Positions 1 to 34,263 of a stretch of DNA of 34,263 nt are shown piece after piece. The notes under the pieces are model-generated. The model was not told the DNA's origin. It made no database searches and worked only from the letters and a program-made list of their open reading frames with translations. This DNA is from Mesorhizobium sp. (GTDB lineage Bacteria; Pseudomonadota; Alphaproteobacteria; Rhizobiales; Rhizobiaceae), in contig JAIPUZ010000037.1 in NCBI GenBank assembly GCA_022833215.1, positions 1-34,263 on the forward strand, read 5' to 3'. A program made the translations under genes and the position numbers. How positions within the stretch are numbered: position 1 is the first letter of the stretch; each line of letters starts with the position of its first letter.

Positions 1-425
1 ACGCCCGCCCCGAGACGGATCTCGAAGCCGGCACACGCTGGGCGGATATCGTCTCCTGCGCGACGCTGGCGACCACGCCTCTGATCAGGGGCGACTGGTT
101 GCAGCCCGGCGTGCACGTCGATCTGATCGGCGCCTTCACGCCGGACATGCGCGAGACGGATGACGAGGCGATCGCGAGGTCCGAGGTTTTCATCGATGCG
201 GACGAAGCGTTTCATGAGGCTGGCGACCTCGTGCAGCCCATCCGCTCGGGCGCCTTCAGGCGGGAAGACTGCAAGGCAAGGCTGCGCGACCTGTGCAGCG
301 GCGCGGCGGCCGGGAGAACGGATCCGGCGCAGGTTACGCTCTTCAAGGCCGTCGGAACCGCACTTTCGGACCTCGCCGCAGGAACGCTGGCCTACAGGCG
401 CCAGCGCGACACATCTGCGCAATGA
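1..425 (+). CDS. Ornithine cyclodeaminase/mu-crystallin family protein, C-terminal part (5' truncated)
   Basis: An open frame (codons starting at base 3) runs in from the left edge and stops with TGA at 423-425, giving about 140 C-terminal residues. The pattern CATLATTPLI followed by GDWLQPGVHVDLIGAF and later the SEVFIDADE stretch is the typical NAD-binding Rossmann C-terminal half of the ornithine cyclodeaminase/mu-crystallin/ketimine reductase family. The usual length is about 310-330 aa, so over half of the gene is outside the window. Members interconvert ornithine and proline or reduce cyclic imines. The substrate cannot be told from this half. The next 200 bases (426-624) hold no recognisable gene. 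It is probably not part of the fecI operon because of this gap. Confidence 0.82.
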   Translation, partial: ARPETDLEAGTRWADIVSCATLATTPLIRGDWLQPGVHVDLIGAFTPDMRETDDEAIARSEVFIDADEAFHEAGDLVQPIRSGAFRREDCKARLRDLCSGAAAGRTDPAQVTLFKAVGTALSDLAAGTLAYRRQRDTSAQ

Positions 426-624
426 CCGGCGAAGGAAACGGCGGGCCTGCAACTGCCAGACATGATTATCATGGCTGTCGGCGGACCCGGGATCTGGCCG
501 GGGATCTGGAACAGCTCCGGATCATTGGCGTTGCGGGGATTTCGCAAAAGAGCTATCGGAAATCAGGCCGACTTTAATCGTGGCGTTTCCGCAACGGCGG
601 AGCGCCACTGTTCCCTGTTCCGAC

Positions 625-1140
625 ATGACCACGACCCTTGCCGATATTTTTCTGAGCAATCGCAAATCTATCATGTGGAGCGTGTTGCGGATCGTGCGTG
701 ACCCGCAGACGGCGGAAGATGTCGCGCAGGAGACCTATGTCAGGGCCCGAAAGGCCGCCGAGCACGGTCCCATCGACCACATCGAAGCCTTCCTGTTCCA
801 GACGGCCCGCAACATTGCGCTCAACCACCTGCGCCATCACAGAATTCGCGGGGCGGTCGAATGCGACGACCTGCCGGCGGCCGATGTCGGCAACATCGCC
901 TCGGATGCGCCCTCGCAGGAGGCCGATCTCATCCATCGCCAGAGGTTGCGCCATCTGCACGAGGCCGTGGCGAAGCTCCCGCAGCGGGCGAGGACGGTGT
1001 GGGTGCTCAGCCGTATTGAAAAATGGTCCTACCCCAGAATTGCCGAGCATCTCGGCGTTTCGCCGAACACCGTCTTCAATGATCTGAAGCTGGCGCATGC
1101 CCATTGCGTTGAGGCTCTGGCGAGGATCGACGGCGGCTGA
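625..1140 (+). CDS. FecI-like ECF RNA polymerase sigma factor
   Basis: A 171-residue ECF sigma factor. Region 2 is near the N-terminus (ILRIVRD-type helix, then AEDVAQETYVRA, residues about 20-45, and FLFQTARNIALNHLRHHR, about 55-75). Region 4 is C-terminal (LPQRARTVWVLSRIEKWSYP, then IAEHLGVSPNTVFNDL, about 120-155), a helix-turn-helix that reads the -35 element. The family (FecI/PupI/HasI-like) transcribes a TonB receptor gene when the receptor binds its ligand. An upstream GTG at 580 would add 15 residues. I chose ATG 625 because MTTTLADIF fits the family start, though neither start has a strong Shine-Dalgarno sequence. fecR and the receptor follow on the same strand. No copy of the ECF promoter found before those genes is visible upstream of this one, so it is probably expressed from a different, perhaps iron-responsive, promoter. 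Confidence 0.92.
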   Translation: MTTTLADIFLSNRKSIMWSVLRIVRDPQTAEDVAQETYVRARKAAEHGPIDHIEAFLFQTARNIALNHLRHHRIRGAVECDDLPAADVGNIASDAPSQEADLIHRQRLRHLHEAVAKLPQRARTVWVLSRIEKWSYPRIAEHLGVSPNTVFNDLKLAHAHCVEALARIDGG

Positions 1141-1186
1141 ACAGCCATTTGCCAGGCGAGTGGCCGTCGCCTGCAACGGGAGCGCA

Positions 1187-1226
1187 TTTTGTGAGATTCC
1201 AGCCCGCGATGTGTCTCACCTACAGG
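1187..1226 (+). promoter_or_regulatory. Predicted ECF-sigma promoter upstream of fecR
   Basis: TTTTGTGAGATT ends at 1198, followed after 12 bases by GTGTCT (1211-1216) and then TACAGG (1221-1226). The same arrangement, GTGAGATT-N12-GTGTC with TACAGG downstream, recurs in front of the TonB receptor gene at 2298-2339. The repeat is seen directly. That it is the target of the adjacent FecI-like factor is inferred from its position about 50 bases before the fecR start and from its -35/-10-like spacing. Confidence 0.6.
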
Positions 1227-1265
1227 GGCGCTCTCATGGCGACCTGCCAGACCGGATTGACCTGA

Positions 1266-2285
1266 GTGGAACCTGAAAAGCCAGAACAGAGCGAGGAGGA
1301 GGGGTTCGTCCATCCCGACGCAGCGATGGATGCTGCGCTGAACTGGTTCTTTACGCTTCAGGCCGAACCGGACGACAGGCAGTTGCGGACCGCGTTCGAG
1401 GCATGGCGTCAGGCGGATGCTGCAAACGCCCGGGCATTTGCCACGGTCGCCGAGGCCTGGGAACTTCCCGAAATGGACGTGGTTGCAGGCGAGGTGGCGG
1501 TACGTGCCGGTCACGTTGCTCCCGACCGAAAGCCTGTCGCCATCGACGGCAGGAGGCCGAAAAGGAGGGGGTGGAACCGGGCGGCTCTTGCCGCTGCCGC
1601 GGCAATTGTGATTGCTGTCGGCATCCAGCAGTACCCCGCGCTCATGCTGCGATGGCAGGCGGACTACATCACCGCGACCGGCATGCGCGATGAAATCATG
1701 CTGCCCGACGGTTCACGCATGGTGCTCAACACGGCCTCGGCCGTCGCGCTCGATTTCGAAGGCGGCCGTCGCACCGTATCGCTGCTTGGGGGCGAGGCGT
1801 TTTTCAATGTCGTCCCGGACCCCGCCCGGCCCTTCACCGTTGCCGCGGCCTTTTCCTCGGTGGAGGTGAAGGGAACGGCATTTTCCGTCCGGACAGAAAA
1901 TGATCAGGATATCGTCGTGCTGGAACACGGCCATGTCGATGTGACGCGACAAGCCGCACCCGTCGAAAAGGTGGCGCTGGAACCCGGCGAAAGCGTGAAG
2001 GCCACGGAAACCAGATTTTCCGCGGTGGAGAAAACGGATGCGGCAACAGCGCTTGCCTGGCTGAAAGGCCGCGTGATTTTCCGCGACCGTCCATTCGGCG
2101 ACGTCGTGCAGGAAATCGGCCGATATTACAGCCCGCCGGTCATCTTTGCGAACACACGGCTCAGGCAGATGAGGATCAACGGCAACTATCGCCTCGATGA
2201 TCCGGAGCGGGCGATCCGCTCTCTAGCCACCGCAGCAGGCGCTTCCGTCACCCGCCTTCCCGGCGGAATCCTAATCTTGCGATAA
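1266..2285 (+). CDS. FecR-like anti-sigma factor / surface-signalling regulator
   Basis: A 339-residue single-pass inner membrane regulator. Residues about 17-65 form the cytoplasmic DUF4880/FecR_N segment (AALNWFFTLQAEPDDRQL, then FEAWRQADAANARAF) that holds the sigma factor. A hydrophobic helix lies at about 104-124. The periplasmic FecR domain follows (LPDGSRMVLNTASAV, GGEAFFNV, VKGTAFSVR, VLEHGHVDV). The last 70 residues (FRDRPFGDVVQEIGRYY onward) are the C-terminal STN-like module that contacts the receptor signalling domain. The start is GTG with only a weak ribosome site. An in-frame ATG at 1326 is the alternative but would cut into the N-terminal helix. It lies between the sigma gene and the receptor, in the standard fecI-fecR-receptor order. 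Confidence 0.92.
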   Translation: MEPEKPEQSEEEGFVHPDAAMDAALNWFFTLQAEPDDRQLRTAFEAWRQADAANARAFATVAEAWELPEMDVVAGEVAVRAGHVAPDRKPVAIDGRRPKRRGWNRAALAAAAAIVIAVGIQQYPALMLRWQADYITATGMRDEIMLPDGSRMVLNTASAVALDFEGGRRTVSLLGGEAFFNVVPDPARPFTVAAAFSSVEVKGTAFSVRTENDQDIVVLEHGHVDVTRQAAPVEKVALEPGESVKATETRFSAVEKTDAATALAWLKGRVIFRDRPFGDVVQEIGRYYSPPVIFANTRLRQMRINGNYRLDDPERAIRSLATAAGASVTRLPGGILILR

Positions 2286-2297
2286 AAACTCAACTTT

Positions 2298-2339
2298 TTT
2301 TGTGAGATTTGCCCCGCCCGCGTGTCAGGTGTTTACAGG
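2298..2339 (+). promoter_or_regulatory. Predicted ECF-sigma promoter upstream of the TonB receptor gene
   Basis: TTTTTTGTGAGATT ends at 2309, followed after 12 bases by GTGTCA (2322-2327) and TACAGG (2334-2339). It matches the element at 1187-1226 with identical spacing between the two core blocks. It lies in the 109-base gap between fecR and the receptor ATG at 2395. It would give the receptor its own inducible promoter, in addition to read-through from fecR. Confidence 0.6.
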
Positions 2340-2394
2340 CCGGATCACCGCAGCAGCGAGCCGGCCCTCATGACCAGTTTGTAAGGGATTACCG

Positions 2395-4965
2395 ATGGGG
2401 CGAATTGCGTATGGTGGCGGCCGGGTTCGGGTTAATGGAGCGGGCCGGATTCGTGCCAGACGGCATGTCGCCTGTCTCCTCGTCACCTCGACGATGCTCG
2501 GATCGGCAAATCTCTTTTTCCCGGCGATCTCGCATGCCCAGCAGCGGGCGGCGGAACAGACGAGCTTCGACATTCCCGCGCAGCCCCTTTCCGCGGCGAT
2601 CGCCTCGTTCATCAGAATCACCGGATGGGAAGTAGGCTTCACCTCCGCGACCGTCTCGGGCAGGCGCTCGGCCCCGGTCACCGGCACGATGGCGCCCGCG
2701 CAGGCATTGCAGGCAATGCTTGCCGGTACAGGCGTGAGCGCCGATATTTCCGGTCCCTCCACCGCCGCCCTTGTTTCCGGTTCAGGTCGTACCGCGCCTG
2801 CTCAGGGCGCGCCTGCCAACGCGGACGGCTCGCTTGTGCTCGACACCATAACGATCAGCGGCGGCGGCAATCCTGCGGATGCGCCCTACAGGAGTTCGGG
2901 TTCGGGCGCGTATATCTCTGCCGGGCAGATCGAGCGGTTTCGCGGCACATCCACCGGCGACATGCTGAAATCGACGCCGGGCGTCATTGCCTCGGCAAAC
3001 CGCAACGGCGCCGCGCTCGAGGTGAACATTCGCGGCGTTCAGGGCATGAACCGCGTCAAGGTGACGGTCGACGGCAGCGAGCAGACGATTGCGGAAGGGC
3101 AGGGCTATCCCGGCAGCCGCACGCGTTCCTATGTCGATCCCGATCTGATTGCCGGAATAGAGATCGAGAAGGGCCCGCAGATGTCCGGTGCCGGTGCCGG
3201 CGCGATCGGCGGCTCGGTCAACATGCGCACGCTGGAGGTGCAGGACATCCTGAAGGACGGCAAGCAGTTTGGTATGCGGCTGAAGGGCGGGCTGACGTCC
3301 AACAACAGGCAGCCGCCACCCACCGGAACCACGACGTTCCGCGACAATCCCACCAGCCTGTTCGACTTCGACAATCTCAACGGAAGCGTGGCCGCGGCGG
3401 CGGCGCTCGGCGGCATAGACCTGGTTGCCGCCTATTCGCGGCGCAGGCACGGCAACTATTTTGCCGGCCGGCATGGCAAATCCACCTATGCCGACGAATG
3501 GGGCAACGACCAGACTTATTCCCTCTACAAGCCGGGCAGCGAGGTCCTGAACACCGGGCTGGAGACGGAGTCCTTCCTGCTCAAGTCCAGCTTCTCATTC
3601 CTTGAGGACCACAAGGTTCAGCTTTCGTGGCTGCGCTCGGACTTCTCCTATGGCGAGACATGGCCTTCCGATCTTCTCTATGGCGCGCTGAAGCAGAACG
3701 ACCCCCGCGAGACCAGAACGAACCGGCTGACGGCAAAGTATGAGTGGGATCCCGCCGAAAACGATGCGATCCGGCTGCGGGCCAATGTCTTTTACGCGGA
3801 CACCAACGACAAGGGCGCCGCCTATGCTTTCGCCAAGCCCTATACGTCGCAGAATTATGGCTTCGACGTCGAAAACGTATCGCAGTTCCACTTTGACGCA
3901 CTGGGAAGCCTGGCGCTGACCTATGGCGGCTCCTATGCAGTGGAGGATCTCAATTCCAGCCAGGGCAGGGTCAACGGCAGCAACTTCTTCTTTGAAGGCA
4001 GGCGGGACGTTGCCAGCCTCTATGCCAAGGCGGACTGGAACCCGACGGACTGGCTCGCCCTCAATGCGGGCCTGCGCTACCTGTCCTACAAGACGCAGGA
4101 TAACAGCCCGGTTTCCGGCAGCTACGGCGAGTTCGACGACCTGTCAGGCAGTTCCTTGTCGCCAGGCTTCGGGGCAAGGCTGGAGCCATGGGACGGCGTT
4201 CAGTTCTTCGCCCAGTACAATGAAGGCTATCGTCCGCCGAGCCTGCGGGAGTCGGTTTCCAACTACGACACCAGCCTCGTGCCCAATCCGTTCCTGAAGG
4301 CCGAACATGCCCGCAATCTGGAGGCCGGGATCAACCTGCTTCGCGACGATGTGCTTGTCGGGGGTGACAAGCTGCGGGTGAAAGGCGTGTTCTTCAACAA
4401 CGATATCGACGACTACATCATGAGGCTGTGGCCGAAGTCTTCCGCCTATTTCATGATGGACAATATCGACAGGGCCCGGTTCTCCGGCATAGAGCTTTCG
4501 GCGAAATACGACACCGGCACCTTCTTCGTGGATGGCAGCTTCACCTATTTCACGAAGGCGGACTATTGCTATGTCTGGACGCGATGGGAGACCCGGCCGG
4601 ACGGCACCAATCAGCAAGTGGAAAGCGACGTCTGCAGTTCCACGCCGCCCGATGTGGATTTCTCGGCCGGCTTCGTCCAGCCGCGCTTCACGGGCAGCGT
4701 AACCGCCGGTGCGCGCCTGTTCGAGGAGAAGCTCACCGTCGGGGGGCGCGTTTCCTATGTGGGGACCAACCCCGTTGCCAGTTTCGCGCCATGGCCCTCC
4801 TACACGCTGGTCGACCTCTTCGCCAGCTACAAGGTCAGCGACAGCTTGCGGGTGGACGTTGCGGCCGACAACATCTTCGACCGCTACTATCTGGATGCTC
4901 TGAGCAACAACGCCGTCGTCGCTTCCGGCCGCACATTCCGCCTCGACCTGACCGCCACCTTCTGA
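2395..4965 (+). CDS. TonB-dependent outer membrane receptor with signalling (STN) domain, heme/siderophore type
   Basis: An 856-residue receptor. A long signal peptide has a likely cleavage after SHA at about residue 48. The STN signalling domain is at about 56-117 (SFDIPAQPLSAAIASF to GTGVSADI), with a TonB box-like stretch LDTITISG at about 149-156, the plug at about 165-285 (STPGVIAS, NIRGVQGMNRV, IEKGP, GAGAIGGSVNMRT) and a C-terminal 22-strand-type barrel ending LDLTATF with terminal Phe. In the barrel, YRPP (612-615) and NPFL (631-634) correspond in position to the FRAP and NPNL motifs of heme/hemoglobin receptors but differ from them. No His lies between the two motifs, so heme is a guess and a siderophore is equally possible. 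The start has an AAGGGA ribosome site 6 bases upstream. The STN domain and the FecI/FecR neighbours indicate ligand-induced autoregulation. Confidence 0.92.
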   Translation: MGRIAYGGGRVRVNGAGRIRARRHVACLLVTSTMLGSANLFFPAISHAQQRAAEQTSFDIPAQPLSAAIASFIRITGWEVGFTSATVSGRRSAPVTGTMAPAQALQAMLAGTGVSADISGPSTAALVSGSGRTAPAQGAPANADGSLVLDTITISGGGNPADAPYRSSGSGAYISAGQIERFRGTSTGDMLKSTPGVIASANRNGAALEVNIRGVQGMNRVKVTVDGSEQTIAEGQGYPGSRTRSYVDPDLIAGIEIEKGPQMSGAGAGAIGGSVNMRTLEVQDILKDGKQFGMRLKGGLTSNNRQPPPTGTTTFRDNPTSLFDFDNLNGSVAAAAALGGIDLVAAYSRRRHGNYFAGRHGKSTYADEWGNDQTYSLYKPGSEVLNTGLETESFLLKSSFSFLEDHKVQLSWLRSDFSYGETWPSDLLYGALKQNDPRETRTNRLTAKYEWDPAENDAIRLRANVFYADTNDKGAAYAFAKPYTSQNYGFDVENVSQFHFDALGSLALTYGGSYAVEDLNSSQGRVNGSNFFFEGRRDVASLYAKADWNPTDWLALNAGLRYLSYKTQDNSPVSGSYGEFDDLSGSSLSPGFGARLEPWDGVQFFAQYNEGYRPPSLRESVSNYDTSLVPNPFLKAEHARNLEAGINLLRDDVLVGGDKLRVKGVFFNNDIDDYIMRLWPKSSAYFMMDNIDRARFSGIELSAKYDTGTFFVDGSFTYFTKADYCYVWTRWETRPDGTNQQVESDVCSSTPPDVDFSAGFVQPRFTGSVTAGARLFEEKLTVGGRVSYVGTNPVASFAPWPSYTLVDLFASYKVSDSLRVDVAADNIFDRYYLDALSNNAVVASGRTFRLDLTATF

Positions 4966-5279
4966 CGCTTCCGGAGAAGGCGGCCCGTCAGCTCCGACGC
5001 ACCGGGGCGTCGCAGAGGCTCGGCCTGCCTTCCGGCGGGTCGTGCCGGTTCTTGTCCGGGTGGGGCAGTGATCGGCGACATGCAACGGCTGCGTTCCGGC
5101 AGCAGATCTCCTCTGTGGCGTGCATGAGGGATCCCGCCTGAACCTGTTCATCGCAGGCAGGGCGGCCGAGCCGCAGAGAGGAAACTATCTGAAGAGCTAC
5201 GATCGGCGACGGGGGAAGTCCTGACGGAAATAATGGCTGAGCGCGGCATCGCTGCGGATGGCGTATTCTGCGATGCCGG
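4966..5279. other. Intergenic region between convergent genes, no gene seen
   Basis: These 314 bases separate the 3' ends of the receptor gene (plus) and the GntR gene (minus). Several frames are open by virtue of the base composition, but none has a recognisable product or a convincing ribosome site. I see no hairpin followed by a T-run that would be a clear terminator. Confidence 0.5.
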
Positions 5280-6005
5280 TCATTTCCTGTAGCGACCGGT
5301 GAGCCGCCCGGCATCCGGATCGGTGTGCCGCCGCGCCAGCTCGTAGGCACGTGCGCTGTCACCGGAACAGATCGCTTCCAGCAATGGTTCATGCAGGTCA
5401 ACGATGGCCTGCGGTTCCTGATAGAAGCCATCGGCCATGCGCAGGAAAAGCAGCGCCGGCCCTTCCAGCCGCCGGTACATGTCCTGAAGCAGCCTGCTGT
5501 CTGCAATCTCGACCACGGTCCGGTGGAATCGCAGGTCCAGTTCCAGCAAGCGCTGCCGCTGATGCTGTTTCGATGCCTGGCGCATCTCGTCGACCACTTC
5601 GTACAGACGGGCCTCGCCTTCACTGCTGATCCGCTCCGCGGCCAACTGTGCGCCAAGCGATTCCAGCGTATCGCGCATCAGGGAGATGTCGCGGATGTCC
5701 TCTTCGGAAATGGAAATGACGAAGTTGCCGCGCCGCGGACGATGCTCCACCAGGCCGCCGGCCTGAAGATACTTGAGCGCGCCGCGGATCGTCCCCTGGC
5801 TGACACCGAAATACTGGGCCAGCTCCATCTCCACCAGCCGCTCGCCGGGGTTCCACTGCCCGCCGAGAATCCCCTCCTGAATCGCCGAGGCAATCTCGTC
5901 CTCGAGGCTGGGGCGGATCAGGCTGTGGCGTTCGGCCTTGGGCACTGGGAAATCCTTTCCGAAGTCACTGCTCTTCTCGATAGCTACCTTCCGCGACGGT
6001 GTCAT
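5280..6005 (-). CDS. GntR-family transcriptional regulator, FadR/FCD subfamily
   Basis: A 241-residue regulator. The N-terminal winged helix-turn-helix is at about 30-95 (SLEDEIASAIQEGIL, GERLVEMELAQYFGVSQGT, ALKYLQAGGLVEHRPRRGNF). The all-helical FCD ligand domain follows, with the metal-ligand residues of this subfamily in place (Asp and His in LDLRFHRTVVE, His in DLHEPLLEAI, His in ARRHTDPD). FCD proteins usually repress a neighbouring catabolic or transport operon and release DNA on binding a small organic acid. The gene is divergent from the aminotransferase/TRAP operon across a 134-base gap with repeated sequences, so that operon is the likely target. ATG at 6005 begins MTPSRKVAIEK. Confidence 0.93.
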   Translation of the reverse strand: MTPSRKVAIEKSSDFGKDFPVPKAERHSLIRPSLEDEIASAIQEGILGGQWNPGERLVEMELAQYFGVSQGTIRGALKYLQAGGLVEHRPRRGNFVISISEEDIRDISLMRDTLESLGAQLAAERISSEGEARLYEVVDEMRQASKQHQRQRLLELDLRFHRTVVEIADSRLLQDMYRRLEGPALLFLRMADGFYQEPQAIVDLHEPLLEAICSGDSARAYELARRHTDPDAGRLTGRYRK

Positions 6006-6028
6006 CCGATCCTGCCGCCTCCCGTTGT

Positions 6029-6066
6029 GCGATTTTCAGGTTTTTTGACCGGATCGCGATTTTCAG
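6029..6066 (+). promoter_or_regulatory. Direct repeat of an 11-base word, candidate GntR operator
   Basis: GCGATTTTCAG occurs at 6029-6039 and again at 6056-6066, 27 bases apart start to start, in the gap between the divergent gntR and aminotransferase genes. The exact reverse complement recurs at 7483-7493 just before dctP. The repeat is direct observation. Operator function is inferred from position. Confidence 0.4.
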
Positions 6067-6086
6067 CATGTCGATTGTATTTATTA

Positions 6087-6104
6087 TTGATAATCACTAA
6101 TCAA
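6087..6104. promoter_or_regulatory. Inverted repeat TTGAT-N8-ATCAA before the aminotransferase gene
   Basis: TTGAT (6087-6091) and ATCAA (6100-6104) form a dyad in a locally A+T-rich patch (6074-6108) immediately upstream of the aminotransferase. The patch stands out from the G+C-rich surroundings and probably contains the core promoter. The dyad could bind the GntR regulator or another repressor. It is short, so chance is possible. Confidence 0.3.
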
Positions 6105-6139
6105 GTATGCTGAAGTGGCCGCAGGCGGATAAGAGGCGG

Positions 6140-7486
6140 ATGAGCAGCGTATTTCTCAGGGACTTTGCGGACAGGAACCCCTTGGTCGAACGTGCCGAGG
6201 GCATCTGGATTCACGGGGCCGACGGCACGCGCTACCTCGACGGCATGGGCAGCGCCGGTGTCATCGGCATCGGCCATGGCCGGACCGAAATCTATGAAGC
6301 TCTGGCGGCTGAAGGTTCCCGCGTCAGCTATGTCTATACGGCCTCCTTTACCCATCCCTGGCAGGAAGAGCTGGCGAAATCGGTGCTCTCGGTGGCTCCT
6401 GAAGGGATGTCGGCGGTGTATTTCGTCTCGGGCGGTTCCGAGGCGAACGAGACCGCGCTGAAGCTTGCCCGGCAATATCACGTCGAAAGGGGCGAGGGGA
6501 CGCGCCACAAGATGCTTGCCCGCTGGCAAAGCTATCACGGCGTGACGATCGCGACCCTGTCCCTCTCGGGGCGCACCTCATGGCGGGCGCCCTACGACCC
6601 TTACATGCTGCCAGTGGTTCATGTGACGCCGCCCTACAACTATCGCTGCACCATCTGCGGGGGCGAGGGCGACTGCACCGACCACTGCATCGAGGAACTG
6701 GAACGCACCATCCTCCTGGAAGGACCGGAGACCATTTCCTGCTTCTTTGCGGAGACCATCGTCGGCACCACCGCCGCGGGCGTGACGCCGGGGCCGGATT
6801 ACTACCGCCGGGTACGCGAGCTTTGCGACCGCTACGGCATTCTCTTCATCGCCGACGAGGTGCTGATGGGCTATGGCCGCACCGGCCGCCCCTTCGCCAT
6901 CGAGCACTGGGGCGTGCTGCCCGACATGATCACCTGTGGCAAGGCAATCGGCTCGGGCTATGCCCCGCTGGGGGCGATGGTCGTATCCGAGAAGATCGCC
7001 GGTTTCTTTCGCGAAGGTCGTCGCCGGTTCGTTCACGGCTTCACCTATTCCGGCCATGCGATGTCATGCTTCGTCGGCCAGAAGGTTTTCGAGATCATGC
7101 AGCGCGAGGATCTCTTCAATCGTCCGGGCCGCATCGGTGGCTACCTGCACCAGCGACTGATCGATTTGCAGCAGAGGCATGAAATCGTCGGTGACGTGCG
7201 TGGCCGCGGCCTGTATGCGGGACTGGAATTCGTGACGGACCGCTCAAGCCGCGCTCCCTTCCCCGATGCCGCGCAATTCACGCCTCGTCTCGTGAAGATG
7301 ATGCGCGAACGGGGGGTGATTGTCGGCGCAGGGGTGCCCGGAGCGAGCTATGGCAAGGGCGGCGACCACATCCAGATCAGCCCGCCCTTCACCATCAGCG
7401 AGGCTGAGATCGACATCCTCGTCGACACATTGGATGACGTGCTGACTGTGCTCGGGCGTGACCTGGTCAGCATGCCGGGAAACTGA
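6140..7486 (+). CDS. Class III (PLP-dependent) aminotransferase
   Basis: A 448-residue fold-type I aminotransferase of the class III/omega group. Visible are the cofactor phosphate loop SGGSEANETALKLA, WQSYHGVTIATLSLSGR, the Asp that binds the pyridine nitrogen in FIADEVLMGYGRTG, and the Schiff-base lysine at about K268 in CGKAIGSGYAPLGAM. A four-cysteine cluster (C170, C173, C179, C183, in YRCTICGGEGDCTDHC) sits in the small insertion before EELERTI. Related class III enzymes have cysteines in this loop. An upstream in-frame ATG at 6107 adds 11 residues but has no ribosome site. ATG 6140 has AAGAGG just ahead and gives the usual N-terminus. The gene is followed by TRAP transporter genes, so it probably transaminates the imported amino compound. 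Taurine, beta-alanine or another omega-amine are possible but not shown. Confidence 0.9.
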   Translation: MSSVFLRDFADRNPLVERAEGIWIHGADGTRYLDGMGSAGVIGIGHGRTEIYEALAAEGSRVSYVYTASFTHPWQEELAKSVLSVAPEGMSAVYFVSGGSEANETALKLARQYHVERGEGTRHKMLARWQSYHGVTIATLSLSGRTSWRAPYDPYMLPVVHVTPPYNYRCTICGGEGDCTDHCIEELERTILLEGPETISCFFAETIVGTTAAGVTPGPDYYRRVRELCDRYGILFIADEVLMGYGRTGRPFAIEHWGVLPDMITCGKAIGSGYAPLGAMVVSEKIAGFFREGRRRFVHGFTYSGHAMSCFVGQKVFEIMQREDLFNRPGRIGGYLHQRLIDLQQRHEIVGDVRGRGLYAGLEFVTDRSSRAPFPDAAQFTPRLVKMMRERGVIVGAGVPGASYGKGGDHIQISPPFTISEAEIDILVDTLDDVLTVLGRDLVSMPGN

Positions 7487-7493
7487 AAATCGC
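7483..7493 (-). promoter_or_regulatory. Third copy (inverted) of the 11-base word, upstream of dctP
   Basis: CTGAAAATCGC overlaps the aminotransferase stop codon and is the exact reverse complement of the two copies in the gntR/aminotransferase gap. It lies 33 bases before the dctP start. A second regulated promoter or a remote operator here is possible. Confidence 0.35.
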
Positions 7494-7526
7494 AGAAAAC
7501 AGAACCGCTCAAAAAAGGGGAATGAC

Positions 7527-8480
7527 ATGAAGAAACTGGTGACTGCCTCGATGCTGGCGCTGCTCATGGCTGGAACGGCCCAGGCACAGGTCGCGTTCCG
7601 CATTGGTGGTGCGGGCTCGGACTCGAGCCCCGATACCAAAGCGATGCAGGTCTTTTCCGAGAAGCTGGCGGAGCGCCTCGGCAAGGACGTGAACGTTGAA
7701 TTGTTTCCGAATTCGCATCTCGGAACCGTGGACGAGATGGTCGAGCAGGTGAAGGGCGGCGTGCTGGAATGCATGTATGAGAGCGTGGGCGTGCTTGGCT
7801 CGTTCCATCAGGCCGCGAACATCGAAGGGGTGGCCTATGTCTACCACGACGTTGACCACTTCTTCCGCATCTGGCGCGGTCCTGTCGGCCAGGAAGTTCT
7901 CGATTCCATCGCCGATGAAGCCGGCTTCCGCGTCGTGGGCCCTGCATTCCATGGCTTCCGCCAGATGCTGACCAACAAGCCGATCGGGAAGGCAGAGGAT
8001 CTGGACGGTATGAAGATCCGCGCGCCGGGAATCCCCGCCTACATCGAATCGATCCGCGCCATGGGCGCCAATCCGGCAACCGTTGCGTTCGAGGAAGTAT
8101 ATGCTGCACTGCAGAGCCACGTCGTCGACGGGGTGGAACAGCCACTGACCGCCATCAAGGACAAGCGGTTCCATGAGGTCGTCAAGAACCTCGCGCTGAC
8201 CAACCACATGGCGGAAACCATGGGCTTCATGTGCAATGCGGACTGGTTCGCGGGTCTGGATGATGCAACCCGCGCCGCGATCGAGGGGGCTGCCACGGAC
8301 AGCGCCGACTGGTATCGCGCCTATACGGAAGAGTCCCAGGCCGCCCTGCTGAAGGAACTGGAAGCCGAGGGTGCCGTCGTGACCCGGCCCGATACCGCGG
8401 TTTTCATCGAACGCACAGGCTCGGCGAATTATGATGCGGCGCTGCAGCCGATCATCGAAAAATTCCGTGCGGTCGAGTAA
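7527..8480 (+). CDS. TRAP transporter substrate-binding protein (DctP family)
   Basis: A 317-residue periplasmic binding protein. The signal peptide is at about 1-21 (MKKLVTASMLALLMAGTAQA, cleaved before QVAFRIGG). Family hallmarks are the substrate-carboxylate Arg in MKIRAPGIPAYIESIRAMGA, and FEEVYAALQSHVVDGVEQP with the usual NHM helix nearby (KNLALTNHMAETMGF). DctP proteins capture organic acids or amino-acid-like solutes and hand them to the QM membrane complex, driven by the sodium gradient. The ATG at 7527 has AAGGGG 7 bases upstream. An earlier in-frame ATG at 7458 lies inside the preceding gene and would destroy the signal peptide. A strong hairpin directly follows the stop. Confidence 0.95.
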   Translation: MKKLVTASMLALLMAGTAQAQVAFRIGGAGSDSSPDTKAMQVFSEKLAERLGKDVNVELFPNSHLGTVDEMVEQVKGGVLECMYESVGVLGSFHQAANIEGVAYVYHDVDHFFRIWRGPVGQEVLDSIADEAGFRVVGPAFHGFRQMLTNKPIGKAEDLDGMKIRAPGIPAYIESIRAMGANPATVAFEEVYAALQSHVVDGVEQPLTAIKDKRFHEVVKNLALTNHMAETMGFMCNADWFAGLDDATRAAIEGAATDSADWYRAYTEESQAALLKELEAEGAVVTRPDTAVFIERTGSANYDAALQPIIEKFRAVE

Positions 8481-8495
8481 GAAAACCCCTGCTTT

Positions 8496-8523
8496 GGCGC
8501 CCCTTCGGGGGCGCCTTCTTTTC
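8496..8523 (+). terminator. Intra-operon hairpin with UUCG loop after dctP
   Basis: GGCGCCCC (8496-8503), loop TTCG, GGGGCGCC (8508-8515), a perfect 8-bp G+C stem with an extra-stable tetraloop, followed by TTCTTTTC. It has the form of an intrinsic terminator but sits 33 bases before dctQ in the same operon. It is therefore likely a partial terminator or 3' stabiliser that raises binding-protein mRNA over permease mRNA. Confidence 0.75.
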
Positions 8524-8548
8524 AGCTTCGTCAGCTCCGGATTTCCTG

Positions 8549-9055
8549 ATGAACACAATCCTCATCCGGTTCAGTGACATTGTGCGCGCTGTTCTGTCCG
8601 CAATCGTCGCAGGCGCTCTGTTTCTGATCGTCATCCTGGTCTTCTACCAGGTCATCACCCGCTATTTCACCGGGGCCGCCACGCCGGAACTGGCAGAAAT
8701 CGCGCGCTTCCTCTTCATCTGGCTGGTCTTTTCCGGATCCGCCTGGCTGATCGGGAAAGGGGACCTGATTGCGATCGACTTCTTTTCATACCGGATGAGG
8801 CCCGGGATGAAGCGGGCCCTGCTGGTCTTCATCGATCTCTGTACCGCCGCTCTGCTGATCGCGCTGCTCATCTATTCCGAAAAGCTGCTCGACGTTGTGG
8901 CTATCAAGCGCGCGCCGGCAACGGGCATTCCCTATGGCTGGGTGTACATGGCACTTCCCTTTTTCTGTGTAACGGGACTGTGGTTCACCTTTGAACGGCT
9001 GGTGTTGACCCGCCTCTTCACCCTGCGTTCCAGCGAAACCAGCCGGGGGATATGA
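8549..9055 (+). CDS. TRAP transporter small permease (DctQ family)
   Basis: A 168-residue integral membrane protein with four predicted helices, roughly at residues 14-36 (VLSAIVAGALFLIVILVFY), 48-68 (ARFLFIWLVFSGSAWLIG), 88-108 (ALLVFIDLCTAALLIALLI) and 130-150. The second helix contains the DctQ-typical RFLFIWLVFSGSAW. The protein pairs with the large permease to form the membrane part of the TRAP carrier. The stop codon is 3 bases before the dctM start, so the two are probably translationally coupled. Confidence 0.92.
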   Translation: MNTILIRFSDIVRAVLSAIVAGALFLIVILVFYQVITRYFTGAATPELAEIARFLFIWLVFSGSAWLIGKGDLIAIDFFSYRMRPGMKRALLVFIDLCTAALLIALLIYSEKLLDVVAIKRAPATGIPYGWVYMALPFFCVTGLWFTFERLVLTRLFTLRSSETSRGI

Positions 9056-9058
9056 TCC

Positions 9059-10339
9059 ATGCTGATGCTTCTGATCCTTGCGCTGATCCTTTTTTCGCTG
9101 ATGTTTCTGGCCGTGCCGATCGCCGTTTCGCTGGGGCTGGCCTCCGTCGTCATCATCCTCATCTGGGGCATGCCAGGCTTCATCCTGGCGCAGAAGATGA
9201 TCAACGGCATCGATTCCTTTCCGCTACTGGCCGTGCCCTTCTTCATTCTTGCCGCCGCCATCATGAACTCCGGCGGCATCACCACCCGAATTGTCGACCT
9301 TCTCGGTTCGGCTATGGGACGGCTGCGGGGCAGTTCAGGTCAGGTGAATATCGGCACCAACCTCTTTCTGGCGGGCATTTCCGGTTCTTCCGTCGCCGAT
9401 GCTTCGGCCACCGGAGCGTTGCTGATTCCGGAAATGAAGAAGGAAGGCTATTCCGGCGCCTTCGCAGCGGCGCTGACAGCCACGGCCGCGCTGTTGGGGC
9501 CGATCCTGCCGCCTTCCATTCCGCTGGTGATCTACGGCGTCATCGCCGAAGTCTCGATCGTGAAGCTGTTCATCGGTGGCTATATCCCGGCGCTGATGAT
9601 CGTTGCGGCGCTGGTGTTTTTCGTCAATCGCCATGCCCGGAAGCATGACCTGCCCCGGCGCGGACGCCAGGGAGGCGCTGCCATCTGGCGCAAGTTCCGC
9701 GTTTCAGTCTGGGCCATGTCGATGCCGATCCTGCTGATCATCGGCGCCCGCGGCGGTTTCTTCACCATCACCGAGATCGGGGCGGTTCTCGTGATCTACG
9801 CCATCTTTGTCGGCTGGGTGATCCACCGGGAGTTTCGCTGGGGCAATCTGCCCATGATCCTGAAGGATGCGGGGATGCAGACCGCCAACATCATGCTGGT
9901 GGTCGCTGCGTCCTCATTCGTGGCCTACCTGATGGTGGTACACGGGGTGCCCAAGGACCTGTCGCGCTGGATCCAGGAGGCTCAGCTTTCGCCCATCGCA
10001 TTCCTGCTGATGATCAATGTCGTGTTGCTCATCGCCGGAGCCTTCCTGGATTCGACACCCGCCACGATCATCATCGTTCCGATCGTCCTGCCGTCGGCCG
10101 TGGCGCTGGGGATCGATCCGGTGCATTTTGGTCTTGTGGTTGTGGTCAACCTGATGATCGGGCTGATCCATCCGCCGATGGGGCTGAATCTGCTGATCAC
10201 GCAATCCATTGCAAAAGAGCCGATGGAAGCGATTCTGAAGGAAAGCATACCGCTGCTTGGGATCATGCTGGTGATCCTGCTGCTGATCACCTTCATACCT
10301 TCAACAGTGCTGTGGCTGCCGCACGTTCTGGGCATGTGA
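9059..10339 (+). CDS. TRAP transporter large permease (DctM family)
   Basis: A 426-residue, roughly 12-helix transporter subunit. Family patterns are AVPFFILAAAIMNSGGIT, GISGSSVADASATGALLIPEM, ALLGPILPPSIPLVIYGVIAE near the middle, and IGLIHPPMGLNLLITQSIA near the C-terminus. These hairpin segments carry sodium and substrate in the elevator mechanism. The gene ends the aminotransferase/dctPQM operon. No clear terminator follows. The next 440 bases are intergenic and contain a rhizobial-type repeat. Confidence 0.95.
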   Translation: MLMLLILALILFSLMFLAVPIAVSLGLASVVIILIWGMPGFILAQKMINGIDSFPLLAVPFFILAAAIMNSGGITTRIVDLLGSAMGRLRGSSGQVNIGTNLFLAGISGSSVADASATGALLIPEMKKEGYSGAFAAALTATAALLGPILPPSIPLVIYGVIAEVSIVKLFIGGYIPALMIVAALVFFVNRHARKHDLPRRGRQGGAAIWRKFRVSVWAMSMPILLIIGARGGFFTITEIGAVLVIYAIFVGWVIHREFRWGNLPMILKDAGMQTANIMLVVAASSFVAYLMVVHGVPKDLSRWIQEAQLSPIAFLLMINVVLLIAGAFLDSTPATIIIVPIVLPSAVALGIDPVHFGLVVVVNLMIGLIHPPMGLNLLITQSIAKEPMEAILKESIPLLGIMLVILLLITFIPSTVLWLPHVLGM

Positions 10340-10781
10340 GCACTGAGGCCAAGCCTGCAACGGCACGGCCTGTGACAGGGGGCCGCTGCCGAACGACAAG
10401 GGAGATAGCGCCCGCTCGAAAGGCGCGAGGATGTCCTGGTGTTGTCACCAGCCTGGATCATTTCCGCTTTTCTTCGAATCGCAGAATTGCTCTAACCTTT
10501 TGTTTTTACGCAATTCCGAACGCAAAATCGCTCCGCACTTTTGCTGGAATTGCTTCAAGCATGTCGCCTGCAAGTGGGGGCAGTTTCGGGCGACATGCAT
10601 GGAAACAGGAGCTTAAAGCGGAGGGAGCGAATCTGAAAGATCGCGACACGCCTTAATCGTGCGGCTGGCCCCAATGAGGGGTTGGCATTGGTTCTCGGCG
10701 CCGGCGACAGACCAGCGCAAATACCATGATTGAGCCTTAACGGTCGTGCAACAAGCTTGGCCGGTCGATGCCGTCCTGGTT
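10340..10781. other. Intergenic region between convergent operons, contains a repeat element
   Basis: A 442-base gap between the end of dctM (plus) and the end of the minus-strand cobalamin-controlled operon. The centre (10452-10620) is occupied by the palindromic repeat listed separately. I see no convincing protein gene. A hairpin GCGCC-N9-GGCGC around 10410-10430 has no T-run. Confidence 0.5.
10452..10620. repeat. Rhizobial/brucella-type palindromic intergenic repeat, apparently two units in tandem
   Basis: The stretch beginning CCTGGATCATTTCCGCTTTT and running through TTGTTTTTACGCAATTCCG to GCACTTTTGCTGGAATTGC is, from memory, a very common intergenic palindromic repeat in Brucella, Ochrobactrum and Mesorhizobium relatives (Bru-RS/RIME-like). 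It is joined directly to a second unit at 10551-10620: GCATGTCGCC, then GGGCGACATGCATGGAAAC, ending GCTTAAAGCG. That second unit contains the inverted pair ATGTCGCC/GGCGACAT (10561-10568 and 10589-10596). The identification relies on recall of such repeats. The inverted pair is seen directly. Confidence 0.65.
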
Positions 10782-11801
10782 TCACGGAGTGGCAAGATTC
10801 GCGTTGGCAACAGCGTCGGCAAGGATCGACAGGCCGTCGAAGGTGCCCATCGTCGGGTCCATGGCATGGGCGTCCATGATGACAATGCGGTTTTCCTTCA
10901 CCGCGCTCATCTGGCTAGTAACGGGATCGCTCTTGAGGAATGCAATCTTGTTTTCCACATCGTCGGCGCGGTATTTCCGACGCGACATGCGTGCGACGAC
11001 GATGATGGTGGGGTCTGCGCTCGCAATGGTTTCCCAGCCGACGAGCGGCCAATCCTCATCCGATTTGATCACGTTCCGGATACCCAGGCGCTCGAGCATC
11101 CATGCCGGAGCGCCCTTGGCTCCCGCGACGAACGGATCGGTCGCCTTGTCGGAGCTTGAATACCAGAAAACAGCCGAAGCGCCGTCGCTGCGGGCAGCCT
11201 TGGCCTGTTCGACGGCGCGCGCCTCCTGTGCCTTCAGTTCGGCAATGACCTGCTCGCCCTTCCCGGAAACGTCGAAGATCGCCGCCAGCTCTCTTACGCC
11301 GGCCAGGATATTGTCGGTCTCGAGCGGAGCCAGCCGTGTCCCGTCGGCTCCGATCATGTTGTTCTTGTCGGTGCAGTCGACCGGGAGAATGTAGGTCGGG
11401 ATGCCCAGTTCATGAAACTGGTCGCGTGTTGCCACATCGCCTTTCGGGCCGACGTTCCATTCCCATTGCACCGCGACCAGCTCCGGCTGCCTGGCGGCAA
11501 CGGCCTCGAAGCTCGGCGCATTGTCCGTGATCCGTTCCACCTTTGCGTCGATTTCCCTGAACTTCTCCTGGATATCGTTGGCCCAGACCGAGGTTCCCGT
11601 GATCTTGTCCGCGAGGCCCAGAGCATAGAGTATCTCGGTCGCGGATTGCCCGATGGTAACGGCGCTTTCCGGAGCTTTCTCGAAGGTGACGGTCTGGCCG
11701 CAGTTCCTGAGCGTCAGCGGGTATTGTGTCGGCTCGGCGCAAACCGCTCCGGTGAGGAGCGCTATTGTGGCTCCGGCCACGAGAAACCGTGAAACAGGCA
11801 T
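10782..11801 (-). CDS. ABC transporter periplasmic binding protein, BtuF/FecB-like (operon-distal paralogue)
   Basis: A 339-residue secreted protein of the class III (helical backbone) metal-chelate/cobalamin binding family. The signal peptide is at about 1-24 (MPVSRFLVAGATIALLTGAV, then CAEP). The mature protein begins YPLTLRNCGQTVTF, and the family core IGQSATEILYALGLADKI follows. Later come DNAPSFEAVAARQPELVAVQ and ADPTIIVVARM. Two cysteines, in NCGQ and PVDC, are also present in the first protein of the operon and may form a disulfide. I chose ATG 11801 because TTGGAG lies 9 bases ahead of it. ATG 11810 is only 3 codons earlier. It is the last gene of the riboswitch-controlled operon and is about the same length and about half identical to the first (14769-15788). 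The ligand is unproven: corrinoid, cobalt chelate or other metallophore. Confidence 0.88.
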   Translation of the reverse strand: MPVSRFLVAGATIALLTGAVCAEPTQYPLTLRNCGQTVTFEKAPESAVTIGQSATEILYALGLADKITGTSVWANDIQEKFREIDAKVERITDNAPSFEAVAARQPELVAVQWEWNVGPKGDVATRDQFHELGIPTYILPVDCTDKNNMIGADGTRLAPLETDNILAGVRELAAIFDVSGKGEQVIAELKAQEARAVEQAKAARSDGASAVFWYSSSDKATDPFVAGAKGAPAWMLERLGIRNVIKSDEDWPLVGWETIASADPTIIVVARMSRRKYRADDVENKIAFLKSDPVTSQMSAVKENRIVIMDAHAMDPTMGTFDGLSILADAVANANLATP

Positions 11802-11839
11802 TCTGTACATCTCCAAGGAAATCGCTGCATGAGGTCGCT

Positions 11840-12514
11840 TCACGCGACCGCCGTCAGGACGAAGAATTCGATAAGGTCGGAACTCTCGACGGCGTCGTAT
11901 TTCGCACCATAGGGGTGCTCCCCGAACAAATGTTGCCATGTCCGGACTGATGAGAAACCGGCATCGGCGAGCCACGACCTGACCTCGACCTCTGCCACGC
12001 CATTGAAGTTCGGGAGGCGCTGGCCGAATTCGGTCTCGCTGGAGTTTTCTCCGATCCGCCAGATACCGTCGGAGACGAACAGTCTGCCGCCTGGTTTCAG
12101 GAGGTTGCGCGCAAGCTGGATCGCCCGCTCCGGCCGTTCCAATGTCCAGAGCACGTTCCGAATGCTGACAACTTCCGCAGCCGAAGCTTCCGGGGGCAGG
12201 TTGTCCATGTCGGCTTGCAGAAACGCGATGTCCAGGTTCCGCTCCGCCGCATCGCGCCGGGCATGCGCGAGCATCCCTGCCGAGCCGTCAAAGGCGGTGA
12301 CGTCATATCCCAGTTCGGCCAGAGCCAGCGCGCAGGCACCTGTTCCACAGCCGAGATCGATGGCACGTCCGGTTCCCTTGCCGATGGCGGAGGCAAACAC
12401 CCTGGCCCAGGCTCCATGCAGCCTGAGATGAGATGGAGCACGCTGGAAGCTGTCGGCGCGGGCATCCCAATGCTGCGCCATCGCCTTTGCAGTTACGGGC
12501 GCGATTCCCGTCAT
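11840..12514 (-). CDS. Class I SAM-dependent methyltransferase
   Basis: A 224-residue cytoplasmic Rossmann methyltransferase without a signal peptide. Motif I is AIDLGCGTGACALALAELG at about 50-68, the acidic residue at the end of strand 2 is in VTAFDGSAGML, motif II/III is AFLQADMDNLPPEA, and motif IV/V is VVSIRNVLWTLERPERAIQL followed by NLLKPGGRLFVSDG. The general family is UbiE/Methyltransf_11-like. The acceptor cannot be predicted. Its start overlaps the pseudoazurin stop by 4 bases (ATGA), so it is translationally coupled and truly part of the operon. It could modify an imported chelate or corrinoid, but this is a guess. Confidence 0.9.
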   Translation of the reverse strand: MTGIAPVTAKAMAQHWDARADSFQRAPSHLRLHGAWARVFASAIGKGTGRAIDLGCGTGACALALAELGYDVTAFDGSAGMLAHARRDAAERNLDIAFLQADMDNLPPEASAAEVVSIRNVLWTLERPERAIQLARNLLKPGGRLFVSDGIWRIGENSSETEFGQRLPNFNGVAEVEVRSWLADAGFSSVRTWQHLFGEHPYGAKYDAVESSDLIEFFVLTAVA

Positions 12515-12948
12515 TTCGATTTCCCCACACTCGCGACGATCTTTTGGAAGCGTGTGATCGCATCCTTCGGCATGCCGTCAGGGATGACCATCGATGACGG
12601 CGTGCCTGCGCCGACCTGAACCAGCATGACCATCCCCATGTCGAAATGCGGCGTGCACTTGACACCGTAGAAACCGGGTTCGGTGAAAGTGACCTCGATC
12701 TCCTGATTGATCTTGCCTTTGAATGGCTTTGCCCCATGGGGCAGGAAATCGTCGATCGTGGCCGCGTTGTGCCCGATATGGGTCGCCAGATACTTCACCG
12801 TGTCGCCGGGTGCGATCTCGAGATAGTCCGGCTCGAAGACCATGCCTCCCGTCTCGTTGCGGTTGAGCATCTTGACGTAGTGCGTTTCGGCCGCCGCGGC
12901 AGGCATGACGAATAGGGTGACGATAGCGATGGTGAGGAGGAGGCGCAT
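12511..12948 (-). CDS. Pseudoazurin-type blue copper protein (cupredoxin)
   Basis: A 145-residue secreted protein. The signal peptide is at 1-20 (ends PAAAA, mature start ETHYVKML). The fold features of pseudoazurin are present: MVFEPDYLEIAPGDTVKY, then GHNAATI, then EPGFYGVKCTPHFDMGMVML. The type 1 copper ligands are His60, Cys98, His101 and Met106 of the precursor. After removal of 20 residues these become H40, C78, H81 and M86, exactly the pseudoazurin numbering. Known pseudoazurins shuttle electrons in the periplasm, classically to copper nitrite reductase or nitrous oxide reductase. No denitrification gene is in this window. Here the gene lies 13 bases after the ATPase gene and overlaps the methyltransferase gene, inside an operon behind a cobalamin riboswitch, which is an unexpected setting. 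Confidence 0.92.
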   Translation of the reverse strand: MRLLLTIAIVTLFVMPAAAAETHYVKMLNRNETGGMVFEPDYLEIAPGDTVKYLATHIGHNAATIDDFLPHGAKPFKGKINQEIEVTFTEPGFYGVKCTPHFDMGMVMLVQVGAGTPSSMVIPDGMPKDAITRFQKIVASVGKSK

Positions 12949-12961
12949 GGAAACTTCCGGG

Positions 12962-13720
12962 CTAGAGGGTGAAGCTCATGACTGGACGGCCGCTGACATG
13001 ATCGTGGAGCATGTTGACGCGGACACCAAAGACGGTGTGAAGCAGATCGGGAGTCAGGGTTTCTTCGGGTGGGCCGACAGCGACCATCTGCCCACGGTGC
13101 ATCACGCCCACCCGGTCGCACATCAGCGCATGATTGAGATCATGAAGCGCAACGACGGCCGTAAGGGGCAGCCCTTTGATGAGGCCGAGGATGGACAGCT
13201 GATGATGGACATCGAGGTGATTGGTCGGTTCGTCCAGCAGAAGGAGCCGGGGCTGCTGGGCAAGCGCCCTGGCGAGCTGGACGCGCTGTTTCTCGCCTCC
13301 CGAGAGCGTGTGCCACAGCCGCGTCTCCATCGCACGCATCTCGACATCGGCAAGCGCCTGGCCGACGATCCTGTCTTCGTCCCGGGACCACGGCTGGAGC
13401 GCGCTCAGCCAGGGATTTCGGCCAAGCTCCACGACGTCGCGCACCGTGAGGCGATCAGCAGACTCCGAATGTTGCTCGACGAAGGCGATCATCTGGGCGA
13501 TCCGTCGCCTTGGCATGGATGCGACGCTCTCTCCCTGCAGGAAGGACGCTCCCGTCGATGGGGCGAGGATACCCTGGACCAGTCGCAGGAATGTGGATTT
13601 CCCCGACCCGTTCGGGCCGACCAGACCAAAAGTCTCTCCTTCAATGATCTCCATGCTGATGTCGCGGACGATCGAATTCCCGCGCACGGTGTAGCCCAGG
13701 TTCCGCGTTGTCAGGATCAT
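12962..13720 (-). CDS. ABC transporter ATP-binding protein, BtuD/FecE-like
   Basis: A 252-residue ATPase. Walker A is GPNGSGKST at about 35-43, the signature is LSGGEKQRVQLARALAQ, Walker B is LLLLDEPTNHLD, and the switch histidine is in VVALHDLNHA. THQ-like spacing and the NHLDVHHQ sequence are typical of ATPases serving FecCD permeases (iron-siderophore, heme, cobalamin). The start overlaps the permease stop by 4 bases (ATGA). It energises the permease encoded just upstream. Confidence 0.93.
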   Translation of the reverse strand: MILTTRNLGYTVRGNSIVRDISMEIIEGETFGLVGPNGSGKSTFLRLVQGILAPSTGASFLQGESVASMPRRRIAQMIAFVEQHSESADRLTVRDVVELGRNPWLSALQPWSRDEDRIVGQALADVEMRAMETRLWHTLSGGEKQRVQLARALAQQPRLLLLDEPTNHLDVHHQLSILGLIKGLPLTAVVALHDLNHALMCDRVGVMHRGQMVAVGPPEETLTPDLLHTVFGVRVNMLHDHVSGRPVMSFTL

Positions 13721-14772
13721 CGCATCCGCCTCGCGCGCAGCAGGATTACGGCGAAGCCGGGCGCGCCTACCAGGGCGGTGATCACACCGATGGGCAGAAC
13801 CTGGTTGGGGATGACAATGCGTGACACCACATCGGCCGCGACGAGGAATATTGCGCCCGTGAGCGCGGACGCGGGGAGCAGGCGGGCGTGGCGCACCCCG
13901 ACGATGAAGCGCGCGGCATGCGGAATCACCAGCCCGACGAAGCCTATGGCGCCAACCATGCTGACCATGGCTGCCGTCATCATCGATGTCGCCCCGATCA
14001 GAACCGCCTGCACGCGCTGGACGGGCACGCCGAGAGAGGCTGCGGAGTCCGCGCCGAAGGTGAAGGCGTCGAGCGCCCGCATGTGCCAGATGCAGATCAG
14101 GACGCCGACGGCGGCGACGGGAACGGCGAGGCCGACATCCGGCCAGCGCACGCCGCTCATATTGCCCATCAGCCAGAACATTACACCCCTTGCCTGCTCA
14201 GCGTTGGCCGAACGTGCGATGATGAAGGAGGTGAGGGCGTTGAAAAGCTGCGATCCGGCAATGCCGGACAGGATGATCAGGCCGGTCGCCTGCAGGCCCA
14301 CTCCTCCGCCTGCAGCACGTGCAAGCAGCGTCACCAGGCCAAATGCGAGGAGCGCGCCGGCAAACGCTCCCACAGACAGCGAAAGCAGGCCGGATCCGAC
14401 GCCGAGAACGAGAACGGAAACCGCGCCCGCGGAAGCTCCGGAAGAGATGCCGAGAAGGTATGGATCAGCCAGCGCGTTCCTCAGGAGCGCCTGTAGCACG
14501 GCGCCGCAGACTGCGAGCGATGCGCCGCAGCATGCCGCAACGATGACGCGCGTCAGCCGATAGTTCCAGACGATGCCGGCCTGGATCGGCGCGACCGGAA
14601 ACTCCGTTCCGAAGAACTTGTTGGAGATTGTGGCGAAGACTACGCCCGGCGGGATCGGTGTCTCGCCGATACAGACCCCCGCCGCGATGGTGACGAGCAG
14701 AAGAATGGCGGCCCCGATTGCCAGGGCCACCCGTCTGCCGCGGACCGAGGCCGTGGGGATCGCTGCGATCAT
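13717..14772 (-). CDS. ABC transporter permease, FecCD/BtuC family
   Basis: A 351-residue membrane protein with about ten helices. Family signatures are GASLAVCGAVLQALLRNALA followed by DPYLLGISSGASAGAVSVLV, later GAIGFVGLVIPHAARF (the cytoplasmic coupling loop that contacts the ATPase), and VLPIGVITALVGAPGFAVIL near the C-terminus. I chose ATG 14772 (MIAAIPTASVRGRR) because it overlaps the preceding stop in ATGA and directly precedes the first helix. Longer versions run through the upstream gene in the wrong frame. A single permease gene implies a homodimer. Confidence 0.93.
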   Translation of the reverse strand: MIAAIPTASVRGRRVALAIGAAILLLVTIAAGVCIGETPIPPGVVFATISNKFFGTEFPVAPIQAGIVWNYRLTRVIVAACCGASLAVCGAVLQALLRNALADPYLLGISSGASAGAVSVLVLGVGSGLLSLSVGAFAGALLAFGLVTLLARAAGGGVGLQATGLIILSGIAGSQLFNALTSFIIARSANAEQARGVMFWLMGNMSGVRWPDVGLAVPVAAVGVLICIWHMRALDAFTFGADSAASLGVPVQRVQAVLIGATSMMTAAMVSMVGAIGFVGLVIPHAARFIVGVRHARLLPASALTGAIFLVAADVVSRIVIPNQVLPIGVITALVGAPGFAVILLRARRMR

Positions 14773-15788
14773 TGAGCGGAAAGACCGGCCTTCGACAATG
14801 CATCCGAAATCGCCTCGATGCCGTCCGCGATCCGGATGGAGGCATGTATGGCATGTGCGTCGACGACGACGATACGGTTCTCCTTGACGGCGGTCATCTC
14901 CCGCGTAACCGGATCGCTTTTCAGGAAGTTGATCTTCACCTCGTGATCGTCCGCCGGAAAACGGCGACGGTCCATGCGTGCAACCACAATGATGTCCGGA
15001 TCGGCCTGTGCAATGCGCTCCCAGCCGACAGCGGGCCACTCCTCGTCGCTCTCGACGACGTTGCGGACGCCGAGGGTGTTCAGGATGTAGCCGGCAATGC
15101 CTTTCTGGCCGGCAACGAAGGGATCCAGGTCGATGTCGGGGCTGGAGAACCAGACGACTGCGGATGCGTCCCTGAGGTTCAGCTCCTGAGCCTTCGCCGT
15201 TGCGGCGTCGACGCGGTCCCGCAATTCCTTTTCGAGCTCGGCGCCGCGATCCTGTACGTCGAAGATTTCCGAGAGTTCACTCACGGCCTGATAAACGGTC
15301 TCGATCTGAAAGGCCGACTTGCGCGCGCCATCGCCGCCGACAAGATTGTCCTTGCCGACGCAGTCGGCGGGCATCGCGTAGACATTGATGCCAAGTTCGT
15401 TGAACTGCTGGCGGGTTCCCACGCTGCCCTGGGGGCCGACATGGACCTCGAACTGGGTGATGACCAGCTGTGGCTCCTTTGCGACGACGCTCTCGAAACT
15501 CGGATGATTGTCGGCAAGACGCTCTACCTTGGCGTTCGTGTCCCTGAACTGCGGCAAGACCTCGTTGAACCAGACAGCGGTGCCGGCGACTTTTTCTCCA
15601 AGCCCAAGCGCGTAGAGCATTTCGGTGCCGGATTGACCGATCGCGATCGCTCGGCTCGGCGCCGCGTCGAGGGTCATTTCCTGGCCGCAGTTCTGGATGG
15701 TCAGGGGATATCTGGTGGGCTCGGCGGCAGCGGGGGCCGTCGCGACAAGTCCAAGGCTGGCGGCAAGGACGAAGCGGGAAATGGTCAT
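14769..15788 (-). CDS. ABC transporter periplasmic binding protein, BtuF/FecB-like (operon-proximal paralogue)
   Basis: A 339-residue secreted binding protein, first gene of the riboswitch operon. The signal peptide is at about 1-21 (MTISRFVLAASLGLVATAPA, then AAEPTRYPL). The core is NCGQEMTLDAAPSRAIAIGQ, then SGTEMLYALGLGEKVAGTAVW, later ADPDIIVVARMDRRRFPADD. It aligns along its whole length with the last gene of the operon (NCGQ, TEMLYALGL, FDV, LGVRNVVESDEEWP, VKINFLKSDPVTREM), so the two are clear paralogues. ATG 15788 is supported by GGAGAA about 11 bases upstream and by the signal peptide. The stop overlaps the permease start. BtuF, heme or siderophore ligands are all possible by fold. 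The riboswitch argues for a corrinoid or cobalt-related ligand. Confidence 0.9.
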   Translation of the reverse strand: MTISRFVLAASLGLVATAPAAAEPTRYPLTIQNCGQEMTLDAAPSRAIAIGQSGTEMLYALGLGEKVAGTAVWFNEVLPQFRDTNAKVERLADNHPSFESVVAKEPQLVITQFEVHVGPQGSVGTRQQFNELGINVYAMPADCVGKDNLVGGDGARKSAFQIETVYQAVSELSEIFDVQDRGAELEKELRDRVDAATAKAQELNLRDASAVVWFSSPDIDLDPFVAGQKGIAGYILNTLGVRNVVESDEEWPAVGWERIAQADPDIIVVARMDRRRFPADDHEVKINFLKSDPVTREMTAVKENRIVVVDAHAIHASIRIADGIEAISDALSKAGLSAQ

Positions 15789-15801
15789 CGGGCACGGTTC
15801 T

Positions 15802-15821
15802 CCGGTCAGGCGGTTAACCGG
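15802..15821 (-). promoter_or_regulatory. Possible ribosome-site hairpin between riboswitch and first gene
   Basis: CCGGT (15817-15821, read on the minus strand) can pair with ACCGG (15802-15806), whose last two bases begin the GGAG ribosome site of the first gene. No T-run follows the aptamer, so control of translation initiation is more likely than transcription termination. The stem is only 5 bp and is tentative. Confidence 0.3.
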
Positions 15822-15930
15822 ACTTGTGGGCTGGGTCGGTATGGCGATGGCGGGTAGCGTGCCTGTAACGGCTATTGTCCCGGGCCTCGACAGACGTCCC
15901 CGGACAACCCCGCCCGGCTCGTTCGATACG

Positions 15931-16100
15931 GTGTCGGTAGGTCTCCTGACTGGCGCGTCATCGTCTCTCCCGGCCTTCCCGGGCGTGCGTCCCAGTGGCA
16001 TGTTCGAAAGAGGCTGATCGCCTACAGTTGCGGGGGCAGTTTCGGTTCACGAGCCGAAGCCCGTGGCGAATTCCCTGTTACTTCCTTGCGGAAACCGACG
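15931..16100 (-). promoter_or_regulatory. Cobalamin (B12) riboswitch
   Basis: Read on the minus strand, the region contains the conserved blocks of the cobalamin aptamer in order. AACAGGGAA is at 16079-16071. CTGCCCCCGCAACTGTAGG comes at about 16039-16021. GCCACTG is at 15999-15993. CGGGAAGGCCGGG is near 15981-15969. The B12 box AGTCAGGAGACCTACC is at 15951-15936. The closing stem P1 can form between GTCGGT (16099-16094) and ACCGAC (15938-15933). It lies about 140 bases before the first gene of the six-gene minus-strand operon. Known behaviour of this class is shut-off of uptake or synthesis genes when adenosyl- or methylcobalamin is plentiful. Confidence 0.95.
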
Positions 16101-16426
16101 CAGCGTTCGTAGACGAAGGGGGACATGCCCGCAAGAGGGGATGGATGCCACAAGCGCTAGTCGTGGGGGCGTTGACCTGTGGATGGTGGCCGTGCGGGTC
16201 CATTTTCATGACCCGTCGAACGTCGGGGACTTCGCCAACAGCGTGCTGCCGAGCTACGCTTCAGCCTCGATGACGACCATCGCCAGCGTGTAGGCTCCCC
16301 GGCATTCAGTCCGAACTGCCGGGTCAGAACTTAAATACTCCCGCGCGATCGCCTCCCGATCAACAAAACCTCTTTGTCCGGAATGACGTGGACATCGGCA
16401 TAGGGCAGGATGATGTTTCGGCCAAT
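16101..16426. other. Intergenic region, promoter of riboswitch operon expected, no confident gene
   Basis: These 326 bases lie between the aminotransferase 3' end (minus strand) and the riboswitch (also minus). The promoter of the B12-controlled operon should be here, but I cannot point to a convincing -35/-10 pair. Minus-strand translation of 16254-16364 gives a short protein-like stretch with no start codon, and 16430 leftwards gives a short read-through of the aminotransferase frame. Both may be debris or chance. Confidence 0.45.
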
Positions 16427-17737
16427 TCACCAGCCGGAGAACTGCATCAGCGTTTCGTCCCGGACAGTCGGAAAGTCCGTCAGGGCCTGGTCCAGCAGGG
16501 CCAGCGCTCGATGGAGTTCGCCTTCCGTGATGGTCAGGGGTGGCGTGAATTCGAGCACGTTGCCGTTCATGCCGACATGATAGAGAACGGCCCCGAGTTC
16601 ATAGAGGCGGTAGATCAGCTTTGCCGTTTCGGCGCGGGCAGGGATACGTGCGTGCTGATCGCGCACGAGTTCGACGCCGCAGGCAAGCCCGCGACCGCGA
16701 ATGTCTCCGATCAGCGTGTGACGCGCGGCGAGGTTTTTCAGGCCATCGTGCAGGAGCTGACCCTTGCGTTCCGCGCCGGCGGCAAGGTCTTCCCGCTCGA
16801 TGGTTTCGAGAACGGCGAGACCCGCGGCGGCACAGACCGGGTTGCCGTGCAGGGTCTGCATCGCGAAGGCGCTGGCGCAGTCGAGGATTTCGGCAGGCGC
16901 AATGACGGCCGACAGCGGCAGTCCGCCGCCCAGCCCCTTGCCGAGCACCAGGACGTCGGGGATGAAGCCTTCGTGTTCGAAGCAATGCAGGCGGCCGCTG
17001 CGCGCAAGCCCGACCTTCACCTCGTCGCAAACGACGAGGATGTCGTGGGCGCGGCAGATGTCGGCGAGTTTTCGCAGGAAGCCGTCGGGCGGGACGATCA
17101 GGCCGCCATCCGACTGGATCGGTTCAATGAAGGCGGCGCCGACCGAGCCGCTGGGAACCGCCGCCAGCTTCTCTTTCAAAAGCGCGAGGACGGCATCGCC
17201 CGTCGGGTCGTCCCGATAGGGACGGTAGGGATCGGGATAGGGCAGGAGGATCAGCCCGTCCGCCTTCGCAGCATCGGCCTGGACGCTGTGGCCCGAGAAA
17301 GCCATCGAGCCGACGGTGCAGCCGTGATAGGCGCCGACGAAGGCGATGACCCCGGCGCGACCGGTCGCCCGGACGATCGCGCGATAGGCGGCTTCGTTGG
17401 CGTCGGAGCCGGAATGGCCGAACCAGACCTTGTGCGTCCCCTGGTGGGGAAACTTCGCCAGCAGCCTTTCGGCAAGGTCGACGGCCGGTGCGTTGGACGC
17501 GGAAAGGATGCTGGCGCCGGCGGGGTTTGCGATGGCGCGTGAGACGGCCTCGACAATGGCAGGATGGCCGTAGCCGAGGCTCGCCGCGCCCCAGGCGCCG
17601 GAGAGATCTATGAGTTCGCGGCCGCTTTCCTCCACGAGCCTTGCGCCCCTGCCACCGCCGATGGCAAGGGGGAAGAAGCGCAATTTCTGCAGGCTGCCGA
17701 TGGCCGCGTCATCACGATCATAGAGCGTCTTCGTCAT
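16427..17737 (-). CDS. Class III aminotransferase, 4-aminobutyrate/ornithine-like
   Basis: A 436-residue PLP enzyme. The cofactor phosphate loop is in FGHSGSDANEAAYRAI (about 106-121), GAYHGCTVGSMAFSGH is at about 135-150, EPIQSDGG at 205-212, the pyridine-binding Asp in VVCDEVKVGLARSGR at about 235-249, and the Schiff-base Lys at about K267 in LVLGKGLGGGLPLSAV. It probably transfers the terminal amino group of an amine or omega-amino acid to pyruvate or 2-oxoglutarate. The start overlaps the stop of the preceding amidohydrolase gene by 4 bases. It is the last gene of the five-gene minus-strand cluster. It is not closely similar to the other class III enzyme at 6140-7486 and lacks its four-cysteine loop. 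Confidence 0.93.
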   Translation of the reverse strand: MTKTLYDRDDAAIGSLQKLRFFPLAIGGGRGARLVEESGRELIDLSGAWGAASLGYGHPAIVEAVSRAIANPAGASILSASNAPAVDLAERLLAKFPHQGTHKVWFGHSGSDANEAAYRAIVRATGRAGVIAFVGAYHGCTVGSMAFSGHSVQADAAKADGLILLPYPDPYRPYRDDPTGDAVLALLKEKLAAVPSGSVGAAFIEPIQSDGGLIVPPDGFLRKLADICRAHDILVVCDEVKVGLARSGRLHCFEHEGFIPDVLVLGKGLGGGLPLSAVIAPAEILDCASAFAMQTLHGNPVCAAAGLAVLETIEREDLAAGAERKGQLLHDGLKNLAARHTLIGDIRGRGLACGVELVRDQHARIPARAETAKLIYRLYELGAVLYHVGMNGNVLEFTPPLTITEGELHRALALLDQALTDFPTVRDETLMQFSGW

Positions 17738-18555
17738 TCACCGAACTCCTTCAGCGCTCCGGCAAGGCAGCGGGTGAGGCGTTCGCCCCATTCGCCGACG
17801 CCCGCGAGCGTGTCGATCAGGTCGTGCCGCACTTCGATGAGCGCGCCCGGCAGGCCGCGGTCGTCGGCATGGACGGGCACCGTGTAATCTTCGTCGGGAT
17901 GAATGGTGTAGGGCTCGTTGTCGCCGATGGCGAGAGCGGCGTCAGCTTGCAAACCGCGGATCAGCGTCTGGCCGAATTCCACCGCCCGGCCGTAGAGGAT
18001 GCCCGCGTGCCATGGCCGCTGCCTGCCGGAATAGACCGGCGTGAAGGAATGGATGCCGACGACGACGGGGCGCTTACCTGCCTTCTGCAGACCATCGAGC
18101 CGACGCGCGACGGTCGCGGCGAAGGGCGTGAAGAGCGTGTCGATGCGTTGCTGGCGTTCCGCTGCCGTCAGAGCGCGATTGCCGGGGATCTCCGTTGTCT
18201 CGCTCACCTCGGGGATGGCGGAGGGCACGCCGAGCGGGCGGTTGCAGTCGATGACGAGACGGGAATAGTTGGCCATGAACAGCGGCGCGTCGAGCGTGCG
18301 GCTGAGGTGCTGGGACAATGCGCTGACGCCGATGTCCCAGGCGATATGGCGCCGAAGTTCGGCCTCCGGCAGGCCGAGGTCGCCGAGCGCCCGCGGGATG
18401 CGGTTCGACGCGTGCTCGCACAGCAGGAGATAGGGCGAGGCCCCGTCCGGATTGATCACGGAATAGGGCGGCGGCTCGTCCACGGCAAGCAGCGGCTGGC
18501 CGGGGTCGTGTCGCGTTCGGCTCTCCGGCCGTGGAATGACCTTGGTCGACGTCAT
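17734..18555 (-). CDS. N-formylglutamate amidohydrolase family protein
   Basis: A 273-residue cytoplasmic zinc-hydrolase-like protein. Family patterns are LLLCEHASNRIP (His48, preceded by Glu47) at about 43-54, HIAWDIGVSALSQHLS with Asp74, NYSRLVIDCNRP, and VVVGIHSFTPVYSGRQRPWH. HutG-type members split N-formylglutamate to formate and glutamate. Many homologues outside histidine operons have unknown acyl-amide substrates. No hut genes are in this window. ATG 18555 has a GGAAAT ribosome site. A TTG at 18573, overlapping the glutamine synthetase stop, is an alternative start. Its place next to a glutamylating-type ligase suggests that it removes an N-linked group from a glutamate adduct, but that is inference. 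Confidence 0.88.
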   Translation of the reverse strand: MTSTKVIPRPESRTRHDPGQPLLAVDEPPPYSVINPDGASPYLLLCEHASNRIPRALGDLGLPEAELRRHIAWDIGVSALSQHLSRTLDAPLFMANYSRLVIDCNRPLGVPSAIPEVSETTEIPGNRALTAAERQQRIDTLFTPFAATVARRLDGLQKAGKRPVVVGIHSFTPVYSGRQRPWHAGILYGRAVEFGQTLIRGLQADAALAIGDNEPYTIHPDEDYTVPVHADDRGLPGALIEVRHDLIDTLAGVGEWGERLTRCLAGALKEFGE

Positions 18556-18569
18556 GATATTTCCATCGC

Positions 18570-19916
18570 TCAATAGACGGCCGCGTAGCGCGCGCAGAGA
18601 TCTTCGGGCGACAGCCCGTCGACAATCTCGATCTCCTTGCGCTTCATGGCGAAGTAGCAGTCGAGAAAATCCTTCGCGAACCAGCCGGTCACGACCATGT
18701 CGGCGGCAAGCGTGTCGAGTGCTTCGTCGAGGCTCGACGGCAGCCGGCGGATGCCAAGCTTTTCCTGTTCTTCCACGGAGAATTCCGACGGGTCTGCATT
18801 GATCAGCGGCGGCTGTTCCAGCCCCTGCCGGATGCCTTCAAGGCCGGCGCGCAACACGACGGCGAGTGACAGGTGCGGGCTCGCACAGGCGTCGGCGGCG
18901 CGATATTCCATGTTGAACTGCCTTGCCGGGTTGGCGCCGGGCAGGTCCAGCGTCGGGCAAATGCGCAGTGTCGCCTCGCGGTTCTTCTCGCCGAGGCAGG
19001 TATAGGCCGCGCTCCAGTGATGCGGCACGAGGCGCATGTAGGAGAGCACCGAGGGCGCGGTGAAGGCGACGAGCGCCGGCAGATGCCTGATGACGCCGGC
19101 CGCGAAGGCGCCGGCGACCCTGGAAAGCCGGCCGGGACGCGAGGCGTCGAAGGTTACGGGGTTGCCGTCGAGGTCGGTGAAACTGACATGCAGGTGCACA
19201 CCGTTGCCGACGCCGTCGGTTTCCGTCTTCGGCGCGAAGCTGGCGTGCCAGCCGAAGAGGGCGGCAACTTCGCGCGTGACGGCGCGGATGGTCGCGCCGC
19301 GGTCGGCGGCGACGAGCGCAGGAGCCGGGCGGCAGGTGACCTCGAACTGGTCCCTGCCGTATTCCGGCAGGAACATTTCCGGCTCCGCGCCGGCTTCCTT
19401 CAGCGCCGTCATCAGCAGTGAGCCGAAGGGCTCGGCGCGGCGCTGGGCGCGAAGGCCGAAGGAGGGCGCGGCCGGCCAGTCGGCGCCTATGATCTGGAAT
19501 TCCTGCTCGACGGCGCTGACGACCCTGAGCCCTGCTTCCTTCTCAAAATCGGCGAGCGTTTTCTTCAGGAAGCTGCGCACGCAGCAATCCCACGGCTCGC
19601 CTTTCAGGTCGGTGATGTCGGCGTGGTAGAAATGCAGCGGCGTTTCGCCCGGCAGGCAGGTGACGCGCGCCTTGCTGGTGGGGTCCGCCATGAGGCGCAG
19701 GTCCCCGGCGGAGCCCCAGGGGTTCGGATCGGCGATGAGATCGAAGGGCGTCAGCGCCAGGTTCGCCGGCACCCAGCCGACCCCCTTGCGCAGGTAGTCC
19801 TCGATCTCGGCGGCGGCGAAGCTGCGCCCGCGCGTGATGCCGGCAATGTCCGTGGTGACAAAGGTCGCCAGTTCCATGAGGCCGGAGAGCGCCTTGCCGT
19901 TGCTGCTGTCGTTCAT
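18570..19916 (-). CDS. Glutamine synthetase family protein (gamma-glutamyl-amine ligase-like)
   Basis: A 448-residue glutamine synthetase fold protein. Metal- and substrate-binding stretches are AVEQEFQI at about 135-142, PEYGRDQFEVTC at about 184-195, GNGVHLHVSFTD at about 238-249, the nucleotide region EKNREATLRICP at about 310-321, and FNMEYRAADACASPHLSLA at about 335-353. It lacks the usual adenylylation-site context of GlnA and is more like GlnA-type homologues such as PuuA or GlnA3/GlnT that glutamylate amines. The ATG at 19916 has AGGAAGGGG ahead. In the cluster it lies after the isochorismatase-like gene and before the amidohydrolase and aminotransferase genes, so a gamma-glutamylated intermediate is plausible. 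The amine is unknown. Confidence 0.92.
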   Translation of the reverse strand: MNDSSNGKALSGLMELATFVTTDIAGITRGRSFAAAEIEDYLRKGVGWVPANLALTPFDLIADPNPWGSAGDLRLMADPTSKARVTCLPGETPLHFYHADITDLKGEPWDCCVRSFLKKTLADFEKEAGLRVVSAVEQEFQIIGADWPAAPSFGLRAQRRAEPFGSLLMTALKEAGAEPEMFLPEYGRDQFEVTCRPAPALVAADRGATIRAVTREVAALFGWHASFAPKTETDGVGNGVHLHVSFTDLDGNPVTFDASRPGRLSRVAGAFAAGVIRHLPALVAFTAPSVLSYMRLVPHHWSAAYTCLGEKNREATLRICPTLDLPGANPARQFNMEYRAADACASPHLSLAVVLRAGLEGIRQGLEQPPLINADPSEFSVEEQEKLGIRRLPSSLDEALDTLAADMVVTGWFAKDFLDCYFAMKRKEIEIVDGLSPEDLCARYAAVY

Positions 19917-19938
19917 GCTGTTCCCCTTCCTGAAGTGG

Positions 19939-20601
19939 TCAGGCCCTGCCGAGCCCTTCGAGGCGGCTGACGACGGCGGCGGTGTCAGTGATCCAGCAAT
20001 AGCCGGAATAGGCGCGCAGCGCGGCTTCGTGGCGTTCCTGGCTGTAGGTGGCGCAGGCATCGTCCACCACGGTCACCAGATAGCCGCGGTCGGCGGCATC
20101 GCGCACAGCCATGTCGACGCACTGGTCGGTGATGACACCGGCGATGATGAGGTAGCGCGTATTAAGGTTGCGCAGCACGTAGTCGATGTTGGTCGAATTG
20201 AAGACGCCGGAGGAGGTCTTCGGCAGCACGATCTCGTTGTCGACGGGAGCAAGCGCCGGAATCACCTGGCCTTCGGGCGAACCCTTCGGCACATGCATGT
20301 CGGAAAGCTTGTGGTCGAGCGAGCGGTCGCGGCCGTCCAGCGTCAGGCTCTCGATGATGGTGTGCAGCACGTTGCAGCCGGCCTTGCGGCCCGCTTCGAG
20401 AATGCGCACCTGGTTCGGGATCACCGTCTCGCGCAGGCGCCGGTGATAGTAGCTGCCCGCATCCTGCGGATGGGTCGGGTCGAGGTTCGGCTCGCACCAG
20501 ATGCGCTGCATGTCGACATAGAGCAGGGCCGTCATGCCGGGCTCGTAGGCGCTGTCGCGTCGCAACAGGTCCTTGCCGTATTGCACTTCAATCGCGGTCA
20601 T
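19939..20601 (-). CDS. Isochorismatase-like cysteine hydrolase
   Basis: A 220-residue alpha/beta hydrolase of the isochorismatase-like superfamily with the catalytic triad visible: Asp30 in LLYVDMQ, Lys128 in IVLPKTSSGVF, Cys161 in GVITDQCVDMAVRDA. Members with a nucleophilic Cys (nicotinamidase, N-carbamoylsarcosine amidase, ureidoacrylate and biuret hydrolases) split C-N bonds of amides or carbamoyl groups. True isochorismatases lack that role. ATG 20601 has GGAG 8-9 bases ahead. An in-frame ATG at 20619 is possible. It is the first enzyme gene after the RpiR gene, 24 bases from its end. Confidence 0.92.
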   Translation of the reverse strand: MTAIEVQYGKDLLRRDSAYEPGMTALLYVDMQRIWCEPNLDPTHPQDAGSYYHRRLRETVIPNQVRILEAGRKAGCNVLHTIIESLTLDGRDRSLDHKLSDMHVPKGSPEGQVIPALAPVDNEIVLPKTSSGVFNSTNIDYVLRNLNTRYLIIAGVITDQCVDMAVRDAADRGYLVTVVDDACATYSQERHEAALRAYSGYCWITDTAAVVSRLEGLGRA

Positions 20602-20625
20602 GTGTGTTCTCCAATGCATGCTCGT

Positions 20626-21507
20626 TCAGGCGCCGCCCTCGATGGGAGTGCCATAGGCGTCCTCGGTGATGCCGTAGCTGCGTCGCAGCTCTTCCATCCG
20701 CTCGATGCGGCCGCGCGACTGGGCGGCGAGGCGCGCGGTGAGGCCGGCGACCAAAGCTTCGGTCTGAGCGATGGCGGGCACCATCGTGTCGTAGGGCGAG
20801 ACCGTGTCGACCGGCGCCATCAGCGTGACGGCGGCGAACTCGGCGATGGGCGAGACCCAGCGGTCTGTGAAAAGCACGATCCTGGCGCCCTGCTTTGAAG
20901 CCTGCCGGGCGAAGCGGATCGTGTCGATCTGGTAGCGGCGGTAATCGTAGACGAAGAGCACGTCGCGCTTGCCGAGATCGACGAGCTGATCGACCTGGTC
21001 GGCCTGCGCGCCGTTGATCCAGCGCGTCTCGGCGCGAAGCTGCTTCATATGTGCCCAGAGCAGCCCGGCGAGGAAGCCGCTGAACCGGCCGCCGAGACAG
21101 TGGACACGGAGGTTGAGGTCTGCTGCGGCGTCGATAGCGGCCTCGAAATCGTCGGGCGGCAGCATCTGCATCGAGGATTCCAGCGCATGGATGCTGGCGC
21201 GCAGGAAGTACTGGTAGAAGTTCTCCTGTTCCAGCGAGGGCTTGCGCGTGTCGAGCATGGAGAGCGGCGAGCTCATGCGCTCCTGCACCTCGCCCAGCAA
21301 CGCGGCCTGAAATTCCGGATAGCCTTCGTAGCCGAGCTTGCTCGCGAAGCGCACGACCGTGGGGTTGCTGACACCGGCAGCTGCGGCGAGATGCGCGACC
21401 GTGGCGAGACCGGCCGCCGGATAGTTCGACAGGAGCTGGCGCACGATCTTCAGTTCCGCCCGCGTGAAGGCGATCTCCCCGTCTGTCAGGCGATCCCGAA
21501 TGGCCAT
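20626..21507 (-). CDS. MurR/RpiR-family transcriptional regulator
   Basis: A 293-residue regulator. The N-terminal helix-turn-helix is at about 1-78 (LTDGEIAFTRAELKIVRQLL, ATVAHLAAAAGVSNPTVVRF, ASKLGYEGYPEFQAAL). The C-terminal SIS domain is at about 125-265 (LRVHCLGGRFSGFLAGLLWA, KRDVLFVYDYRRYQIDTI, ARIVLFTDRWVSPIAEFA). SIS domains in this family normally sense phosphosugars, but several alphaproteobacterial members control amino acid or amine operons. First gene of the minus-strand catabolic cluster and divergent from the Liv-type transporter. A long inverted repeat is in the shared gap, so it likely controls both sides. Confidence 0.93.
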   Translation of the reverse strand: MAIRDRLTDGEIAFTRAELKIVRQLLSNYPAAGLATVAHLAAAAGVSNPTVVRFASKLGYEGYPEFQAALLGEVQERMSSPLSMLDTRKPSLEQENFYQYFLRASIHALESSMQMLPPDDFEAAIDAAADLNLRVHCLGGRFSGFLAGLLWAHMKQLRAETRWINGAQADQVDQLVDLGKRDVLFVYDYRRYQIDTIRFARQASKQGARIVLFTDRWVSPIAEFAAVTLMAPVDTVSPYDTMVPAIAQTEALVAGLTARLAAQSRGRIERMEELRRSYGITEDAYGTPIEGGA

Positions 21508-21548
21508 TGTCCTGCCTCCCCTCGTGATCGGCGTCGCGGCTCGATTTT

Positions 21549-21596
21549 AATTTTGTTACATTCTTGCTAGCAGACAATAAAAAATGAAACAAGATT
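21549..21596. promoter_or_regulatory. Inverted repeat, candidate RpiR operator in the divergent promoter region
   Basis: AATTTTGTTACATT (21549-21562) and AATGAAACAAGATT (21583-21596) are inverted copies matching at 12 of 14 positions, 20 bases apart, in the A+T-rich gap between the RpiR gene and livMG. The core TTGTTACATT/AATGAAACAA differs at one position only. Position and symmetry suggest the operator of the adjacent regulator. Confidence 0.55.
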
Positions 21597-21675
21597 GACA
21601 TATGAGTTTTCTCGATTAACGTTTGTTGCGGGAACGGGTCCGGCAAACGGAGCCACAAAAACCGGGAGAATGTTG

Positions 21676-23550
21676 ATGGGGCGCATAAGGCGCGGGACCG
21701 TCGTCGGTATCGTTGCGATGGCGCTGCCCCTGGTGGTCGCCGCCGTTGTGGCGGCCAGCTTCTTTCCTGGCGCGGGGCAGCGGCTGGTGACGCTGTTCCT
21801 GATCAATGTCGTCGCCGTCGTCGGCATCGGCGTCTACAGCGGCAATTCCGGCATCATTTCCTTCGGCAATGTCGGGTTCATGGCGATCGGCGCCTATGCC
21901 TCGGGCCTGCTGACCATCAATCCCATCGTGCAGAAGACGGCGTTGCCGAACCTGCCGGAATGGCTGATGGGCTGGGGCGCGCCGTTCCTGCCAGCGCTGC
22001 TGGTCGCGCTCGTGGTCGTGGCGCTGGTGGCGATCGTCATCGGCATTCCTGTGGCAAGGCTCGGCGGTTCGTCCGCCTCGATCTGCACGCTCGGCTTCCT
22101 CGTCATCGTCCATGTCGTGCTGGTCGCCTCCAGCGATTTCACCCGCGGCAGCCAGACTTTCTTCGGCATTCCGCGCGCGGTGAACCTGTGGGTGGCGCTG
22201 CCCTTCGCGATCCTCGCGGTCGCCATCGCCCGCATCTACCGCGACAGCACAGCGGGCATGAAGCTGCGCGCATCGCGCGAGGATGAGATCGCCTCCATCG
22301 CGGTCGGCGTCGATGTCCGGCTCCACCGCTTCCTCGCCTGGGTGCTGGGCGCGATCATTTCCGGCGCGGCGGGCGTGCTCCTCGCCCATTTCATCGGCGC
22401 CTTCTCACCCAAGGACTTCTATTTCAACCTCACTTTCATGCTGCTCGCCATGCTGATCCTGGGCGGCATCACCACCGTCTCCGGCGCGGTCGTCGGCACG
22501 GCGGTGATCATGGTCGTCGTGGAACTGCTCCGGAAACTGGAAGGCGGCGTCGATCTCGGCTTCCTCTCCCTGCCGACGGTCTTCGGCCTTACAGATATCG
22601 GCATCGGCCTTGCCATCCTCCTCGTCATGTACCGCCTGCAGGACGGCCTGCTCGGCGTGCGCGAGCTCGACGAACAAGTGCCGTTCCTCAAGCGGCTTGC
22701 CGCCGGTGGCGGCAGGCCCGTGGCGCAGCAACCGTCCAGCGTCGCGGTTGCGGAAGAGGGTACGTTGCGCGTCGAGAAGGTCGGCAAACGCTTTTCGGGT
22801 CTCGTCGCGCTGGAAAATGCCGATTTCGAAATTCGCCCCGGCCTCGTGACCGGCCTGATCGGTCCGAACGGCGCGGGCAAGTCCACCCTCATCAACAGCG
22901 TCTCCGGCGTCGTGCCGCCATCGACAGGGCGGGTGATGATCGACGGGACGGATGTCGCTTCGCTCCCCGTCCATCGGGTGCCGGTCGCGGGCCTTGCCCG
23001 CACCTTCCAGAACATCCGCCTCTTCAGGAACCTCACCGTGCTGGAAAACGTCACCGTCGCCGCAAGTGCGGTGGCGGAGGGTCGCGATCCGGTGGAGCTT
23101 GCCCGCGAGGCGCTGGCCGAGGTCGGCCTCGGCGACGTCGCGGACCAGCTTGCCGGCACGCTCTCCTACGGTGCGCAGCGGCGTCTGGAGATCGCCCGCG
23201 CGCTGGCCCTGAAGCCGCGCTACCTGCTGCTCGACGAGCCTGCCGCCGGCATGAACCCTGCCGAGACGCAGGAGCTGATGACGGTGCTCGACCGTATCCG
23301 CACCAGGCATCGCCTCGGCCTGCTGGTTGTGGAGCACGATCTCAAGCTCATCATGCGGCTCTGCGACATCGTCGTCGTGCTCAACAAGGGCCAGCAGATC
23401 GCCATCGGCACGCCGGCCGAGATCCAGGCAAACCCGGCCGTGATCGAAGCCTATATCGGCCGCCGCCGCTCGGCCAAGCCACGCACGCAGCCCGTTATCG
23501 AAGCCGAAGCGCCGGATTTCGATCCGGATGCCGCCGGCAAGCCCGCATAA
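21676..23550 (+). CDS. Branched-chain amino acid-type ABC transporter, fused permease (LivM) and ATPase (LivG)
   Basis: A 624-residue fusion. Residues about 1-325 are the LivM permease, with about eight to ten helices and the family stretches GIYSGNSGIISFGNVGFMAI-like (written here as GNSGIISFGNVGFMAIGAYA) and LRASREDEIASIAVGVD. A linker of about 35 residues follows (after GVRELDEQVPFLKRL). Then comes a complete LivG ATPase: Walker A GPNGAGKST at about 396, the Liv-typical GLARTFQNIRLF, signature LSYGAQRRLEIARAL at about 496, Walker B YLLLDEPAAGMNP at about 516, and VVEHDLKLI at about 550. LivM-LivG fusions are known in alpha- and betaproteobacteria. I chose ATG 21676 because GGGAG lies 7 bases before it. 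ATG 21670 is the alternative. The transporter lies opposite an amine/amide catabolic cluster, so the substrate need not be a branched-chain amino acid. Confidence 0.93.
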   Translation: MGRIRRGTVVGIVAMALPLVVAAVVAASFFPGAGQRLVTLFLINVVAVVGIGVYSGNSGIISFGNVGFMAIGAYASGLLTINPIVQKTALPNLPEWLMGWGAPFLPALLVALVVVALVAIVIGIPVARLGGSSASICTLGFLVIVHVVLVASSDFTRGSQTFFGIPRAVNLWVALPFAILAVAIARIYRDSTAGMKLRASREDEIASIAVGVDVRLHRFLAWVLGAIISGAAGVLLAHFIGAFSPKDFYFNLTFMLLAMLILGGITTVSGAVVGTAVIMVVVELLRKLEGGVDLGFLSLPTVFGLTDIGIGLAILLVMYRLQDGLLGVRELDEQVPFLKRLAAGGGRPVAQQPSSVAVAEEGTLRVEKVGKRFSGLVALENADFEIRPGLVTGLIGPNGAGKSTLINSVSGVVPPSTGRVMIDGTDVASLPVHRVPVAGLARTFQNIRLFRNLTVLENVTVAASAVAEGRDPVELAREALAEVGLGDVADQLAGTLSYGAQRRLEIARALALKPRYLLLDEPAAGMNPAETQELMTVLDRIRTRHRLGLLVVEHDLKLIMRLCDIVVVLNKGQQIAIGTPAEIQANPAVIEAYIGRRRSAKPRTQPVIEAEAPDFDPDAAGKPA

Positions 23551-23568
23551 TCACCAGAGGAGCATAGA

Positions 23569-24723
23569 ATGAAAGCGACACTGAAGGTTCTTTTCCTGTC
23601 CACCGCGCTCGGCGTGCTCGCCGTTCCGGCGCTTGCCGAAGACCTCGTGGTCGGGCTTGCGACCGCGCAGACCGGCGGTCTCGCGCCCTATGACCAGCCC
23701 TCGCTGAAGGGCCTCCAGATGGCGGTCGATGAAATCAACGCGGCCGGCGGCATCGCCGGCAAGTTCCCGATCAAGCTCGTCGCCAGGGATACCCGCTCGG
23801 ATGCCGCCCAGACCGCGCTCGTCGCGCAGGAACTGGTCGACGAGGGCATCAGCATCCTGATCACGCCCTGCGATGCCGACCCGTCCATCGCCGCCGGCCA
23901 GATCACGCAGGCAGCGCAGATCCCCGCCTTCTCCTTCTGCGCCACGACGCCGACCATGCCGCTCGCCGTTGGCGACTACATGTTCGGCAACTATCCGGCT
24001 GACAACGTGCAGGCTGCGGTGCTGGCGAATTATGCCAGGGACAAGGGTTTCAGCACGGCCTATGTGCTTAAGTCGCCGGACACTGCCTATACGCTGAAGC
24101 TGCCGGAATATTTCGTCACCAGCTTCAAGGGCAAGGGCGGCGAGGTTGTCGGCGAGGGCACCTACAGCATGGGCCAGCAGGATTTCTCCGCCGAGGTCAC
24201 CAAGATCAAGGCGCTGAACCCGGCGCCCGACGTCATCATGACGGCCGCTTATGAGCCCGATTTCCCGGCCTTTATCCGCCAGCTTCGCGGCGCCGGCGTC
24301 ACGACGCCGATTCTCGGCAGCGACGGCATCGATTCCCCGACCACCTTCGGCCTCGGCCAACTGGTCGACGGCGTCGTCTTCACCACGGCGGGTTTCGCCG
24401 TTGAGGGCAGCCCGCTGGCCGCCTTCAACGAAAAGCACAAGGCCAGGTTCGGTCAGGACCCGGATACCGTCTACATCGCCAATGGCTACGATCTCGGCAA
24501 GGTCATCGAAGCGGCCGTCACCAAGGCCGACAGCGTCGAGCCGACGGCGATCCGCGAGGCTGTCGCCGGACTGGAAAATGTCGAGGGCGTCACCGGCAAG
24601 ATCAGCTATGCCGGCACGCAGGGCATGCCGTTGCGCTCTGTCTCGCTGGTGCGCATCGAGGGGGGCAACCGCTCGCTGGTCAGCCAGGGTGTCCCGGCTG
24701 CCGAGGACGTTCCGGCGCCGTGA
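23569..24723 (+). CDS. Liv-type ABC transporter substrate-binding protein (LivK-like)
   Basis: A 384-residue periplasmic binding protein of the type I (Leu/Ile/Val-binding) fold. The signal peptide is at about 1-23 (ends VPALA, mature EDLVVGLATAQTGGLA). Core patterns are LKGLQMAVDEINAAGGIAGK, FPIKLVARDTRSDAAQTALV, QELVDEGISILITPCDAD (a CDAD/SFCAT cysteine pair is unusual), MGQQDFSAEVTKIKALNPAP and YIANGYDLGKVIEAA. AGAGGAG precedes the ATG by 6-8 bases. Its position after livMG and before livF means the binding protein is not first in the operon. A strong hairpin follows the stop. Confidence 0.94.
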   Translation: MKATLKVLFLSTALGVLAVPALAEDLVVGLATAQTGGLAPYDQPSLKGLQMAVDEINAAGGIAGKFPIKLVARDTRSDAAQTALVAQELVDEGISILITPCDADPSIAAGQITQAAQIPAFSFCATTPTMPLAVGDYMFGNYPADNVQAAVLANYARDKGFSTAYVLKSPDTAYTLKLPEYFVTSFKGKGGEVVGEGTYSMGQQDFSAEVTKIKALNPAPDVIMTAAYEPDFPAFIRQLRGAGVTTPILGSDGIDSPTTFGLGQLVDGVVFTTAGFAVEGSPLAAFNEKHKARFGQDPDTVYIANGYDLGKVIEAAVTKADSVEPTAIREAVAGLENVEGVTGKISYAGTQGMPLRSVSLVRIEGGNRSLVSQGVPAAEDVPAP

Positions 24724-24732
24724 TCCGCAAGC

Positions 24733-24762
24733 AACGCCCTCCGGCGCGGGCCGGAGGGCGTT
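24733..24762 (+). terminator. Strong intra-operon hairpin after the Liv binding-protein gene
   Basis: AACGCCCTCCGG (24733-24744), a 6-base loop, CCGGAGGGCGTT (24751-24762): a perfect 12-bp stem 9 bases after the stop codon. No T-run follows (CCTACC), so it is more likely a 3' end stabiliser or partial, Rho-type stop than an efficient intrinsic terminator. livF lies 50 bases beyond. Confidence 0.65.
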
Positions 24763-24811
24763 CCTACCCGCTATGTGGCCGGGGCCGGGCGCCGCGGCGA
24801 GGATTTGCCCG

Positions 24812-25546
24812 ATGACGCATGAAAAGCACGATGAGCCCCCCCTGCTGGAAGTCGGCGGCCTCAAGGTCGCCTATGGACCCGTCGAGGCACTGAAGGGCGT
24901 CGACCTCACGGTCCGCCGCGGCCAGATCGTCACCCTCCTCGGCGCGAACGGCGCGGGCAAGAGTTCGACGCTCAATTCGCTCGTCGGCCTCGCCGCCAAG
25001 AAGGCCGGACGGGTGACCTTCGCGGGCCGGGACATCTCCGCGCTGCCGCCGGAAATGATCGTGCGCATGGGTATGACGCTGACGCCCGAGGGACGCCGAG
25101 TCTTCCCGACGCTGACGGTCGACGAGCACCTTCTCCTCGGCGGTGTCATGCACAAGGCCCGCGGCGAGATCGACGCGGTGCGCGAGGACATGCTTTCGCG
25201 CTTTCCCATCCTCAGGGAGCGCTTGCATCAGAAGGCAGGGTCGCTCTCGGGCGGCGAACAGCAGATGCTGGCGATTGCCCGTTCGATGATGTCCTCGCCC
25301 GATCTCCTGCTTCTCGACGAGCCGTCGCTCGGCCTTGCACCGCAGATCGTCGACCAGATCTTCGAGCTGATCGCGGGCCTGCGTGAGCGGGGTCTGACGA
25401 TCCTCCTCGTCGAGCAGAACGTCGCGCTGTCGCTGGAAATCGCCGATGCCGGCTATGTCATGGCGAATGGACTCATCGTCCTGTCGGGCTCTTCTGCCGA
25501 GCTGCGCAATTCCACTGAAATCCAGGGCGCTTATCTGGGCGCGTGA
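24812..25546 (+). CDS. Liv-type ABC transporter ATP-binding protein (LivF-like)
   Basis: A 244-residue ATPase. Walker A is GANGAGKSS at about 44-52. LivF-specific features are MTLTPEGRRVFPTLTVDEHL, signature LSGGEQQMLAIARSMMSSP, Walker B LLLLDEPSLGLAP and the switch His position replaced by Gln-Asn in LLVEQNVALSLEIA, normal for LivF. ATG 24812 (MTHEKHDEPPLLEV) directly precedes the first strand of the domain. The longer open frame upstream runs through livK in another frame. It partners the LivG half of the fusion to form the ATPase heterodimer. Confidence 0.93.
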   Translation: MTHEKHDEPPLLEVGGLKVAYGPVEALKGVDLTVRRGQIVTLLGANGAGKSSTLNSLVGLAAKKAGRVTFAGRDISALPPEMIVRMGMTLTPEGRRVFPTLTVDEHLLLGGVMHKARGEIDAVREDMLSRFPILRERLHQKAGSLSGGEQQMLAIARSMMSSPDLLLLDEPSLGLAPQIVDQIFELIAGLRERGLTILLVEQNVALSLEIADAGYVMANGLIVLSGSSAELRNSTEIQGAYLGA

Positions 25547-25568
25547 CCGGCAAGAAGGAAAACTACCC

Positions 25569-26456
25569 ATGGACATGTTCCTGCAGCAATTGGTCAACGC
25601 GCTGAGCCTTGGCGGCACCTATGCCCTGCTGGCGCTCGGCCTTGCCGTGGTCTTTTCTATTATGGGGCTGATCAATTTCGCCCATGGCGAGCTGATGACC
25701 GCCGCCGGTTATGGCCTCTGCTTCGCCCTTCTCCTCGGCCTGCCTTTTGGTCTTGCTGTCATTTGCGCGCTGACAGTGGCGATTGTGCTGGTGCTGCTGA
25801 TGGAACGCATCGCTTTCCGCCCCGTGCGCGGTGCGAATGGCACCACCCTGCTGCTGACCAGCTTTGCTGTCAGCGCCATTCTTCGCGTCCTGTTCCAGAA
25901 CTTCATCTCGGCTCGTCCCAAGCCAGTGCCGATGCCGATCAGTCTTTCCGGTACGATCGAGATTGGTGGCCTGCATATCGGCGTTATCCAGGTGACTTCC
26001 ATCCTCGTCACAGTCATCATGCTGGCCGGCCTGAATCTCTTCCTGCGCTCCACCGTGCTCGGCCGCGCCATGCGGGCGGCATCCGAAGATTTCGCGATCG
26101 TCCGTCTGATGGGTATCCGCGCCAATGCCGTTGTCGCGACCGCCTTCGCTATTTCCGGTCTTCTGGCGGGAGTTGCCGGTATCCTCTGGGTCGCTCAGCG
26201 TGGCAGTGTCGACCCGCTGATGGGGTTCCTGCCTCTTCTGAAGGCTTTCATCGCTGCGATCATCGGCGGCCTCGGCAGTCTCTCGGGTGCTGTCGCCGGT
26301 GGCTTCCTGCTCGGCTTCATCGAAGTCTTCCTGCAGGCTTACCTGCCGGAAAGCATGCTCAGCTATCGCGACGCCTTCACCATTCTTCTGGTGATCGCCG
26401 TCCTGCTCTTTGCACCCCACGGCCTGCTTGCTCGCAAGACAGTTGTAAAACTCTGA
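25569..26456 (+). CDS. Liv-type ABC transporter permease (LivH-like)
   Basis: A 295-residue membrane protein with about eight helices. Family patterns are LSLGGTYALLALGLAVVFSI, MGLINFAHGELMTAAGYGL, a central AMRAASEDFAIVRLMGI (EAA-like coupling loop) and AFIAAIIGGLGSLSGAVAGG near the C-terminus. AAGGAAAA precedes the ATG by 6 bases. It is the last transporter gene, in the unusual order MG-K-F-H. By eye its codons end in T more often (GGT, CTT, GCT, GTT) than those of livMG, which may point to a separate origin. Confidence 0.93.
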   Translation: MDMFLQQLVNALSLGGTYALLALGLAVVFSIMGLINFAHGELMTAAGYGLCFALLLGLPFGLAVICALTVAIVLVLLMERIAFRPVRGANGTTLLLTSFAVSAILRVLFQNFISARPKPVPMPISLSGTIEIGGLHIGVIQVTSILVTVIMLAGLNLFLRSTVLGRAMRAASEDFAIVRLMGIRANAVVATAFAISGLLAGVAGILWVAQRGSVDPLMGFLPLLKAFIAAIIGGLGSLSGAVAGGFLLGFIEVFLQAYLPESMLSYRDAFTILLVIAVLLFAPHGLLARKTVVKL

Positions 26457-26607
26457 TGAAAGTCACGGGAGGCCATCGTCCATCAGCCAATAATTTTGCG
26501 ACGCCCCTGCATCTGCCGCAACGCGAGGTGTCCAACGCAGCATCGCCGCCAGCAGGGATCGGCTGACGCCGAGCGGTTCACAGGGGCCTCGGTTTCGGGT
26601 CGGGCTC

Positions 26608-27666
26608 TCAGGGGCTCACCAGAAGCTCCAGCCAGGTGTCCATGAAACGCATACGCTTGCGCTCATCCAGAAACACCAGCGCTGCCGGCCCCAGCGGGAC
26701 GACGTTGGCAGACAGGTCGGCCTCATGTTGCGGCCCCTGCTCCGTATGGGGAAACAACGCCGTCTTTCCGATCAGTGCCTGCCCTTGCGAAGACAGAACA
26801 AAATCGACAAAGGCGTGCGCGCCTGCCGGGTTGCGCGCCGTCCGTGGGATCATCATCGTGCGCAGCAACGCAACTCTGTAATCATCAGGCTCGGTGAGCG
26901 TGAGCCCGTAGCGCTCAGCTTTCTCAAGCACGGATTCGGATCGCGCCAGGCTGTAGCCTATCGCGGCATCGCCCCTTCCAAGCGCATCCAGCATGGAACC
27001 GGCATCGGGCGACAATTGCGCTTCGATGGCGCCCAGGCTGCGCAGCAGGCGCCAGTACAAGGGCGAAGCATGGGAATCGAATGTAGCGAACACATATCCC
27101 AGACCATCGAGACCGATATGATTGGTGATGACGCGCTTGCGGAAACGCTCGTTCTTTTCCTCCAGCAGAAGTGTCAGCTGATAACGCGAGCTGGCCATTT
27201 CATCCGGCCGGACAAGCTTCGGATTGTAGGCGATCACCACGGGCTCATATGTGAAACCGAACAACTCCCGGCGCCACTGGACCCAGCCGGGCAGCCTTTC
27301 GACCACAGATGAATTGTGGGCGATGGCATAGCCGTCATTGACGAGTTTTACCTGTCGATCGACCGCACCGCTGATCACCACATCCGGACCATGACCGGAT
27401 GCGGGAGACGACACGACCGAGTGGCTGAGCAAAGCCGCGCTCATGATCTCAAGCCGCACCTCGAAAGCAGGATGGCCGGAAACGAAGCCGGCGATCAGCC
27501 GGCGCAGTGTGTCTTCCTCACCATCTGCCTGTATGGTGAGAACGGAAGGGGCTTCCGGAGACGAACGGCCGGCTCCTGCAAGCAGGCTGAACGCAACCGT
27601 ACCGGCCAGCAACAGCAGAGCCAGAAGCGACACCGCAAGCCATGGTGAGAAGAACCTCGTCGTCAT
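26608..27666 (-). CDS. Periplasmic/extracellular solute-binding protein linked to a two-component system
   Basis: A 352-residue protein. An N-terminal hydrophobic segment is at about 9-30 (WLAVSLLALLLLAGTVAFSL), serving as a signal peptide or anchor without an obvious lipobox Cys. Then comes a type 2 periplasmic binding fold similar to the iron/2-aminoethylphosphonate/phosphoglycerate (AfuA/PgtC-like) group: VLTIQADGEEDTLRRLIAGF, GPDVVISGAVDRQVKLVNDG, FGFTYEPVVIAYNPKLVRP, GDAAIGYSLARSE, HAFVDFVLSSQGQALIGKTA. Its start overlaps the kinase stop (ATGA), and no permease or ATPase gene adjoins it on this strand. A sensing role, presenting ligand to the kinase, is therefore more likely than transport. 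Comparable arrangements are known for PgtABC-type and TctCDE-type systems. Confidence 0.85.
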   Translation of the reverse strand: MTTRFFSPWLAVSLLALLLLAGTVAFSLLAGAGRSSPEAPSVLTIQADGEEDTLRRLIAGFVSGHPAFEVRLEIMSAALLSHSVVSSPASGHGPDVVISGAVDRQVKLVNDGYAIAHNSSVVERLPGWVQWRRELFGFTYEPVVIAYNPKLVRPDEMASSRYQLTLLLEEKNERFRKRVITNHIGLDGLGYVFATFDSHASPLYWRLLRSLGAIEAQLSPDAGSMLDALGRGDAAIGYSLARSESVLEKAERYGLTLTEPDDYRVALLRTMMIPRTARNPAGAHAFVDFVLSSQGQALIGKTALFPHTEQGPQHEADLSANVVPLGPAALVFLDERKRMRFMDTWLELLVSP

Positions 27667-29048
27667 CGCTGGCCCCTCCGGTCCGGCCAGCGCAACTCGA
27701 CCTGCAATCCGCCACCTTCCCTGTCCAGAAATTCCAGCCTGCCGCCGCTCGCCTCGACCACGGAAGACACGATGGACAGTCCGAGGCCCGACCCCTGCGC
27801 CATGTTCGATGCCGATCCGCGCCAGAACCGTTCGCGCAGATAGGTTTTCTCATAGTCGGGTATGCCCGGACCACGATCCATTACACGCACCACCAGTTCG
27901 CCGGCTTCATGCGCGAAGCAAATCCGGACCTCGCCTCCTGAATAGCGCAGCGCATTCTCGATGAGGTTGCGAAGCAGTTCGCGCAAGGCAACCGGCGCAC
28001 CGGACACCATAGGGGGCTCGTTTTCCCGCAAGCCGCTGTCGTCGATGACGATCCGGTCAGCCTCCACCGGGTCCATATGCGCAAGCAAGTCGTTGATCAG
28101 CGCTTCAAGATCGGTGGATCTCGGCGCTGTCGTTTCCTGCTGGTGCATGACGGTAGCTTCACTGAGAAGCTGGTTCACGATCTGACTGGCCGCGACCGCA
28201 TTTGCATGTATGCGGCTCACGCGCTTGTGCAGAAGCTCCGTGTCGGTTTCATCCATGGCCAGTTCCGCCTGCGCCCGCAAGGAGGCCAGCGGGGTGCGGA
28301 CCTGATGAGCGGCATCCGCGACGATCATCCGCAATCGCTGGAGATTGCTTTTCAGCCGCCACATGAAATCATTCAGGCTGTGCACGAGCGGCGCCAGCTC
28401 CTGCGGTACCGCTGCCCTGATTCCGGACAGATCGGTAGGCTCGCGCTGACGCAATTCCTCCCGCAGGCTCCTGAAGGGCGCAAAGGCGCGGTTAAGCCCG
28501 AAGAACACAAGCAGCAAAGCCAGCGAGGCAATGCCCAGATTGGCAAAAAAGGCATTGCGGAAGATTTCGGCCGCCAGCGCCTGCCTCGCTTCCAGCGTCT
28601 CCCCCACCATGATGGTCGTCCATCCGGAAACCTCGGCGCTCGAAATATAGGTTCCAACCCTGACCAGTCTGATCGGCGTGCCCCGGTAGGTGGTTTCCTG
28701 AAAATGCGGCTCAGACGAAGTCGCTTCCCCAAGATCGAAGCCGAGGTCCGCATAGCCGGTCAGGAACGCATTGTCCGGACCGGAAACGCGGTAGAACACA
28801 CGCGTGACATGCGAGCGTCCCAGAATGGCAAGCGCCGCATAGGGCATATCCACGGTCACGCCGTTCTGATCCACCTGCACCGCATCTGAAATGGTGAGCG
28901 ACGCAGCTTCCAGAACCCTGTCGAAAGCCTCGTTTGAGGCTTTCGCGGCATAATTCCCCGCACTGATCCCGACGATCGCGGCAAGAACGCCCAGCATGAC
29001 GACGGCGGCGCCGAGAATGCGTCTCCTGACGGAATAGCCGGATGTCAT
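27663..29048 (-). CDS. Sensor histidine kinase, TctE-like
   Basis: A 461-residue membrane kinase. TM1 is at about 11-31. The periplasmic domain at about 32-163 resembles the 2CSK_N sensor of TctE-type kinases (ASNEAFDRVLEAASLTISDA, then DMPYAALAIL, VFYRVSG). TM2 is at about 168-187. A HAMP-like linker follows. The dimerisation helix has the phospho-accepting His248 in DAAHQVRTPLASLRAQAEL, then N box LLRNLIENALRYSGG, G1 DRGPGIPDYE, F box ERFWRG, and G2 GSGLGLSIV. It is translationally coupled on both sides (4-base ATGA overlaps with the response regulator and the binding protein genes). Confidence 0.94.
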   Translation of the reverse strand: MTSGYSVRRRILGAAVVMLGVLAAIVGISAGNYAAKASNEAFDRVLEAASLTISDAVQVDQNGVTVDMPYAALAILGRSHVTRVFYRVSGPDNAFLTGYADLGFDLGEATSSEPHFQETTYRGTPIRLVRVGTYISSAEVSGWTTIMVGETLEARQALAAEIFRNAFFANLGIASLALLLVFFGLNRAFAPFRSLREELRQREPTDLSGIRAAVPQELAPLVHSLNDFMWRLKSNLQRLRMIVADAAHQVRTPLASLRAQAELAMDETDTELLHKRVSRIHANAVAASQIVNQLLSEATVMHQQETTAPRSTDLEALINDLLAHMDPVEADRIVIDDSGLRENEPPMVSGAPVALRELLRNLIENALRYSGGEVRICFAHEAGELVVRVMDRGPGIPDYEKTYLRERFWRGSASNMAQGSGLGLSIVSSVVEASGGRLEFLDREGGGLQVELRWPDRRGQR

Positions 29049-29719
29049 GCGCCGTCCCGCAGACGCGCGCTGTAACCTTCGCCGCGATGCGTGAGAATCT
29101 CGATTTCGGCACCGTCCAGCTTCTTGCGGAGCCGCGACACATAGACCTCGACCGCATTGGGCGCGACCTCGTCATCGAGGCTGAAAAGCTGGTCCAGAAG
29201 CCGCTCCTTGGTAACCAGCGCATTGATATTGCCCAGCAAAATCTCGAGAAGGCCCAGTTCCCTGCGCATCAGGGTAACGCGCCTTCCGTCGACCTCCACG
29301 GTACGTGCGCGCGTGTCGAGAACAAGATTGCCGAATGTGATGGTGCTTGCGGGGATACCCAGCGGCCTTCGCATCAGGGCACGCACACGCGCGGTCAGTT
29401 CGCGCAGATCGAACGGCTTTACCAGATAGTCGTCTGCGCCCAGATCGAGCAAGCTCACCTTGTCGTCGATTTCGGACCGTGCGGTGATGATGAGCACGGG
29501 GGTCTTGTCCCGCTTGCGACGCAGATGCTCCAGAATGGAGAATCCGTCACGTCCGGGCAGCATGACATCCAGGATGATGACATCGAACACGATGGTGTCG
29601 ATCAGCGTCAGCGCATCATCGCCATCGATCACCCAATCGACCGCATAACCGCTTTTCTTCAGCGTGGCCTGAACCGCATCGCCCAGATCGACCGTGTCCT
29701 CGACAAGCAGTATCCGCAT
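29045..29719 (-). CDS. OmpR/PhoB-family response regulator, TctD-like
   Basis: A 224-residue regulator. The receiver domain is at 1-115, with the acidic pocket in LLVEDTVDLG, the phospho-acceptor Asp51 in VIILDVMLPGRDG, the Thr/Ser switch in PVLIITARSE and Lys in DDYLVKPFDLREL. The winged-helix DNA-binding domain is at about 125-220 (LMRRELGLLEILLGNINALV, VEVYVSRLRKKLD, LTHRGEGYSARL). It is the first gene of the minus-strand trio and lies 124 bases from the divergent phnD. The direct repeat in that gap is a likely binding site. Confidence 0.95.
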   Translation of the reverse strand: MRILLVEDTVDLGDAVQATLKKSGYAVDWVIDGDDALTLIDTIVFDVIILDVMLPGRDGFSILEHLRRKRDKTPVLIITARSEIDDKVSLLDLGADDYLVKPFDLRELTARVRALMRRPLGIPASTITFGNLVLDTRARTVEVDGRRVTLMRRELGLLEILLGNINALVTKERLLDQLFSLDDEVAPNAVEVYVSRLRKKLDGAEIEILTHRGEGYSARLRDGA

Positions 29720-29730
29720 CTATGTCCGCT

Positions 29731-29754
29731 TTTCTGACAGGCTGGTGACAGAAA
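29731..29754. promoter_or_regulatory. Repeat in the regulator/phnD gap, candidate response-regulator site
   Basis: TGACAG occurs at 29735-29740 and 29746-29751, an 11-base period typical of tandem OmpR-family half-sites. The block is also flanked by the inverted pair TTTCTG (29731-29736) and CAGAAA (29749-29754). It lies 12-35 bases before the regulator start and 90-113 bases before phnD, so it could control both directions. Confidence 0.45.
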
Positions 29755-29843
29755 CTCTCTATAGGCTTCAATTCCGGTCGGCAAATAGCAGCTTCGCTAT
29801 GGGGCAGAGCCGCCGGCAAATGTATGAGGAGGAAGACCTGCCA

Positions 29844-30848
29844 ATGAAATTCACTCTGGCACCATTGTTTGGACTGGCTTGCGTCGTGGCGTTTCCACTC
29901 TCGGCCAGCGCCGATGATTGCAGTAACCGCGGCCAGCTCGACACCCTGTACTGCGACGCAGATGGCGATCTCGTCGCCGATGCACCGACCGATCCCAGCC
30001 GCTGGCGTAACCCGTCCACCATGGTCTGGGCTTACACGCCGGTAGAAGATCCGGCTGTCTATGCCGATATCTTCAAGCCGTTCACCGACCATCTCGAAGC
30101 CTGCGTTGGCAAGCGCTTCGTCTATTATCCGGTTCAGTCGAACACTGCGCAGATCGAAGCTATGCGCTCCGGCAGGCTGCACTTCGCCGCCTTCTCGACC
30201 GGTCCCACCGGCTTTGCCGTGAACATGGCCGGCGCCGTACCCTTTGCCGCCGTCGGCGTGGGCGGGCAGGTGCGTGGCTACACGCTTCAGGCGATCGTGC
30301 GCGCCGACAGCAGCTATCAGCAGCTTTCCGACCTGAAGGGCGCCCGCGTCGCCCATTCATCGCCGTCGTCCAATTCGGGCAACCTTGCGCCACGCGTGCT
30401 GTTCCCGGAATTCGGCCTGACCCCTGACGAAGACTACACGCCGCTGATGTCCGGAAGCCATGACAATTCTGTTCTCGGCGTGGCGTCGAAGGACTACGAC
30501 ATGGGCGCGGTGGCTTCAGACGTGCTTCTGCGGATGGCCGAGCGCGGCACGGTCAAGATCGAGGATTTTCGAGTGCTCTATGAGAGCGCCGTCTTCCCGA
30601 CCAATGCCTATGCACATGCTCACGATCTCGAGCCCGAACTGGCTGCGAAGCTGCGTCAGTGCGTTCTGGACTTCAAGTTCCCCAAGGAAATGTCATCGCA
30701 GTTGAGCGACGCCGAAAACTTCCTGCCAATCACCTATCAGGAACACTGGAAGGTGGTGCGCGACGTGGCTGAAAAATCGGGAACGCCGTACAACAAGGCC
30801 GCCTACGAAGAGCAGATGCGGCGCGACGCGGAAAAGAAGAAAAACTGA
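29844..30848 (+). CDS. phnD: Phosphonate/phosphate-type ABC transporter substrate-binding protein
   Basis: A 334-residue periplasmic protein. The signal peptide is at about 1-23 (MKFTLAPLFGLACVVAFPLS, then ASADD). The PhnD fold is shown by WAYTPVEDPAVYADIFKPF, VYYPVQSNTAQIEAMRSGRL, HFAAFSTGPTGFAVNMAGA and LKGARVAHSSPSSNSGNLAP. A cysteine pair near the mature N-terminus (DDCSN and TLYCDADGD) is an addition to the usual start. ATG 29844 has AGGAGG about 12 bases upstream. Earlier starts would lose the signal peptide. Ligands in the family include phosphonates, phosphite, phosphate and, in AioX-like proteins, arsenite. No C-P lyase genes are in the window, so phosphonate itself is only the family default. 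Confidence 0.9.
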   Translation: MKFTLAPLFGLACVVAFPLSASADDCSNRGQLDTLYCDADGDLVADAPTDPSRWRNPSTMVWAYTPVEDPAVYADIFKPFTDHLEACVGKRFVYYPVQSNTAQIEAMRSGRLHFAAFSTGPTGFAVNMAGAVPFAAVGVGGQVRGYTLQAIVRADSSYQQLSDLKGARVAHSSPSSNSGNLAPRVLFPEFGLTPDEDYTPLMSGSHDNSVLGVASKDYDMGAVASDVLLRMAERGTVKIEDFRVLYESAVFPTNAYAHAHDLEPELAAKLRQCVLDFKFPKEMSSQLSDAENFLPITYQEHWKVVRDVAEKSGTPYNKAAYEEQMRRDAEKKKN

Positions 30849-30863
30849 AGTCGGACCTCCGGC

Positions 30864-30895
30864 CCATCCCGGCATCGATTGCGGTGCCGGGATGG
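30864..30895 (+). terminator. Intra-operon hairpin after phnD
   Basis: CCATCCCGGCA (30864-30874) and TGCCGGGATGG (30885-30895) form a perfect 11-bp stem with a 10-base loop, followed by TTTCC. It sits 15 bases after the phnD stop and 41 bases before phnC. It is probably a partial terminator or mRNA stabiliser. Confidence 0.65.
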
Positions 30896-30936
30896 TTTCC
30901 GCACGTCTTCATTCACGTTGAAGGGTTATACGTCAC

Positions 30937-31737
30937 ATGGCGAAAACCGAGCAAATTCACATGTCTTCAGACAGGCGGCAGCCAGCGCTCAGCATAAAGG
31001 CGCTGCGCAAGGAATATCGCCCCGGCCAGCCGGTTCTCAGGAACATCAATCTCGATATCGCAGAGCCCGGCATAACCGCCATCATCGGGCCATCCGGAAC
31101 CGGAAAGTCCACGCTGATACGCTGCATCAACCGATTGGTGAACCCGACTGCCGGTGAAATCTGGTTCGATGGCATCGACATGGCCGGGCTCGACCGCCGC
31201 GACCTGCGAAAGGCACGCCGCCATATCGGCATGGTCTTTCAGGAATACAATCTGGTCGAAAGGCTTTCGGTCATCGAGAACGTCCTGTGCGGCCGTCTGG
31301 GCTACGTCCCGGCATGGCGCGCTTTCTTCCGGCGCTTTCCGGAAAAGGATGTCGAACGCGCATTCCAGCTTCTGGATTCGGTGGGGCTGGGCGCCGATTT
31401 CGCCACCCGTCGCGCCGATCAGCTCTCGGGCGGCCAGCGCCAGCGTGTCGGCATTGCCAGAGCCCTGATGCAGGAGCCGAAGCTGATGCTCGCCGATGAG
31501 CCCACGTCCTCCCTCGATCCCAAGACGTCTGTGGAAATCATGGAGCTTCTTTCCGCCCTTTCCACGCAAGGCGCCATTCCGGTTCTGGTCAACATTCACA
31601 ATGTCGGCCTTGCCAGACGCTTTGCCGGACGTATCGTCGGCATGAGCGAAGGTGAAGTGGTCTTCGATGGCCCACCCTCCGACATCACCGATGAGGATCT
31701 GGCAAAGATCTATGGCGGGGAAGGGTGGTATTCATGA
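30937..31737 (+). CDS. phnC: Phosphonate-type ABC transporter ATP-binding protein
   Basis: A 266-residue ATPase. Walker A is [18 protein letters not shown] (the RCINRL continuation is typical of PhnC) at about 50-67, the Q loop is in [20 protein letters not shown], signature [18 protein letters not shown], Walker [14 protein letters not shown], and the switch His in [22 protein letters not shown] 30937 has GAAGGG about 12 bases ahead. ATG 30961 (MSSDRRQ) is a second possibility. The stop overlaps the next start by 4 bases. Confidence 0.94.
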
Positions 31738-32543
31738 GCACCAGTCCCGCACCCAACCCCGCCTCGTGGCGCAGTCGCGCTTTCCCTGCCCGCTGGAACA
31801 AGCGGATGGCGTGGCTGGGGCTGCTGCTGTACGTCATCTACGCAACGTCGATCATCGACGTGACATGGGAACGCTTCGTAAGAGGCATTGCCAATGGCGG
31901 AACCTTCCTCGCCCGCATGTTTCCCCCAGAGACGGCGCCAGAGCGGATGGCGCTTGTCTATTCGGGTCTTCTGGAAAGCATCCAGATCGCCATTCTGTCC
32001 ACGTTCTTCGGCGTTCTTCTGTCCCTGCCCATCGCCCTGCTTGCCGCACGCAATCTGATGCCCCCCATGGTTTCATGGGCGGCGCGGGGTGTAATCGCCA
32101 TCTGCCGCTCATTCCACTATGTGATCGTTTCGATCCTGTTCGTGAAAGCGGTGGGCTTTGGCGCTCTGGCCGGCATACTGGCTCTCATCGTCGCCACCAT
32201 CGGCTTCGTCGCCAAGCTTTTCGCAGAGGCGGTCGAGGAAATGTCGATGAAGCCGGTGGAGGCACTGAGGGCGACAGGCGCTCCCTTCTTCAGCATCATC
32301 TTCCTGGCGGTGCTGCCGCAGGTGGCTGCCCGTTTCATCGGCTTCACCACCTATCAGCTGGATTCCAATCTCCGGAATTCGACCATGGTCGGCATCGTCG
32401 GCGGCGGCGGCATCGGGGCAACCCTGTTCACGGCCTATCGCCGGTTCGACTACGATCTCGTGCTGACGATCCTGATCGCCACCATCATCCTCATCATGAT
32501 CGCCGAAGCGCTGGCCACGCGCCTGCGCCGGATCTTCCAGTAG
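31734..32543 (+). CDS. phnE: Phosphonate-type ABC transporter permease, first PhnE
   Basis: A 269-residue membrane protein with about six helices. PhnE features are [20 protein letters not shown] followed by [17 protein letters not shown], the coupling-loop region [20 protein letters not shown] with downstream ATGAP, and [20 protein letters not shown] plus [20 protein letters not shown] near the C-terminus. ATG 31734 overlaps the phnC stop. A more upstream ATG at 31725 lies within phnC without a ribosome site. It pairs with the second PhnE. Confidence 0.93.
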
Positions 32544-32549
32544 AAGGCG

Positions 32550-33356
32550 ATGGAAATGAACACTGCGCAACAAGCCCGATGGGTCAGGTTCACCCCCACT
32601 GAGCGGATCGCCCGCTCGATGGTCTACATCGTCGTTGTGGTGGCCGTCATCTGGTCGCTGAAAACCGTGGAGGTGATCCCGGAATTTCTCTACGATGCGC
32701 CGGAGCAGACCGCCGATCTGCTCTCCCGGATGTGGCCGTTCGACTGGGGATATTATCCGACGGTCGTTCACGCCGCGATGATCGAGACGATCCATATCGC
32801 GACGCTGGGCACGCTGCTTTCGCTGGTTGCCGCATTGCCGCTCGCTTTCATGGCGGCACGCAACTTCACTCCTTTCCCCGTTCTCAACTGGGTGGCACAG
32901 TTCATCTTCGTCACTTCGCGTTCCGTCAACTCACTGGTCTGGGCCTTGCTCTTCGTGGCAATTTTCGGACCCGGCGCACTGGCTGGCATACTGGCGATAG
33001 CCTTCCGTTCGATCGGCTTTGTCGGGCGGCTGTTTGGCGAGGCGCTTGAAGAAGCGCAGAAGGGACCGATCGAGGCGCTGAACGCCATAGGTGCGCCGGG
33101 ATCTATGGTGCTGGCGAAAGGCTACTGGCCCCAGGCCGAGCCCGCGTTCTGGTCCATCGCGCTTCTGCGCTGGGATATCAACATCCGCGAATCCGCCGTG
33201 TTGGGTCTGGTTGGCGCCGGCGGAATCGGCCTTGCGCTCAACGCATCGCTCGACAATCTCTACTGGGATGAAGTTGGCCTCATCCTCGCCGTGATATTGC
33301 TGGTAGTTATGGCGACGGAAATCATCTCCTCGAAGATCAGAGCCCGTATCATCTGA
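32550..33356 (+). CDS. phnE: Phosphonate-type ABC transporter permease, second PhnE
   Basis: A 268-residue membrane protein paralogous to the first PhnE: MIETIHIATLGTLLSLVAAL followed by PLAFMAARNF, RSVNSLVWALLFVAIFGPGA, GRLFGEALEEAQKGPIEALN with downstream AIGAPG, and LRWDINIRESAVLGLVGAGG near the end. It begins 6 bases after its neighbour with AGAAGG ahead of the ATG (a second ATG, MNTAQQ, is two codons later). Two PhnE genes imply a heterodimeric channel. It is the last gene of the operon. Confidence 0.93.
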   Translation: MEMNTAQQARWVRFTPTERIARSMVYIVVVVAVIWSLKTVEVIPEFLYDAPEQTADLLSRMWPFDWGYYPTVVHAAMIETIHIATLGTLLSLVAALPLAFMAARNFTPFPVLNWVAQFIFVTSRSVNSLVWALLFVAIFGPGALAGILAIAFRSIGFVGRLFGEALEEAQKGPIEALNAIGAPGSMVLAKGYWPQAEPAFWSIALLRWDINIRESAVLGLVGAGGIGLALNASLDNLYWDEVGLILAVILLVVMATEIISSKIRARII

Positions 33357-33376
33357 TCGGCCGTGCAGCCGACCTT

Positions 33377-33398
33377 GGCCGCGATCGATCTCGCGGCC
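33377..33398 (+). terminator. Possible terminator hairpin after the phn operon
   Basis: GGCCGCGA (33377-33384), loop TCGATC, TCGCGGCC (33391-33398): a perfect 8-bp stem 20 bases after the last stop codon. It is followed by ATCAATGG, without a T-run, so it is a weak terminator candidate. Confidence 0.4.
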
Positions 33399-33483
33399 AT
33401 CAATGGCCGTCGAGGGTAACGGTAACACGTGGCGTTGGTGCCTGGATGCGAGATGGGCGATTTGCGCGCTTTGAAGCGACTGA

Positions 33484-33797
33484 CTATGCCGTAGCTTTCT
33501 GGCAGAGGACGGATTTCGGGCGTGCGCAGGCAGGCATGCGGTTGAGAACGGCGCAACCGACGGCGGTCTCGACCAGTGCGCGTTTGCCGTAGCCGGTGGA
33601 GAGCCCCGTTTCATTCGGCCGCCTCTGCTGATTGCCGCGATATGCTGATCCCTTTGGCCGGGAGGTCGATCATCGATCGGTCCGATCGCGTTGGCACGCG
33701 GCAAAATGACGATGGCGGCGTCGGCGCTGTGGTTGATGACGGTGTCGCAGGCGGGCTTTCCGTCACAGGCATGGTCGGCGGTGAAGTGTCCGATCCA
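33484..33797 (-). pseudogene. IS5-family transposase remnant (C-terminal part, frameshifted and deleted)
   Basis: Read on the minus strand, HFTADHACDGKPACDTVINH, then SADAAIVILPRANAIGP, then PGQRDQHIAAISRGGRMK match the last third of an IS5-family DDE transposase. After a frame change near 33605 the match continues as TGYGKRALVETAVG. About 20 residues appear deleted before CAVLNRMPACARPKSV, and the frame ends at the stop at 33484-33486. No catalytic N-terminal part is present and no terminal repeats are visible. The flanks (33399-33483 and 33798-33855) show nothing I recognise. Confidence 0.8.
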
Positions 33798-33855
33798 GGC
33801 CCAGCGTCAAGGCGGTCTCGATCGCCAGAGATGTCGTGATGTGAATCTGTCGCTT

Positions 33856-33881
33856 TGTCCTTATGGACAGTAGTAAGGACA
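33856..33881 (+). repeat. Perfect inverted repeat straddling the IS66 tnpA start codon
   Basis: TGTCCTTA (33856-33863) and TAAGGACA (33874-33881) are exact inverted copies with a 10-base loop. The start codon at 33863-33865 lies at the stem/loop junction. A hairpin in the mRNA could hinder translation of the transposition protein. Confidence 0.5.
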
Positions 33882-34263
33882 GATATCGGAATCCGGTGAG
33901 CCGGCTTGAGATCGTTGACACGGGTCGGCGGCGTCGCTTTAGCGACGAGGCGAAGCTCCAGATACTCGAAGAAGGCTTTTCTGGAGACGGTCGGCAAGTT
34001 ATGGCAACGGCTGAGAAGCATGGGGTCTCCCGCTCACAGTTGTATCGCTGGCATAAATTGGCGCGTGACGGCAAGCTCGGCAGCATTCGAATTGAAGGTT
34101 TCGTGCCGGCCCTGATCGTACCGGAGGCCTCTGCGCCAACGCCTGTTGCGTCGAAATCGTCGGCAGGCGGTGGTCGGATGGAAGTGGTGAGCGCGAACGA
34201 ACGGCGCGTCATTGTCGATCGTGATGTCGACGTCGATGTGCTGTTGCGGATCATGCGCGGGCT
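33863..34263 (+). CDS. IS66-family insertion element protein TnpA (3' truncated by window edge)
   Basis: 133 codons are visible from ATG 33863 (MDSSKDRYRNPVSRLEIVD) to the right edge, still open. The helix-turn-helix region RRRRFSDEAKLQILEEG and TAEKHGVSRSQLYRWHKLAR is characteristic of the IS66 accessory protein TnpA (OrfA). So is the later FVPALIVPE and the C-terminal stretch ending VLLRIMRG. The usual length is about 130-150 aa, so the stop should lie just beyond the window, followed by tnpB and tnpC if the element is complete. It is not visible as a closed frame here, hence partial. The left terminal repeat could not be identified. There is no clear ribosome site. Confidence 0.88.
   Translation, partial: MDSSKDRYRNPVSRLEIVDTGRRRRFSDEAKLQILEEGFSGDGRQVMATAEKHGVSRSQLYRWHKLARDGKLGSIRIEGFVPALIVPEASAPTPVASKSSAGGGRMEVVSANERRVIVDRDVDVDVLLRIMRG

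Follow-up and report, generated by a model that had tools for sequence, protein, structure and literature searches.

The cobalt ABC importer CbtJKL of Sinorhizobium meliloti, whose original description is reportedly that of Cheng et al. in 2011, offers the best comparison for the locus considered here. In passages of a review, it is presented as a Co(II) importer under the control of an adenosylcobalamin riboswitch, which had initially been taken for a corrinoid importer of the BtuFCD kind (PMC7689651). BtuFCD itself has the same class of components as the present locus (binding protein, permease and ATPase) together with riboswitch control, while the plasmid-borne EitABC system, annotated as siderophore or iron transport, supplies the top NCBIfam names for the binding protein and ATPase of this locus.

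The window, meaning the whole stretch of DNA analysed (34,263 nt), belongs to Mesorhizobium sp. (GCA_022833215.1, contig JAIPUZ010000037.1), and the sole RNA detected in it with Rfam is a cobalamin aptamer. A sequence-only reading had described a complete B12 aptamer in front of six tightly packed minus-strand genes. The aptamer is indeed matched over its full length, and the six open reading frames form an operon with exactly the spacing described, namely 4-base overlaps at three junctions and gaps of 13 and 38 bases at the other two. In the direction of transcription, the features are:

15919..16114, minus strand: cobalamin riboswitch aptamer (RF00174; 110.7 bits, E 3.8e-27, model positions 1-189 of 189)
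14769..15788, minus strand: CbtJ-like periplasmic substrate-binding protein 1 (Pfam Peripla_BP_2)
13717..14772, minus strand: CbtK-like FecCD-family permease (Pfam FecCD, 282 bits)
12962..13720, minus strand: CbtL-like ABC ATPase (Pfam ABC_tran, 114 bits)
12511..12948, minus strand: operon-type pseudoazurin (Pfam Copper-bind; above the TIGR02375 cut-off)
11840..12514, minus strand: class I SAM-dependent methyltransferase, short (type A) form (Pfam Methyltransf_11)
10782..11801, minus strand: CbtJ-like substrate-binding protein 2 (Pfam Peripla_BP_2)

The aptamer scores 99.9 bits with our own covariance model R1, of which it is itself a training row. Folding of the leader RNA was no better than that of shuffled sequences (z 0.56). 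A simple scan of the minus strand found no terminator-like site between the operon genes, its single match lying inside the permease gene. Identity between the two binding proteins is 51%, and the AlphaFold model of the first has a pLDDT of 91.8. Elsewhere in the host genome lies a second operon of this kind with the same gene order, and since this order recurs both there and in other genera, the arrangement exceeds what would be expected by chance.

The S. meliloti locus (L036) resembles the window in its cobalamin riboswitch, FecB-like binding protein, FecCD permease and ATPase, followed by a methyltransferase. It differs in that the stretch read has one binding protein and no pseudoazurin, whereas the window has two binding proteins and a pseudoazurin. 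Identity to L036, which was equated with cbtJKL through replicon type, riboswitch and homology rather than through a locus tag, is about 47-49% for the binding protein, 63% for the permease and 54% for the ATPase, the last match consisting of two pieces in different frames. With an adenosylcobalamin riboswitch upstream and homologues of J, K and L in order, the window transporter is best read from its sequence as CbtJKL and not BtuFCD, and the operon is most likely a B12-controlled cobalt-import operon with a known kind of importer. By analogy, cobalt is very probably its substrate.

The earlier reading had named a corrinoid, a cobalt chelate or another metallophore as the imported compound; the likeness to CbtJKL favours cobalt or a cobalt chelate, and the corrinoid in the BtuFCD sense is not supported. 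A BtuFCD-like importer of cobalamin or cobinamide would agree with the riboswitch and with the presence of the BtuF structures 5ysc and 1n2z among the fold matches, but is quite improbable, as the NCBIfam models for BtuC (206 against a cut-off of 334, and 228 against 461), BtuD (124.7 against 281) and BtuF (34.4 against 234) all score below cut-off and CbtJKL, once read in the same way, carries Co(II) according to the review passages cited above. The EitA and EitC models also fall far short (288 against 640 and 277 against 485). All six stretches that are Eit-like by identity (L117, L118, L123, L126, L161 and L162) are without cobalamin riboswitch, pseudoazurin and methyltransferase. In a quick permease tree, from which matches containing a stop, shorter than 200 residues or below 33% identity were left out, the window groups with riboswitch-bearing permeases and six Eit-like rows fall outside (support 85), although the riboswitch-free long branch L123 joins at an open fork, many deep forks have support below 80, the outgroup is not set apart by a single branch and long branches come together. 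The tree is thus moderate evidence for grouping the permease with riboswitch-bearing rather than Eit-like rows. No histidine of CbtJ is conserved at 90% in an alignment of 43 rows.

Clustering of these genes behind cobalamin riboswitches, which the sequence-only reading had proposed looking for, extends well beyond one strain. Among the best 80 of 501 relatives, chosen on the binding protein, a same-strand cobalamin riboswitch lies just upstream in 78; the permease follows the binding protein in 79 and the ATPase in 78, and in 29 the gene immediately following the ATPase encodes a pseudoazurin, these loci spanning alpha-, beta- and gammaproteobacteria. These 80 loci are mostly from Pseudomonas, and the query alignment held five binding proteins, four of them from riboswitch operons. 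Riboswitches were called by covariance model after a permissive regular expression that matched everywhere had been dropped; one training aptamer (L034) shares species and operon with L038, a member of the 80. Genes of relatives were located by tblastn with named queries, and calling by GC position, which gave shadow ORFs, was kept only around single loci. The P. yeei operon adjoins cobO, DUF1636, cobW and cobN, and in Pseudosulfitobacter cob genes lie upstream; along with CobN and CobJ in the host genome, these neighbours tie the operon to cobalt insertion.

The cupredoxin had been read as a pseudoazurin with all four type 1 copper ligands, and this is borne out by its TIGR02375 score (125.4 against a cut-off of 109.85 bits) and by H60, C98, H101 and M106 (40, 78, 81 and 86 in mature numbering). 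Its N-terminus is signal-peptide-like, and the nearest solved structure is the pseudoazurin 1bqk. All four ligands are intact in 37 of 39 operon pseudoazurins. The gene stands behind permease and ATPase in 37 of the 39 listed cases, most loci having been found via the binding protein; the exceptions, L042 and L110, are units of riboswitch, binding protein and pseudoazurin without a permease. The importer family does not require this protein, since it is missing from the S. meliloti stretch, occurs in none of the eight riboswitch-bearing loci of an even alphaproteobacterial draw (387 genomes, host included) and is broken in L044, L067 and L080.

The sequence-only reading had offered, as an alternative, that the cupredoxin replaces a B12-linked function, and some of these loci raise the question of whether pseudoazurin and methyltransferase serve a B12-independent substitute reaction with which the importer is merely co-regulated. 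In L110, riboswitch, binding protein, pseudoazurin, MesX and a MetE core stand in a row, so that MesX, of the MesD/MesX route of B12-independent methionine synthesis, shares a riboswitch unit with the binding protein and pseudoazurin. Riboswitches in L035 precede NrdHIE, MesX and a methyltransferase-ABC unit, and one in L037 precedes NrdI-containing genes. MesD/MesX does not adjoin the operon in the window, however, and a bypass role is improbable given the signal-like N-terminus of the pseudoazurin, at odds with cytosolic substitute enzymes, and its usual place behind permease and ATPase.

The operon pseudoazurins form one clade (SH-aLRT 100; 37 rows) apart from 15 other rows. Both counts exclude L176, a "free" row that duplicates the gene of operon row L042; the 15 include L188, a weak match far below cut-off, and the broken L067 and L080 were omitted. 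A one-clade test, run with the mislabelled L176 included, gave a p-AU of 0.211. Pseudoazurins of denitrification such as PDB 1bqk share family and copper ligands with the window protein, but the operon type is a separate clade with fewer patch lysines and, in nearly all copies, both Ala43 and Met88. Residue counts cover 36 operon rows and 14 free ones, leaving out L188, L176, L067, L080 and L038, a duplicate of L034. Of the lysines at 10, 38, 57 and 77, which we take to be the docking patch for partners, operon copies keep one or two and free copies three or four; the window protein has only K57 and K77. Met88, beside the copper loop, is present in 36/36 operon and 1/14 free copies, and the pair Ala43 and Met88 in 35/36 and 0/14.

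Searches for pseudoazurin and NosZ took 29 and 35, respectively, of the 80 genomes behind L037-L116. Exactly one pseudoazurin match was found in 17 of the 29, and the operon pseudoazurin is the sole one in 15 after an L044 remnant and a weak non-operon match in L048 are set aside (positions compared by hand), in a sample of which 25 genomes had been picked for carrying an operon pseudoazurin or remnant. Of 45 matches 30 were made into loci, and by position about eight free copies lie outside the comparison. NosZ, sought with TIGR04244 since PF18764 matched no control, is above cut-off in 9 of the 35 genomes, in none of the 15 with the operon pseudoazurin as their sole one and not in the host.

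These distributions bear on a role in defence against N2O or nitrite, in which N2O destroys cobalamin and the resulting B12 shortage induces a pseudoazurin feeding NosZ or a copper nitrite reductase. Excerpts of published work describe pseudoazurins serving denitrification (PMC12848317) and report that N2O alters B12-riboswitch genes in Paracoccus denitrificans (PMC5987163; PMC8390676). Such a defence is nevertheless very improbable given the NosZ counts in the 35 genomes and the host, an operon lysine pattern unlike that of free copies, and the presence in the host of another pseudoazurin, which lies close to a multicopper oxidase.

The clade, its intact ligands, its fewer patch lysines and its standing as sole pseudoazurin in 15 of 29 genomes, those without NosZ, suggest that the operon pseudoazurin probably serves cobalt import as a dedicated partner in the periplasm, acting either in redox on Co(III)-chelates or as a copper guard. 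That it works in cobalt import at all is likely. Copper beats cobalt for most ligands (the Irving-Williams series), and as a guard the protein would bind periplasmic copper during cobalt starvation, so that cobalt is not displaced from its chelate or CbtJ, without electron transfer. Ligands kept intact while patch lysines are lost would be expected if docking to a redox partner no longer matters, and the near-exclusive Met88 points the same way. We consider the guard unlikely, however: a single cupredoxin would hold little copper, type 1 copper geometry is tuned for electron transfer, the window operon holds no other copper gene, and Lys10 is mostly replaced by Arg (32/36), which keeps the charge. 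Electron transfer to the metal, as suggested in the sequence-only reading, would be compatible with the intact copper site.

The AlphaFold model of the methyltransferase (pLDDT 90.4) has UbiG and other small-molecule methyltransferases as its nearest folds, and structure and profile matches pointed to no particular substrate. Its score with NF043040, the corrinoid-protein-associated methyltransferase CpaM, is 64 against a cut-off of 180 bits. The gene is rarer than the pseudoazurin, lying near the permease in 9 of the best 80 of 501 loci; in L037 and L040 it precedes the riboswitch, and in L120 it is encoded on the other strand. Relatives also adjoin riboswitch-free FecCD importers, and its company with several FecCD importers makes action on the imported compound, the role given to it in the sequence-only reading, somewhat likelier. 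That the enzyme acts on the chelator is a tentative proposal.

As a whole, CbtJKL-type cobalt import with a pseudoazurin accessory and a methyltransferase is, on balance, the favoured explanation. Going by the RNA family, scarcity of adenosylcobalamin would lead the riboswitch to permit expression of the operon. CbtJ1 and CbtJ2 would then capture periplasmic cobalt, most likely as a chelate, for import by CbtK and CbtL, and the cobalt could pass to the CobN pathway of late cobalt insertion, whose genes lie elsewhere in the genome. In the preferred mechanism, the pseudoazurin would be a one-electron donor that turns inert chelates of Co(III) into labile Co(II), which CbtJ would capture, although such reduction of Co(III) is itself somewhat doubtful. 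The methyltransferase would have as its cytosolic substrate either the ligand brought in by the importer or a similar small molecule. A fuller scheme of reductive cobalt assimilation, wholly under B12 control, seems fairly unlikely. In it, Co(III) bound by strong ligands, hydroxamate siderophores for instance, would be reduced in the periplasm by the CbtJ-linked pseudoazurin clade, the Co(II) set free or chelated anew would enter through CbtJKL, and a methyltransferase that siderophore importers also have would alter the ligand in the cytosol for metal release. We know of no earlier dedicated system of this kind.

Little is understood of how aerobic B12 producers come by trace cobalt, a large part of which is strongly complexed. 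The importer described here is most likely of a kind already known, to which part of its family adds a methyltransferase and a blue copper protein specialised for the operon. No link between pseudoazurin and such an importer was described in the literature searched. The results suggest that cobalt import is the function of many genes annotated for iron or siderophore transport, and a cupredoxin clade accompanying a cobalt importer under a B12 riboswitch in three classes of proteobacteria points to a periplasmic step, in redox or copper control, that has gone unrecognised.

A complete cobalamin riboswitch aptamer, the sole RNA-family match in the window, stands ahead of six minus-strand genes that Pfam and NCBIfam models identify, in order, as a binding protein, a FecCD permease, an ABC ATPase, a pseudoazurin, a class I methyltransferase and a second binding protein:

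16114-15919, minus strand: full-length cobalamin riboswitch aptamer (RNA-family match)

The tight packing of these genes behind the riboswitch, described in the sequence-only reading, was borne out down to the individual gene junctions. Elsewhere in the window, positions 29694-33356 hold genes for a binding protein, an ATPase and two permease-like proteins, a set that looks phosphonate-type, the domain scan having covered only the ATPase.

The closest known system is CbtJKL (binding protein, permease and ATPase) of Sinorhizobium meliloti, which, according to a review, imports Co(II), was at first taken for a cobalamin transporter because CbtJ is BtuF-like, is encoded on pSymB and is controlled by an adenosylcobalamin riboswitch (PMC7689651). 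Strains without CbtJKL are described in two papers as being grown with a cobalt supplement (PMC12239276, PMC4207669), and one of them reports that plants kept in sand and vermiculite and nodulated by these strains gained nothing from cobalt (PMC12239276). A matching locus, with riboswitch, binding protein, permease, ATPase and methyltransferase, lies on an S. meliloti plasmid that matches pSymB in size and is probably cbtJKL itself; its ATPase match is in two pieces in different frames. The window subunits scored under the NCBIfam cut-offs for BtuFCD, Eit and F420-0 transporters, and therefore no membership of these families is claimed. A quick tree of the permeases placed six Eit-like sequences (54-56% identical) outside the remaining ones with a support of 85, and one from a locus without a riboswitch (L123, 52%, long branch) joined the riboswitch side at a fork that the tree leaves open. 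Thirteen stretches whose transporters are Eit-like or more distantly related yielded no riboswitch.

To survey the family, an alignment of five binding proteins served as the query of a genome scan; of the 501 loci found, the best 80 were retained and searched with a covariance model derived from 13 aptamers. The proposed clustering behind cobalamin riboswitches held across several genera: among these best 80, a same-strand riboswitch lies just upstream in 78, the permease follows the binding protein in 79 and the ATPase does so in 78, and a pseudoazurin gene directly follows the ATPase in 29. Even with filters off, no same-strand riboswitch was detected at the other two loci (none at L114, one in the opposite orientation only at L083). 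Near the permease, an OprD porin occurs in 18 and a GNAT gene in 29 of the 80, both families being named on a Diaphorobacter locus. When 387 alphaproteobacterial genomes, the host among them, were drawn evenly, nine genomes besides the host yielded ten loci, with a riboswitch at all eight loci of 61-66% permease identity and at neither of the two at 54%. The Paracoccus yeei operon neighbours cobO, DUF1636, cobW and cobN, and in Pseudosulfitobacter cob genes lie upstream of the operon.

The host genome (4.55 Mb, 131 contigs) contains eight cobalamin riboswitch matches. One, on contig C61 (locus L029), precedes a second operon of binding protein, permease, ATPase, pseudoazurin and a longer-form methyltransferase (62, 72, 59, 51 and 36% identical to the window genes, respectively). 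Close permease relatives in the host (E 1e-80 or better) number two, the window's own counted, and a pseudoazurin lies two genes downstream of either one. A FecR-TonB receptor set lies no more than about 6 kb from each host cbt operon (window 580-4965; L029 9923-13604), immediately downstream in L029. At another locus, L030, a riboswitch precedes DUF1636, CobW and CobN, with CobJ farther along the same strand, a gene set which makes B12 synthesis through the late cobalt-insertion route very probable in the host; there, one more riboswitch stands ahead of a ribonucleotide reductase pair. On host contig C5 (L031 9721-11304), a cobalamin riboswitch precedes a Rieske oxygenase, nearest to the glycine betaine monooxygenase GbcA (517 bits against a cut-off of 670).

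Pseudoazurin carriers include Rhizobium and other alphaproteobacteria, Rhodobacter, Roseomonas, Diaphorobacter and Pseudomonas. None of the eight riboswitch-bearing loci of the even draw has the gene, which therefore marks part of the importer family; mapped on the quick permease tree, its presence requires 13 changes. Two loci, L042 and L110, carry riboswitch-binding protein-pseudoazurin units without a permease; in the latter (8747-12632) MesX and a MetE-core protein follow consecutively. Broken operon pseudoazurins with retained importer genes were seen at L044 11839-12104 (a remnant), L067 6865-7251 and L080 11841-12302.

In the pseudoazurin tree, the operon copies form one clade (SH-aLRT 100) apart from 15 other sequences, and the one-clade test gave a p-AU of 0.211 when run with the L042 operon gene also present as a sequence labelled free. 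The copper ligands are preserved in 37 of the 39 operon copies. At positions 10, 38, 57 and 77, whose lysines we take to serve docking to nitrite reductase, operon copies have one (29/36) or two (7/36) lysines, and copies elsewhere three (3/14) or four (11/14). At position 10, 32 of 36 operon copies have Arg, which preserves the charge. The pair Ala43 and Met88 occurs in 35/36 operon copies versus 0/14 free ones. By position, the operon copy is the genome's only pseudoazurin in 15 of 29 genomes, and in none of these 15 did NosZ exceed its cut-off; nine of the 35 genomes searched were positive, Paracoccus denitrificans among them. The host also lacks NosZ over the cut-off, and its other pseudoazurins include one near a multicopper oxidase. 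Together, the clade, the intact ligands, the lysine pattern and the sole copies without NosZ argue for a copper protein that would be reserved for this importer and would act with some partner that is not NosZ.

Of the best 80 loci retained from the 501, nine have the methyltransferase near the permease, as do two of the eight riboswitch-bearing loci of the even draw, in one of these two as a 55-residue piece. A short form occurs in the window, Paracoccus and a Sinorhizobium medicae plasmid (48-51% identical), and a longer form in C61 and S. meliloti (30-31%). Relatives at E 1e-20 were found in 13 other genomes among 297 of the order, all with a FecCD permease no farther than some 3 kb away; in five it is CbtK-like (65-69%), and in the other eight, whose loci have no riboswitch, it is at 33-40%. 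Loci at which relatives adjoin FecCD importers without a cobalamin riboswitch include L127-L133 and L140. At one riboswitch-free locus, the model that comes closest to the binding protein is that of a ferrichrome/ferrioxamine transporter (235 against a cut-off of 374). In S. medicae, a riboswitch of its own precedes the short form, which is accompanied by DUF1636 and an ABC importer with a family-5 binding protein, and at L037 the methyltransferase is downstream of a ZinT-containing gene. This company suggests that the methyltransferase travels more steadily with metal or chelate import than with the riboswitch. Its fold model is confident, yet similar to many small-molecule methyltransferases. 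Of the three cobalamin riboswitches on the S. medicae plasmid stretch (L035 1-14359), one precedes NrdHIE, one MesX/methionine synthase and one the DUF1636-methyltransferase-ABC importer set.

As for the ligand, a 43-sequence CbtJ alignment contains no conserved histidine and has invariant Arg90, 156, 274, 275 and 305 and Trp73, 213 and 256, a pattern that an anionic chelate would fit better than a bare ion. The nearest folds are two uncharacterised binding proteins (4mlz, 4n01), followed by heme and siderophore binders. Cupredoxins reduce Co(III) complexes in vitro. With the chelate-fitting residues of CbtJ, this favours, at modest confidence, a pseudoazurin that would reduce Co(III)-chelates. 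An alternative, in which pseudoazurin would bind periplasmic copper and so keep it from displacing cobalt, is ranked behind it. No account of the link between pseudoazurin and this cobalamin-riboswitch importer was found in the open-access papers searched, and a search on azurin led only to a different riboswitch. The operon is judged to be of a kind already known, a B12-controlled cobalt importer, here in a variant with an apparently dedicated cupredoxin and a chelate-importer-associated methyltransferase.
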